From assembly GCA_905147135.1 (NCBI GenBank), contig LR990065.1:186001-250000 (forward strand): a DNA stretch of 64,000 nucleotides. The letters run 5' to 3'. This stretch comes from Blastobasis lacticolella (lineage: Eukaryota > Arthropoda > Insecta > Lepidoptera > Blastobasidae). This document shows positions 1-64,000 of this stretch, one piece after another. The translations under genes and the position numbers were made by a program. The notes under the pieces were generated by a model, which was not told the DNA's origin, did not search any database, and saw only the letters and a program-made list of their open reading frames with translations. Within the stretch, counting starts at the first letter, position 1, and each line of letters begins with the position of its first letter.

Positions 1-63
1 AATGGGCTCCGTTTGGTGGAATACACAAATATTGAACTCTCGACTCCAATCGCTGCCTCCTTT

Positions 64-107
64 TCATCCCTCCTTAATTCTACAGTAGGTAAACTCTACG
101 CACTTAC
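64..107 (-). CDS. Candidate 3' exon of cassette 3 (GKCVEFTYCRIKEG, stop)
   Basis: Same exon type as at 1389-1432, with one residue change (T for I in the loop between the cysteines). The acceptor context CCTCCCACAAG and the TGA stop are intact. The 3' UTR and poly(A) signal lie outside the window. The same dual splice-site caveat applies. Confidence 0.4.
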
Positions 108-500
108 CTTGTGGGAGGAATTATGTAAACAAATAGAAAAATATGTAAGTCTCGGGCCGTAATAAAATTATACTCTAGGTACTAAGTCCTACGTGTGTGC
201 GTTTAAAAGTTCAGTTCGGAGCATCGCGACAGTGACGCTCAAAACTCACGCTCATGCTCGTGCGTGACAACTAGTGCCCGTGTCTCCGGCATAGACTTCC
301 TCTCACTATTGAATTTGGAATCCTAGAAACACACATATGCGCGTTCATACAAAGGTTGTGTAGAATAGGTAAGTAGGTCTCTACCTTAATTTAGGCGGCG
401 AATTTCATATGCAATATAATGTGTCGATAAAATTAAGTACGAAAGTACTTAACTACTATTGCTCTATAAAATGTAGGAACTGTAATTTCTTTAGACTTAC

Positions 501-521
501 CAAAGGGATCAAAAAGTAAAC
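501..521 (-). CDS. Microexon C, 21 nt (GLLFDPF)
   Basis: A 21-nt exon between a TTTTTACAG acceptor and a GTAAGTC donor, phase 1-1, reading GLLFDPF. Its counterpart in copy 2, microexon F (23545-23565), reads DLSYDPY: five of 21 bases differ and every changed codon changes the amino acid, while about 100 nt of neighbouring intron differ by only a few bases. Confidence 0.6.
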
Positions 522-1208
522 CTGTAAAAAGGAAAAAATGTATAAGTGCCTCAGTTACCTATAGTGAGAAATAAGTCACAAGCTTGGGTAGACTATGCAA
601 GTATGCAGAGGTAAAAACTTAAGCACGGCAGGACCGTTTTAGGTATTAATTTGAAATGTATGTGCCTAGCGTTGGTAGGTAGGTAGATATAATAGTCGGA
701 CAAAACTGCCCTACCCCTTCCTTCCCCTACCCCTACTCAAAGGTCGTCCGCTGGAGAAGTAAGAGACTAGTTACAGTCTCGGGAGCCAATCAGCACCTCG
801 TGACGATATGATCATAGGCGTAGGCAGAGGGGTGGCCGGGTGGGCCGTGCCCACCCCAGAAAGGCCTGGTGCCCACCCAAGGATGTATGTACCGTATGTA
901 CATGTGTATATAAAAAACGTAATACAAACATAATTTAAATTAAATGCAACCTAAGAATCCTCAGGGGCCGGACCCCACCTGGAAAATAGCCCAAGATACG
1001 CTAATGGATATGATAGTATGAAGTTTGCCGAGGTTTATACAAAGTTTAGAGATATGACGACTAGTCAGCCCGAACAGCTGACTCATCGGTTATTCTCTTT
1101 ACCTATACTCATGGGTAAAATCAAATCAGTTTATTTCTTTGCAATCCTTTCGCTATCAGTAAACTATCTTTACAATTGTGTCAAGATATTTTGTCTGGAA
1201 ATTGCGAT

Positions 1209-1214
1209 TTTATT
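1209..1214 (-). terminator. Poly(A) signal of cassette 2
   Basis: AATAAA on the minus strand in the context GCAATAAAATCGC, about 180 nt past the stop codon of the 3' exon at 1389-1432. It is conserved at the same place behind the cassettes at 24364-24407 (near 24183) and 27310-27353 (near 25278, after a transposon insertion). Confidence 0.5.
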
Positions 1215-1388
1215 GCAATGCTTGTCAAATTCCATTTTAAAACAGGCAGCTGTAGGTACTCGATAGAAAACAGAATTTGTGCCGATTAAACTACCGCCTA
1301 ACCTTTGAAATGATGCCGATACTTTTTTGCTGCAGTTTTTGGTTTGGCTTTGAAGTACAGGTCGAAGCAAGAAGAAATGGGCTCCTTT

Positions 1389-1432
1389 TCATTCCTCCTT
1401 AATTCTACAGTAGATAAACTCTACGCACTTAC
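1389..1432 (-). CDS. Candidate 3' exon of cassette 2 (GKCVEFIYCRIKEE, stop)
   Basis: After a TCCTTCCACAAG acceptor in phase 1 the frame reads GKCVEFIYCRIKEE then TGA. Two cysteines five residues apart would allow a small disulfide loop. A poly(A) signal lies about 180 nt downstream (1209-1214). Caveat: the same junction CACAAG/GTAAGTGCG is also a perfect 5' splice site, so an alternative is an upstream exon that ends here. I prefer the 3'-exon reading because phase, stop codon and poly(A) signal agree and because no conserved acceptor is visible upstream for the alternative. Confidence 0.4.
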
Positions 1433-1831
1433 CTTGTGGAAGGAATCATGTAAGCAAATAGAAGACTATGCAAGTTTTGGGCCCTAATAAAATTACACTT
1501 AAGGTACTAAGTCCTACGTGTGTGCGTTTAAAAGTTCTGTTCGGAGCATCGCGATAGTGACGCTCAAAACTCACGCTCATGCTTGTGCGTGTCAACTCGC
1601 GATTGTGTCTCCGGCATTGACTTCCTCTCACTATTGAATTTGTAATTCTAGAAACACACTTGTGCGAGTTATCACAAAGGTTGTGTAGGATAGGTAAGTA
1701 GGTATCTACCTTAATTTAAGCGGCGAATTTCAAATTCAAAAATAATGTTGTCGATAAAATTAAGTACGTAGGTACTTACTTAACTACCATTATTTTATAA
1801 AATGTAGGAACTGTAATCTTTTTAGACTTAC

Positions 1832-1849
1832 CATCCGTGTTTGGGATAC
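1832..1849 (-). CDS. Microexon B, 18 nt (GIPNTD)
   Basis: The 18-nt exon GTATCCCAAACACGGATG lies between a TTTTTACAG acceptor and a GTAAGTC donor. It is phase 1-1 and reads GIPNTD with the carried-over G. Its counterpart in copy 2 (24803-24820) differs at one base and reads GVPNTD. Downstream in the same cassette is the 3' exon at 1389-1432. Confidence 0.6.
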
Positions 1850-2650
1850 CTGTAAAAATTAAATAATGTATAAGTGCCTAAGTTACCTATAGTGAGAAAT
1901 AAGTCACAAGTTTGTGTAGACTATGTTAGTATGCAGAGGTAAAAACTTGAGCACGGCAGCACTGTTTTTGGTATTAATTTGAAATGTATGTGCCTAGCCT
2001 TGGTAGGTAGGTAGATATTATAGTTTGAATAAACCTGGCCTATTTCTGCCCCTGCCCTATCCTTTCCTTCTCCTACCCCTACTCAAAGGTCGTCCGCTGG
2101 AGAAGTCAGAGACTAGTTACAGTCTCGGGAGCCAATTGGCACCTCGTGAAGATATGATTGTGTGGGCTGATATGTGCTTTAATAAATAAGTTTGCTGAGG
2201 TTTATAACAATTATTAGAGATGTACCGACTAGTCGGCCAAAACAACCGACTAATCGGTTATTTTCTTTACCCATATTCATGAAGGGGTATAATGAAATCA
2301 ATTCATTTCATTGCAATCCTTTCTTTAACTATTTCACTTGCTTTTTATTTATTGAGGTGCCTTGAGGCTGTTAACAGAGGACTGCGCAGAGATTGCGTCT
2401 CTAAATTGCGATTTTTTTGCAATAAATGTTTTGTTATATTGTGTACAAAAAACTGTTAAATAAATAAATAAATAAATAATAGAATGACGAATATTATTTT
2501 AAAACAGGCAGCTGTAGGTACTCGATAGAAAACAGAACTTGTGCCGATTAAGCTACCGCCTAACCTTTGAAATGACGCCGATTTTTTTGTGCTGCAGTTT
2601 TTGGTTTGGCTTTGAAGTACAGGTCGAAGCAAGAAGAAACGGGCTCCTTT

Positions 2651-2694
2651 TCATCCCTCCTTAATTCTACAGTAGATAAACTATACGCACTTAC
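2651..2694 (-). pseudogene. Candidate 3' exon of cassette 1, with premature stop
   Basis: This is homologous to the 44-nt 3' exon of the other cassettes but the fifth codon is TAG where the others have GAG, so the tail would read GKCV and stop before the second cysteine. Its 3' region also lacks the AATAAA found in the sister units (a run of T stands there near 2411-2418) and carries a short inserted TAAATAAATAAA tail around 2455-2480. This cassette probably cannot make the two-cysteine tail. Confidence 0.5.
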
Positions 2695-3101
2695 CTTGTG
2701 GGAGGAATTATGTAAGCAAATAGAAGACTATGCAAGTCTCGGGCCCTAATAAAATTACACATAAAGTACTAAGTCCTACGTGTGTGCGTTTAAAAGTTCT
2801 GTTCGGAGCATCGCGATAGTGACTCTGAAAACTCACGCTCAAGCTCGTGCGTGTCAACTCGCGATTGTGTCTCCGGCATTGACTTTCTCTCACTATTGAA
2901 TTTGGAATTCTAGAAAAACACTTATGCGCGTTTATAAAAAGGTTGTGTAGGATAAGTAAGTAGGTCTCTACCTTAATTTAGGCGGCGAATTTCAAAGGCA
3001 AAAATAATGTTGTCGATAAAATTAAGTACGAAGGTACTAACTACTATTATTAACTACTATTGTTCTATAAAATGTAGGAACAGTAATCTCGTTAGACTTA
3101 C

Positions 3102-3128
3102 CTTCGGTTGGGTTAGGTAAATCACCAC
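3102..3128 (-). CDS. Microexon A, 27 nt (GGDLPNPTE)
   Basis: This 27-nt exon lies between a GTTTAACAG acceptor and a GTAAGTC donor on the minus strand. With the G carried over from the previous exon it reads GGDLPNPTE and leaves in phase 1, so it can be included or skipped without changing frame. It occupies the position that in copy 2 holds microexon D (18 nt, GVFNKY). Flanking intron sequence is similar between the two copies but the exon is unrelated in sequence and length, which points to rapid exon turnover. Confidence 0.6.
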
Positions 3129-3304
3129 CTGTTAAACATGTAAAAATGTATAAGTGCCTAAGTGCCTCGTGAAGATATGATTGTGTGGGCTGATATGTGC
3201 TTTATTAAATAAGTTTGCTGAGGTTTATAACAATTATTAGAGATGTACCGACTAGTCGGCCAAAACAGCCGACTAATCGGTTATTTTCTTTACCTATATT
3301 CATG

Positions 3305-3868
3305 AATAATAAATAAATAAATTTATTTATTCTAATAAAATTAATCAGAAATTACAAGTTAGTTAAAAATTACAACATACCTACTTATAGTAAATGGGTA
3401 CAAATAAAATAAAGGCTACGTATTTGCAACTCTTGCACAAATAATAATACGTACTTAATTCTAGTTATTGATAGTTTTGACACTTAAACTAAGTATATAA
3501 TTTACTTGTATCTTAGGCATCCAGGTTAGTAGGTCTTAATATATAGGTTAATTCTTACATGTATTTTGTGTAACAATAAAGTGGTTAAATTGTATGAATA
3601 GGGTACAGTAGGATAAGTTTGAAGTACTAAAACTTACGTACTATGTTTATAGTTAACCAACAACCTCCAGAATTTTCTCTGTCTCCTTGTAGGACTTACC
3701 TTTTAACCAATATATGATAGTTAATTTGCAATTAAATTTATTCATAAGGTGGATACTTAGGTTGCGATTTAATTTGTTATAAAGATATGTGCCAAGGAAA
3801 CAGAAAAACCTGTGGGAGTGCTGTGTGCGAAATAATTCATAGTTGCACACCATGTCCGCACCTTTAGT
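3305..3868 (-). pseudogene. 5'-truncated non-LTR retrotransposon fragment
   Basis: Minus-strand 3' end of an APE-type non-LTR element, inserted in the intron of peptide gene copy 1. The surviving 66-codon frame (3653-3853) has the C-terminal signature of these polyproteins (FFCFLGTYLYNKLNRN followed by a lysine-rich tail). The 3' end is a TAAA-type repeat at 3305-3335. Copy 2 lacks it, so it came after the segmental duplication or was lost there. Confidence 0.7.
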
Positions 3869-4027
3869 GAGAAATTATTTTGAATTGTATATACGTAGCG
3901 TTGGTAGGTAGGTAGGTGTAAAAGCCTGAATAAACCTGGCCTACTTCTGCCTTAACTTTGCCGTACCTCTTCCTTCCTTACCTCTACTCAATGCCTACCC
4001 CACCACTACTCTTTTATCGTTACTAAC

Positions 4028-4061
4028 CTGATTGTGCTGAGGCCAAAGCACACAGCAGCAC
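4028..4061 (-). CDS. Secreted-peptide gene copy 1, exon 2 (signal peptide, second half)
   Basis: This 34-nt exon follows a strong acceptor (a run of T then CAG) and ends at a GTTAGT donor; copy 2 has the better GTAAGT. It encodes VLLCALASAQS plus one base, so it exits in phase 1. Both the reading frame and the hydrophobicity run across the junction with exon 1, which would be unlikely by chance and is seen in both copies. All six downstream microexons enter and leave in phase 1, matching this exit. The next sequence downstream in copy 1 is interrupted by a non-LTR fragment (3305-3868) before the first microexon. Confidence 0.7.
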
Positions 4062-4084
4062 CTGAAAAAAATTGCTTTATTTAA

Positions 4085-4322
4085 AAGAAATAAAATAAAG
4101 AAGCAACATCGCCATAGCAAGTAACCTATACTTAGATTTTTTTATGCTACGCAGTGACAAACGAGCAAACAGCCCACCTGATGGTAAGTGGTAGATAACT
4201 GTACCTATCGATACATGCATTTAGTCACTGAGAACTAAAATGAAATGCCTCATGCCTGTAATTGCGTCGGCGTCGGCTATCTTTCAAACCGGAACACAAC
4301 AATAAATATAAGGAATAAAATA
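4085..4322. repeat. Lepidopteran interspersed repeat in the intron
   Basis: The stretch with the phrase ACGAGCAAACAGCCCACCTG, ending near AACCGGAACACAACAAT, is shared with 28027-28243 in copy 2. The wording is typical of a widespread lepidopteran interspersed repeat, class uncertain. In copy 2 it is interrupted right after the CCGGAACACAACAAT end by an insertion of about 3.1 kb. Confidence 0.5.
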
Positions 4323-4324
4323 TA

Positions 4325-4765
4325 CTTTCAAAAATTTGATCTGACCATATTGGATCTTGGTTACACGTTCAGATCGCCTTTAAGTGCAGGTTTTCTCAAG
4401 ATGTTTTCCTTACCGTAAGAGCATCGGTTAGTTGTCATCTGATCAACTAATGTACATAACTCGGAATAACCCAACTGACAAAAAACCGAATAACTCCCGA
4501 CCAAGTTTACATATACTCAAATATTTTCTAAACTACTGAACTAATTTTAATAATACGAGTATGAAGCTAATAATCATCTCGATTAAACTATCGGTCTATC
4601 TGTTCGGGAACTACGATGCCACCTACAGACATACAGATACACACGTGAAACTTGTAACACCCCCCTTTTTTATGACGGAGTTAAAAATATTGATACATGC
4701 CTGCACTGATGATTGAACTCGGTACCTCTCGCTCACAAGTCGGACCCGGCAGCCAATAGACCTCC
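4325..4765 (-). mobile_element. tRNA-derived SINE (antisense), in intron 1
   Basis: Read on the minus strand it starts with a tRNA-like head (B box GGTACCGAGTTCAATC near 4713-4730) and runs into the common lepidopteran SINE body containing the complement of GATGTTTTCCTTACCGTAAG. The same insertion is present at 31385-31832 in copy 2, so it predates the duplication. Confidence 0.6.
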
Positions 4766-4819
4766 GATATTCTTGTTATCCATTGCAAATTAATGATATG
4801 TAATTAATAAAACACTCAC

Positions 4820-4849
4820 CACAAAGAAGAACGCCAGGTAGAACTTCAT
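4820..4849 (-). CDS. Secreted-peptide gene copy 1, exon 1 (signal peptide, first half)
   Basis: The exon encodes MKFYLAFFFV, a basic N-terminus followed by a hydrophobic run, the start of a signal peptide. It ends in phase 0 at a GTGAGTG donor. Spliced to exon 2 at 4028-4061 it continues as VLLCALASAQS, giving a textbook 21-residue signal peptide with a probable cleavage after ASA or AQS. The intron of about 760 nt contains an antisense SINE. The same exon, with a stronger GTAAGTG donor, is at 31883-31912. The start is fixed by the TATA box upstream and the lack of any earlier in-frame ATG in the short 5' UTR. I do not recognise the peptide family; a short immune-type or neuropeptide-like secreted peptide fits by size only. 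Confidence 0.7.
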
Positions 4850-5040
4850 GATTGTTAGTTATTAGAAACTCGAAGTGAGTACTAAAATTAAATGTTTCAA
4901 CAGAATCTACTAGCATTTATACTGGAAGTTAACAATAGGAGCAATATCGACAAGATAAACAATATAATTTTCTCTGGTCGAACCCAAAAATCAACAAGTA
5001 TTACAAAAGAATATCTGTATGATGATGAAATTAATAATAT
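4850..5040 (-). promoter_or_regulatory. Promoter and 5' UTR of peptide gene copy 1
   Basis: Read on the minus strand, a TATAAAT box lies at 4915-4921, about 66-70 nt upstream of the start codon at 4847-4849. That leaves room for a transcription start 25-30 nt downstream of the box and a 5' UTR of about 40 nt. An AGATAA (GATA-factor type) motif lies farther upstream near 4963. The same sequence is upstream of copy 2 and, more diverged and inverted, at 16985-17180. The box is an observation; the start site and regulators are inferred. Confidence 0.55.
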
Positions 5041-5370
5041 AACTTTATTTATTTTCTTTACACCGAGTAGTCATGTAGTGGGTGTTATGCAGACATTTTG
5101 AGTAATACAAATTTAGATTATTTAACACAAAACTTTGTGTAAAGACTGGCGCCTGCTATAGGTTGTACACAATCTGTACTACAGGACACCAGGTCTTCAC
5201 CCCTAGTTTACATAGCACATTGTTTTTATTATATATCAACAATAAATTTAACATATGATATGGAAAACAGAAAAAAATATATATACAAACCTTAAAAATA
5301 AATCGAAAATAATAAAGCCTCACTATCTCCATAAAATCTTGCATTTCGATGCCGATTTTCAATAATGACT

Positions 5371-6357
5371 AAAAAAAAAAAAGCGGTTTATTGGTATAAC
5401 TATTATTACACATGCATAACATCTGCCGTGTACAAATAAGGTATAAAAAAAAATTATTATAAAATCATAAAAAGTTGATAAACTTCGCTTTCTTCTATGT
5501 CAATAGGTGTTCCATAAGTTTTTGTTTTATTTGGTAATTACTGTATTGTTTTAGCTTTAGATTGGTATTCAACATATTATATATCCTGGGAGCAAGAAAA
5601 GTATAAGACCTTTGAGCAAAGCTGGTTTTATAAAAGGGAACAACACAGCGATCAGGTCTATTATCCAAAGCGGGCAAAAAGGGAATTTCTTTGGTGTGAA
5701 ATCTGCGTATGATTTGGAAAATAAACAACTTACGCACATTCATAACTTTGGTCCTTCTATATAGTTGAGAGGTCGGAAAGCGAAATGGTAGTGTCAGAAG
5801 TACTTTTAATACGCCTCTTTGGGCTCTTTCAAGTCGTATAAGATGTGACTGCACAGCACCTCCCCAGACCGAGATACAATAGGTAATGAAAGATTCCCCA
5901 AGGGCTTTATATATTCTTATAAGTAAAGTGTTGTGTGCTACTGATCTTTAGTTTTTGAAAACAATCATTAACTTTCTGATACGTCCAGATGTTAGAGAAA
6001 TGTGTGATTCCCATGTCAAGTGTTCGTCGATCATCACTCCCAGGTACCTAACTGTTTTTTCCCGATTTAAAGTTGGACAATTGCAGGCTACTCGGGCACT
6101 GTGACTTTGATTGCATGCACAGGGCGAATGGTTCTTTGGGGTTACCAGCGCTGGTTATGCTAAAGCACAAGTATTTGGTTTTAGAGACATTGAGCGACAA
6201 CAGATTATTTTCGAGCCAGGCAGACACTTGCGACAGACCACATTCAGCATTATTTCGAGCATTTTCCAAAGCAGAACCGTGAAAAATGAGTGCAGTGTCA
6301 TCTGCAAACATAAACGTGTCACAATTTTTCAGTGCCATTTTACAGAGGTCATTTAAG
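5371..6357 (-). pseudogene. Non-LTR element 'B', 3' half (RT palm end, C-terminal domain)
   Basis: This is the downstream half of the polyprotein whose upstream half is at 12459-14435. The frame resumes at 6357 as YLNDLCKMALKNCDTFMFADD, with the FADD catalytic motif of reverse transcriptase, then continues with the thumb. A second frame at 5495-5854 encodes the C-terminal domain (LERAQRGVLKVLLTLPFRFP, later SYTFLAPRIYNML). The two frames are separated by frameshifts. An AATAAA lies near the 3' end (5385-5390 complement). Joining 6357 to 12459 across the LTR element restores the sequence LVYLND expected at this place, so the halves belong to one copy. Confidence 0.85.
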
Positions 6358-6361
6358 TATA

Positions 6362-6719
6362 TGACGGCGCATCGAGTTATTGGTCGTGATAAGATGTCTA
6401 TCGGTTAGATACTCTTTAGCTGGTCCTTGTTTGTTTGTTTGGTCGGTGGTTAGTTAACAATGGCAGCGCGCGCACGCATTATTGTGCGCTGTAATGTTCT
6501 TGTTTTGATTAACACCAGAAATCAAGCACCCACAAGGAATTGCTATATAAGTCACGAATACCAATACCATAGCCTTTAAACTAACAACGTTGTAAGTTTG
6601 TGTCGTGGTGGACCGCGGGCCCTCATGCGCCGCGCTGGAAAAGTCGGCCCTGATGTTAAAATGATGATGATATATCAAATAATAATGATGTCGGCTATCT
6701 AGACTCTAGGGCGCCGATA
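6362..6719 (+). repeat. 5' LTR (358 bp)
   Basis: It matches 12000-12454 across its length apart from a 96-bp insertion in the 3' copy. I count about nine base differences in the shared 358 bp, so the insertion is not very recent. Starts TGACGGCGC and ends GCGCCGATA. Confidence 0.85.
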
Positions 6720-7081
6720 TCAGAAGTGGGATCCAACACGACGCCCACTTTAGGAGATGAAATCTGAATATGATAATCACACCAAGGTGAGGTCGTTCCT
6801 ATGGAAGATAAGTCTTACCAACAGACAACTGGTTTCCACTGGACGTCTGATTCCTGTCTTATTCGATGTATACGAGTCCCGCTACAATAAAACAGAGAGC
6901 AAATCATGTTGTTGTCAAATGGCTCATGCCTACAAGGAAGAGAAGAAGAGAAAGCAATGTGAGGTTCCCCTCATTGTGATCACATCGTGTAAGAGATCAA
7001 CAAAACAAAGTATAAGGTTTGAGGTAACTATGGTATTCAGGTCCAGTGTCAAATGCTATTTTATTATATTGTCCCATATCA

Positions 7082-7249
7082 ACAGTTTAATTGGTCCCAT
7101 TTTTATAAATCCTGCCGTACAGGTACAGAGCCTACCATCATAAATTGTGCTCCTTTTGAATGTGCTCCCAAACCATTCAATATACCCAGTCATGGTACCT
7201 ATATTGATTTGAATATTTCAGTAAATATCCAAGAGAATTTTATACATTG
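7082..7249 (+). other. Exon-like stretch weakly resembling an ML/GM2-activator domain
   Basis: After a pyrimidine-rich stretch ending CATATCAACAG the frame reads FNWSHFYKSCRTGTEP, and later PKPFNIPS and YIDLNISV. The spacing of a tryptophan, a cysteine, a G-x-x-P, a P-x-P and an alternating hydrophobic strand recalls the first strands of ML/GM2-activator lipid-binding proteins. A GTAAAT donor follows near 7220; without it a TGA follows at 7247-7249. The resemblance is from memory of the family pattern only and may be chance. Confidence 0.2.
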
Positions 7250-8164
7250 AATTTAATTTCATAATAGCAGAATGATGTAATAAGTTGAAGATTAAGATGT
7301 AATAACCTACCTATTGATTGTTGGGATAGGCCCTGTCAGAGCCGAATAGTATAATTAAGTTCCTAAGAGGCTATGCCAATGGATTTGGGTTGGATTCCCA
7401 TCGTTCCCATGTTGGAACGGTTTGAAGAGACTGATTTGAAATTTTGTTGTACGGGTTGTTATTTATGTTTTTATTCAATTTTTTATTTGGAATATGTGTG
7501 GTGTATGTATGCAGATACTATAATGTAATACTGATTTACATAGTTAGTCATGATAACATGTAACTTCATGTTTCAAGTTTTCTTGTCATTAAGTAACCTA
7601 TGGAATAAATAAGCAATTCTAATTCTTAGATTGCCATGGAGCTTATTTCTATTCCAAATGAAACTCTCTTGGAGTGTCAATACCATGGCACCCATAGCTA
7701 TTTGTGCAGAGCTTAATACAAACAATTGATATTGTAGCAGCAAGTAAATTATTTACAAAAAAATTATGATGAAGTTTCAAATTGAATTTAATTGCAGGTG
7801 CATACCTACCTATATTGAATTTAAGTACTGATTTGAACTATTTGGGATGTACTTGCCTACTTACACTCTTTAATATTATGTTGCTGGTATTATCATAAAT
7901 CCATAATGATGTTGTTACCGCTGTGTCAGTTAAATTGTGACCCTGCTGCTGCGCGGATTCTCCCTGCCTAAGTGGTCGATAGTAGTCTTTGTTGGAAACA
8001 GAAAGTTGTTTTGTATCACCACACCATGTTTAGCCTTATTGGAGGCATACAAACATTGAATTGGATGTAGGAGCATAATGGTACAGTGTGAAAGAATTAT
8101 TTAATGCTTTTGTGCATCTCTATCAACATTTTGTCAAGAGCCTTAAGATATTTAGGTTTTTGAG

Positions 8165-8614
8165 ATGGAGCAGGTGGACGATGATGATTTGGATGTTTTT
8201 ACACTAAAGGTGAAGGCTCACTATTTCAAGTTTTAAATAGATCTACTTAGGTTTAGATAATTATTTGTGTAGTGTATTCTGAATGGAATTTCATGCTAAT
8301 AATAAAATATTTATTGAGCAAGTACTTAGTCATACACAATTGATCAAGCTGTAGGTAAAGTAGGTGGCAGCCTGTGCTGCAGGCAGCCACCAGCTAGCGG
8401 AAATAATGTTCATTTTGCCAAACAGTACTTTTGAAGAGAACATTGGACTTACAAGCTAATAGCATTCTATAGCATTATTTTATACTAATGTATGCGTATT
8501 GTGTATTGCATTGTGTTATGTATTTGGTAAAACGTAGGATAGCAGGTAACTAATTTGGAGGACGAATTGGGCACTCAACAGTTTCATAGGAGAGGTTCTG
8601 GAGCCAGTTTGTGA
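8165..8614 (+). CDS. Possible two-exon reading frame of 37 residues, unknown
   Basis: Exon 1 (8165-8209) encodes MEQVDDDDLDVFTLK and ends in phase 0 at a GTGAAG donor. Exon 2 (8546-8614) follows GATAGCAG and reads VTNLEDELGTQQFH, then RRGSGASL and a stop. Against it: the acceptor has no pyrimidine tract, the product is short, and it lies inside an LTR element. It could be the relic of a captured gene or coincidence. Confidence 0.2.
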
Positions 8615-8869
8615 CACTTGCTTTGGCCAGTTTGTTACACATGATAATATATTATTGATGATGACGAAGATACTGATCATGATTTATTAGAAACCGGTCG
8701 CAAGTATATTTTGATGATAGTGGAACTTGTGAAAAATAATTATGTTTTAATTGATCATGCTAAGGCTGTAGTAGATACTTACTTTGTGTGACTTAATTTT
8801 AAAATATTACCCAATCTTATAAATGAAATGCTATAAAAGAAAGTCTTAATTTTACATGCTTATCTTTAA

Positions 8870-9090
8870 CGCACACTCATGCAGTGCGCCGCGCAAAACT
8901 TGTTACACGCCGAGCAATTTGTATGCAAGTACATTGACATGTGGCGATATGTACCACTGTGCAGCGCGCCGCGCGGCGCACTGCATGATGGGGCAACACC
9001 CGCAATTCAAGCCCGAAATGTCAGTTCTGTATGAATTTTGTCCACGTTTTTCAATTTAGCCCCATCGTGCAGCGTGCGGCGCGATGTCAG
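8870..9090. repeat. GC-rich nested inverted repeats
   Basis: CATGCAGTGCGCCGCGC (near 8879) pairs perfectly with GCGCGGCGCACTGCATG (near 8969). The right arm in turn pairs imperfectly with a third arm near 9059-9086 (CCCCATCGTGCAGCGTGCGG). It stands out from the AT-rich neighbourhood and may be ends of a small TIR element. Confidence 0.5.
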
Positions 9091-9374
9091 CAGATGTCAA
9101 CATGAAACGTCACATCTGACTGTTTCTTTTTACCAACAGTTCGAATCTTTCCTCCTTATGTGACACAGTTCACACACATATATCTGTCTACTTTTTTTAG
9201 TACAGATACAACGCGTGTGAATGAAATAGGAAACCGACCTTGTCAAAGAAAGTTTGACCGATGAGCCCCTCCCCTTTTTCTGATTTTTTAATATTATCGT
9301 AGTTATTTCGCTTTCGTGATCCTGTCGTCATTCTCTTCTCAGTTCATCCCGAAATATAAATAAGGCATGTTTGG

Positions 9375-9660
9375 TTCTAGAACACTAGTTTCTAAATAGA
9401 AATGCTGGTTCTCGTAGAAATCTACATTTTAGATGGCACCTGTCAAACTTAAAACTGTAATAACTCTGAAACTATTGGTGCTTGAATACTAGTTCCTAAA
9501 GAGAAATGATAGTGCTCGTTGAGATCTACATTTCGGTTGACAGCTGTCAATCTTAAAACTGTAATAACTCTGAAACTTTTGGCCTTAAAACGCTTGTTCC
9601 AGAACAGCAAATACTTATAGATATCGACGGGCACTATCATTTCTTTTTAGGATCTAGTTT
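9375..9660. repeat. Tandem repeat, period about 104 bp, about 2.5 copies
   Basis: AAAACTGTAATAACTCTGAA recurs at 9451 and 9555, with surrounding ACTAGTTYCTAAA and AGAAATGNTGGTNCTCG segments in the same order. A partial inverted piece follows at 9625-9660. Confidence 0.6.
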
Positions 9661-11411
9661 TCTAAGAGCAATGGCTTCCGAGTTATTTAAGTTTATACAC
9701 TCTATTTATACTTACTACTGATGTCATACTTTGTAGTTATAATTTTGAATGAGCCACCATGGTATACATGCAGTTTAAGTAAACATTCGTAAAGGACAGA
9801 AATAACTACGTTTAAAAACATTTTGTCGTAATATTGTCCCAAAATCATGTCTTCAACCAGCTGAGGACAAATTTAAGTAGTGCGGTATATCCCACAACAG
9901 AATCAATCAATGTGAATAACAAATTCCCAACATGACCGAATCAATCTTCTGAATTGAAAAATTTTGAAGTTTTTATGTTCTTATATCCTCAAGATAATAT
10001 ATTGAATGTATTATCATAGAGCCTGTAACCATCGGACAATCAATACGCTTTTAACGAAAATCGGCCAAGTAGTTTTTGAGCTAGAATTAACATCCATATA
10101 AACATTCATATCCACATACAAACCCCTTTCTCCCGCAAGAGTAGGTAGAGACGACATTGTTCCACTTGACAAATCTCTGTCGATTCTTCCACGTTTATCA
10201 ATTTTACATACATAGACAGTTAACTTCATTACCCTTCCTTGGCATCGTAGTCGGGTAAAAACATCAGTTATCATAGTATTCGAGGAAGATCAATCGAGGT
10301 GGTCCAATTTAAATTTAAAAAAAGCAACATTCGCGTTTCATACATTTTTGGATCAAAAATCTAAGTGTCGGCCAGAACAAAATTATTAGTTTCCAATAGA
10401 GAAAACAGTTCTTTACATTGTTTACTGTGACGTCAAATTCGCACGTCCGACGGTCGATTGTTATTGCCTTTTAGAAAAGCGATACTTAGTACCTACTGTA
10501 CGCCCGGTGGTACATAGTGGTGGTGGTGGGCGTACTGGTTTGGCAACATAGTAAGAAATAATAGAACCTTAGGGGAACTAGATTGATGGACGTGGTAACT
10601 CGACAGGACGACATTGATGATACAAAGTGAGAACATGTGACTGTCGAGGAAGGTTATATCAATCAATATGTGTGTTATGGTTTATTTTTTTAAAGTTAAC
10701 TGATGGCTTACGTACCAGACGGGTAAGTTTTATTAGCTAAGTGCCTAGTGGTCGTATGGGGGCTTCGGTGATGTTTCGGCGAGTTGTTTTAAGCCTTATG
10801 AGAAAATCTTAATTGATAGTATGACATAGTTTGGTTGAAGATACTGATTTTATATCATATTATCTTTGGTCAAAGCGTGTGGTAAATCACATGCCCTTGA
10901 TGAGTAGAATGAGTAGAATGAGTAAATGAGTAGGATGAGAGGAGCACGTACTTGTTGAAAGTCAGTTTAGACTTAGTTACAGTTGCGGCATAGGCTTTCC
11001 TCTTGGTCGGTCATTTGATGCAGAGTGTCGTAACTCCTACCTTTATCAACTAACTGCTTCCATTGGCTGCGTTCCGTCGCTTGGTACAGTGTAGCGCTGA
11101 CTGGAGTTTCCAACTCTTCGGATACCTGCACGACATAGTTGTCGACTCTTTTAGTGTGTCTCATTGGATAGTTAATATTATGCTATTATAATGATACAAC
11201 GAAATCAATTGTCGCGTGATAAAAGTAGGCTGGAAAGTCTTGATCTGTATTTTGTTCGTAACTCATAGACCCAGAAGATATAGATACCAACCAATCAAGT
11301 CAACACTGAGCAAGCGCGGTTGAGCCTCAGCAATACAACATATGTAGTTACAGACATTCACTACTCGGTTTAGCAAGAAATGTCAATTATTATTACTTAT
11401 CTAACTCTAGG

Positions 11412-11592
11412 CGACTAAGGGACAAATCCGAAAGGTGGGCAGCAGCATCTTTCTGGGTAGATTTACATCAACTGCACTGCGATCTCCAATCCGCCTGCCA
11501 AGCGTGGAGATTATGGCAATGACCTCCCCTTTCGTGGGAGAGGCCCGAAGTCCTGCAGTGGACTGTTATGGGCTGTGATGATGATGATGATG
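11412..11592 (+). mobile_element. SINE-like element with GAT-repeat tail and 13-bp target duplication
   Basis: Bounded by the perfect direct repeat ATCTAACTCTAGG at 11399-11411 and 11593-11605. It ends in a GATGATGATGATGAT tail, the pattern of target-primed insertion. A related, longer copy in reverse orientation lies at 61557-61818. Confidence 0.8.
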
Positions 11593-11999
11593 ATCTAACT
11601 CTAGGAGCTTGACATGTCTTTTTGAGTACTTCTCGGATTTTGGTTTAGGTCACAACAAACATGTTCGAATTTACGTGCAAAGCTTTCCATCAATTAACAA
11701 CGTATCCATTTGGATAAGCGCTTTTTAGTTAGAATTCTCTCGGTCCGTGTCCGTCACATGATCGGTCCGTGTGCGTTACTTAGACGTTGTTGATGGGCAA
11801 CTACAAATTAGGTTTAGTTTGCAGTTCTATATGTCGGGCTCGAGTCAATGGTGGAATGTTGTCCTCTTGAGTTCGTTTGAGAAATTGGTGGCAATCATAG
11901 TAACAAATCTTGATTGTCAGGATGATCGAGTTGGTCACTAGCGGTAGAGCTGTTAGAACAACTTAACGCCCGAGGACGGTCGTATTATCAGAATGGCCG

Positions 12000-12454
12000 T
12001 GACGGCGCATCGAGTTATTGGTCGTGATAAGATGTCTATCGGTTAGATACTCTTTAGCTGGTCCTTGTTTGTTTGTTTGGTCGGTGGTTAGTTAACAATG
12101 GCAGCGCGCGCACGCATTATTGTGCGCTGTGATGTTCTTGTTTTGATTAACACCAGAAATCAAGCACCCACAAGGAATTGCTATATAAGTCACGAATAAG
12201 AAATTAAGAATACATTTAAGAAATTATGCACAGTATTGTTTAATGACTGTAATTTGTTGTATGTGCCTTTTAAATAAAAATAAAATAAAATAATACCAAT
12301 ACCATAGCCTTTAAACTAACGATGTTGTAAGTTTGTGTCGTGGTGGACCGCGGGCCCTCATGCGTCGCGCTGGAAAAGTCGGCCCTGATGTTAAAATGGT
12401 GATGATAGATCCAATTATAATGATGTCGGCTATCTAGACCCTAGGGCGCCGATA
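12000..12454 (+). repeat. 3' LTR (with 96-bp insertion)
   Basis: Second LTR of the element starting at 6362. It is identical in layout to the 5' LTR except for the insertion at 12199-12294 and about nine substitutions. Confidence 0.85.
12199..12294 (+). mobile_element. 96-bp non-LTR 3' end inserted in the 3' LTR
   Basis: Absent from the 5' LTR, so its borders are exact. It encodes a typical non-LTR polyprotein C-terminus (KKLCTVLFNDCNLLY) and ends in an A/T tail of AAATAAAA repeats. It is younger than the LTR element. Confidence 0.75.
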
Positions 12455-12458
12455 TATA

Positions 12459-14435
12459 CAAGGAATAACGTTGGACCCATGGTACTGCCCTGTGGTACAC
12501 CATACCTACAGATTGCAGTATCACTCGCATGACCTCCAACCCTAACAATCTGACTCCTATCTGAAAGATAATCTCTAAACCAATCCTGTGCCACTCCACG
12601 AACTACCATATTTTCCAAGCGGGCAAGCAATATTGGAATCGACACAGTGTCGAATGCTTTTTGTAAATCCAAGAACACCCCCACACACTTTCTTTTATGT
12701 TCAAGATGTTCCGTTATTTTAGAGGTAAGATTTAAAGCTGCGTCTTCAGTAGAAAGACGTGCTCGGAAACCAAATTGATTTGCTGAAAGAAGATTGTTAG
12801 ACTCCAGGCATCTGACAAGTCGTTTATTAACAAATTTTTCCATTATTTTAGACAGTATCATTAGTAGTGAGATTGGTCTGTAATTATTTGGAATTTTATC
12901 ATCGCCAGTCTTAAATATCGGAGTTACTATTGCTTTTTTGCAGATATCAGGAAAAACCCCAAAGGTTCGCAAAGAAGAGATTTAAGTTTAAAAAAAAACA
13001 TTTGCTACACCATCCCAACCAGGGGTACACTTAGATTTTAAGGTGGATATTACAGAATTTATTTCATACAGATCAGTCAGATACAGAGACATGGAATCCG
13101 AACACTCAGAAGAGCCATACCTTTTAGCCAATTCAGTCTCGGTGGTTCCTAAATTTTTTAAAGATGATATTGGCTAGGTCACTCCCTACTGAAGTGAAGT
13201 AGTTGTTAACTAAATTTAGTGAATCTGTGGGGTTGTCCCAAGTCTCAAGCAAGACAGCAGCCGTTTGATCACTTCTCTTTATATTACCCACTTCTTTAAT
13301 TATTCTCCAAGTCTCCTTTATGTTTTTTGAGTGTTTTGCTAACTGATTTTGACAATATTCTTGTTTGAGTGATTTAACAATTTTAGTACACCAATTACGA
13401 TAAGAGACATACAGAGTTTTCATGTGATCACTGTAGGATGATTTTAGGGTTTTATGTAAATTATCTCTTTTGCGAAGAGCTTTTATCACACTGACCGTGG
13501 TCCATGGCTTCAGGGGTTTTCGCCTTTTAGCTATTTTGGTAGAGATTGAATAGTTCGTAATGGAATTTTGCAATTTGTCGCTTAGGAAATTGGCACACCA
13601 GTTCACATCACTACTGTTATAATAGACACTTCAATCGATCTCTTTCAAATAGACCGAAACAGCTTCATAATCAATCTTAGTGTTAATGCTAGGCGGTTGT
13701 TTACTTTCTGTGCAACTTGAGTTATTAGAATAAAATAATATAGGACAATGATCAGTAATAACAGTTTGCTCAAATAGAATTGTTTGCCAAGGGAAGTGAC
13801 ATTTAGCCATAAAATGGTCAAGGCATGTGTTAGACGGTGAGCGTGTAGGCACAGTAATGCCCGGCACTAGGCCTTGAGAGGCTAACAGTTCTAAGTAATC
13901 ACTGGTGTCATTTAGATTGGTATTAAGAGTGTCAATATTTATGTCCCCTGTGAGTATGATGTTTTTGACTGTAAGTGACTGTAAGAATTGATTTAAAGAG
14001 ACTAAGAACTTACTAGGGTTGTGAAAACTTGGTGGCCGATAAATACAAAGTATGGCTATCCTATTGTCCACCGTAACAACCAGACAGTTACAGTCAGACA
14101 CGCAAGCCGGCTCGCAAACATTATATTGCAGTTGTATTTATATAGAATGAATTATATCCATCGATTGTCGGGGGGACAAAATCGGGACCTATCCAACATT
14201 TACTAAAAATAAACATATCAATCTGAACGTTAATATAAGACGAGAAAACTAGAAAATTGTCCAAATTTTTGTTAATACTGCGAATGTTGTGACTCAATAA
14301 ACAAAGTTTACCGTAGCTATAAGTTTGACCCTGTTCCAGTATCTCTAAGCATTGCGATGGATCTGTAATTTGGTCGCACCTTATGAATTCAGTATTGTCT
14401 ATAATATCTGTAAATACTTTGCTATTTGTACCCAT
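12459..14435 (-). pseudogene. Non-LTR element 'B', ORF2 5' half (endonuclease + RT N-terminal part)
   Basis: Three consecutive minus-strand frames make one degraded ORF2. 14121-14435 and 13631-14101 encode the APE endonuclease (LCLLSHNIRSINKNLDNF at the start, then CIYRPPS, LTGDINID and TDHCPI motifs). 13133-13606 is the linker, ending in NNYFTSVGSDLA. 12459-12972 starts the RT (NNYRPISLL, QFGFRARLSTEDA, FLDLQKAFDTV, YGVPQGSTMGPTLF). The SKCWI motif near residue 83 stands where SETWL is usual. The frame stops at 12459 because of the LTR insertion and resumes at 6357. Confidence 0.85.
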
Positions 14436-14679
14436 TTAAATTGCTATTTACACGTAGGTAGTTTAATAAAAATGAGTTGTTATTATATGTTATAGTTAGG
14501 CATATTTTATTAGTAGTCATGATGATTTGAAATGCATGTGTATGTTTATTACAGCCGAGGGGCAGCATTGCTAAGTGATTTTAGTGAGGTATTGAATAAA
14601 AGTTGTAGTATTGCAGGTGTAGGTGAATAACATTTGTTGTATTAACCAAACATTGTATACATAGACCTAGTCACAAAAG

Positions 14680-15414
14680 CATTAATTCTTGGACCTGCGA
14701 CTCGCTACTAATTAATATTATATGGGAATGTTCCTCCATTCTTACGTAAGCCTTGCCGTGGGTGGTCCAGCAGTATTTGTATTTCTTGGATTTGGCTAGA
14801 TCACGAGCGAGGAAATGGAGACGAGAGCCCTTCGGTGTCAGTTGTTCAGAGATGTATATAGGAGCATCTTCATTAGTTCGTAAGCCTAGGTGTTTTGGTG
14901 TTATTTATTTTACTATATAATTTACATTGTTTAAGATATTCTGTCTTTAGAGAAGTAGATGATAGTTCCATTATAACAGGAGCATTTTATTCCTTCACCT
15001 TTTTTCCTTGCACTTGGTATAGTTACTGATGTCGGAGTTGCTAATGTTTATACCTATGGTTTTTGACAGTCCCGTAAAACATTTCCTTCAAATTCTCTCT
15101 AGATTCATCGGCTTGCTTGGGGACGTTCTTTATCACGAGATTGCCCGTACGATTCCTTCTTTCCAAGTCTTCGATTTTGTTCTCGAGAGATGCAATAATA
15201 TTTCATCATCCTTTGCTTGGATTTCCAATAAGTTAACTTGGCTTCTTAGTTCGTCATGCTGTGCAGCCAGGAAGGTAATGGATTTCTCAATATTAGCATT
15301 AGTTTTCTGGATTTCTTTTTGATATAAAGAAATAGCCTGCAGGTCGGTTCTTTGAGAGGAGAACAGGGATGAAATCATTTCCCTCATTTCTTTTTCAAAA
15401 TACTCCCATTCCAA
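14680..15414 (-). pseudogene. Non-LTR element 'B', ORF1 (coiled coil + RRM-like, frameshifted)
   Basis: The N-terminal part (15133-15414) is a predicted coiled coil (KTNANIEKSITFLAAQHDEL). Reading on after frameshifts gives ENKIEDLERRNRTGNLVIKN, the transition to an RRM-like domain, then YISEQLTPKGSRLHFLARDL and YKYCWTTHGKAYVR, the standard C-terminal end of these RNA-binding ORF1 proteins. At least two frame breaks. It lies directly upstream of ORF2 of the same element. Confidence 0.75.
14940..15130 (-). pseudogene. Frameshifted middle of ORF1 of element B
   Basis: Between the coiled-coil and the C-terminal part the minus strand reads SLKTEYLKQCKLYSKINN and, one frame over, NISNSDISNYTKCK, both expected ORF1 residues. 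The breaks are small indels. Confidence 0.5.
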
Positions 15415-15768
15415 TCCTCCATTTATTTGCTTACATGGGACAATCTAATTGTTTAATCACCATCGTCATTTGCGTGCCCCAATACCTTGAAGTTAGTTAG
15501 TTATAAAACACTTATATTGTTGATTATTCCTTGCAATAATTATCTAGGCTCACCCTGAGCAACGTGTGCAACGGGGTTTATCAAACTAATAGACCACTTT
15601 TTGGCCGGCCGCCAAAAAAGTCATGAAATGCATGTTGTGACGTCATTCCAGAGGATGGGATCATGCTATTGGAGATCAGCGGTGCCGATGCTGGACGACG
15701 CGGCGATGGTGGCCGTTTTCCATAAGTTGGACCGTCAGTCAATAAAAAACGTTTTAACTGTTCTTATA

Positions 15769-16497
15769 TCTATACTTAATATTATAAAGAGGAAATGTTT
15801 GATTTTTTGTTTGTTTGTTTGTATTGAATAGGCTTCGAAACTACTAGACCGATTTCAAAAATTTTGTTACCGTTGGGAAGCTACACTATCCCTGGGTGAC
15901 AAAGGCTTTATTATATTTTCTACAAAATTACGGATCATTAATAAAACTCCAATAATGTAACCCAAGGTGTAAAAAAATACCCAAAAAATTCCTTACATCG
16001 CGTGTGCTGCGAAAACTATTGATGATAGAACAAAATAATGTACTACGACTTTGCAGAACACATCATTATCTACAAAAAGTGTCACGACAGTATATGTCTA
16101 TTATAGTTATGTCACAAAGTGTTCTTTTATTTTCAAAATTTAATTGAAATGCCGCCGCTAAAAAACGCTCTTTATTTGTACCTTGGTATTAATCCTTATC
16201 AAAATCAATTACTTCATATTCACGACTGCTTCAATACCTTTATATATAACTCTTTGAATTATTCAATTCAGACATTCCATTCGAAAGATATCACGAGTTT
16301 AAAAATGTGAATATTAGAAAAAAGTCGTGTGTTCGCCGCTCAGTCCGCTCGGCTATCTAGGCAGCACGGGGTACGGGAGGGGAGTCAATGTCAAGTAATA
16401 AACAAGTGCCGCGCGCGCGGCTCCCTACGCAGCGGTCGTGTGTAACCCGTGTACCCGTAGTGGTTGGTACCCGTGCGAAGCCGGGGCGGGCCGCTAG
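15769..16497 (+). mobile_element. Non-autonomous Helitron (729 bp)
   Basis: Begins TCTATACTTAATATTATAAA after an A and ends in a GC-rich hairpin-capable stretch GCCGGGGCGGGCCGCTAG before a T, the terminal structure of Helitrons (TC ... CTAG, inserted between A and T). The interior has the phrase TTTGTTTGTTTGTATTGAAT and no helicase coding. Relatives: 34758-35619, 36091-37007 and part of 62225-62366. Confidence 0.75.
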
Positions 16498-16984
16498 TTA
16501 CTTATAACAGTTAAAACGTTTAGTAAACGCCTTAGGTGACACTTACGATATTCCTCAAATCGGTTTCATAGCAAGTTTAGTTTTTATTGAAGGCGTTGGC
16601 AATGTTTTTCTTGATAGGATAGTTTAGTGCAATTCGGCAATAATCTTTTATTATTATTGATAACTGTGCTGGATGGAGCTATACCCGTAGTCGAATAGTA
16701 GAGGAAGATCACGATTGTATCTGAGTATTACTTATAATCACTCTGTATATTAATTGAAGGTATACTTATCTATTGACACAGAGTCGACATACAGATGGTC
16801 TTTTGTTTAAAATATATACTTACTTCTGAAATGCTTTTGTATTAATTACAATAATTTGAATTACGTCATTCAGTTTTACCAAATATGATTACATCATTAT
16901 TTACTTGTTATGATGGTTTCTTTTGATGGCTTCTCAACCTAGTTGAAAACAAACACGGTTCCCGACATCTGTCCCTATGTAGCT
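16498..16984. other. No gene seen
   Basis: AT-rich sequence without a supportable reading frame, splice pair or terminal repeat. Confidence 0.5.
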
Positions 16985-17205
16985 ATCTGATGGCGAATAG
17001 AGTTATATACAGTTTCATAATACAGATGCGATTTCAGAGATTTTTCGGTCTGACCAAACAAAATTATATTATTTACCTTGTCGGTATTGTTCCTTTTGTT
17101 ATCTTGCACTATAGAATGCATGTAGATTGGATTGGAACATTTAGTTTTAGTGCTTACTTCGAGCTCCATTGTCAATGCGCTAGCTTGAAGTAAGCACTAA
17201 AATAA
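16985..17205 (+). promoter_or_regulatory. Diverged inverted copy of the peptide-gene promoter, with hairpin
   Basis: Its reverse complement matches the promoter/5' UTR block at about 4868-5030 along about 160 bases with clear but imperfect identity (shared: AACAATATAATTTT and the CTAAA-TAAATGTT stretch). In this orientation a TATAGAA box lies at 17112-17118. Where exon 1 should follow there is instead a palindrome: TTTTAGTGCTTACTTC at 17142-17157 and its complement near 17188-17204. No signal-peptide exon is present, so this is a relic or a repurposed promoter. Confidence 0.5.
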
Positions 17206-17465
17206 GTGATTACTTCTAGCTAGCACCAACTGAGTTACAAAATAGCCTTTTCGTCATGCTAGTCTATTAACTAGTGCCGGGCCGAACTTTCAGTTTTGAC
17301 TTTAAATTAGTAAATGTATGCATTGTTGAGGGAATAATTTATATATTAAAAGACTGTGCTGTTATTCGAAGCCTTATTATAAGAGAGAGGAGTTGTTGTT
17401 TTCGCTGGCTAAGACAATCAATTTTGTGAAATCAGTGTTAGATGCTCAAAAAACCATTCAATTCC

Positions 17466-17624
17466 TAGGAGTTATTTATTTATTTGTATCAAGCTACAGA
17501 GGCCCATAGATATACCTAATACATATAACATACAAAATTATAAAAACAATAAACAATACATTATAGCCAAACAAAATAATATAACCCTATACAACAATAC
17601 CACTTAAATTAACAATAGACTAAT
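17466..17624 (-). mobile_element. Short non-LTR 3' end
   Basis: Minus-strand tail starting with a TTTATTTATTTG-type end at 17473 and running to the TAAA-type tail of element C at about 17625. Probably a separate severely 5'-truncated insertion. Confidence 0.45.
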
Positions 17625-17886
17625 TTATTTATTTTTATTTATTTATTTGGAAGATCATCAGCTTAACAAACAAATCAGTACTTAATGGTAAAAAACGGTT
17701 AGCTAATAATAGACCTTCACTAATAGATCTAGAATAGTTTATAAACTTAGCGTAGATAGATAGCCGAGGCAAATTCTGTAGGCACACGAAATATCAAATG
17801 ACATGATAAAAAAAAAGTATAAAATATTTAGCACTTAAATAACAAATTAGCAATTAAATGACAGAACAAAAATACCCACACAATAC

Positions 17887-19341
17887 TTACTGCTCAAAGA
17901 ATACGCTACTTAGCAATTGCCGCGCTGCGTGAACGCTCGTATTAAAAACATCAAGATCAACGCCCGATTCCAACAATGAAATACAACTCCTGGTCGCCCG
18001 AATAAGATACGAATTCTGTCTGTAATTAGTAGAGGCTTGGGGATACATAAATGGTACCTTGTGACGACCACCATGACCTCTAGGTACCCGAAACTGCAAT
18101 TTACTGAGTAATTTGGGACAGTCTACCGAACTAGAAGCTATTTTAAAAATGTAAGTTACATCTGCAATATTGCGTCGAAGAGACAATGGCATTAAATGGA
18201 ATTTTTTACATAAATCTAAATACAGCTCAGACTTATAATAAATTTTAAGTCTATAGCACAGGTACTTCATAAACCTAATCTGAACACGTTCAAGTCTTGT
18301 TTTGTAAACGTCATAGATGGGATTCCATATTTGAGAAGCGTACTCTAAGGTACTTCTTACATATGCGCAATATAAGACTTTGAAAGTCTTTGCGTTTTTG
18401 AAGTCCTTGGTTACACGCATGAGAAAACCCAATGACTTCGATGCCTTGGCAACAATGCTCTCAATGTGGTAATTATAGACCAATTTATGGTCTAGTACAA
18501 CACCCAAGTCTCTAATTGAAGTATCCCTAGTAAGTGACTGGTTTCCGAGGAGATAATTATATATAACAGGTATAGGTTTACGAGTAAAGGAAACTACACT
18601 ACATTTTGAAGGATTCAGATCAAGATTATTATCAGAACAATACTCGACAAGTCTAGTAAGGTCTTCCTGCAGTGCATTGGCATCATTAACGGTAGCTACA
18701 CTTGAGAAAACCTTCATATCATCTGCGAAGCAGAGAAGATGTGAATTGTGAAGGCAGCTAATAATGTCGTTAATGTAAATAGTAAACAACATAGGCCCGA
18801 GTAATGAGCCCTGGGGAACACCACTAGGAATTCCTACCCAACTCGACATGTAATTATTTACTACAACCGCCTGTGACCTATTCTCAATGTAAGACGCAAA
18901 CCATCTAAGCAAGTCCCCACATATTCCCACACTTTTCAACTTTGTGAGAAGACGCCTGTGATTTATCCAGTCAAATGCTTTGGAATAGTCCGTATTTATA
19001 ACGTCCACTTGCATGCCAGCATCTAAAGTTTCAGTTAGAAAGTCGTTGAAAAGAGCAAGATTGCTGACAGTGGATCTGCCGGGTATGAACCCATGTTGGA
19101 AATCACGAAGAGATTGCTTAATGGCCGCATATACCTGCCTGTGAACCACTTTTTCAAACACCTTTGACACTATACATAATTTTGATATGGGCCTGTAATT
19201 GGTCACTTCCGTTCTTGAACCTTTTTTATAAATGGGGGTGATAAAAGCAGTTTTCCATAATGTTGGTACTGTACACTCCTTCAAGGACCTTTGGAACAGC
19301 AGACAAATAGGAACTGAGATGGTATCAGCACATTTTATCAA
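17887..19341 (-). pseudogene. Element C reverse transcriptase domain (484 codons)
   Basis: Copies element RNA into DNA at the nicked target. Motifs in order: TNYRPISKLCIVSKVFEK (about residue 47), FIPGRSTVSNL, NTDYSKAFDWINH, SGVPQGSLLGPMLF and LLCFADDMKVF with the catalytic FADD at about residue 229, then DLGVVLDHKL and the C-terminal RTRLERVQ/KYLCYR domain, ending SSVFFEQ. The catalytic core is intact. The upstream linker is out of frame by one base near 19360 (the residues GPDQLPAIF, usual here, are read in another frame), so the original ORF2 is disrupted. Confidence 0.85.
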
Positions 19342-19658
19342 GAATATTGCTGGGAGTTGGTCGGGGCCAGCTGATCTAACTTAGACAACAAAATTGCGAC
19401 AGATTCGACATTCAACAAGATTTTTGAAATGACAGACGTAGGCAAATCATGGGCGGCGCTAGCTAGTGTCAACCACCGGTTGCTGTTTACTTGAGTCGAG
19501 AAAATTGGATAGAAAATAGTCTGAGAAGACATTGCAAATATCAGTACCTGTACTGAATGTTACATTGCCATATGTAAGGTTACTCGGCATTACATTACTT
19601 TTTGTTTTAGTGTTGTAATAGCTCCAAAAATGCTTGGGATTATCTGTAATTGCTTCTT
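19342..19658 (-). pseudogene. Element C ORF2 linker, frameshifted
   Basis: Minus-strand frames read AITDNPKHFWSYYNTKT, then FSTGTDICNVFSDYF, then VESVAILLSKLDQ, the usual linker between endonuclease and RT. They are spread over different frames, showing at least two indels. Confidence 0.7.
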
Positions 19659-20738
19659 CTATAGAACGTACCTATCATAACAGCTGCTTTCAAGTGCTTG
19701 GGCTCTAGCTCGCAATAATTTCATCTCCAGCTTATCTGCCAAATTTCCATATTTTATAAATTTACGATAACACTTGTATTGTTCCTTAATAACCTTCTGA
19801 AGCGACTTAGAATACCAAATAGGGTACTTACAGCCAGAACACGATATGCGAGGTATATGTTTATCTCTGATTAAATAATAAATTGAATAGAAGTAACTAA
19901 CACATTCCTCCAATGACCTGTGCTCAAACTCACTTTCCCAGTTTACTTTTTCCACCTCTTCGTTGATGATGTTGTAATCACCTTTATTGAAGTAATATTT
20001 TATTCGCGGCGCAGCAATCAAATGTTTATAATTAGCAGGGTAGTATTTTAACAATAACGCTCCATGATAAGCATCAATAGGTACCAATGGGCTATCGCAA
20101 CTAGATACAAAAACGTCATCGTGATTTGACAGAACTAAATTAAATTGCTTTAGCCCGTGTAGGTATAACTCATCCACTAAACAGCACTCATCGTTTGTGA
20201 TGTTACCCGACGGTACAAGAAAGTTACCCTGCGATGTCCAAATAATATTACTTAAATTAAAGTCGCCCACGATAAAGAATTTATCGTTGGGGTTAGAAAC
20301 AACGACGTCGCTTAGTTTATTTAAGAAATTCGATAATTGTGTGGAAAAACTATTACCTAGATTTTGACGACACAGGTATATACCGCATATGTGTATGTTA
20401 CTAATTTTCCGCGTAGTTGAATCTTGTATGGAGATAGTAACCCACAAGTCCTCGGCTGTCGAGTAGAAGGTAGGCTGCGCCGAGGCACACACACTTCCCA
20501 TGATTGCAATCAAAACACCACCACCTCGAGTCTGTTTTGTAGAACCGTAATCACGATCGCGCCTCCAAACGACATACCTATCGTCGAATAGTTCCGTGTC
20601 CCTAACACCATCGTTCAACCATGTTTCCGTGAGGATTATAACATCGTAATTATTCAGTCTCACGTTACGATAGAAGTCCGTTGTCTTTGTTCGTAATCCC
20701 CGTGTATTTTGATAGTAAATACTTAAATAATTAGCCAT
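19659..20738 (-). CDS. Element C endonuclease domain (359 codons)
   Basis: APE-type endonuclease that nicks the target to prime reverse transcription. It starts MANYLSIYYQNTRGLRTKTT with the N-box, followed by ILTETWLNDGV (catalytic E), GGGVLIAI, CGIYLCRQ, FFIVGDFNLSN (catalytic D) and a DSP-type end. The start codon overlaps the stop of a 139-codon upstream frame (ATGGCTAA). The domain looks intact to residue 350, where the frame is lost. Length is normal for the domain. Confidence 0.8.
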   Translation of the reverse strand: MANYLSIYYQNTRGLRTKTTDFYRNVRLNNYDVIILTETWLNDGVRDTELFDDRYVVWRRDRDYGSTKQTRGGGVLIAIMGSVCASAQPTFYSTAEDLWVTISIQDSTTRKISNIHICGIYLCRQNLGNSFSTQLSNFLNKLSDVVVSNPNDKFFIVGDFNLSNIIWTSQGNFLVPSGNITNDECCLVDELYLHGLKQFNLVLSNHDDVFVSSCDSPLVPIDAYHGALLLKYYPANYKHLIAAPRIKYYFNKGDYNIINEEVEKVNWESEFEHRSLEECVSYFYSIYYLIRDKHIPRISCSGCKYPIWYSKSLQKVIKEQYKCYRKFIKYGNLADKLEMKLLRARAQALESSCYDRYVL

Positions 20739-21150
20739 TTATAAGCATGAAAATAAAAACATAATTAGCAATCAACACAATAACAGGCAGAATTCGATAA
20801 CATCTATACAATAAACGGCAACTGGAGAGTAATTCGCGTAGGTAACATTGAAATTTTAATGGACTCAAGTAAATCGCAGCGCAAACGCAAGCAGGTAAGA
20901 AAACGGTGCAGTATGATAGACAATTGCATAAGTGTGAGCGGGTTAGTAATAGAAACACGAGCGTCCGCCGCGCATTGTTTACCTCGATATGACTCGAAGA
21001 AAGGTAATGCGTGAAGTCAGGGGCGCGCAACCTTTTTGATAAGTTCATAAAAATCTTTAAGCAGCGTATTATGGGGTTTACTAAATTTAATGAAAAAGCT
21101 GTTGATAATAATGAAATTTGGCAGTAGCAATAGTAACCAAGCCTGGGCAA
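20731..21150 (-). other. 139-codon frame between ORF1 and ORF2 of element C
   Basis: Open frame rich in Leu, Cys and Tyr that ends within the ATGGCTAA overlap with the ORF2 start. It matches nothing I know. It may be only the inter-ORF spacer, but the stop-start overlap would suit termination-reinitiation. Confidence 0.2.
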
Positions 21151-21158
21151 AAAATGGA

Positions 21159-22082
21159 CTAAGTAAACTTGTTTAAATCGTCCTCCTTAGACACGATAAA
21201 CACACCACTTGAATCATTTTTCCGGACGTGGATTTTCCCATATCTCACCCAGACATATTTATAGTCTTTGTCCTTCGCGCACTTCTTAGTGTCGTTGAGC
21301 AGTCTCTTTAATCTTGGCGTTAGATGGTCATTTATATAGATTCGACGTTTGTCGTCGGCGAATCCTATATCTTCTGCGGTTGTAGTTTTCTTCTCTCGGG
21401 CTGCGGCTATAAAATCCTCCTTGAGGTAGCGATTTATAAATCGGACTATTATAATCTTTTCCTTGTCATTAAAAGTAGGCACTCTAGAAATATAGTCGAT
21501 TTGCGTCCTCGGGATACTGCAATCTATCGTTTTGGATATGTTTTCGAAAATATGAAACAAATTTTCTTTGGATTTGAAGGGGTCCCCTCTAATTTCGAGA
21601 TTGTTCATTCTTGACCATTGCTCCTTATCCAATATGTCGGCGCGAAGCCGGTCAACGCTCTGTTGGGTTGAAGTCATTTTGACGTCTACGTTGATAACTT
21701 TGGATATTTCGTCCTCAACGTCCTCCAGACGCTTGCCGAACTCGGATAAACTTGTGCTGTTCGCTGTGCACGCTGTCTTTAGATCCTCCAATTCATTTTT
21801 TATGGCCTTTACATCATCCACCAATTCAGGGACGCGGTCAACGTGTTTCTTGACTTCCCTGATCTCCTTCAGGATGATTTCCAGCAAGGGTAAGTCCTGT
21901 TTTGCTTTAACACAATTTGGGCACCTGAATGCAGCTCTCTTCTGAGATCTAAAGGTACGATAGACCACTTCCTCCACTTCAGCACAGGCAAAACAAAGGT
22001 TCTTATAGCAGCCAGCACACAACACCAGATCGTTAGAGGATGCACTACAGGATCCGCACGCGGACGACATTGTAAATAACAA
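21159..22082 (-). CDS. Element C ORF1: PHD-like zinc finger, coiled coil, RRM-like (307 aa)
   Basis: Predicted RNA-binding chaperone of the retrotransposon particle. Cysteine pairs at residues 9-61 (CGSCSAS, LCAGCYKNLCFACAE, FRCPNC) form a PHD/RING-like finger. Residues about 70-150 are coiled coil (EIILKEIREVKKHVDRVP). QWSRMNNLEIRG begins the RRM-like domain and NDHLTPRLKRLLND the C-terminal domain. The frame is uninterrupted. Confidence 0.75.
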   Translation of the reverse strand: MLFTMSSACGSCSASSNDLVLCAGCYKNLCFACAEVEEVVYRTFRSQKRAAFRCPNCVKAKQDLPLLEIILKEIREVKKHVDRVPELVDDVKAIKNELEDLKTACTANSTSLSEFGKRLEDVEDEISKVINVDVKMTSTQQSVDRLRADILDKEQWSRMNNLEIRGDPFKSKENLFHIFENISKTIDCSIPRTQIDYISRVPTFNDKEKIIIVRFINRYLKEDFIAAAREKKTTTAEDIGFADDKRRIYINDHLTPRLKRLLNDTKKCAKDKDYKYVWVRYGKIHVRKNDSSGVFIVSKEDDLNKFT

Positions 22083-22275
22083 TTAAGGTTACTATTATTT
22101 TATTCTTAAAAAGAGCAAAAAAGGTTGATCAGCACTGAATGTTATCGGTCGGTGTCAATGATAGTTACTACGAGTCCCACGTGTTACCTCTGCGACCGAA
22201 CGACGCGAACTATAATAATATAATAATTTCACTAATAGATAATATGATAATTTCAAAACTAAATTCTAACACTTT

Positions 22276-22935
22276 TCACTTAATCTCTGTGATACCTAAT
22301 GTCGTTTCGGCGGCACCGGAAATTCTGGGTCGCCCACGGAATCGCCGGTACACCACACCCTTCGGCCAATAATCTTCCCTCATGAAGAAATCCAAATCTG
22401 CGGTGGGAACCAACACCACGAACGAGTTGAACGTACGTTCATGGCTTGATTCCAAGAGCCGGACTCTCACGAGGTACTTTTTGGTTAAGCGGATATGCTC
22501 TTTCACGTCCTTTGCCGTCACTGTGTAATGAAGGCGGGACAGGTAAAGCGCCGTCGTCGGTGTCGCAGGGCGCAGTAGAAAGTTGGGACCGGTTACTGCA
22601 GTGCCGCGAAAATTCTGAGCAGCACGACGTCTACTCTTCTTCTGGACCGTGATAAATCCTTCCTCATCACAGTCCACGTCGGGGGCACATGGGGGCTTTA
22701 ATACCCCCGTTTCTTGTGGAGCTGAAGCAACCACGCGACGAGGTTGGCGCGATGCCGGTGCGCTGACGGGAGCCGCGGGCGCGGCGGGCGCTGGCGGGTG
22801 GGCAGCGGGTACGGGCCGGCGAGCGGCGGGTGCGGGCGGGCGCGGCGCGGGCGCAGGGCCTCGCGGTGACGCACCCGCAACGTGTACGCCGATGCGAGCC
22901 GCGTACGTATTGAGTTCCAGCGTGGACGGCGGCAC
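22276..22935 (-). CDS. Element C upstream ORF: Pro/Ala-rich, RRM-like C-terminus (219 aa)
   Basis: Residues 20-85 are a GC-rich proline/alanine/arginine tract. Residues 93-107 (DEEGFITVQKKSRRR) and 130-200 (LYLSRLHYTVTAKDVKEHIR, later FVVLVPTADLDFF and WPKGVVYRRFRGRPR) form the RRM-like domain often seen at the C-terminus of CR1-type ORF1 proteins. It lies only about 190 nt upstream of a second ORF1-type frame. Either the element has two ORF1-class proteins, or two elements are fused here. Confidence 0.7.
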   Translation of the reverse strand: MPPSTLELNTYAARIGVHVAGASPRGPAPAPRPPAPAARRPVPAAHPPAPAAPAAPVSAPASRQPRRVVASAPQETGVLKPPCAPDVDCDEEGFITVQKKSRRRAAQNFRGTAVTGPNFLLRPATPTTALYLSRLHYTVTAKDVKEHIRLTKKYLVRVRLLESSHERTFNSFVVLVPTADLDFFMREDYWPKGVVYRRFRGRPRISGAAETTLGITEIK

Positions 22936-22969
22936 CTCCGTGAAGTTGGCCCCCCAAAGTAATTATTTT

Positions 22970-23290
22970 TGAATTCAATTAATGCAAATCGTTTGAGAAT
23001 CGTTTGAGAAGATTTGAGAGTAAAGAAAAATCGTTTGAGAGTTAATAGTTTTTCCAGAAAATTGATTTTAATGGGTGTGAAATTGGCCCCCATATTCTCT
23101 ATCTCGTCGAAAAATTGACTTAGACGTTCAATTTTTTTTTAATCGTTTAAGAATCGTTTGAGAGGATTTGAGAGTTCAAAAAAACTGTTGGAGAGTTAAT
23201 ATTTTAATTGATATTACTTCATTATTGCGTGAGTCATTTCCCCGTAATTTCCCCTATTTTCTCAGGACTTCCGGTCCGCGCAATGCAAAG
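22970..23290 (-). repeat. 5' UTR tandem repeats of element C
   Basis: Two imperfect copies of about 150 bp, each with the phrases GTGAARTTGGCCCCC and AATCGTTTGAGAATCGTTTG (plus strand). Tandem 5' monomers of this sort often act as internal promoters of non-LTR elements. The copies sit exactly at the expected 5' end. Confidence 0.6.
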
Positions 23291-23544
23291 CAAATGAATA
23301 AACTATCTTTACAACTAGTGCCCGTGTCTCCGGCATAGACTTCCTCTCACTATTGAATTTGGAATCCTAGAAACACACATATGCGCGTTCATACTAAGGT
23401 TGTGTAGAATAGGTAAGTAGGTCTCTACCTTAATTTAGGCGGCGAATTTCATATGCAATATAATGTGTCGATAAAATTAAGTACGAAAGTACTTAACTAC
23501 TATTGCTCTATAAAATGTAAGATTTGTAATTTCTTTAGACTTAC

Positions 23545-23565
23545 CATAGGGATCATAAGATAAAT
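23545..23565 (-). CDS. Microexon F, 21 nt (DLSYDPY)
   Basis: Acceptor TTTTTACAG, donor GTAAGTC, phase 1-1. Counterpart of microexon C in copy 1. Five bases differ between the two and all changed codons are amino-acid changes (G/D, L/S, F/Y, F/Y). Its 3' exon is missing because element C occupies the next position. Confidence 0.6.
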
Positions 23566-24363
23566 CTGTAAAAATGAATAAATGCATAAGTGCCTAAGTT
23601 ACCTATAGTGAGAAACAAGTCACAAGCTTGGGTAGACTATGCAAGTATCCAGAGGTAAAAACTTAAGCACGGCAGGACCGTTTTAGGTATTAATTTGAAA
23701 TGTATGTGCCTAGCGTTGGTAGGTAGGTAGATATAATAGTCTGAAAAAACTGCCCTACCCCTTCCTTCCCCTACCCCTACTCGAAGGTCGTCCGCTTGAG
23801 AAGTAAGAGACTAGTTACAGTCTCATGAGCCAATTAGCACCTCGTGACGATCCTCCTCCTCGTGAAATCCCGGTTTTGAAAAGATATACCGGTATTGCCA
23901 CCCCTACATGCGAGGTTCACCTAGGTCGTCCGCAGGGGAAGTTACAGTCTCGGGAGCCAATTAGCACCTCGTGACAATATAAATATGATAGTATGAAGTT
24001 TGCCGAGGTTTATACTAATTATGAGCGATATGACGACTAGTCGGCCCAAACAGCCGATTCATCGGTTATTCTCTTTACCTATCTCATGGGTAAAATCAAA
24101 TCAGTTTATTTCCTTGCAATCCTTTCGCTATCAGTAAACTATCTTTACGATTGTGTCAAGAGATTGTGTCTGGAAATTGCGATTTTATTGCAATGAATGT
24201 CGAATTCCATTTTAAAACAGGCAGCTGTAGGTACTCGATAGAAAACAGAACTTGTGCCGATTAAGCTACCGCCTAACCTTTGAAATGACGCCGATTCTTT
24301 TTTGCTGTTGTTTTTGGTTTGGCTTTGAAGTACAGGTCGAAGCAAGAAGAAATGGGCTCCTTT

Positions 24364-24407
24364 TCATCCCTCCTTAATTCTACAGTAGATAAACTCTACG
24401 CACTTAC
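24364..24407 (-). CDS. Candidate 3' exon of copy 2, second cassette (GKCVEFIYCRIKEG, stop)
   Basis: Intact version of the two-cysteine 3' exon, entered in phase 1 after CCTCCCACAAG. AATAAA follows near 24183, about 180 nt past the stop. Same dual splice-site caveat as at 1389-1432. Confidence 0.42.
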
Positions 24408-24802
24408 CTTGTGGGAGGAATGATGTAAGCAAATAGAAGACTATGCAAGTCTCGGGCCCTAATAAAATTACACTTAAGGTACTAAGTCCTACGTGTGTGC
24501 GTTTAAAAGTTTTGTTCGGAGCATCGTGATAGTGACGCTCAAAACTCACGCTCATGCTCGTGCGTGTCATCTCGCGATTGTGTCTCCGGCATTGACTTTC
24601 TCTCACTATTGAATTTGGAATTCTAGAAATACACTTGTGCGAGTTATTACAAAGGTTGTGAAGGATAGGTAAGTAGGTATCTACCTTAATTTAAGCGGCG
24701 AATTTCAAAGGAAAAAATAATGTCGTCGATAAAATTAAGTACGTAGGTACTTAACTACCATTATTTTATAAAATGTAGGAACTGTAATCTTTTTAGACTT
24801 AC

Positions 24803-24820
24803 CATCCGTGTTTGGGACAC
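24803..24820 (-). CDS. Microexon E, 18 nt (GVPNTD)
   Basis: GTGTCCCAAACACGGATG between TTTTTACAG and GTAAGTC, phase 1-1. Differs from microexon B of copy 1 by one base (I to V). Confidence 0.6.
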
Positions 24821-25351
24821 CTGTAAAAATGAAATAATGTATAAGTGCCTAAGTTACCTATAGTGAGAAATAAGTCACAAGCTTGGGTAGACTATGCAAG
24901 TATGCAGAGGTAAAAACTTGAGCACGGCAGGACTGTTTTTGGTATTAATTTGAAATGTATGTGCCTAGCCTTGGTAGGTAGGTAGATATTATAGTTTGAA
25001 TAAACCTGGCCTATTTCTGCCCCTGCCCTATCCTTTCCTTCCCCTACCCCTACTCAAAGGTCGTCCGCTGGAGAAGTCAGAGACTAGTTACAGTCTCGGG
25101 AGCCAATTATTTTCTTTACCTATATTCGTGAAGGGGTAAAATGAAATCAATTCATTTCATTGCAATCCTTTCGCTAACAGTTAGCTATCTTAACTATTTC
25201 ACTTGCTTTTGATTTATTGAGGTGCCTTGAGGCTGTTAATAGAGGACTGCGCAAGAGATTGCGTCTCTAAATTGCGATTTTATTGCAATATATGTCGAAT
25301 TTCATTTTAAAACAAGCAGCTGTAGGTACTCGATAGAAAACAGAACTTGTA

Positions 25352-27212
25352 TAATAATAATAATAATAATAATAAAAATATTTATTTCTCCACAATAATC
25401 TTATAATATTAGGATACAATAATTCGAACATGAATTTTGTTATTGTGGGAGACTGGAGCTTACGGTAGGTCAAGCCTGTGTTGTAAGTCTCCAGAAATCC
25501 CTGTATGATTAAATTGAAGTATAATTATTGAGAGAGAGATAGAAACAGAGAAAATTTTAATTAAATTTACTTACATACTACATTTTTAAAGTAAAGAAAA
25601 TAAATGAAAAGGTGTGTAGTGCGTTTGTATGTGTGTAAGTGTGTGTGTTTGTGTGTGTCCATCAGCCAACAACTTGCATAATAGCCTCTGTTACGTCGTA
25701 GTTAACATTTTGTAAAAGTGAAGTTATTTTGTGTTATGCTTCGAATTTAGCTAAAGTGTAGATTTGTGTCTGTCTATTGATTCTATTGTAAAGAAATGGA
25801 CCAAGGAATAGAAAAAATTTTTGAGCAAAGCTGGTTGACACTTGCCTTGGACAGAAAACTATGGGGCGTCTGGAATTGAATGTGTTATGAAGTAGGTGCA
25901 TATGAGTGTTGTTTCAGAATTATATTCAATATAAACAGTTGTCGGACAGTCAATACTTTATAATTTTGATATAGTTCAAAAGTAGGAAATCTGTAAGGGC
26001 GGAAGGTACTAACTTTAATAATTATTTGTTGAGCTCTTTCTAATCTAATTAAATTTGTCTTGGATGTACCTCCCTAAACAGTGATACAGTAAATAATAAG
26101 TGGTTGGCATAATAAGTAGTAAATGGATTTCAATAATTTGTCATCAGCCACATGACGTAGCGTTTTAAAGATATAAATTAACTTTCTCATTCTGTTTGTA
26201 AGTAGGTTGACATGTGGTTGAAAAGTGAGCTTATGGTCAATAAGTATACCTAAGTATTTGTAACAATCAGTTCATTCTATTTTTGGACAATTACATGTAG
26301 TGGTAGAAAGGGAACAAGAGTGAGCGACTAGATCTAAAGGAAGCACAGGCAAGCGTTGATGATCCGTCATGGTAAAAGTTATATAATTCGACTTTTGAGT
26401 GTTAAGAGTCAACTTATTCTGAACCAACCAACTTGTGACAACGTTGAGTCCTGATTGGGCACAATTGAATACTTCTTCCCAAGATTTGTCATTAAAGAGG
26501 ATGGCAGTGTCGTCCGCAAAGATCAGGATTTTAACATTTACGAGAGGAAGGTTACACAGTATATTAATAAAAATAAGAAATAGGGTAGGGCCTAGTATGC
26601 TACCCTGTGGCACTCCGTGCGTAATTGGAAGATCGGTACTGATGTGATGGTCTATTTTAACGCACTGGGTACGATTGGAAAGGTAACTCTCAAATAATTG
26701 CAATTGTACACCTCTAACGCCAAAACGTTCCATTTTCAATAGTAGTAAAGGTAAAGAGACGGTGTCAAACGCCTTAGTTAAATCTAAAAATATGGCCAAA
26801 GTTTTTATCTTATAGTCTAGGTTTTCAACCACATAATTGGTGAGCTCATGAACAGCATCCGCAGTTGACTTACCATTTCGGAACCCATATTGAGCTGATG
26901 ATATCAAGTTATTGCTTTCTAGATATGTAACAAGTCGTTTGTTAATTGATCTTTCAAGAATTTTAGACAAAGCTGTCAATACTGAAATGGGTCTATAGTT
27001 ATTAATTACACTCTTATATCCATTATTAAATATATGATGAATTAGGGACTTTTTGAATGCTGTGGGGAAGATGCCATTACTGAGAGAAAGATTACAAATA
27101 TGAGTTATAGGGGTAGTCAATATATCCTTGTGTTGAATAATAAGATTACTAGAGATGTCATCCCATCCTACCGCACAGTCACGTTTCAAATTAGAAATTA
27201 TTTCATAAAGTT
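25352..27212 (-). pseudogene. 5'-truncated non-LTR element 'D' in the 3' UTR of the first cassette
   Basis: The 305-codon frame 26272-27189 holds the RT core: NNYRPISVLTALSKILER, QYGFRNGKSTADAV, FLDLTKAFDTVSLP, HGVPQGSILGPTLF and KILIFADDTAILF. Degraded thumb and C-terminal sequence continues to about 25700. The 3' end is a TTA-repeat tail (ATAATAATA on the plus strand at 25352-25373). It splits the cassette tail between CAGAACTTGT and TACCGCC, leaving the 3' exon at 27310 about 2 kb from its poly(A) signal. Confidence 0.85.
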
Positions 27213-27309
27213 ACCGCCTAACCTTTGAAATGACGCCGATTTTTTTTGTGCTGCAGTTTTTGGTTTGGCTTTGAAGTACAGGTCGAAGCAAGAAGAAATG
27301 GGCTCCTTT

Positions 27310-27353
27310 TCATCCCTCCTTAATTCTACAGTAGATAAACTCTACGCACTTAC
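27310..27353 (-). CDS. Candidate 3' exon of copy 2, first cassette (GKCVEFIYCRIKEG, stop)
   Basis: Intact two-cysteine 3' exon. With exon 1, exon 2 and microexon D it would give a prepeptide of 41 residues: signal peptide, GVFNKY, then GKCVEFIYCRIKEG. This is the shortest complete exon chain in the window. Element D interrupts the 3' UTR just past it. Confidence 0.45.
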
Positions 27354-27748
27354 CTTGTGGGAGGAATTATGTAAGCAAATAGAAGATTATGCAAGTCTCG
27401 GGCCCTAATAAAATTACACTTAAGGTACTAAGTCCTACGTGTGTGCGTTTAAAAGTTCTGTTCGGAGCATCGCGATAGTGACGCTCAAAACTCACGCTCA
27501 TGCTCGTGCGTGTCAACTCGCGATTGTGTCTCCGGCATTGGCTTTCTCTCACTATTAAATTTGGAATTCTAGAAACACACTTGTGCGAGTTATTACAAAG
27601 GATAGGTAAGTAGGCATATACCTTAATTTAAACGGTGAATTTCAAATTCAAAAATAATGTTGTCGCTAAAATTAAGTACGTAGGTACTTAACTACCATTA
27701 TTTTATAAAATGTAGGAACTGTAATATTTGTAATATTTTTAGACTTAC

Positions 27749-27766
27749 CATACTTGTTGAAGACAC
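27749..27766 (-). CDS. Microexon D, 18 nt (GVFNKY)
   Basis: GTGTCTTCAACAAGTATG between TTTTTACAG and GTAAGTC, phase 1-1. It is the first microexon downstream of exon 2 in copy 2, about 200 nt away, so exon 2 to D to the 3' exon needs no long introns. Confidence 0.62.
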
Positions 27767-27968
27767 CTGTAAAAATGAAATAATGTATAAGTGCCTAAGT
27801 TACCTATAGTGAGAAATTATTTTGTATTGTATATACGTAGCGTTGGTAGGTAGGTAGGTGTAAAAGTCTGAATAAACCTGGCCTACTTCTGCCTTAACTT
27901 TGCCGTACCTCTTCCTTCCTTACCTCTACTCAAGCCTACCCCACCACTACTCTTTTATCGTTACTTAC

Positions 27969-28002
27969 CTGATTGTGCTGAGGCCAAAGCACACAGCAGC
28001 AC
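27969..28002 (-). CDS. Secreted-peptide gene copy 2, exon 2 (signal peptide, second half)
   Basis: Identical in coding sequence to exon 2 of copy 1 (VLLCALASAQS plus one base) with the consensus donor CAG/GTAAGT and a T-rich acceptor ending CAG. Exact conservation of this exon contrasts with the variable microexons next to it. Confidence 0.72.
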
Positions 28003-28439
28003 CTGAAAAAAATTTGCTTTATTTAAAAGAAATAAAATAAAGAAGCAACATCGCCATAGCAAGTAACCTATACTTAGATTTTATTATGCTACGCAGTGAC
28101 AAACGAGCAATCAGCCCACCTGATGGTAAGTGGTAGATAACTGTACCTATCGATACATGCATTTAGTCACTGAGGACTAAAATGAAATGCCTCATGCCTG
28201 TAATTGCGTCGGCCACCTTATCTTTCAAACCGGAACACAACAATTCAAGCATTGGTACATGACGGCAGAAATAGATAAGGCGGTGGTACTCAGCCAGGCG
28301 GGCTCCTCAGGTTTGACAGAGTCCTACCACCTGACATGACAATTCATCGCCAACCACACACATCACATCTGCTTAGTCCTTACAGTTCACTGATGGATAT
28401 AGCCTCCTCCACGTTAGTGAACGGTAATGCGGTAAGTAT

Positions 28440-28790
28440 AGTAGGAAAAAGCGTCGCTGGTCTAGTGGTTAACGTCCGTCTCGTTAACGAGAGGTACCGA
28501 GTTTGAATCCCAGTGCAGCCACATTTCACACGAGAACATTTAATAGTAGTCTACTCAACCCCTGTCCTAATTTGAACACCCACTGCTCTGACACCCAACT
28601 GACTGCCGCCATATAGCCATAGCTCTTTTCTGAGTTATGTACCTATAATAAGTATTTGAACATTCATTGACACTCCAACCCAACTCAACCTTACAAGCGC
28701 AGGCTGAAAGTGTAACCATGATCAAATCTAGTTACTGGCAAACCCTGGATCATATACTAGGCGGACCTCGGCCCCACCTTAAATTAAATG
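28440..28790 (+). mobile_element. tRNA-derived SINE
   Basis: Head with A box TGGTCTAGTGGTTAACG and B box GAGTTTGAATCCC (28456-28512). The body ends in the CCTGGATCAT ... AGGCGGACC phrase shared with the SINE at 59340-59640. Confidence 0.7.
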
Positions 28791-30275
28791 TCAATGATAG
28801 AATTTAATCTCTATATTTAATCATGTCCATCAATTATTATTATATTTACTGTCAATGAAATTTTCAAGTATTCGTTTACCGAATAAAATGGCTTATCCAA
28901 CAAGAAGTCATTAAGCAGATTTGCAAAATGTGTATAGCTACTAGCGTTTCTAATTTCAGCTGGCGGAAGCTCATAATACACTGGCCTTATAACGCGAGAA
29001 TTTTTGGTTGCTTGTGTGATATTGCGTTTTCCAGATTAAAACTAACTATTTTGCTGAGATCAGCTCAAATCAAAGCGTGCAAATGAATCAACTGTTCGAC
29101 TTGTACATAGAACAATCTCATATATATTGCTAAACTTGGCTCACAATTTTATTTTCGATGAAATGTTTTTTGCGAAACTGCCTGCGTTATGCGCCTACCA
29201 ATGTTCTGAGTGCCCGTTTTTTTGTGCAATCAAAAAACGGTGTGATTCTGATGCGTTTCCCCATAGAATCATTCCATTAGACATAACAGAGTGTTTGGCG
29301 GAGAATATTTCAGAGATGCGATAGGTTTCTATTTACCTATAGCATATGTTGCATTAGACAATTTTGCACAGACATTATCAATGTGTATTGCCTACTTCAA
29401 CGTGGCTAGCATATTGAAATTTAGTCGTCGTGCATAATTGAATCGGGTTTTGCATCTCCCTCAAATCAGGTGGCAATCTCTCCAAAAATATAATTATTTT
29501 GGATTTAGTGCTATTTAGTATCAGTCCATTACACATTGGCGAACTCCAAGCCCCCACATGTTGCGCGGAAGCATTATCGGGATTTGACGCCAAGAGTTTC
29601 AGTCCACTACTCTGCAACCACTAATTAAGCCGCGAATATGCAGCTCGGGTATTACTCTCTACATTTTTTTGCGTTGGTGCCCGTACTACTACCGTGGCAT
29701 CATCCGCAAACAGCACATTATGATAATTTTTCATAAATTTGGTTAAACGTTGGAATACCGTGAATAGTGTGTTTCTTAGAGAGGATCCCTGTGGAACACC
29801 TATCGTTATGCTGACTTCATCTGACCTATGACACCATCTATTCGAACTTCAACAGTATGTGTGTACTTTATTTCTTAATAAATACAGGAGTTCAAAAAAT
29901 AATTTTACAAAGCAAAGGGTTATCCCAACCGTCTGTTTTCTATTATGTATGAAATTTTGAATTGAAGCTTTTAGGCGTTACCTAATTTGCTGTATCGTGA
30001 CAGCTTTTAGATGAGAAGCTCATGGTTAACAACATTAAAAGTAGAGATGAAACGGATAGTTGTTTGGCCAGATACCGGATACCGGATATCCGGCCAGCCT
30101 CCTAGCCGGATAGCCGGATATCCGGCGGCCGGATATTCGGCAGGACATAGTCTCTGAACAAGTTTGTGCAAGTTGTGATCGCGGCGTGGGACTTTATTCG
30201 ACTTTAACACACACTATTTAACACTTAAATGTGTTTATGTAATTTCAAGTCTTTGTTTATGGGAATAAAAAAACC

Positions 30276-30506
30276 GTGGACAAATTCACAAAGCGCCATC
30301 TAGCCCCAAAGTAAGCAAAGCTTGTGTTATGGGTGCTAGATAACTAATTAACTACTTATATACTTTTAAATACATACTTAAAACACCCAGACCCGTAACA
30401 GAAATTAAAATTTATCTTTCAATTTCTGCCCGGCCAGGAATCGAACCCGGGACCTCTTGCGTGCCAAACCGGCATGTTGACCACTGAACCAGTCAGGTCG
30501 TCAATA
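30276..30506 (-). mobile_element. tRNA-derived SINE inside the hAT MITE
   Basis: Minus-strand head GACCTGACTGGTTCAGTGG with B box GGGTTCGATTCC (30440-30455), then the ATTTCTGTTACGGGTCTGGG segment and the GGGGCTAGATGGCG tail. A tail-only copy in opposite orientation lies at 30735-30795. Confidence 0.7.
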
Positions 30507-30654
30507 ATTTGAACGTTGAACTGAACAATTCCGCCCTTCCCCACATTAGCCTACAGCATCGTAGAGGATAAACGATATCATATACTACCTCTAAATATAA
30601 AGAAATTCATATTTTTATTCCAGGATAATATTTTTTTAATATCTTTATTATCAA

Positions 30655-30906
30655 CATATAAGGTATTACATAATATATGTATGAAGCCGTGAACTAGATG
30701 GAGTGCTAAACGTATTAAAACTATAGGTACAATTATAACACATGCTTTGCTTACTTTGGGGCTAGATGGCGCTGTGTGAATTTGTCCACGATTATTTATT
30801 ATTATTATTTCTGTCGTGCGTGAAATAGTTGTATCTATCGTTGTAATACGATTAGCAATCCATCCAGTTCACGGCTTCATACATAATTATGTAACAGCCT
30901 GTATAT
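30655..30906. mobile_element. Small inverted-repeat element inside the hAT MITE
   Basis: Arms of about 75 bp: TATGAAGCCGTGAACTAGAT (30680) and its near-complement ending near 30906. Related to the inverted repeats at 58632-58666 and 63903-63977. Its middle holds a SINE tail. Confidence 0.55.
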
Positions 30907-31882
30907 CTTAATTGACTTTGAAAAAATATTACACTAAATACATTATTATACTAAACAGCATTTGTCAAAAGTACACATGACAAAAATGCCGGCCGGATAT
31001 TATCGCATTATCCGGTATCCGGCCGGATAGTAAATTATGGCCGGATAGGCCGGATACCGGATAGTGGCCGGATATCTGTTTCATCTCTAATTAAAAGCCT
31101 TTGATATGTCACAGAAGATTCCAGCGGTTTTGATCTTACTGTCTATATCGGTAATAATATACTACTATGTTTTGACTTGTTAGACTATTATGTTTACGAT
31201 ATGCTAATGTTTTTGCCGTAATTAGCTTGTTTTTTTTAAATATGTCAATATAGTCTATACTTTCTATTCGATAAAATAAAAAATACGGTTATTGGGCATT
31301 AGTTATAGATACTTGTTCTTTTGCTATTATTTTTTAATATGTGACGTAAACCTTTGCTTTTTGGTACTAATATCTAAATATAAGTAATAAAAGATACTTT
31401 CAAAAATTTGATCTGACCAAATTGGATCTTGGTTACACGTTCAGATCGCCTTTAAGTGCAGGTTTTCTCAAGATGTTTTCCTTACCGTAAGAGCATCGGT
31501 TAGTTGTCATCTGATCAACTAATGTACATAACTCGGAATAACCCAACTGACAAAAAACCGAATAACTCCCGACCAAGTTTACATATACTTAAATATTTTC
31601 TAAACTACTTAACTAATTTTAATAATATGAAGCTAATAATCATCTCGATTAAACTATCGGTCTATCTGTTCGTGTGCTACGATGCCACCTACAGACATAC
31701 ATATACACACGTGAAACTTGTAACACCCCCCTTTTTTATGACGGAGTTAAAAATATTGATACATTGCACTGATGATTGAACTCGGTACCTCTCGCTCACG
31801 AGTCGGACCCGGCAGCCAATAGACCTCCGATATTCTTGTTATCCATTGCAAATTAATGATATGTAATTAATAAAACACTTAC

Positions 31883-31912
31883 CACAAAGAAGAACGCCAG
31901 GTAGAACTTCAT
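31883..31912 (-). CDS. Secreted-peptide gene copy 2, exon 1 (signal peptide, first half)
   Basis: Encodes MKFYLAFFFV with a GTAAGTG donor. The intron to exon 2 has grown to about 3.9 kb by insertion of an RT pseudogene, SINEs and a hAT MITE. Splicing across it is still plausible because both sites are intact. Confidence 0.7.
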
Positions 31913-32100
31913 GATTGTTAGTTATTAGAAACTCGAACTGAGTACTAAAATTAAATGTTTCAACAGAATCTACTAGCATTTACACTGGAAGTTAACAATA
32001 GGAACAATATCGACAAGGTAAACAATATAATTTTCTCTGGTCGAACCCAAAAATCAACAAGTATTACAAAAGAATATCAGAATCTGTATGATGATGAAAT
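31913..32100 (-). promoter_or_regulatory. Promoter of peptide gene copy 2 (TATA box altered)
   Basis: Nearly the same as the copy 1 promoter, but the box at 31978-31984 reads TGTAAAT instead of TATAAAT. This could lower or change expression of copy 2. The AGATAA-type site of copy 1 reads AGGTAA here. Confidence 0.5.
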
Positions 32101-32404
32101 TAATAATATAACTTTATTTATTTTCTTTACACAGAGTAGTCATGTAGTGGGTGTTATGCAGACATTTTAAGTAATACAAATTTAGATTATTTAACACAAA
32201 ACTTTGTGTAAAGACTGGCGCCTGCTATAGGTTGTACACAACCTGTACTACAGGACACCAGGTCTTCACCCCCATTTACATAGCACATTGTTCCTATTAC
32301 ACATATCCCCTAAAACTCTATCCATGTCTACTATAATATCAACAAGGAGTTATAATAATAAAATAACATACGATATGAAAAACAGAAAAAAATATATATA
32401 CAGT

Positions 32405-33372
32405 ATAGGTAAATGGTATGCTACCCAAACTCCAGTCTGGCTTTCGCAAGGGTCGTGGGACGGTATCAGCTCTTCTGGATGTAACTGATAATATATTGGC
32501 ACAGCAAGATGTTGGCAAGGGCACTATTTTGGCACTGCTTGATTTTTCGCGGGCATTCGACAGTTTAAACATATCTCTTTTGCTATCTAAATTATCACAC
32601 TACGGACTTGATAGTAACGCCTTGTCTTGGTTTGATAGTTATCTGAGTAATCGTTACCAAGCAGTCAAATTACTACGGAGGGATGGTAATAGCAGGCTGT
32701 TAAATATGCGTAGTGTGCAACGTGGGGTACCTCAGGGTTCTATTTTAGGACCACTACTATTTATCCTATATAGCGCAGACCTCACTGCTGTTATTCGACA
32801 TTGTATGTATCACTGCTACGCAGATGATATTCAGTTGTACATCTCTGAGTCACCATTAAATATTAATTCAGCTATCGATAAAATGAACGAAGATATGCAA
32901 AGTATAGCAGCATGGTCGGATAGGAATGCTCTGTTGTTGAATCCTGCAAAGTCAAAATTTATGATTTTAGGTACCACTAAGCAAGTTAATAAAATAGTAG
33001 CGCAAAATCCAATTGTGAGTGTCAGCGGTGCCAGCATAGAATTAGTGCAAAGCGTCAGGAACCTGGGTGTCAACATGGACGGTCATGTTCTTGACTTAGT
33101 GAGAAATTGTTTTTTTCGTTTGAAAGTATTGTATAGGGTCCGTGGCTTGCTGAGTGAGGAAGTGCGTGTCATGCTGTGCGAGTCTTTAATACTATCTCGC
33201 TTGAATTATGGAGACATTGTCTTTGGCCCGAGGTTACTGTCTAAAACGCAAAGATTATTCGTACCTACGTACATTCGAAAATCTAAAAATAAGCACCACC
33301 TGTGGCAACAAAACTCACTTTGCATGCACGAGACTCATGGAATATTCCGCGCTATTGCGGCAATGTACCTAT
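32405..33372 (+). pseudogene. RT fragment 'E' (plus strand)
   Basis: A single 318-codon frame from RT: KLQSGFRKGRGTVSALLDV, ALLDFSRAFDSLNI, RGVPQGSILGPLLF and MYHCYADDIQLYI (catalytic YADD). It has an in-frame deletion near NLGVNMDGH, where about 45 residues of the thumb are missing, and loses the family pattern after residue 285. Endonuclease and 3' end absent: a broken fragment, although the frame itself is open. Confidence 0.8.
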
Positions 33373-34385
33373 GACTCCTTTCTCAATGAAAAATCTTTTC
33401 CAATGACATATCGCTCAACGTTATTGGTCATTTAGGCTGGGATCTATAGATTTCTGCCCGTCGTGCTTTTTAAAACAGTAGAATGAATTCATACATCAGA
33501 GCTAACGTTCCGGGCTTGGATTGCGTGTTTTATCCCATCGTCTCTTCAATGTGTCTCGCCGTTAATGATCAATGCATACTCGTTTCATACGTGTTTTATC
33601 ATACTTGCAAGGAAAAATAGACCTGAGGGCTTACCATGAGCTCTTTTAGCAGAACCTAAACAGAACTGCCCTGTTTAAAGTGAGGCAGTGCTTTACGTGT
33701 CACATAAGCTTGTCTCGTTCAAAATAAATAAATAAAAACACTTAAACATACAAATGTGAACTGAATAAAAAGCTTGTAAAATTACATCAAACTTCTTAAA
33801 CTGGGGGCCTTATAAAGGTTGTCCGCCCCGGGCCTCTGATGGACTTAGTCCAGCACTGCCGGCGTCGCGCCAACAAAGTGTTGCCAATGTAGGCTATTTA
33901 TCGCCATTTGGGGTATTCGAGATTAAAATTGGTGACGAAAAAATTGTAATGGCGAATTGTTTAGGCTATCTCAGGCTTTGGGCCAAGGTACATAAATAAA
34001 CATAAACTTAAGAGAGAAAACCCGATGGTTTCGCGGATGATTGTGGGTTCCAAGTACATTTACCTACTACTGCATTTGCTGACATTAGCACCCATAGATA
34101 TATACATCTTGATGCGGTTGAACGAACAAATAACACTGACGGTTACCGTAGTCAATAAAACAGCGCCGTCTACAGTGCCACAAAAATGTCTAACCGGGTG
34201 ACAGCATCGCTGTTGTTGGCATTGACATTACATTTCAAAACGGCAACACTTAGTTCCGGTTTTGGCCACTGGTTTTTGTCAACAATTTTGTCAAGCCGCC
34301 AGATATAAACATTGTTAACGCGTACAAGAATTTGTACGGACCACAGAACACGAACTACTTATTTATTTTTCTATGGTATTGACAG
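33373..34385. other. No gene seen
   Basis: Low-information AT-rich sequence. No open frame, terminal repeat or splice pair that I would support. Confidence 0.5.
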
Positions 34386-34757
34386 TAGGGTGTCCCGAGA
34401 ATTTTTTTCTTCGATTTTCTTAACGCAAGACCTCTTAAAATTTGCGTAATTTATAGCAGATTACCATAATGATAAAAATAATAAAATAAAATTTGATCTT
34501 TGGGGTTCTACCGATCTTTGAAGTTCTGAAAAATTATGATATTTCGCTACTCCAGATTTCAGATTTATATTATATCTGTTTTTTGTTTATCTTAACTCAA
34601 GACCTGTCAAAAGTTGCGTAATTAATCGTAGATTACTCAAGTAACTTAAAAAACCAAAAAAAAACTATACCTCTAGGGTTCTATAGATCGTCAAAGTTTT
34701 GAAAAAATTACAAATTAAAGGTAATATTTTGCTATCCTATTTTAAATATATATATGA

Positions 34758-35619
34758 CTAGCGGCCCGCCCCGGCTTCGCACGGGTAGTAAACCTTAACA
34801 AATTATACACTTGAACCTTCGTCATGTCCTGAACGTTGTCTAAAACCGCACTATGTAGTCTGTGTATGAATACCGCATGAAAATCCGTTCAGTAGTTCTT
34901 GAGTTTATCGCGAACAGATTGACAGTAAGACACGGCGTGGGACTTCGTTTTATAATATGAAGTAATTTCAGTGCCCCCTCCACCCCGCCCGCCGCGATGC
35001 CCGGCGCGCTTTTCAGACTGCATCGCAAACAACGGCCACGGCGCTATGGCGGTTTTGTTTACTGTTTGAATTTTTTAATTCGTAATATCTTTTGAATGGA
35101 AAGTCCAATTTAAATAATTTCAAAACTATTTTATAGGTAGTTAAATGGTCTTGACCATAAAATAATTTATTTGGATAAGGATTAATATAAACACATAAAT
35201 AGCATGGTTTGAATTTGGTTAGCATTTTCATTAATGTTTAAAATGAAAAAAGTTGTTGTAGTGACATAACTACAATAGTTGGACATATGCTACCGCGGAG
35301 TTTTTTGTAGACATTATGATGTTCTTCAATATTGTTGTACATTATTTTGTTCTATCGCTAATAGTTTTGGCAGCGCATTCGACGAAAGACATTTTAAGAC
35401 TCATTTTTCTACACCTTCGGTTACATTGTTCAAATTTTACCAAGGATTCCTAATTTTTTTCAAAATGAAATGTATCCTATGTCAAATTGGAAGAATGTAG
35501 CATTCTATTGGTGAAAGAATTTTTTAAATCGGCCCAGTACTTTTTGAGCCTATTCATTACAAACATACAAACATACAAAAATAGGTACAAATCTTTCCTC
35601 TTTATAATATTAGTGTAGA
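34758..35619 (-). mobile_element. Non-autonomous Helitron (minus)
   Basis: Reverse complement starts TCTACACTAATATTATAAAG (35619 downward) and ends at CTAG (34758-34761) after the GC-rich GGCGGGCCG. Contains the phrase CGCGATAAACTCAAGAACTA also found at 62250. The A/T insertion context is imperfect at the 5' end. Confidence 0.65.
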
Positions 35620-36090
35620 AAAAGATTTACTTTTTTTTTAAGGTGTAATACAAACACGATATTTAGATTTTTATGCAACAATATGTTATCGGCGAATTCG
35701 AATTTGCAGATTGGGACTTTGATATTCAAAGTTGCAGGTAACGTGGTACGTTTCAACTTGTTTCGAGGACTTTGTGGCTTGTGGACTTTACTCGCTAGTG
35801 TTTTTTCGAATCCAAAGTAATTTTATGCCATCAAAGTAGTACAGTTGTGATACAGTTTAAAAGTAGATTTTGTGACTTTATTTGAATAATAAGTTCGAGA
35901 CGTCGCCATCGTGAGGCACTTCCGCTGTATTGAGAACATACTAAGAACTTGACGATCAGCAGCGCTATTTTATTAGTCAAGAATACCTGAAATGGAAGTA
36001 CCGATAATAGAAAGAATATATCCAATCCAGTAATATATGGGACTGTTTCTGAAAATATCAACAATGTATGGACCAAAGCTTCCATTCTAA

Positions 36091-37007
36091 TCTATACCAA
36101 TATCATAAAGAGAGGTTTGATGGTCTGTTTGTATTGATAAGCTCAAAAACTACTACTTACTACGATTTAAAATTCTTTTACCCATAGAAAGCTTCATTAT
36201 CAGCGGGTTACATAGGCTATAGTTCTCCCCGAGATTCAATGTGGTTGCCACGGGAACGGATCCGGAACGCAGTGTTGGGCATGAACAATTGATATTTTAA
36301 TCATCATATTAATTGATTGAAAAATTAATTGCAATTAATTTAATCACAATTGATTTAATTGCAATTAATCTGTTATTTGCGTATTGCAATTAATTTATTT
36401 AAATAAACTCACGTTAATTGCAAGAGACAATTAAAATAATATTTTTAATTGTTACAAGAGACAATTAAAACTAACAATTAACAATCACAGATTTATATTG
36501 TTATGCGGCCCGATCGGGCCGCTCGAGGGCTGAGAGGTAAGAGTAGGACGCGAGAGAGACAAAATAATATGTAAACGCATTATTATGTTGAAAGCTATTT
36601 GCGGAAAGAATTTTCTATTCTTAAGTACTAGTATATATATTCTGTGTGGCTATCATGAAGAACGATTTAGCATGGCCATTAAGGTCAAGCTTGTGAAAGC
36701 CCTACCCTGTGCCACTCCTTAATCTTATAATATTACTATTTACATTATTTAAATTTAATTAAAGTTTAATTACAAGAACAGTTAACAATTGATTAATTGT
36801 TAATTGCAACGTCACAATTAACAATTAATCAATTGTTAATTGCAACGTCACAGTTAACAATTAATCAATTGTTAATTGATATTTCACAATTAACAATTAA
36901 TCAATTGTTATTTTTAATTGTAACTTGCAATTAAATTTTGCCCAACACTGCCGGAACGTAATACGTTCCTAATTTTACGCAGATAAAGACGCGGGCAAAA
37001 AAGCTAG
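36091..37007 (+). mobile_element. Non-autonomous Helitron (plus), interrupted by a hAT MITE
   Basis: Begins TCTATACCAATATCATAAAG after A and ends GACGCGGGCAAAAAAGCTAG before T. The hAT MITE at 36270-36950 interrupts it after GGATCCGGAACG. Confidence 0.7.
36270..36950. mobile_element. hAT-type MITE (681 bp), 8-bp target duplication
   Basis: TIR CAGTGTTGGGCA at both ends and a perfect 8-bp duplication CCGGAACG at 36262-36269 and 36951-36958. The interior is almost wholly AATTAATTG-type words, including a 35-bp tandem repeat at 36780-36905 (TTGTTAATTGCAACGTCAC). Confidence 0.9.
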
Positions 37008-38178
37008 TCAGAAGTATGCCCAAATTATATAATTCCTGAAATCATTTGACCACGAAAAGTAGATGGAAACCTACCTCAATTTGAAAAGAGACCGCAAAAG
37101 CTAACGAAATTATGTCTAGTTTCAAAAACGAATGACGAAACGAGTGTTGTTAGAGTTATCTAAAAAGCGTTTGCTTCCTAAATGTACTTCATTTGAATCT
37201 TGTTTCTATTTGAGCTTGAAACCTAAGTATTCTCATCAAAGAGAGAAATTTATTGTTAGATCAAATAAATGACAGGAAAATGGTAATGAGTGGTATTGAT
37301 TAAAATTAAAGGACTAGAATGATAAAAAGACAGCATAGGCAAATTGAAGCCTCCTAAGACTCCGATTCTGTTTCTGCAAATTGTGAATAGTGCGTCAATC
37401 TTCCTCTGAAATATGTTCGACACCAAAGGCATCCCCGACATAAATGACCTCCGACTTCAACAGCATCAAGCCAACTAAAAAAGTAGCTAAGCTCTGTGAC
37501 AGATAATGTTTATCGACGCGATCTGCTGAAGCTGTTTTGCCTGATATCCGCTTGGTTTCTACCAAAGATTTAACTTAATAATAGTAAAACTTAGAAAAGC
37601 TGAGAGTAGCACTAAAATCAGAATATTTAAGACTCTACTGAATTATTGTGGGACAGGAAAATCCGCAACGCCGGTTATTCACTGCACCGCCGATTCTTCA
37701 GCATATTTCAAATCATGGCAAAAGATAAGAAAGCTTGGAAATTGTTGACTATCCTTGTTATACACTATCTGTGGTAACAGAGGCCTCACATAGTGTTACT
37801 GTGTTACTGTGTTACTGACGCTAATGCTTGAAATGGCTTCGTTGGAATTTGCAATCACGAACAGAAATTCATAATTTTTGACTAAATTGATTATTATGCT
37901 CTATTTTGATTATTTTGTTTTTTTTTATGCTTTATTTCTTTAATTTTTATATTTTAGTATAAAATAAACTTGAATTTGTATTATTTTAAGTAAGTAGAAA
38001 AATTCTGTAAAAATTTAAAATTTCCAAAATTTCAAAGTTCGGTAGAGCCCTCAAGATTACATATATTTGAAATATTTTTACATTTTTCATAATCTGTGTA
38101 AAATTACGCTAATTTTGATATCTCTTGCGATTGTGTAGCTTGAAATTTTTTTTTTCTCATACAGGACGAGACACCCTA

Positions 38179-38618
38179 ATGGACAGTGATAACCATTCCA
38201 ATAGCTATGTGTAATACGTCGTTGGATAGCTATTTTCAAGCTGAACAAAAGCAACTATGGCGCTTGTTCCAAATATTAGTCCGTACCGGGTTATGCTGTA
38301 CTAAACATATTACAGTAATAAGTATTTTTTCTGTTATACCCACATTTAATGGTCAGAACTAAATCCACAGTGTTATACCGCCAGTGCAAAGTCACATCGT
38401 GCGCATGCATGTAAGACGGCCAAATAAAAAACAATCAGATGGAGTGCATTGAATTTGATTGAAGATACCAACTAATTATAGCTGTTTAATAATTTTGCAA
38501 TAAACACTGAAATATTTATTGCAAATGCTAAAAACATAAGTTTTCCAAATAATACATGATGTTTTTGGTTGCTGCTTATCGGAATCAGTGCATATGTTTT
38601 CTACGCAACTCGGCATTC
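38179..38618. other. No gene seen
   Basis: Sequence between two transposable elements without a supportable feature. Confidence 0.5.
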
Positions 38619-38622
38619 TTAA

Positions 38623-39302
38623 GGTGCGTACGAATTAGAGGCAGCCTCAGGTTAAGGCACGCACGGGTCGCCCATTTGCTCAAATTCGTATGTGGCTCAC
38701 GCGCAGTGCGCCGCGAGCCGCCGACTGTCGGTTTTCTGTCCATGCTCAAAGGTGCCTCGGCGTGCGTGCTTCGCGAGTTTGGACGTGACGTGACGAATGC
38801 GCGCGTATTGTTTATTGACACTTGACAACTTTAATATTTTCATGTCAATTAAACTGTTGGTCTTCCTAATAAATAAATAAAATAAATAAAATAAATAAAA
38901 TAAATAAAATAAATAAAATAAATAAAATAAATAAAATAAATAAAATAAATAAAATAAATAAAATAAATAAAATAAATAAAATAAATAAAATAAATAAAAT
39001 AAATAAAATAAATAAAACAAAGAAAATAAATAAACAAATTATTTGGAAAACTTATATACTAAACAACATGGTGAGAAGAAAAAAGCGTTATGGGATCGAA
39101 AAAACTAAAATTATTTTAACAATCCCATCAATTATGATAAAAGCAGCATCAGCATTTTATTTGTGCGGCGCATTTATGGCTCGCCGCGAGCACGTTGCCT
39201 CAACGAATAAACAAATGCGCAGCTGAGCAGCCTGCGCGGTGAGCATCTCGCCGCGCACGGCTAGCATGCCTCGGGCTGACCCGCTCTAATTCGTACGCAT
39301 CT
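38623..39302. mobile_element. MITE, piggyBac-like flanks, containing a minisatellite
   Basis: TIR GGTGCGTACGAATTAGAG at 38623 and its near-complement CTCTAATTCGTACGCATCT at 39284-39302. Left flank is TTAA (38619-38622), right flank TTAG (39303-39306), consistent with a TTAA duplication with one later mutation. The GC-rich arms hold a 9-bp minisatellite between them. Confidence 0.6.
38867..39037. repeat. 9-bp minisatellite (AAATAAATA)n, about 17 copies
   Basis: Near-perfect 9-bp period. The open frames over it on the minus strand (Phe-Tyr-Leu repeats) are a by-product of the period being a multiple of three. Confidence 0.9.
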
Positions 39303-39673
39303 TTAGATTGTAAAGTAACGACCATTCGGAGACATATCCGAGACGTCAGTGAGACGTCATTGGAGCTCTATTGCAGTTTTAGCACCAATGAAGTGGTCTC
39401 ATTGCCTTTGTACAATGAACCGGTCCATATATAGAAGCCTTGCTGGCAGCACTACATTACTTTAAAACTCAAATTTAATATTCCTATCTGTAAACAAACT
39501 GATACTTCAGCTGTCACATCGACCAGACATTGTTTTTTTTTTATGTTTAAGTTTTCATGTGATATCACAGTGATATTTCCAGCATTTTACTGTGTGGGAC
39601 GTTTATTTTCGAAATAAGTACAAAACATAAAAGCGGCACGAAAACAATAATATTTTGAGATTATCAAGCATGT

Positions 39674-39736
39674 ATGGCCGAGTTTAGAGCAGATAAGTTG
39701 CTGTTTGATTTGGAAGATGAACAGCAAAGATTGTAA
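39674..39736 (+). other. 20-codon frame, exon-like (also at 43116-43178)
   Basis: Reads MAEFRADKLLFDLEDEQQRL and stops, then ACGGTACGT, a donor-like site two bases past the stop. The composition looks like real protein, unlike its surroundings. Could be a first exon with an acquired stop, a uORF or chance. Confidence 0.2.
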
Positions 39737-40720
39737 CGGTACGTAACATGTATTCAGATAGATTTTGAAAATATTGTAAGAAATGTGATCTTTTGGAAAT
39801 CATTTGAATTTAAGTGGAATTATTTATTTATTTAAAACTTCATTGCACAATAATACAATTGGCGGACTTAAAGCCATTAAGGCTTTATCTTCCAGTCAAC
39901 CAGTAGACAATGCAGAAAGTGAGTAAGTAGGTGCTTTATAAAGCGTGATGATAGATTGTAACTTACCTAAATACAATACTAACTACATCAAGATAGAATA
40001 AACATATATTATATTATAATAAATACTATACATACATACATATATTAATGTATTTTGTAGTACTTATTGTTTACATTTATTTAAGGTTACAAAATTAACC
40101 GACAAAGTATTATGGTAGCTTTGATCGTTTTGTATTTTTGATATTTGTTGTTTGACAGTATCTAGATCTATATCCAGGCACAGTGCAATGTACCTAAGGC
40201 TATTCGGTGCTGGTGAAATGAAACCCTGCTGACCCTCGGTCAGAGAAACTTGAGAAATCTATTTTTAATTTCGGAAATCGTAGTAAATCATTATCACTGG
40301 CTGGTTAAACAGTGACACAGAGAGACAGAACATTGCTAAGAGATTGACATTACAACGTTAACAGTGTTACGGTTAATAAATTAATAAGGATATATACAAG
40401 AATATTATTTCTATATCCAACACTTCCCTTAAACTTATTATTCCAGCAATTTATCTATATTGTGACAGTTGAAGTAGGTACTCAGTTTGACATTAGGATT
40501 GTTTAGACATTGATTAAAACAGTCATGTATCTAATAAAACACCCATTTGTTCCATTTGCTTCGAGTTGACATTATGCCAATTTTGCTTTCCCTATATGTA
40601 ACCTATCTATGGTCAATAATTATTTTCTATTACGTAGTGGGTTTATTAAAAAAAATGAATTATGTTTTTATTTGATACTTTTAGATTACAATATATAAAT
40701 TTCTAAAATGATCATTTCAA
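39737..40720. other. No gene seen (repeated at 43179-44162)
   Basis: AT-rich sequence with short microsatellite-like stretches (TACATACATACATA at 40029-40042). Nothing further supported. Confidence 0.45.
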
Positions 40721-41262
40721 TGTGCACTAAATTACACTGTCTTTAAGGTGGTTTGATTTAAATTATATTAGGAAATTATAAAATTATACACCGATGTTTC
40801 AAAAGAAACATCAGGTCTTCAGGAGCTCCAGTAACATGTGGAGCGTTCAAAACATTGCGCGCGTTATTTTCTGACAGCTTATTTCAATAGACGAAAAAAC
40901 AGGATAGCAAGATTCATAACAATTGTAGAGTGAGCAAACAGGGAATATTTGCAAATACAAGCAAAGCAAAAAAACTGGTCTGCACGGGGCCCCATGCGGA
41001 CCAGTTTTTTTGCTTTGCGCTTTCACTTAAATGTGCACTAAATTACACCGTCTATAAATGGTTTGATTTAAATTATATTAGGAAATTATAAAATTATACA
41101 CCGATGTTTCAAAAGAAACGTCAGGTCTTCAGGAGCTTCAGCAACATGTGGAGCGTTCAAAACATTGCGCGCGTTATTTTTTGACAGCTTATTTCAATAG
41201 ACGAAAAAACGGGATAGCGAGGTTCATAATAATTGTAGAGTGAGCGAAAAGGGAATATTTTT
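40721..41262. repeat. 311-bp internal tandem repeat around a hairpin (also 44163-44704)
   Basis: TGTGCACTAAATTACACYGT recurs at 40721 and 41032, followed by the same sequence with scattered changes. Both halves carry the small hairpin GATGTTTC-AAAA-GAAACATC or a variant. The perfect hairpin at 40961-41018 lies at the end of the first half. Confidence 0.8.
40961..41018. repeat. 23-bp stem hairpin (also 44403-44460)
   Basis: GCAAAGCAAAAAAACTGGTC followed by TGC pairs with GCGGACCAGTTTTTTTGCTT followed by TGC, with one T-G wobble. The 12-nt loop holds the palindrome GGGGCCCC. Could be a fold-back repeat or a small hairpin RNA precursor. Confidence 0.6.
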
Positions 41263-42257
41263 GATTTGTGTCTAGTCTGTTATGTGTCTTTGCCAGTGTC
41301 TACTGGTAGCCAGATTATATAAATTACTAAAAAATGTTACCATAAATATTTAAAAAACAGCGCCGCCGCGATGCTGGCGCGTTGCCTAGGCAACTATCAC
41401 ATCGCGCTCGCGCCACGCTCGCGCCGAGCTTTGTTTGTGGCAGGGCCTTAAATGTCTTTATCAAATTCAAATTTCAAATTTTCCTGTTTATATTTGTGAT
41501 TGTGTATGTTTGGAATTATTTTCCTGCCAAACATAATATTTTTTCTAATTGTTGTAATTTGCGTTTGTGAATGTTTTTTCTTGTTTGAAGCAAATAAATA
41601 GACAAATATGAAAGAAGTGAAGTGAATTTCCCACTGCTTGATATCCTCGACGCGTAAGTAGGTACAACAGAACTTACTCGCAACTTACTTCTAGCAAAGT
41701 TGAGAAAGTTGGCGGCAAGAAATCATTGCACTAATTTCCATTTATATTATAGTTCTCACAATGCTTAAAACAAAAACATAAACTAAGTTACTGGATTATT
41801 TTTAACAATACAATACAGTAGAAAAATAAGTTTTACCTGCCTGCCTAGCTTCAGTTTCACCTGTTTATACTTTCGCGATTTGCGTCAGCAACAGACTTGG
41901 ATGATGCATGCACGAAAATAGAATAAAGGTATGCTATACATAAATCAACTGCGTAATGTAATATTTAATTTAACTAGAGGTCTGACGCGGTTTTCATACC
42001 CGTATAGGCACAGGCTATCGAGTGCCACAGGCTAGGATCCTGACCCACCTTCACCCGGGTGTTTCCTGTTCGACCAGTAATCGGCCCAAAGAGATTTTTT
42101 CGCGTTGAGCTCGAAACTATCAGCGGGATTCTGATAATCTGTTTCTTGCCCGGGTCATGAAGTACCGCCTATCCTATGATACTCGGGAAGAATGTACCTA
42201 CTCAGCGAAGGTTCCAGTCACCTCGTCATCGGAAATAGGCAAATTATTTAGTATAAA
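41263..42257. other. No gene seen (repeated at 44705-45699)
   Basis: Contains a 62-codon frame at 41382-41570 with a hydrophobic middle, but no splice, promoter or family support; I do not call it a gene. Confidence 0.45.
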
Positions 42258-42605
42258 ACTGGCCCAAGTACAGATCCTTGCGTTACGGCTTTTATGTCAT
42301 ATACCTAATTGAAATTTTCCGTTCTCCAAATTTGACCTGGAACTTTCTGTCTAGAATGTAGGACTTCAGCACCATATAGTAAGAGTGATTTACGTTTCAA
42401 CTTATATAAAAGGCCTTTATGTCACCTTATCAAAAACTCTTGCTGTAGGTACGTCAAGTAACACAGCAGCACAGTATTCTTTTGCATCAAGGATCACCTT
42501 ATCTTGTTTACCACCCAGTGCTCCTGCTAAGCTGTGGAGGATTTCATGGAAACCAAACTGATGATTGGGTATATACATTTGCTTCTTTAGGTACTGGTTT
42601 TAATC
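42258..42605 (-). pseudogene. RT fragment 'H', truncated by the tandem duplication
   Basis: Degraded Jockey-type RT: IPNHQFGFHEILHSL, KEYCAAVLLDVPTARVFDKV, then AVTQGSVLGPVLY. It stops at the unit border. Confidence 0.65.
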
Positions 42606-45600
42606 TGCGGCGCATTTATGGCTCGCCGCGAGCACGTTGCCTCAACGAATAAACAAATGCGCAGCTGAGCAGCCTGCGCGGTGAGCATCTCGCCGCGCAC
42701 GGCTAGCATGCCTCGGGCTGACCCGCTCTAATTCGTACGCATCTTTAGATTGTAAAGTAACGACCATTCGGAGACATATCCGAGACGTCAGTGAGACGTC
42801 ATTGGAGCTCTATTGCAGTTTTAGCACCAATGAAGTGGTCTCATTGCCTTTGTACAATGAACCGGTCCATATATAGAAGCCTTGCTGGCAGCACTACATT
42901 ACTTTAAAACTCAAATTTAATATTCCTATCTGTAAACAAACTGATACTTCAGCTGTCACATCGACCAGACATTGTTTTTTTTTTATGTTTAAGTTTTCAT
43001 GTGATATCACAGTGATATTTCCAGCATTTTACTGTGTGGGACGTTTATTTTCGAAATAAGTACAAAACATAAAAGCGGCACGAAAACAATAATATTTTGA
43101 GATTATCAAGCATGTATGGCCGAGTTTAGAGCAGATAAGTTGCTGTTTGATTTGGAAGATGAACAGCAAAGATTGTAACGGTACGTAACATGTATTCAGA
43201 TAGATTTTGAAAATATTGTAAGAAATGTGATCTTTTGGAAATCATTTGAATTTAAGTGGAATTATTTATTTATTTAAAACTTCATTGCACAATAATACAA
43301 TTGGCGGACTTAAAGCCATTAAGGCTTTATCTTCCAGTCAACCAGTAGACAATGCAGAAAGTGAGTAAGTAGGTGCTTTATAAAGCGTGATGATAGATTG
43401 TAACTTACCTAAATACAATACTAACTACATCAAGATAGAATAAACATATATTATATTATAATAAATACTATACATACATACATATATTAATGTATTTTGT
43501 AGTACTTATTGTTTACATTTATTTAAGGTTACAAAATTAACCGACAAAGTATTATGGTAGCTTTGATCGTTTTGTATTTTTGATATTTGTTGTTTGACAG
43601 TATCTAGATCTATATCCAGGCACAGTGCAATGTACCTAAGGCTATTCGGTGCTGGTGAAATGAAACCCTGCTGACCCTCGGTCAGAGAAACTTGAGAAAT
43701 CTATTTTTAATTTCGGAAATCGTAGTAAATCATTATCACTGGCTGGTTAAACAGTGACACAGAGAGACAGAACATTGCTAAGAGATTGACATTACAACGT
43801 TAACAGTGTTACGGTTAATAAATTAATAAGGATATATACAAGAATATTATTTCTATATCCAACACTTCCCTTAAACTTATTATTCCAGCAATTTATCTAT
43901 ATTGTGACAGTTGAAGTAGGTACTCAGTTTGACATTAGGATTGTTTAGACATTGATTAAAACAGTCATGTATCTAATAAAACACCCATTTGTTCCATTTG
44001 CTTCGAGTTGACATTATGCCACTTTTGCTTTCCCTATATGTAACCTATCTATGGTCAATAATTATTTTCTATTACGTAGTGGGTTTATTAAAAAAAATGA
44101 ATTATGTTTTTATTTTATACTTTTAGATTACAATATATAAATTTCTAAAATGATCATTTCAATGTGCACTAAATTACACTGTCTTTAAGGTGGTTTGATT
44201 TAAATTATATTAGGAAATTATAAAATTATACACCGATGTTTCAAAAGAAACATCAGGTCTTCAGGAGCTCCAGTAACATGTGGAGCGTTCAAAACATTGC
44301 GCGCGTTATTTTCTGACAGCTTATTTCAATAGACGAAAAAACAGGATAGCAAGATTCATAACAATTGTAGAGTGAGCAAACAGGGAATATTTGCAAATAC
44401 AAGCAAAGCAAAAAAACTGGTCTGCACGGGGCCCCATGCGGACCAGTTTTTTTGCTTTGCGCTTTCACTTAAATGTGCACTAAATTACACCGTCTATAAA
44501 TGGTTTGATTTAAATTATATTAGGAAATTATAAAATTATACACCGATGTTTCAAAAGAAACGTCAGGTCTTCAGGAGCTTCAGCAACATGTGGAGCGTTC
44601 AAAACATTGCGCGCGTTATTTTTTGACAGCTTATTTCAATAGACGAAAAAACGGGATAGCGAGGTTCATAATAATTGTAGAGTGAGCGAAAAGGGAATAT
44701 TTTTGATTTGTGTCTAGTCTGTTATGTGTCTTTGCCAGTGTCTACTGGTAGCCAGATTATATAAATTACTAAAAAATGTTACCATAAATATTTAAAAAAC
44801 AGCGCCGCCGCGATGCTGGCGCGTTGCCTAGGCAACTATCACATCGCGCTCGCGCCACGCTCGCGCCGAGCTTTGTTTGTGGCAGGGCCTTAAATGTCTT
44901 TATCAAATTCAAATTTCAAATTTTCCTGTTTATATTTGTGATTGTGTATGTTTGGAATTATTTTCCTGCCAAACATAATATTTTTTCTAATTGTTGTAAT
45001 TTGCGTTTGTGAATGTTTTTTCTTGTTTGAAGCAAATAAATAGACAAATATGAAAGAAGTGAAGTGAATTTCCCACTGCTTGATATCCTCGACGCGTAAG
45101 TAGGTACAACAGAACTTACTCGCAACTTACTTCTAGCAAAGTTGAGAAAGTTGGCGGCAAGAAATCATTGCACTAATTTCCATTTATATTATAGTTCTCA
45201 CAATGCTTAAAACAAAAACATAAACTAAGTTACTGGATTATTTTTAACAATACAATACAGTAGAAAAATAAGTTTTACCTGCCTGCCTAGCTTCAGTTTC
45301 ACCTGTTTATACTTTCGCGATTTGCGTCAGCAACAGACTTGGATGATGCATGCACGAAAATAGAATAAAGGTATGCTATACATAAATCAACTGCGTAATG
45401 TAATATTTAATTTAACTAGAGGTCTGACGCGGTTTTCATACCCGTATAGGCACAGGCTATCGAGTGCCACAGGCTAGGATCCTGACCCACCTTCACCCGG
45501 GTGTTTCCTGTTCGACCAGTAATCGGCCCAAAGAGATTTTTTCGCGTTGAGCTCGAAACTATCAGCGGGATTCTGATAATCTGTTTCTTGCCCGGGTCAT

Positions 45601-46047
45601 GAAGTACCGCCTATCCTATGATACTCGGGAAGAATGTACCTACTCAGCGAAGGTTCCAGTCACCTCGTCATCGGAAATAGGCAAATTATTTAGTATAAAA
45701 CTGGCCCAAGTACAGATCCTTGCGTTACGGCTTTTATGTCATATACCTAATTGAAATTTTCCGTTCTCCAAATTTGACCTGGAACTTTCTGTCTAGAATG
45801 TAGGACTTCAGCACCATATAGTAAGAGTGATTTACGTTTCAACTTATATAAAAGGCCTTTATGTCACCTTATCAAAAACTCTTGCTGTAGGTACGTCAAG
45901 TAACACAGCAGCACAGTATTCTTTTGCATCAAGGATCACCTTATCTTGTTTACCACCCAGTGCTCCTGCTAAGCTGTGGAGGATTTCATGGAAACCAAAC
46001 TGATGATTGGGTATATACATTTGCTTCTTTAGGTACTGGTTTTAATC
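42606..46047. repeat. 3442-bp tandem duplication, unit 2
   Basis: See unit 1. At 46048 the sequence leaves the repeat and the RT pseudogene continues uninterrupted, which shows unit 2 holds the original right border. Confidence 0.92.
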
Positions 46048-46290
46048 TGCGTAGAAATTTTTTTCAAATACCTTTGATATTGTTGGTAAGAAATTTGGTC
46101 CTGATCCTGGCTCGTCCTGTCTGTATATCCTGCTATAATTCATTTTGGAAACTGGAACACCTGATGCAGAACCATAATAGACCATCTATTGATTTTTGCA
46201 CGGATTTTGATGGGTTTTCACAGTTTGGTAGTTTGAGGTACAACTTAAGATCTAGGTCCAACTTTAAATGTTTCATCTAATTCGGTTGGG
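45700..46290 (-). pseudogene. RT fragment 'H', original copy
   Basis: As at 42258-42605 but continuing past 46047 upstream into FLPTISKVFEKNFY, the motif that precedes QFGF in Jockey-type RTs. Many stops. Confidence 0.65.
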
Positions 46291-46612
46291 TAGAATCTGG
46301 GATACAGCTTGCTCTCTGTAGTACTAGCTTTCATACATTAGGGAGGTCTTTAAAAAGGTCCCTTAGAAAAAATATAAACTGCCCTGAAAACAATTTCTGC
46401 TGCGGAGCGGAGTTTTAAGCATCAAATATCCAGAATAGAGCATTAATTATGAAATACATCGTCAGTTCTATTGTCTTACACGACCGTTATTCTGTCTAAT
46501 TTTACCGCATCTGTATTATAAAACTGTTAATAACTCGATTCGCCGTTAGATAACCTGTTATTCGCTATGTATTTCCTGTGCGCAATAAACTGTTAAATAA
46601 TAAAATAATCAT
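46291..46612 (+). mobile_element. Probable short non-LTR 3' end; otherwise featureless
   Basis: Ends CGCAATAAACTGTTAAATAATAAAATAAT (46581-46608 region), the poly(A)-signal and A/T tail typical of a 5'-truncated non-LTR insertion. The upstream limit is not clear. Confidence 0.35.
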
Positions 46613-46614
46613 TC

Positions 46615-46750
46615 TTGACGACTTTAGTGGTTTAGTTGGTTAACATGCGGTTCACCACGCAGAGGTCCCGGGTTCAACTCCCAGGCGAGCAGAAATTGAA
46701 ATGATGAATTTTAATTTCTGTTACAGGTCTGGGTGTAGGTTTAGGTTTAG
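46615..46750 (+). mobile_element. tRNA-derived SINE, 3'-truncated
   Basis: A box TAGTGGTTTAGTTGG, B box GGGTTCAACTCCC (46668-46683), then the AATTTCTGTTACAGGTCTGGG segment shared with the SINE at 30276-30506. Confidence 0.7.
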
Positions 46751-46879
46751 GTTTGAGGCTTCCATTTTCCGTACTTGGACTCAAATTCGGTCCTTTATAC
46801 GTGACTGAGAGCCGGCTATTGTAGCCAACCCAGCTCCTTCCAGAAGTCTATTAGTCTCTTAGGCCGTTCACAGACTTCT

Positions 46880-48232
46880 CGGAGGGACCCTGTTCCTATT
46901 GAGTTCAGTTCTTATCCCGAAATCCCCTCCTTGCTAGCTCATCGGCGGCATCGTTCCCATTGAGTTGCTATAGCCCTTAATCCAATGTAGAGTGACCCTG
47001 TTCACCGAGGATATGTCCTCTAGTGCATGGTGACACTCCAGGATCAAGGAATTGTTAGTGTTGTTGCCCATTAGAGCTTTCAGTAAGGACATGCTATCTG
47101 TTAGTATTCTGAGCACCTTGGTCGCGTACGCCAAGGCGCTGCACTAGCCGAGCGGCCTACCAGCGGCGGCGCCACACATTCGCACTGAAAGATGGTACTA
47201 TGCTCTCCTAATGTTAATGACGATCTGAAATTCAGATCTATCGAGATGTTTCCCGCTCCTGTGCCCTGGTCGGTTTTTGATCCATCCGAGTATATTGGGA
47301 CTTCTCGTATCCCAGACCAGTCTGTCTCCGTCTCAGCAGTCTGGATTTGGTATCTTTTGCCAAATGTGAACTGCTTCGGAGTTCTGTCACACCTAGCCTC
47401 AAACAATGGGTTGTTTGACACAATTGTTTCCCACAACGTATGGTGAGAACCAAGTTTGTTGCACCAGAGGTTTGATACCTTGAGTCTGAGTGTAGCCATC
47501 ATTGCCTCCTATTGTATATGCAGGTCAAGCGGTAGCAGTCCCAGTAGTACCTCAAGGGCTGCTGATGGTGTTGAGTGAATGCAGCCAGTGGCGGAAGAGG
47601 CAACTAAGGAATAGCTGTAACTTGTAAATTGACGTGGCCAGCTTGGTTCTAGTCCACCAGGCGATTGCCTCATATATTACAAATGGTCTCACTACCGCAG
47701 TGTACAGCCACCTGGCGATTTTAGGGGAGATACCCCAGGTCTTGCCCAGGAGTCTGTTACACTGCCATAGGGAGATGCTAACTTTGGCCAGTTTGTTTTA
47801 TAACAATATGCTGTCAAATGTAACCCCGAGGTATTTAACTTCGTTAGTTAGGGATAGGGTCGTGTCGAACAGTTTGGGTAATCTGAGTTCCCCTAGATTC
47901 CTCTTGTGCGTGCAACATAACCATTTATGTTTTAGTTGGGTTCACGGAGAGTTCCTGTTTATGACACCAGTCTTCAACGATTCTTAAAGCAGACTTCATG
48001 AGATCACTTAGGATGTTTTTAAAGGGTCCGCTGATTAGTATTGCTATGTCAACAGCATAGCCTACTGTATAAAACTATGTTCCATACGAGCGGGGATAGG
48101 ACCCCACCTTGAAGACATCCTCTAGCAACCACCACTCTTGTTGTGTTATTCATAGTGAGTCGCACGGCCCTGTATCTCAGCATGGAGTCGATCTACCCGG
48201 CAATGGTATCCTTTACTTACTTACTTCAGGGC
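46880..48232 (-). pseudogene. R1/I-like non-LTR element, 3' half (RT end, RNase H)
   Basis: Minus-strand residues in order: IDSMLRYRAVRLTMN, GCLQGGVLSPLVWN, YAVDIAILISGPFKN, WCHKQELSVNPTKT, then the RNase H domain IYSDGSKTDQGTGAG (about 47270) and LTDSMSLLKALMGNN (about 47080), then TLHWIKGYSNSMG. Frequent stops and frameshifts. It begins near 48232 at NALK and fits the end of the 5' half at 56215. Confidence 0.75.
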
Positions 48233-48484
48233 ATTGCTAATCATAATCATAATCATAAACTTTATTGCTTTCTTGTGGTTGTTACAGATGTTACAATATG
48301 TTTTAGTTTCACACAAGAACCCTGCTAGGGCACTGCAAGTTACAATGTTTTAGTACAGAGACAAAACTACAACTTTTAATATAATTAAAGCCTAAGAATA
48401 TGGTTTTACAAAACTAAATTAACAATTCAAAACACTTACATATACTTAAAGCTAATAATCAATGTTTAAATTGAGATCATAAAG

Positions 48485-51338
48485 TTACTTACTTTCTAAA
48501 AATTCTTGAACTGAATAAAAGCATTTATCTATAAGAAATGCTCTTAATTTATTTAGAAATACCGAGTATGTATCTTCAGTTTTAATCTCTTTTGGTATTT
48601 TATTATAAATTCGTATAGCCATGACATACGTGCTTGAATTATAGATTTGAAGTTTAATTGAAGGTAGTGCTAGTCTATTATTGTGCCGTAAATTGAAATA
48701 TCTTGTGTGATGATCTTTTGCTTCGGTAAACAGGTCTCTACTATTCCTAACGAATTTACATAATTCAAAGATATATAAACACGGCAATGTTAATATTTTT
48801 AGTTTTTTAAAATATGGTCTGCATGATTCTATTTGCTTGATGTTGACTAGTATTCTTATGCATTTCTTTTGAAGTAGTAATAAATTTTTAGCATTAGTAC
48901 TGTTGCCCCATAATATGACACCGTATTGCAGCCACGAGTGGGCGTAGGCATAATAGGCAGTCAAAGCTGTGTTAGGTCAGTTGTTCTTTTTAGCTCAAAC
49001 AGTGCATAAGTGAACCGAGACAACTTTCCTTCTACTTTTTCTACGTGAGCTTTCCAGTTCTACTCCAAGGAGTGTGCAACTGTCCGTACTTTCTATTTCG
49101 GTATTGTTATAAAAAAAATTTAATGATAAGGGAGCTTTTTGATGCGGTCTGAATTGAATTAGTTTTGTTTTGGAAAAATTTAGTTGCAAGTTGTGTTTAC
49201 TAAGCCATGTCTCAATCAAATTTAAAATGTTGTTTAGTGTATTATTTAGATTTAGGGCGTTATCGCAAGAAAAAATTAAAGATATGTCATCTGCATATAA
49301 AATGCAGTCAATGTCAAGATTATCAAATAACTTTGGCAAATCATTGATATATATTATAAAAAGTAAGCAACCAAGGACACTGCCTTGTGGAATTGAGTTT
49401 GTCATGGTAACCTTGTCTGATCTAACTTTTCTTATTGTCCTTGATTCAGAGTCTCGGTGCTCTATTTCTACATATTGTACTCTATTTTCTAGATATGACT
49501 TGAACCACCTGAAAGCTGTACCTCTTACTCCTATACCATAGAGTTTCTGTAACAGTATTTTATGGGAAACCCTATCGTAGGCTTTGCTCATATCTAGCAA
49601 TGTAGCTATCGCGTATTTTTTATTATTAATTTTATTAAGAGCTATCTGGATAAAATTATAAATTGCAAGAGTTGTTTAGCGTTGTCTTCGGAAGCCAAAC
49701 TGACTATTGTTTAATATTTTATATTTTTCACAAAAGTTATTTAGTCGGGCTGCCATAGCAGCTTCGAAATTTTTTGAAAAGGTTGAAAGCATTGCTATAG
49801 GGCGGTATTGATTACAGTCGCCAGAGTTTTCTTTTTTTGGTATAGGTTTAATAACAGCAGTTTTAATAGAATCGGGGAATACACCTTCATTAAAGGATTG
49901 ATTAATTAAGAGAGTAAGGGGTGTGGTCAGCTCTTCAGCGCAAAATTTGATTAAGAAAGGGGGTAGTTCATCATTGCCGAAACTTTTCTTGTTTTTTAGC
50001 TTTCTTAGAATATTATACACTTCCTTCTTTTCAACTTCAGTTAAATAAATCGAATTTTCTGTGGGGTTAATAACTGGTACTGAATGCTCCTTCAAACCTT
50101 TTTGGAGCAATGTTTTGCCTACGGATGCAAAATAGTCGTTTAATGTATTTGCAACTTTATGAGGGTTGCTTACAGTTTTATTTTCAATTTTAAGAGATAT
50201 ATTTCTATTTATTTTATTCGGAGTTTTATTTGTTTTTTCTTTTATAATTTGCCAAACTGTTTTTATTTTGTTTGTCGATTCTTTAACTTTTTTAATATAT
50301 TGAATTTTCTTTGATACTAACACTGTGGTTTTTAGAGTTTTTTCGTATTTTTTATAAAATTCTGTTAAGATAGGGTTATTAGTTTGTGATATTATTGTTT
50401 TTAGATCACGTTTATGTTTACATGACTTTTTAATACCTTTAGTTAGCCACGTCTTTTTGCTCTTATGTATTTTTATTTTTATTGATTTATTGGGTATACA
50501 TTTGTTAAATAAATTTATAATAGAATCATGAAACATGGAAAAGTTTTCGTTAATATTCTTGTTATGTTGTATTATATTATCCCAGTTTAAGTTTTGTAGT
50601 TCCCTTTTAAATAATTGCATATTTTTGTTCCTATACAAACGCTTATCAATTGTGTATGGTAATTGGTCTAAATTCTCTTGAAACATACTTAAATCGATAG
50701 CTACTCCTCTATGATCAGATAGACCGTAATCCTCAACTGAAACTGAAAAAGATTTTTTATCAAAATTGGTAAAGATTAAATCTATGCAAGATAAATTTCT
50801 GGTTGCCTTATTTATATTTTGTTGAAAATTGAAACATTTAAAATAATAAAGCAACTCTCGAGATTTTTTAGTTTTTGCTAAGATATTTACATTTAAGTCA
50901 CCTCCTTTTATCACATTTCTTTTATTATATTTTAACTTAATAAAGTTTAAAAGTTTTTCTAACGATTCATAAAATATCATTGGTTCTCTTGTACTGACAG
51001 GCCAGTACAGTGTAACAATTAACAAATTTAGTTTAGGAACGTCTATTGCACATACTTCAAAAATACTTTCTACATTAAAATTACTAATTTCTTTAAGCTC
51101 TTCAGATTCTATATATTTTTCTAAGAATATACATACTCCGCCTCCTTCGTGATTGGTTCTAGAGTACGATGCTGCTAAGTTGTATCCTTCTAATTTTAGT
51201 AAGTCAATTTTGGTAAGGCTAATCCAGGTTTCGGTTAAACATAAGGCTTTCACGTCGTTTACTTCATCGGTTAGGTTATCTAAAATATGTGTTTTGTTCT
51301 TGAAACTTTGTATGTTTTGAAATATTATCTTGAAGTTA
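48485..51338 (-). pseudogene. Element G ORF2: endonuclease + reverse transcriptase
   Basis: The endonuclease begins NFKIIFQNIQSFKNKTH with LCLTETWISLT, GGGVCIFLEKY, VTLYWPVS, GGDLNVNI and YGLSDHRGVAID. The RT follows: QYRPIAMLSTFSKNFE, NNSQFGFRRQR, an in-frame TAA at about 49673, then LLDMSKAYDRVSHK, NSIPQGSVLGCLLF and CILYADDISLIF. Two frameshifts near 48970-49040, then the C-terminal domain (SWLQYGVILWGNST). Apart from these three lesions it is complete. No ATG precedes the first endonuclease residues; the frame overlaps the ORF1 end in the +1 frame. Confidence 0.85.
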
Positions 51339-52565
51339 TTGGCGAAATGTCTTTTTGTTAGTTTTCTGTTCCTTATATGTGTTACATTCTAGAGCAACGT
51401 TTGGGTATGGACAAGAAGGTGGTTCTGCTTCAGTACTTCCTGCGTTTTCTACATCTTCAGATAATAAGAGAGTCTGGGGTTTTCCGTTGACAAATAGTTT
51501 ATTGTTTTTTATTACAGCGTGTGCGCCTGTATTTCTTGCTTGTCTTAAAGCTTGACGAAGCTTAATTCTTTCTCTCCTACCAGACTCGTCTAAATAATTA
51601 GAAACATGTAGGCCTGTATTTCTGAAGTAGCTGGCGTTTTGTAAGATGTATTTTGCCATACTCTTGCTTGATAACTCTATCACTAATGGCCTACGATTTC
51701 CTTTATTTCCAATACGATATATATCTTCAATATATCCTGTAAGGTCGATGTTTATAATATCATAGAATGCGTGTTCAATTTGTGCAGTTAGAATGTATTC
51801 GTCTTCTTGTTGGCATTCACCGAGCCCATAAAGTACAATTTTTTTACTATTTTCAGTCCTCTTTAATTTTTCGTATATTGCTGTAACATCTGTGTTTTCT
51901 AAGTCTTTATTTCTCGATATTCCGTAATCTGTACATTTCATTTTCTCTAAATTCTCTTGTGATTCGCGTATTTCAACTTCTAGATTTTTTACTTTAATGT
52001 TCATTTCATTTGCATTTTTGATAAGCATTTCTTGTTTTGTTGCCAATATGTTAGTTTTTTGACAGAGTTCTTGTTGAACCGATTGTAGCGCGTTAGCAAT
52101 CTTGCTTTCAATTGTATTAGAAATTTCCGATACTATAGTCTTTTGTAAATTGTCAAATTTTATTGTTAAGAAATCAGATTCTATATCTTTTTTCAGATTT
52201 CCTAGTTTTTGATCAAGGAGATTACTTAGTTCGATCATAGTTATTGAGGAGGCCGTCAGAGGAGTTGTAATTAGTTTTGGTTCCGAAATATCCAAGGTGT
52301 CTCCCTGAATACTTTGATCCAACACTGAATTATTCAAGTTAATCGAATGTAAAAATGGACTTTGCGCCAACGTATTGTCATTTTTAACTCGCTTGGTAAG
52401 GTTTTTACACTCTGGGCAAACCCATGTGCAGTCAAAATCATGTTCTTTGCCCTTATAGTTCTCCGTGGCAATATTTAAACATTGGTAATGGTATGTACCT
52501 TTGCAAGCGCAACATTTTATGCGGTCTCCAATGTTTACATTTTCTTGACACGCTATACATTTCAT
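51336..52565 (-). CDS. Element G ORF1: PHD finger, coiled coil, RRM-like (409 aa)
   Basis: Intact frame. Residues 1-55 form a PHD finger (CIACQENVNIGDRIKCCACK, then HYQCLN and WVCPECKN). Residues about 110-215 are a long helix/coiled coil (KIANALQSVQQELCQKTNIL). KKIVLYGLGECQQEDEY starts an RRM-like domain, with IEDIYRIGNKGNRRPLVIEL and RERIKLRQALRQARNTG at the C-terminal domain. Acts as RNA-binding and packaging protein of the element; the start at 52565 is the first ATG of the frame. Confidence 0.85.
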   Translation of the reverse strand: MKCIACQENVNIGDRIKCCACKGTYHYQCLNIATENYKGKEHDFDCTWVCPECKNLTKRVKNDNTLAQSPFLHSINLNNSVLDQSIQGDTLDISEPKLITTPLTASSITMIELSNLLDQKLGNLKKDIESDFLTIKFDNLQKTIVSEISNTIESKIANALQSVQQELCQKTNILATKQEMLIKNANEMNIKVKNLEVEIRESQENLEKMKCTDYGISRNKDLENTDVTAIYEKLKRTENSKKIVLYGLGECQQEDEYILTAQIEHAFYDIINIDLTGYIEDIYRIGNKGNRRPLVIELSSKSMAKYILQNASYFRNTGLHVSNYLDESGRRERIKLRQALRQARNTGAHAVIKNNKLFVNGKPQTLLLSEDVENAGSTEAEPPSCPYPNVALECNTYKEQKTNKKTFRQ

Positions 52566-52649
52566 TTTGATGTTCTATTTTTAGCTTGTTAAACCTCGAA
52601 AAACAGATAAGTACTATAAAATTTTACTAATTCTGGTCAGTGTGTTAAT

Positions 52650-52917
52650 TAGATTCTTTATTTATTCACAGATGGCACCTTTAGTTCAAAATTCACATCA
52701 AATTTCGTAAAGATAATTTTAGTTTCGCCGTAACTTTTTTGACATAAGTCCAAAAAAAAGTTAATAATATAACGAAAAAGGAAAATCAACAAAACAAAAA
52801 AGAAAGAGAAAAAAAAAAAAAAATAGAAAAATTGTCTGGAGTCAGGGCTCGAACCGCCGACCTTTAACTCTACGCGCTGAAACCCGTGCCTTGAACCGCT
52901 CGGGCACTTCAACATTA
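52650..52917 (-). mobile_element. tRNA-derived SINE with type II tRNA-like head
   Basis: Minus strand: GTGCCCGAGCGGTTCAAGGC (A box, Leu/Ser-like), then GGCGGTTCGAGCCCTGAC (B box), a long T/A-rich body and the tail GGTGCCATCTGTGAATAAAT. Probable target duplication AATTAA at both ends. Confidence 0.7.
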
Positions 52918-54290
52918 ATTGTAATGGTGAATTTACGGGTCTATTGCTTCATTTTACACTCGAGTCTGGCGTGGCGTCCTTTTTAAACCGTTAATTAATT
53001 TGAAATTTTAATTACACTTTTAAACACTTTATTCTTTTAGATTTCAATATTATATTCTAAAAGAGTTTACAGAATCTAGTTTATGAATGTGGTCGAAAGT
53101 TATTGACGGGAAAAAACTTATAAATTCTTTACGTTTTCACGTAACTAATAAAGATTTTCAAGTTGAAATCTAGAAATATTGTGTGTTGTAAAATTTAAAT
53201 AAGAATTATAGTATTGAAAGGTTTTCTAGAATAACTTTCAGCGGGTTACTTTTATTTAATTTAATTCATCATCTCTGTTCACTATTTGAAAAGCTATTAC
53301 AATTCCTAATCTATCAATAATTGGAAAACTTTTAGTGCATTATTATATTAAAATTTATGCAGCATTGCAATTCATAACCTCTGTCGCCGGATCTACTTAT
53401 CAGCTCAAGTTTTACGACTGAGATAAGACCTATTTTTTTGCTATAACCTTGCAACGTCGGTGCAGAAGCGCTAATTAGCGGCGATACTATGTAATTTTAA
53501 GGGTTGTTTTAAAGGTATGTTAAATAAACATATGAATAACTTTTTATAACTTATGTGTTGTAATCATAACATATCATAAGTCATTCCTATTTTAACATAA
53601 CGATATATTGTCGCAACTCATTTTTTGTTGCCCTAACAAAAAATTTATATGCGTGCATCTTGTGATAATTAGTACCTTGATTTAAGAAGTCTATAATGTT
53701 AATTTTGGTTTATCATGTGCAGAATTTACCGGCAGTTTTCTTTGATATAAATTAATGCGCACGTAACATTTGTGTTCATTTAATAACATATTTCAGCAAC
53801 TCATAAACTATCAAGATTTTAAATGTTAAAGTTCAAAAATGTAAGAAGCAAAATTTGTGAAAAGTTTTAGGGATAACCTGTAGGGTGAATTAGTTGAAAT
53901 CTATATTTATAATGACTTTCAATTGCAGCTCTTTGGAGGTTAAATTATCACTTAATTAGAAGACATGTTTATGTAGATTGTGAAAGATGTCAAGATTTTA
54001 CGACTTTCGTGAACTCGATCAGTTATCTACTAGAATTTTAATGATCGTAAAATTTTATCAAAACTAAAAACAAAAAGTGTTTTTAAGACTATGAAGGTCT
54101 TAAGCAGTCATTTGCAGAGTATCTGGCACCTCAAGTACACGTAAGTGAACAATCTCTAACTTAGGATACCTAATTCGAAATTTTATACAATTTTTCTACT
54201 TTCAATTTAGTATTTTCATAAGCAGCGGAAGTTGAGTGAGAAAGAAAGTTTACGTGATTTTGTGCTAATTTTCCTTGGATATTTGTAGAA
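52918..54290. other. Apparently unique sequence upstream of the candidate gene
   Basis: No TE end or open frame recognised. Possible splice donors at 53513-53518 (AAAG/GTATGT) and 54141 (ACAC/GTAAGT), and an acceptor at 54286-54288 (TATTTGTAG), would allow one or two 5' UTR exons ahead of the start at 54306. Confidence 0.35.
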
Positions 54291-54305
54291 GTGTTCGAAT
54301 AAGAA

Positions 54306-54415
54306 ATGGACGTTCCGCCGCCTATCCCACCGAGACCTACACCCTCTAAAGTCGATGTGATTTTAGGAAAGTCACCATCTGTACAAGAGAGAAAACTTGG
54401 GTCACTGTCAAAACA
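54306..54415 (+). CDS. Candidate host gene, coding exon 1 (proline-rich)
   Basis: Starts in a good context (AGAAATGG) 18 nt after a TTTGTAG acceptor. It encodes MDVPPPIPPRPTPSKVDVIL and then GKSPSVQERKLGSLSK, ending two bases into a codon at a GTAAGT donor (54416). PPIPPR is a class II SH3-ligand motif (PxxPxR). Spliced to 54991-55162 the frame stays open and keeps the same composition for a total of 93 residues. No transposon family pattern. I do not recognise the protein; an adaptor-type SH3 ligand is a guess from the motif. Confidence 0.5.
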
Positions 54416-54990
54416 GTAAGTAGAGTGTGTATTATGTAAATAATTCCGCATAATTTAAAATCAGACATGCTGAAAAGAGTATCAGAAAACTTTTTATTCA
54501 GAATTTTTGGCTGCGTTTCACTTTGCGGAAATTTTGAATTTTATGCTAGCACTGAAAAAAAAGTATGAGTTTCACACTTATCAATTTTAATATTATTTCA
54601 ATACTTGGTATAAGCAATATTACAAAACAAGGTTTGAGTTTTAACCCAAAACTTTTTAGCACTACACTGAAAGTTGATTTAAGTCATATACTTAAACTGA
54701 CTTTTAGCGCCAACGCAAAACTCATAGCAGCCTCAAACTCATACCCTTACACTCTTAAATTGACAGAATTAGAAAAGAAAGGTTATGAAAGAAATGTCAA
54801 TAAACCTATTATTTATTTAAAATCAAAATCATTTCAAAAAAAAATTACGCTTGCAGTCGTTTTGTCTGGCTTGATGATTGTTATTTAATGTATAATAGAA
54901 AATGACTATTTGGTCATCATGCGCACGAATGTGTCAACTTTGTCCCGCCGAATTTTGTATAAGAAATTGATCAATTTTAAATTATTACAG

Positions 54991-55162
54991 GTCTTACAAG
55001 GAACGACCGGGCACTTCTCTTCCGCCGAAGCCGGAAAAGTACAAAATAAATATGTTTGGCACCTCGCAGCCCTCCCGCCTTCCTTCAGCAGCGACAGAAG
55101 AGACGCATATGTATTTATATTTTGGGAAGTCTCAATCGTCTCAAAAGCCTCCCAGGAAATGA
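54991..55162 (+). CDS. Candidate host gene, coding exon 2 and stop
   Basis: Follows TTTTAAATTATTACAG and completes the split codon (CA + G). Reads SYKERPGTSLPPKPEKYKIN, then MFGTSQPSRLPSAATEE and HMYLYFGKSQSSQKPPRK, then TGA (55160-55162). SLPPKPEK is another proline-rich SH3-ligand-like stretch. AATAAA at 55190-55195, 28 nt past the stop, is in the right place for a poly(A) signal. The exon could instead be an internal exon read through at its end. Confidence 0.5.
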
Positions 55163-55189
55163 ATAATGTTAATTGTTATATATTTTTAA

Positions 55190-55195
55190 AATAAA
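55190..55195 (+). terminator. Poly(A) signal of the candidate gene
   Basis: AATAAA shortly after the stop codon at 55160-55162. Confidence 0.4.
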
Positions 55196-55199
55196 TATA

Positions 55200-56214
55200 T
55201 TTTGGGAAGTTGGAGTTGTCAACAGCAATTAGATATCACCGTCTCTATCAATTGCGGGTCACATATTAATTAATCGATAACCTTTTTAATAGCAGAGATA
55301 CTTAATCGTTGTTTACTCAATTATTGAATAATTAGATAATGGTACTCAGTTATTTTAGGGAAGTTAGCGGAGCCTTTAATTTGAAACTAATTTAGAAGCA
55401 CAATCACTAAAAATTATGCAAATATTTATTGATTTACGATTGATAAATACTGAGAAGCTGACACATTTCAATTATGATAAGAAATAATAAGATGCTTCAT
55501 AACAACATTTGGACCAAACTTTAAAGCAATAATAAACACACTAAGTTCATTATCACCTGACAATAGTTCATATGCATTTGTCTGCCAAGTAATAACACAA
55601 TTGTTTTCTATGGAAAAACGATTTTTAAGGCAATAACTTCAACGATTTTTAACCCTCTCAGCCTAATGGGCATTTCCCCCACTTTGACTGTGAGCGCATG
55701 TAATTAGCGATCCCCACTCCGGTGCCACGCGGCTCACTTAGTCCAAATTAGGGTTCAGAGGGTTAATTCAAATGATTTACGATTAACAGTCAAATTGAAT
55801 TCAAATAAAATATTTTGAAGTGTTCAAGTGCTTTTGAAATTATAAATTTCGACTTCGAAACTGTTCCTGGTAAACTTGTTAGGTTATGTCCTATTAGGTG
55901 AAGAGTATTTCGATAAAAATCACTTTTAAATCACTTGTAACTTAAATGTCGATACTTTTCCTTGTTGAATAAGATTTTCTAAATGACTAAATACAGTTTT
56001 TTGTGGTATAACTAATCGAAACTTCACGGCTGTTCAGTTTTTCACTATCTTCAAGTTTCTCACTTATTTTGATAATAATACTTGTAGATAATACTTTCCA
56101 CTAAATGTTTATAAGGTTATGAAGAAAATAATCAACTTAGTATCACTATTAACTATAAATTACTATTTATTACGAATTATTTTACGGGAGCTACTTGTTT
56201 ACATGACGCGAGCG
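55200..56214. other. No gene seen
   Basis: AT-rich sequence up to the R1-like 5' half. The right end (GATGGCGCTCGCGTCATG complement, about 56190-56215) resembles a SINE tail but is too short to call. Confidence 0.45.
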
Positions 56215-56780
56215 CCATCTCAGCCCTTATCATCCCATACTTCCAAAGTGTGTTTTATCAAACGCACCCTCAATGTCTATGAATACTCCTAGGGTGGCTT
56301 GTTTAGATGCTATACCGTATTCTATATGAGCTGTGACGCTATGTAGTGCTGATTCAGTGTCCTTGCCTATGGAGTAGGCATGTTGATTTTTGTGGAGAGG
56401 GTTGTCAATTAGAGTAGAGTCTCTGATATCTCTGTCACATATTCACTTATCGGTCTGAAGGATTTGCCGGGTTTGGGTATGAACACAACCCTTACCTCTC
56501 TCCACTTTAGCGGAATGTATCTTTTGGCGAGACAAGCCTTGTATATACTGACAAGGTGGTCGATCACTACCTCCCCGCTCAACAGGCCCGGGAAAATTCC
56601 GTCTGGGCCCGGTGATTTGAATGGCAGGAAGTTGTCGATTGCCCATTTTACCTTGTCCTTGGTTATTATCTTGTCAACTTGTGACCAATCTGTTTCACTC
56701 GGGTTGTGCTCGACTGCCTCGGTCCATGACTGTTCCCCTCTGATTTCACAACCTGGGAAGTGTGTATTCAGCAGTATATA
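56215..56780 (-). pseudogene. R1/I-like non-LTR element, 5' half (RT N-terminal part)
   Basis: Minus strand: LLNTHFPGCEIRGEQSW, KWAIDNFLPFKSPGPDGIFP, YIPLKWREVRVVFIPKPGKS, FRPIS (then a frame break), VFIDIEGAFDKTHFGSM. The sequence ends exactly where the 3' half at 48232 begins (HFGSM joined to NALK). Strand and order agree with one element split by about 8 kb. Confidence 0.75.
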
Positions 56781-56789
56781 TATATTTAT

Positions 56790-58640
56790 AGGTTCAAGCA
56801 TATAAGTGATAGTGACATTATAAAAGCTTATATCTCACTGAATATGAAAAAAACCGAGGATGTTATTTTTAATAACAGTGTCGACGAAGGGACTTTTCCT
56901 GATTTAATGAAAGTTAGCAAAATAGTCCCTCTCTACAAAAGTGGTGAAAAACAAGACCCATCGAACTTTAGACCTGTATCAGTTTTACCAGCGCTCAGTA
57001 AAATTTTTGAAAAAGTTTTCTTAGAACAACTGCCAGCACATTTTACCACACATAAACTACTTCACACCAAACAATTTGGCTTCACAAAAGGTAAATCTAC
57101 TATGTTTATGCGTGGTTTTATGCGGGGATAAAATTGCTCAAACATATCTACGATGCCTGGGAAGGATCACAAGATGCCATTGGCATTTTTTGTGATCTTT
57201 CCAAAGCATTTGATTGCGTAAATTATGAAATAATGCTGAAAAAATTTATGTACTATGGTATAGCTGGAAATGCACTTTCACTTTTAAAATCATATCTGAA
57301 TGATAGGATACAGAAAGTAAAAATTTAAGATTTTATTTCCAGCGGGTGTGCTGTGAATATGGGGGTTCCTCAGGGCTCGATCTTGGGGCCTTTCCTGTTC
57401 CTAGTCTATGTAAATGATTTACCATATTTTATCAGTAAGCACTGCAACTTTACCAACGAGCTAAAGTTTTGACAGTTCGTCAATTGTATGTACTACATAC
57501 CACGCTCCGCAAACACTCGGAAATTGGATACGACCCTTCACTTAACCAGGGCAAGAGAAGAAAGCACACGATCTGTAAGACTGCTCTCGCACAAAGGTTT
57601 TATTATTTTAGAGGGGCATATCTATACAATAAAATCCATAAAGCGCTGACTATATATTCCCTCTCTAAATCCGAAACCCAGGATGGCTCATGGAGAAGGA
57701 CTACGAGGCGACTGAGGCTCTTCTATGTATTTAGATATACTAACACACATACACGCACACAAACGTGTTTAATATTTTAAGGAATTATTTAAAATGCATT
57801 GAATTATTTGAATGTTTTGTTTTTAATATTATTTGTATTCTTATTGTTTTATTACTGAAATGTTTAAAAAATTCCCATTAATACTATAAAATAGGCAAAT
57901 TTTGTATTGATTACATTCCATTGGGCCGAGGGCCTGGTGATCTGTGGGACAGGTATTTATTTACCTAGTGCGGAAACCAGTCTCTCACACAGGTTCTACT
58001 GAAAATTTAATTGATCTGTTGATATGTATGCATGATGCCTATGTGATGAGAAAATAATATATTTTATTTATTTATTATATAGTATTGTTTGCGGACGATA
58101 GTTTTTTAGTATATAAGATTGACAGAAACAAAGACAATTTTGACGATGTTAACAGTACTCTCTCGCAGCTAAATGGTTTCAAATCAATAACTTATACTTG
58201 AACCCAAGTAACACCAAGTGTGTGCATTTCCAAATGCCCAATGTGAAAACTGGCAAAATAAACATTGTTCTAGACAAGAAGAATCTAGCACTTTCGGATT
58301 CTGCTGTGTTTCTTGGAATGACACTGGACAATAAATTGCAATGGAGGAGCCAATTAGCTATATTGGGCAAAAGCTTGAGCTCGGCCATCTTTGCAATCAA
58401 GAAAATTAAGAGTATTACAGACATTGAGACAGCTCGAACTGTATATTTTAGCTACTTCCAGAGCAAAATGACCTATGGTCTAATGTTATGGGGTATGACA
58501 GCGGATGTTGAAGATATTTTTATCCTACAAAAGAGGGCCATCCAATCTATATACGGGTTAGGCCCGAGGGTCTCATTAAGGGATTTCTTTAGGGAAACAG
58601 GTATTTTTACATTGGCATCACAATATATATATATACAGGG
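56790..58640 (+). pseudogene. Non-LTR element 'K' RT (plus), interrupted twice
   Basis: Plus-strand residues: NNSVDEGTFPDLMKVSKIVP, SNFRPVSVLPALSKIFEK, TKQFGFTKGKSTM, GIFCDLSKAFDCVNYEIM, VNMGVPQGSILGPFLF, VNDLPYFISKHCNF, then (after element K2) VLFADDSFLVYKIDRN, LNPSNTKCVHFQMPN and SLRDFFRETGIFTLASQYIY. Stops and frameshifts are present. The frame breaks off at 58636 where an inverted repeat begins. Confidence 0.8.
57451..58075 (+). pseudogene. 5'-truncated non-LTR 'K2' inside element K
   Basis: Reads RAKVLTVRQLYVLHTTLRKH, then CKTALAQRFYYFRGAYLYNK, the C-terminal domain of a different element, followed by a 3' UTR and a TTTATTTATTTATT end at 58062-58075. It sits between the NDLPYF and FADD motifs of element K. 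Confidence 0.7.
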
Positions 58641-58829
58641 TGTTTCATAATACATGTATAAAGCCGAAAGGGTGTTAAAGTATAGCTTGCAAAGAGTACA
58701 CTGGCGACTTCATATTATCCAGACATTGAATTTTAATTTTTATAAAAAATCTTCGTTTTTAAAGAAAAATAACCATATCGACTACGTTGATGCGCAGCTC
58801 TATTTCAAGTTGATGATCCTAGAAGGAGA

Positions 58830-59245
58830 AGTTCAATAACCGCGTGCGACCCCTATGAAAAAAGAGCAACCTCCTTAAGCCTAGTACCAGGAGCCTTATG
58901 CTACGTACACACGCACCGTTGGCGTGTGCCGGCCGGCGATCCGCAGCGCAGCGTGGCGGTAACATCAAACGGATAGAAGCAATCGACCAAACGCAGCTTG
59001 GGCGGATACCGAAGGCCAACGAACAAACGTGCGATTACGAGCCCGAATAGGTTCCCAAAACTCCCAAAGATCGTTTGCTTGACCACGAAATGCAATTACC
59101 TATTGGACCTTAGAAATCCAAATCGGCCGACAACGCTTCGTTGGCGTAAGTTGAGTGTGTACACACCATAAAGAAGAGTTTAATAACCTCGCGCCATTCA
59201 TAACAAAACAAACGAACCTCCTACATCTTGCTACCAGGCGCCGAA
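58830..59245. repeat. Direct and inverted repeats
   Basis: About 60 bp at 58832-58893 recurs with changes at 59178-59241 (AATAACC, CCTCCT, TACCAGG in order). Between them are weak inverted arms, TTATGCTACGTACACACGC and its partner ending GTGTGTACACACCATAAAG. Confidence 0.45.
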
Positions 59246-59339
59246 CTAAATGTTACCTACTTATCTCCATGAATAATCTCTACCAAATTAACTCGGAACT
59301 TACCTACACTAATTATTTTCAATAAGTAGGTATGCTTAA

Positions 59340-59640
59340 ATAGTCGGAGCGTCGTCGGTGGCCTAAGGTTACGGTATCCGAGTCGTACGCGTGAGGTACC
59401 GGGTTCGACACCCGCTGCCGCCACGTACCAGTGACCTTTTCTGACGGAAAACATCGTGATGAAACCTGCACATTTAGGCGACTGAATGTCTAACCATGAA
59501 TTTAATCTGGTCAGGTAATCAGGTTCCCCTGGTAGCAGGGTCAGGCAGGATTCAGGACTGTCAGACGTAATGACCTGAAATGCGAAATCCTGGATCATGG
59601 TCAAGGCGGACCCCAGGCCCTCGTGCGCGAGAGCAAAACC
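59340..59640 (+). mobile_element. tRNA-derived SINE, full length
   Basis: A box around TCGGTGGCCTAAGG, B box CGGGTTCGACACCC (59399-59412), then the GGAAAACATCGTGATGAAAC block and the CCTGGATCATGGTCAAGGCG tail, all typical of lepidopteran SINEs. Confidence 0.75.
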
Positions 59641-60853
59641 AGGTCATTAACACCGAGATGATTTCTACTAGGTAGGTACCTAACAGAACAAACCACCCCA
59701 TCACAACAAAGGTAAAATTAGAATTAAATTCATAATACTAAGGTACTTATTAACTAAAGGCCTAAAAACAGTATCTAAGTAGGTTAGGCAGATAGGAACC
59801 TACGTAAATAAAAAACAAAACATGTTAATCAGTCTGGAAGACAGCCGGACCCGCGCTGTGGACTGCCGCAGGTACTTAAACTAAATAAAAATAAACATAG
59901 TCAGCTACGTACTTAAGTAGATATCTACTACACTAAAACGGGATTCGTTCAATTGACAAATTGGCTCTACACAGATAGGTAAGTACTAGGTACCTACTAA
60001 CCCGGTTCCCTCATCTAAGTACCTACGTACCTAGGGAACCACTTATGAATCTAGTTTTGGTGAAACACATTACAGACAGGTTCCACTAAATACCTACATG
60101 TTTTTATGAAAAGATAAAAGCGTTGTCTTTTCTACCTATTTCCCGTCGGAAAAGAACCGAGCGCGGCGGTTGCGCTTCTAACGTCACTATTAGGTGGTAG
60201 GTAGCGTCTCCTAGTCTAGCTAGCACCTAGACCTTTAAAGCATGTAGGTACGTACCTTTTAAACGTTATTTTATGGAAACAAACAGTGTCAGGTGCCAGC
60301 GCAGTTAACCACACTTTCTTGCTTTCTTGTGGCTCAATGACCGATAGGTAAATACACTCATACACACAGATACACAACACTACAGCATGCACTGGTTGCT
60401 ATGCAATACGTAAGTAGGTAGGTAACATGGTCTTTGGCCTACTGCTTGGTTGCACTCATGCACAGAATAATGATTATCACAATACTTAAACTGTTGAACA
60501 TTGTACACAAACAAGACTACGTTAATATTGGTACTGAAGCAATAAATCATTCATTCATTCATATCGTTTACAGTCTTATCACAGTTATTTTCACAGTACT
60601 TAGGTATCCTATACATACAACGCAACAAACAATCACACCGATCACGCGAAAAGCTAAAAACCGAATAAACGAACACGACTCGAAAATAGGTACATTTTAA
60701 CACAAACGACACACCCAAGTGCAGCACGCACACTGCCAAAACTCCGGCGTGTCGACACATGGGCCTCGTGGCGGAGTATTTCCCGCGACTTTCGGCGCGG
60801 CGCACGGGGCGCGGGTGGCGGGAGGCGAGGCGGGAGGCGTGGCAGCAGGCAGC
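59641..60853. other. No gene seen
   Basis: Rich in GTAGGTACCTAC-type words (59660-60260) and GC-rich toward 60850. No supported frame. Confidence 0.5.
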
Positions 60854-60861
60854 GCTTTAGG

Positions 60862-61223
60862 CAGCGTTGCCAGATCGTACCTTTTAGTACGATTTACGTA
60901 CTATTTGGCCGACTGTCGTACCTTAAGCGTACTTTGCTCCACATCGTACTATTTAGTACGTTTTTACAAAATGCTGAATTTAGCTGAGGGGGGTAGTCAC
61001 TTCACCTTTCCTGTGCGCAAAATACTGAAAAATAATGGGAAGGAAGGGTTGATTTTAGCCACCGGCAACAAAATAACGTCATTAATTGACTAAAAATCAT
61101 CCCCCCCCCCCAAGGCCGATAAAATATAGAAGATAATAAGAAGAAATCGTAACTTTTTAGCCAATTTCGTACTATTTTAAGAGCCCAGACGTACTTTTTT
61201 GAAAACTACTGCTGGTAACACTG
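60862..61223. mobile_element. hAT-type MITE (362 bp), 8-bp target duplication
   Basis: Ends CAGCGTTGCCAG and CTGGTAACACTG (imperfect TIR) with a perfect 8-bp duplication GCTTTAGG at 60854-60861 and 61224-61231. Subterminal GTAC...TTTAGTACG words recur at 60878-60962. A C-run at 61101-61111. Confidence 0.88.
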
Positions 61224-61231
61224 GCTTTAGG

Positions 61232-61545
61232 GATCCGCGTGTTAGAGGTCGTACTTATTTCGCCTCTTATGTTCTCCTGGTAGATGCACCGTAATGTTGA
61301 TTGTGTTTATTTAATAAAGTGAGGCTCAAACAAGTCCAACAGTGGTTTAATAATAATCCTTATGATGTCGGTGATGGAATACATTTGCTTACCACTATTT
61401 TATCGGGTAATTTGTACAGACAGTAATTACTTAAATTGTGTTTGGGTCCGTGTTTCACCTAGGTGACCTAGGTTCAGTGGCGTTGCTTGCCTTCCAGGGG
61501 CCCCGTATCAATAGCTGTCTGGGGCCCCATAGTTAGTACCCTCAA
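61232..61545. other. No gene seen
   Basis: Short intervening sequence between two mobile elements, no feature supported. Confidence 0.5.
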
Positions 61546-61556
61546 CTACAAGGGAT

Positions 61557-61818
61557 CATTATCATCATCATCACAGCCCATAACAGTCCACTACAGGACT
61601 TTGGGCCTCTCCCGCAAAAGGGGAGGTTATTGCCATAATCTCCACGCTTGGCAGGCGGGTTGGAGATTGCAGTGTTGCAAACATAACAATGAAAAACGCT
61701 GCTGCCCATTTTCCAGTTTATGAAGACTAGATATTTTGCCTCTAAACGTTAGTCGCCTTGTACGACACCCACGAGTGTAAGGGGTTGGTGCTATTCTACT
61801 CTACCAAACACCACACGG
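61557..61818 (-). mobile_element. SINE-like element with GAT tail, 11-bp target duplication
   Basis: Perfect direct repeat CTACAAGGGAT at 61546-61556 and 61819-61829. On the minus strand it begins GCCGTGTGGTGTTTGG, contains GTCGTACAAGGCGACTAACG and ends in a GATGATGATGATAATG tail. The element at 11412-11592 is a 5'-truncated relative. Confidence 0.82.
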
Positions 61819-61829
61819 CTACAAGGGAT

Positions 61830-62224
61830 GCTAATGAGTAACTTAAATCCAAGCCATTCGCGTGTTAAGGCGGTACGATTTTCATACAATTTTTATGTAA
61901 CGTTTTTGTGCAATTGGCTATTAGAAAATATGTTCAATTGTGCGCGAAATAGTAATAATGTAACACATGTTAATAATGTAAAACAAAGCAATGAAAAAGA
62001 AAAATAATTAAATCACAAAACAACGCCATCAAGCGGCGATTTGTGCTTTTTTCGATTTAACTGCGTTTGAAAAGAAAACCACTTTGCGCACCATTGAATA
62101 CAATTACTAAGAGTAGAAATCATAATACAATCACTAAACACTCAAACAAATGAAAGAATTTCGAGAGAAATTTAGTATGGGCGTTGAATCACCTTAATAG
62201 TAAGAATAACATATGTATGAAAGA
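61830..62224. other. No gene seen
   Basis: AT-rich; no supported feature. Confidence 0.5.
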
Positions 62225-62366
62225 AAGTTCCACACCGCGTCTGTCTGCCTGTTCGCGATAAACTCAAAAATTACTGAACGGATTTTCATGCGGTTTTCAC
62301 CAATTGACAAAGTGGAATTACTTTGTCTATTGAGGAAGATTTAGGTGTATAATTTGTTAATGTTTT
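62225..62366 (+). mobile_element. Helitron fragment
   Basis: TTCGCGATAAACTC, ACGGATTTTCATGCGG and TGTATAATTTGTTAA match, in order, the interior of the Helitron at 34758-35619 read on its own strand. Neither Helitron end is present. Confidence 0.55.
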
Positions 62367-63942
62367 ATGTTGGTTGTTTGTATGACAAGAATCTCCTTAA
62401 AGGCCGGGGTGGACATCGGAATTTTTGTAAATTGGCCTTTGACTTTGGTATATTAAAACCTTGCGTGATAAATATAAAAATGTCATAATTTGTTGAATAA
62501 GCGAGCGTAGCGAGCTTGATAGTTTCACAAACTACCCCTTCAGAATACTTGCGCGAATAAAATAAAATCAGTAAATGGACTATACGATGTAGACATTTCT
62601 GACATCTGGTTTATAATAAAATTAACTTCGCAAACAATTAATTAATGAGCGTGCGAGCTCTATTTCTGACATTTTGGCTATAAAGTTTTCACGATTAACT
62701 TAAAAACAGTCAAATTCGAAAATCGTGTGGGCCAAAACGATTTTATTATGAGCCAGGTCCATCTGACCCGTTGAGCAATGAACAGTGTAAGGAGTTTCTT
62801 AAATCTTATGATCTCACCGATAGTGCTGAATATGTTGTACATGAGATCAAGATTTTTTTCATTTTTGCTATAGGTGCATTTTTACACAATTTCAATGAAG
62901 TAATGAGTGAGTGCGCGTGAGGGGCTCTAAGTTGTTGTTTTTTATTAAAAATGTTAATTATCTCTAAGCGAAAGGGGAACGAAAACGGATTGTATCACTT
63001 GATTTCATTTGCATCTTTGGCGGAGGGGGCCCCGACCCTGGTCTGAAAATCACTAAAGAATTTTTTTTTTCCGGGAAATGGGGTTTAACTGAAATTGAGG
63101 ATAACAGTACGTATTTTTGCTTACAAACGATTTGGGACCCCGTATCATTGATACGGCTGATACGGCGGTTGTTGCGCCCCTGCCTAGGTTCTCCAACTGG
63201 GTGAAGCATGGGATATTTACAGGTATAGCTCCGTCAACTAAGATTCATTTAGTTATTTTTTGTTGATGAGAAATATTCGTGAAATCGTACGGATTTTAAC
63301 ATAACAGTCCTCTGAGAGTTTAAGCCTTCCCCACATTAGTGGAGGGTTCTGTCTTAAACTCCACTCTCTACTGTCTTTGTTTTATTTATGTTTCATTCAT
63401 TACACTAAGGTATTTTATTTGTTTTATTTAATACAAAAATATGTGTGTGTAGTTACTGAAAAATCTCATAGCAGATAGGTACGATTACCTTTGCGACACT
63501 GAAACATGACTGACAGGCATGACATGAGAAAGCAAACTTATAAAGACAAATATGCTACATTAATAAGAGTTTGCTACATTAATATTCCACAGTAATTTGA
63601 ATTAGACTACTTTGCTATTAGTTAGGTGGTGGTGCACTTTCGAAAAAACTATGAAGGAACCTATTAAATTAAAATTACAATATTTTTTTGTACAGAACCC
63701 TCAAACCAAAAAATACAAAACGGCTAATTTAGATCTCCTTAATATCCCATTGCGCCTAGTACTATGAACTTGAGTGACCTTTTACAACTGATTTCTAGAG
63801 ATGCGGTCTTTCGTTTTCAAAATGTCGATTATCGACATTGAAAAGGTAAAAGTTCGATAGTCATTTTCTCGCTTACTATTCCACGCACGAAAAAAAGAAT
63901 TGTACCTATCGTTTTAATACGTTTAGCACTCCATCCAGTTCA
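62367..63942. other. No gene seen
   Basis: Low-information sequence with A/T runs. No supported gene, terminal repeat or splice pair before the inverted repeat at 63943. Confidence 0.45.
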
Positions 63943-64000
63943 CGGCTTTATACATGTATTATGAAACACCCTGTATATACATATATATTATATTTTAATT

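Follow-up and report, generated by a model that had tools for sequence, protein, structure and literature searches.

The minus strand of the window (the whole stretch of 64,000 nucleotides that was analysed) holds two copies of a gene anatomy that was read directly from the sequence: one signal-peptide exon pair (MKFYLAFFFV/VLLCALASAQS) followed by tandem cassettes, with one phase-1 microexon per cassette. This is probably a small secreted-peptide gene with one start and alternative 3' modules, from which each transcript, as splicing and translation are predicted here, would give one variable peptide. The stronger indication of a pattern beyond chance is the contrast in divergence between the microexons and their surroundings, rather than the splice borders.

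Anatomy of the two gene copies

Exons 1 and 2 are present once per copy, with full-length matches solely at these two places in a blastn-short scan, and their sequences are identical between copy 1 and copy 2, whereas three 5' splice donors are not alike in the two copies. In copy 2, exon 1 (31883..31912; all coordinates of exons and poly(A) signals given here are on the minus strand) encodes MKFYLAFFFV and has the donor GTAAGTG, and exon 2 (27969..28002) encodes VLLCALASAQS plus the first base of a Gly/Asp codon and has the donor GTAAGTAAC. The corresponding exons of copy 1, identified by sequence reading, lie at 4820..4849 (donor GTGAGTG) and 4028..4061 (donor GTTAGTAAC). The signal peptide split over exons 1 and 2 that a previous sequence-only reading had described was confirmed in both copies, and the junction coordinates that it named (31883/28002, 27969/27766 and 27749/27353) are correct as sequence positions. 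It had put the cassettes at about 1.26 kb each; three of the four microexon-to-microexon steps measure 1255, 1279 and 1328 nt, and the fourth spans 2946 nt and contains a piece of a LINE (RVT_1 ORF 26272-27210). Retroelement insertions are present within the array; among 74 matches to retroelement relatives, two are named as Phthorimaea operculella (48% and 38% identical), which agrees with an insect origin of the DNA.

The microexons of copy 2 are 2a (27749..27766, 18 nt, (G)VFNKY(G)), 2b (24803..24820, 18 nt, (G)VPNTD(G)) and 2c (23545..23565, 21 nt, (D)LSYDPY(G)); those of copy 1 are 1A (3102..3128, 27 nt, (G)GDLPNPTE(G)), 1B (1832..1849, 18 nt, (G)IPNTD(G)) and 1C (501..521, 21 nt, (G)LLFDPF(G)). 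All six were placed by sequence reading. As had been noted earlier, there are three microexons per copy, and all six are multiples of three, stop-free, and run from phase 1 to phase 1. Uniform splice borders had also been reported; the donor is indeed GTAAGTCTA in all six, but the acceptor is TTTTTACAG in five and GTTTAACAG in 1A. A scan that allowed 9-45 nt between the acceptor and GTAAGT found 22 matches on both strands of the window, the six microexons included, versus 6.3 +/- 2.2 expected under a first-order Markov model; of the 16 matches outside the microexons, four likewise have a length that is a multiple of three. Because the six microexons are homologous, they do not represent six independent events, and since the scan finds other matches as well, splice-like borders and multiple-of-three lengths are by themselves weak support for microexons.

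Five of the six cassettes have a 44-nt terminal exon (GKCVEFIYCRIKEG-stop) of their own. It is located at 27310..27353 in cassette 2a (GKCVEFIYCRIKEG-stop, acceptor CCTCCCACAAG), 24364..24407 in 2b (GKCVEFIYCRIKEG-stop), 1389..1432 in 1B (GKCVEFIYCRIKEE-stop) and 64..107 in 1C (GKCVEFTYCRIKEG-stop); in 1A (2651..2694) it has an in-frame stop after GKCV. The common two-cysteine tail proposed in the sequence-only reading is therefore not one shared exon, and its repetition in each cassette points to alternative terminal modules instead of a shared 3' exon. Blocks with a poly(A) signal were found in cassettes 2b (24174..24193, TTGCAATAAAATCGCAATTT) and 1B (1199..1218), with AATAAA starting 175 nt past the tail in both. 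Cassette 2c has no tail exon downstream, and the copy-2 array stops at about 23310; past cassette 1C, the copy-1 array may continue beyond the start of the window. With the stop in the tail of 1A and the tail of 2c lost, four of the six cassettes are complete.

Divergence of microexons, introns and terminal exons

The six cassettes were aligned and compared in sliding windows. The microexon was not singled out in the first run on the full alignment, ragged non-homologous ends included, and the restriction to columns 316-910 was chosen after that run. Within these columns, the mean pairwise difference of the microexon is 0.467, versus 0.082 for the remainder; the highest other window reaches 0.206, and none of 505 windows attains the microexon value. 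When cassette 1A is left out, the values are 0.444 for the microexon and 0.075 elsewhere, with none of 511 windows as high. Pair by pair, the microexon is unmatched by any other window in 11 of 15 pairs; windows as high as the microexon number nine in 1A/1B, two in 1A/2b and one in 2a/2b, and 1B/2b has a microexon without excess divergence (1/18). Fisher tests of the microexon versus nearby intron gave values <0.01 in 12 of the 15 pairs, which are not independent of each other. The contrast is at its clearest in recently split pairs: the microexon differs at 5/21 positions in 1C/2c, 5/18 in 2a/2b and 6/18 in 1B/2a, versus 2.9%, 3.7% and 3.5%, respectively.

The edges of the divergent interval coincide with the splice sites: in the six-cassette alignment, variable columns start directly after the acceptor and stop directly ahead of GGTAAGTCTAA, a block of 11 columns in which the six cassettes show no variation. 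Scorable microexon changes are few and mostly amino-acid changing, with nonsynonymous/synonymous counts of 4.2/0.8, 5.2/0.8, 5/0 and 1/0 in the four alignable pairs, the synonymous sites being too few for a firm dN/dS. Microexons differ in length by 3, 6 or 9 nt, whereas columns 387-910 contain 8 distinct indels of which four would break a reading frame (lengths 4, 8, 1 and 1); a length-1 indel at column 908 was counted as a fifth. The tail exon shows 12 differences in 440 pairwise comparisons (2.7%), versus 9.6% and 6.7% in the two parts of intron 2, a degree of conservation that is not unique (18 of 392 same-size windows are equally low), and has undergone three changes in all, one of them a stop.

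Neutral drift of non-coding DNA would not easily produce such a pattern. It would be accounted for if the microexon were translated and selection favoured novelty in its sequence, and we infer selection as its cause from the sequence comparison. The peptide diversification through microexons that had been proposed earlier thus gains indirect support from a microexon that, between fixed splice sites, diverges far more than its flanking introns, from a conserved tail and from the predominance of amino-acid-changing differences among those scorable, but not in the form of a single common tail; the divergence pattern itself had gone unreported in the sequence-only reading.

Proposed model and alternative readings

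In the model that we favour, exons 1 and 2 would encode the signal peptide only, with cleavage expected at ASA/QS, and each 3' module would consist of a hypervariable phase-1 microexon followed by a second intron and a conserved two-cysteine terminal exon with a stop, closed by a poly(A) signal where undisturbed. From exon 2, splicing would most likely lead to a single microexon and on to the next terminal exon downstream. The predicted product, about 22-25 residues long, is pQS-(6-9 variable residues)-GKCVEFIYCRIKEG; it would contain a C-x5-C loop and end in a Gly that might undergo amidation. Predicted mature peptides include QSGVFNKYGKCVEFIYCRIKE(G), QSGVPNTDGK... and QSGLLFDPFGK.... New modules would arise by unequal crossing-over, and diversifying selection would then rapidly alter their microexons, so that the locus could add to its set of short peptide heads while keeping one signal peptide and one scaffold. 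More tentatively, the locus may be a splice-selected insect peptide repertoire that resembles serpin-1-type or receptor-type exon arrays on a miniature scale. Diversifying selection would act on the single microexon of 6-9 residues and leave the C-x5-C scaffold fixed, yielding variable recognition peptides; this broader reading is possible, though somewhat short of probable.

If transcribed, these modules would rank with the smallest variable ones known from animal exon arrays. Annotation pipelines are likely to miss the locus because its exons are 18-27 nt and its peptide about 22 residues long, and the combination of a fast microexon, slow intron and slower tail in recent duplicates provides a direct, low-cost signature by which any insect genome can be screened for loci of this kind. 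The partner of such peptides may be immune, reproductive or otherwise antagonistic, and which ligand or target they have would be open to test as a question of host-parasite, sexual or microbial conflict in Lepidoptera.

Several microexons might instead be spliced in series (exon 2, successive microexons, last tail), in the manner of schistosome micro-exon genes, which would lengthen the peptides. Since every microexon starts and ends in phase 1, any such series would keep the frame, and the tail-less microexon 2c would otherwise be useless in copy 2; the symmetric phases leave room for this reading, but it is quite unlikely, considering that five cassettes each retain a near-identical tail with a stop and that a poly(A) signal follows the tail in 1B and 2b, all of which would be needless in a serial gene. 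An even less likely arrangement, which was rejected, has the terminal exon start at an upstream acceptor (TTTTATTAG/GGCCC), so that the tail would read GPETCIVFYLLT-stop and GKCVEFIYCRIKEG would be 3' UTR or a retained variant. The sequence there is a good acceptor in appearance in four of five cassettes, and an in-frame stop follows after 12 residues in four of five, the frame running on into GKCVEFIYCRIKEG in 2b; however, the acceptor is missing in 1C, and the 38-nt stretch that it would add diverges at the intron rate (34/380, 8.9%), versus 12/440 (2.7%) for the GKCVEF exon.

The stop in tail 1A, the tail loss in 2c and the retroelement insertions would also suit a decaying or non-coding tandem array, in which mutation or gene conversion is concentrated in the microexon interval and the splice sites are fortuitous relics. 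Such an array is an unlikely source of the pattern: lost constraint would yield the intron rate at most, whereas the microexon exceeds the mean divergence around it about sixfold, and the divergent interval ends exactly at the splice sites, with the frame kept and stop-free in all six. Docking/selector RNA pairing, which is known in some exon arrays, was not adopted as an explanation of control here: one of six pairings beat all 200 mononucleotide shuffles and the other five did not; shuffles at or below the observed pairing energy numbered 127 for 1A, 40 for 1B, 62 for 1C, 0 for 2b, 16 for 2c and 45 for 2a.

Relation to known peptide families and exon arrays

A literature search with pieces of the peptide led to the spider inhibitor AvKTI, with which the tail has in common CVEFIY and, after a two-residue gap, CR. 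The peptide might descend from a Kunitz/BPTI protease-inhibitor domain that lost both flanking parts and kept the central hairpin (C-x-EFIY-GG-C-R); such an origin is doubtful, and the likeness of the tail is only a lead. This reading bears on descent and is no rival to the splicing model. With a small Kunitz HMM, seven query peptides scored 6.0-12.2 bits; among 20000 shuffles each, 3 for 2c, 8 for 2a and 14 for the tail scored equally high, counts that overstate the likeness because the family was picked after the text match. The HMM E-value is about 1, however; no match to the PDB was found, and in a tblastn of AvKTI against the window the tails had E values no better than 1.3, with an unrelated match ranked ahead of them at 0.25. 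Membership in the Kunitz/BPTI family was rejected in spite of the partial hairpin likeness, as there was no PF00014 match in Pfam at E up to 10 and there are two cysteines, not six.

A Pfam scan of five conceptual peptides gave three weak families over the signal peptide and no serpin domain, and serpin membership was rejected. Bomanin/DIM immune peptides were also rejected, the best PF08194 score being 15.1 bits, versus a cut-off of 20.8, over signal-peptide residues. NCBIfam gave no match for two peptides; a protein search with one conceptual precursor gave no candidate, a negative of little weight, since a spider Kunitz inhibitor retrieved only 4 proteins from that collection; DNA patterns had 0 matches in viral_contigs and genome_contigs, which hold viruses and prokaryotes, where no match was expected; Rfam gave 0 matches and ARAGORN 0 tRNA genes. 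No described family of this layout was met in the literature searched, which neither proves nor refutes the absence of such a lepidopteran family.

Schistosome micro-exon genes, which have 10-20 different short exons in series (PMC10526429), resemble the locus in having a signal peptide, long introns that separate very short in-frame exons, and splicing variation, but here there are tandem copies of one microexon-plus-tail module; identity with this type was rejected, as judged from genomic DNA, on account of the single microexon per module and the homologous modules with their own tails. Aphid bicycle effector genes have about 17 exons in series in one protein and CYC motifs, form a family spread by whole-gene duplication, and number 476 in one aphid (PMC9168663). 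They share with the locus occurrence in an insect, secretion, many very small internal exons of a single phase, fast evolution and cysteines, but the locus has alternative modules and a C-x5-C tail, and membership was rejected because there is one microexon per module and no CYC in the conceptual peptides. In the ASSET process of snake venoms, short exon segments give way to unrelated sequence, whereas the introns remain alike and the cysteines are retained (PMC2711939); those changes lie within ordinary exons of separate paralogous genes, whereas here the whole microexon changes in the array of one gene.

The serpin-1 gene of Manduca sexta has mutually exclusive reactive-centre-loop exons, with exon 9 in 14 copies (4 in Bombyx), and orthologues in Bombyx and Pteromalus likewise have mutually exclusive loop exons (PMC5691223). 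As in serpin-1, constant 5' exons precede tandem alternative exons towards the 3' end, so that a secreted insect protein would change its functional loop with the exon used. Serpin-1 differs in being a large protein with full-size alternative exons, in contrast to a variable exon of 18-27 nt and a product of about 22 residues; the terminal exon is repeated per module here, and there is no sequence relation. Tandem homologous exons of the same phase downstream of constant exons, the arrangement of a serpin-1-type array, are present as six microexons in two copies. At insect gustatory-receptor loci, one locus joins many alternative modules to shared exons, the alternative modules being 5' and the shared exons 3'. 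The order is reversed here, with the shared exons 5' and the alternative modules 3'.

Organization of the two loci

Two related loci were delimited by sequence reading on the minus strand of the window: copy 2 spans 31912 to approximately 23310, copy 1 extends from 4849 to the edge of the window, and their best-matching blocks share roughly 95-97% identity. Each copy has a single exon 1 (MKFYLAFFFV) and a single exon 2 (VLLCALASAQS), the latter closing in phase 1; these are the two signal-peptide exons, and short-word blastn of both exons against the window gave full matches at the two known places only. Tandem cassettes are present 3' of exon 2 (1A, 1B and 1C in copy 1; 2a, 2b and 2c in copy 2), each with one microexon of 18, 21 or 27 nt. 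The six microexons are descendants of a single ancestor, and the claim of the sequence-only reading that they are in frame and free of stops holds for all six.

Divergence of the microexons

The whole window was scanned for acceptors followed by GTAAGT with 9-45 nt between, and 22 such intervals were found, versus 6.3 +/- 2.2 in Markov sequences; of the 16 other than the six microexons, 4 are multiples of three. In-frame length and splice-like borders are not enough evidence alone, and the pattern of divergence is stronger evidence than either.

A first run on the full six-cassette alignment, ragged ends included, did not single out the microexon, and the restriction to homologous columns 316-910 was chosen after that run. 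Within these columns, the mean pairwise difference is 0.467 for the 21 microexon columns versus 0.082 for the remainder (top other window, 0.206), and none of 505 windows matches the microexon. With 1A left out, the values are 0.444, 0.075 and 0.222, respectively, and 0 of 511 windows are as high. Among the 15 cassette pairs, which are not mutually independent, the microexon is unmatched by any other window in 11; the exceptions are 1B/2b (1/18 microexon differences, no excess, 256/511 windows as high), 1A/1B (9/515), 1A/2b (2/511) and 2a/2b (1/502). The most telling pairs are those recently split, which carry the clearest signal: 1C/2c (5/21 microexon differences versus 2.9% outside), 2a/2b (5/18 versus 3.7%) and 1B/2a (6/18 versus 3.5%). 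The variable block begins with the base right after the acceptor AG and stops short of GGTAAGTCTAA, which is the same in all six cassettes.

Relaxed constraint lifts divergence to the neutral rate at most. Because microexon divergence is about six times that of the surroundings, with limits exactly at the splice sites, and the frame is kept without stops in 6/6, selection favouring new sequence in the putatively translated microexon, or selection resisting homogenisation there, would best account for the pattern. The codon changes agree with selection, the sites being few (nonsynonymous/synonymous changes at scorable codons: 1/0, 5.2/0.8, 4.2/0.8 and 5/0).

Terminal exons and splicing

A 44-nt terminal exon, the tail, which reads GKCVEFIYCRIKEG-stop and includes two cysteines, is found approximately 390-430 nt 3' of the microexon in five of the six cassettes; thus, the common tail proposed earlier is replaced by an individual copy in each of the five. 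Cassette 2c has no tail because the copy-2 array breaks off between microexon and tail. Three of the five tails are variants (an in-frame stop in 1A, an EE ending in 1B, I to T in 1C). An AATAAA signal starts 175 nt past the tail in both 1B and 2b; the sole AATAAA of 1A is a different one, 298 nt past the tail. In 2a a LINE piece lies between tail and signals, the first AATAAA being 1924 nt on, and in 1C the poly(A)-signal scan reaches the end of the window.

The tail has 12/440 pairwise differences, versus 9.6% in the near part and 6.7% in the far part of intron 2 (the stretch between microexon and tail); the 60 nt directly past the stop differ by 5.9%. Since 18 of 392 windows of tail length are as low, tail conservation taken alone is only suggestive.

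Exon 2 would be spliced to one microexon and then to that microexon's own tail. The cassettes are most simply read as putative alternative 3' modules, because the tail, and the poly(A) signal where intact, are repeated in each module; serial inclusion of microexons seems quite improbable. A terminal exon starting instead at an upstream acceptor is disfavoured, as this acceptor is absent from 1C and the 38 nt concerned have intron-like divergence (34/380). Cassette 2b is the only one that can be read from this acceptor into the tail without a stop, in a frame of 108 codons that spans intron and tail (24364-24690, minus strand). The locus anatomy is real, and it is probably that of a functional exon-array peptide gene of unusual compactness.

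Predicted product and comparison with known systems

The predicted cleavage at ASA/QS fits the usual -3/-1 rule for signal peptides. The predicted mature peptide would have about 22-25 residues, with Gln first and Gly last, so pyroglutamate formation and amidation are possible. The Pfam matches, including one to DIM, are all weak and cover the signal peptide. A text search for tail fragments turned up a Kunitz inhibitor of a spider (AvKTI) containing ...CVEFIYGGCRG..., whose hairpin the tail resembles minus two glycines. Against a small Kunitz HMM, a family picked after the text match, the peptides score 6.0-12.2 bits (E-value about 1); of 20000 shuffles, 3 score as high for 2c, 8 for 2a and 14 for the tail. 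Pfam's own model did not report Kunitz for the conceptual peptides. Ancestry of the tail in a Kunitz hairpin is a rather doubtful lead.

The nearest mechanism is that of Manduca serpin-1, with 14 alternative copies of a loop exon (PMC5691223). Schistosome MEGs (PMC10526429) and aphid bicycle genes (PMC9168663) have secretion and tiny exons in common with the present gene, but differ in having many unlike exons in series. Segment switching in snake venoms likewise involves a fast segment amid conserved introns (PMC2711939), and insect secreted-peptide diversity via alternative splicing is reported for lacewing venom (PMC12758981). A system that couples one signal-peptide start to microexons, each with a terminal-exon copy of its own, was not found in the literature searched, subscription papers lying mostly outside it.

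Neighbouring elements and repeats

Two of 74 retroelement matches are named for the moth Phthorimaea operculella. Next to the point where the copy-2 array breaks off lies a non-LTR retroelement (17887-22962, minus strand) that has reverse transcriptase and endonuclease and, upstream of them, an ORF with a match to Pfam Baculo_FP_2nd. In a further non-LTR element (49676-52574, minus strand), an ORF encoding endonuclease and the beginning of reverse transcriptase is preceded by one with a PHD-finger-like N-terminus, under the Pfam cut-off. Intron 1 of copy 2 contains an insertion (30040-31090, minus strand) that resembles a small DNA transposon, with TATCCGGCC/GGATA inverted motifs repeated at both ends; it includes a tRNA-like, SINE-looking stretch near 30420-30500, and ARAGORN predicted no tRNA gene, there or elsewhere. 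Some 3.4 kb of sequence is present in tandem duplicate at 39164-44702 (offset 3442), with 100% identity in reference blocks of 300 nt and 202 nt and an internal 310-nt repeat (95%); it is either a recent duplication or an assembly artefact. A 9-bp unit, AAATAAATA, is repeated 18 times at 38871-39034 (97% matches), and a 36-bp unit 3.7 times at 36778-36910, where AATTAA/TTAATT palindromes are abundant.
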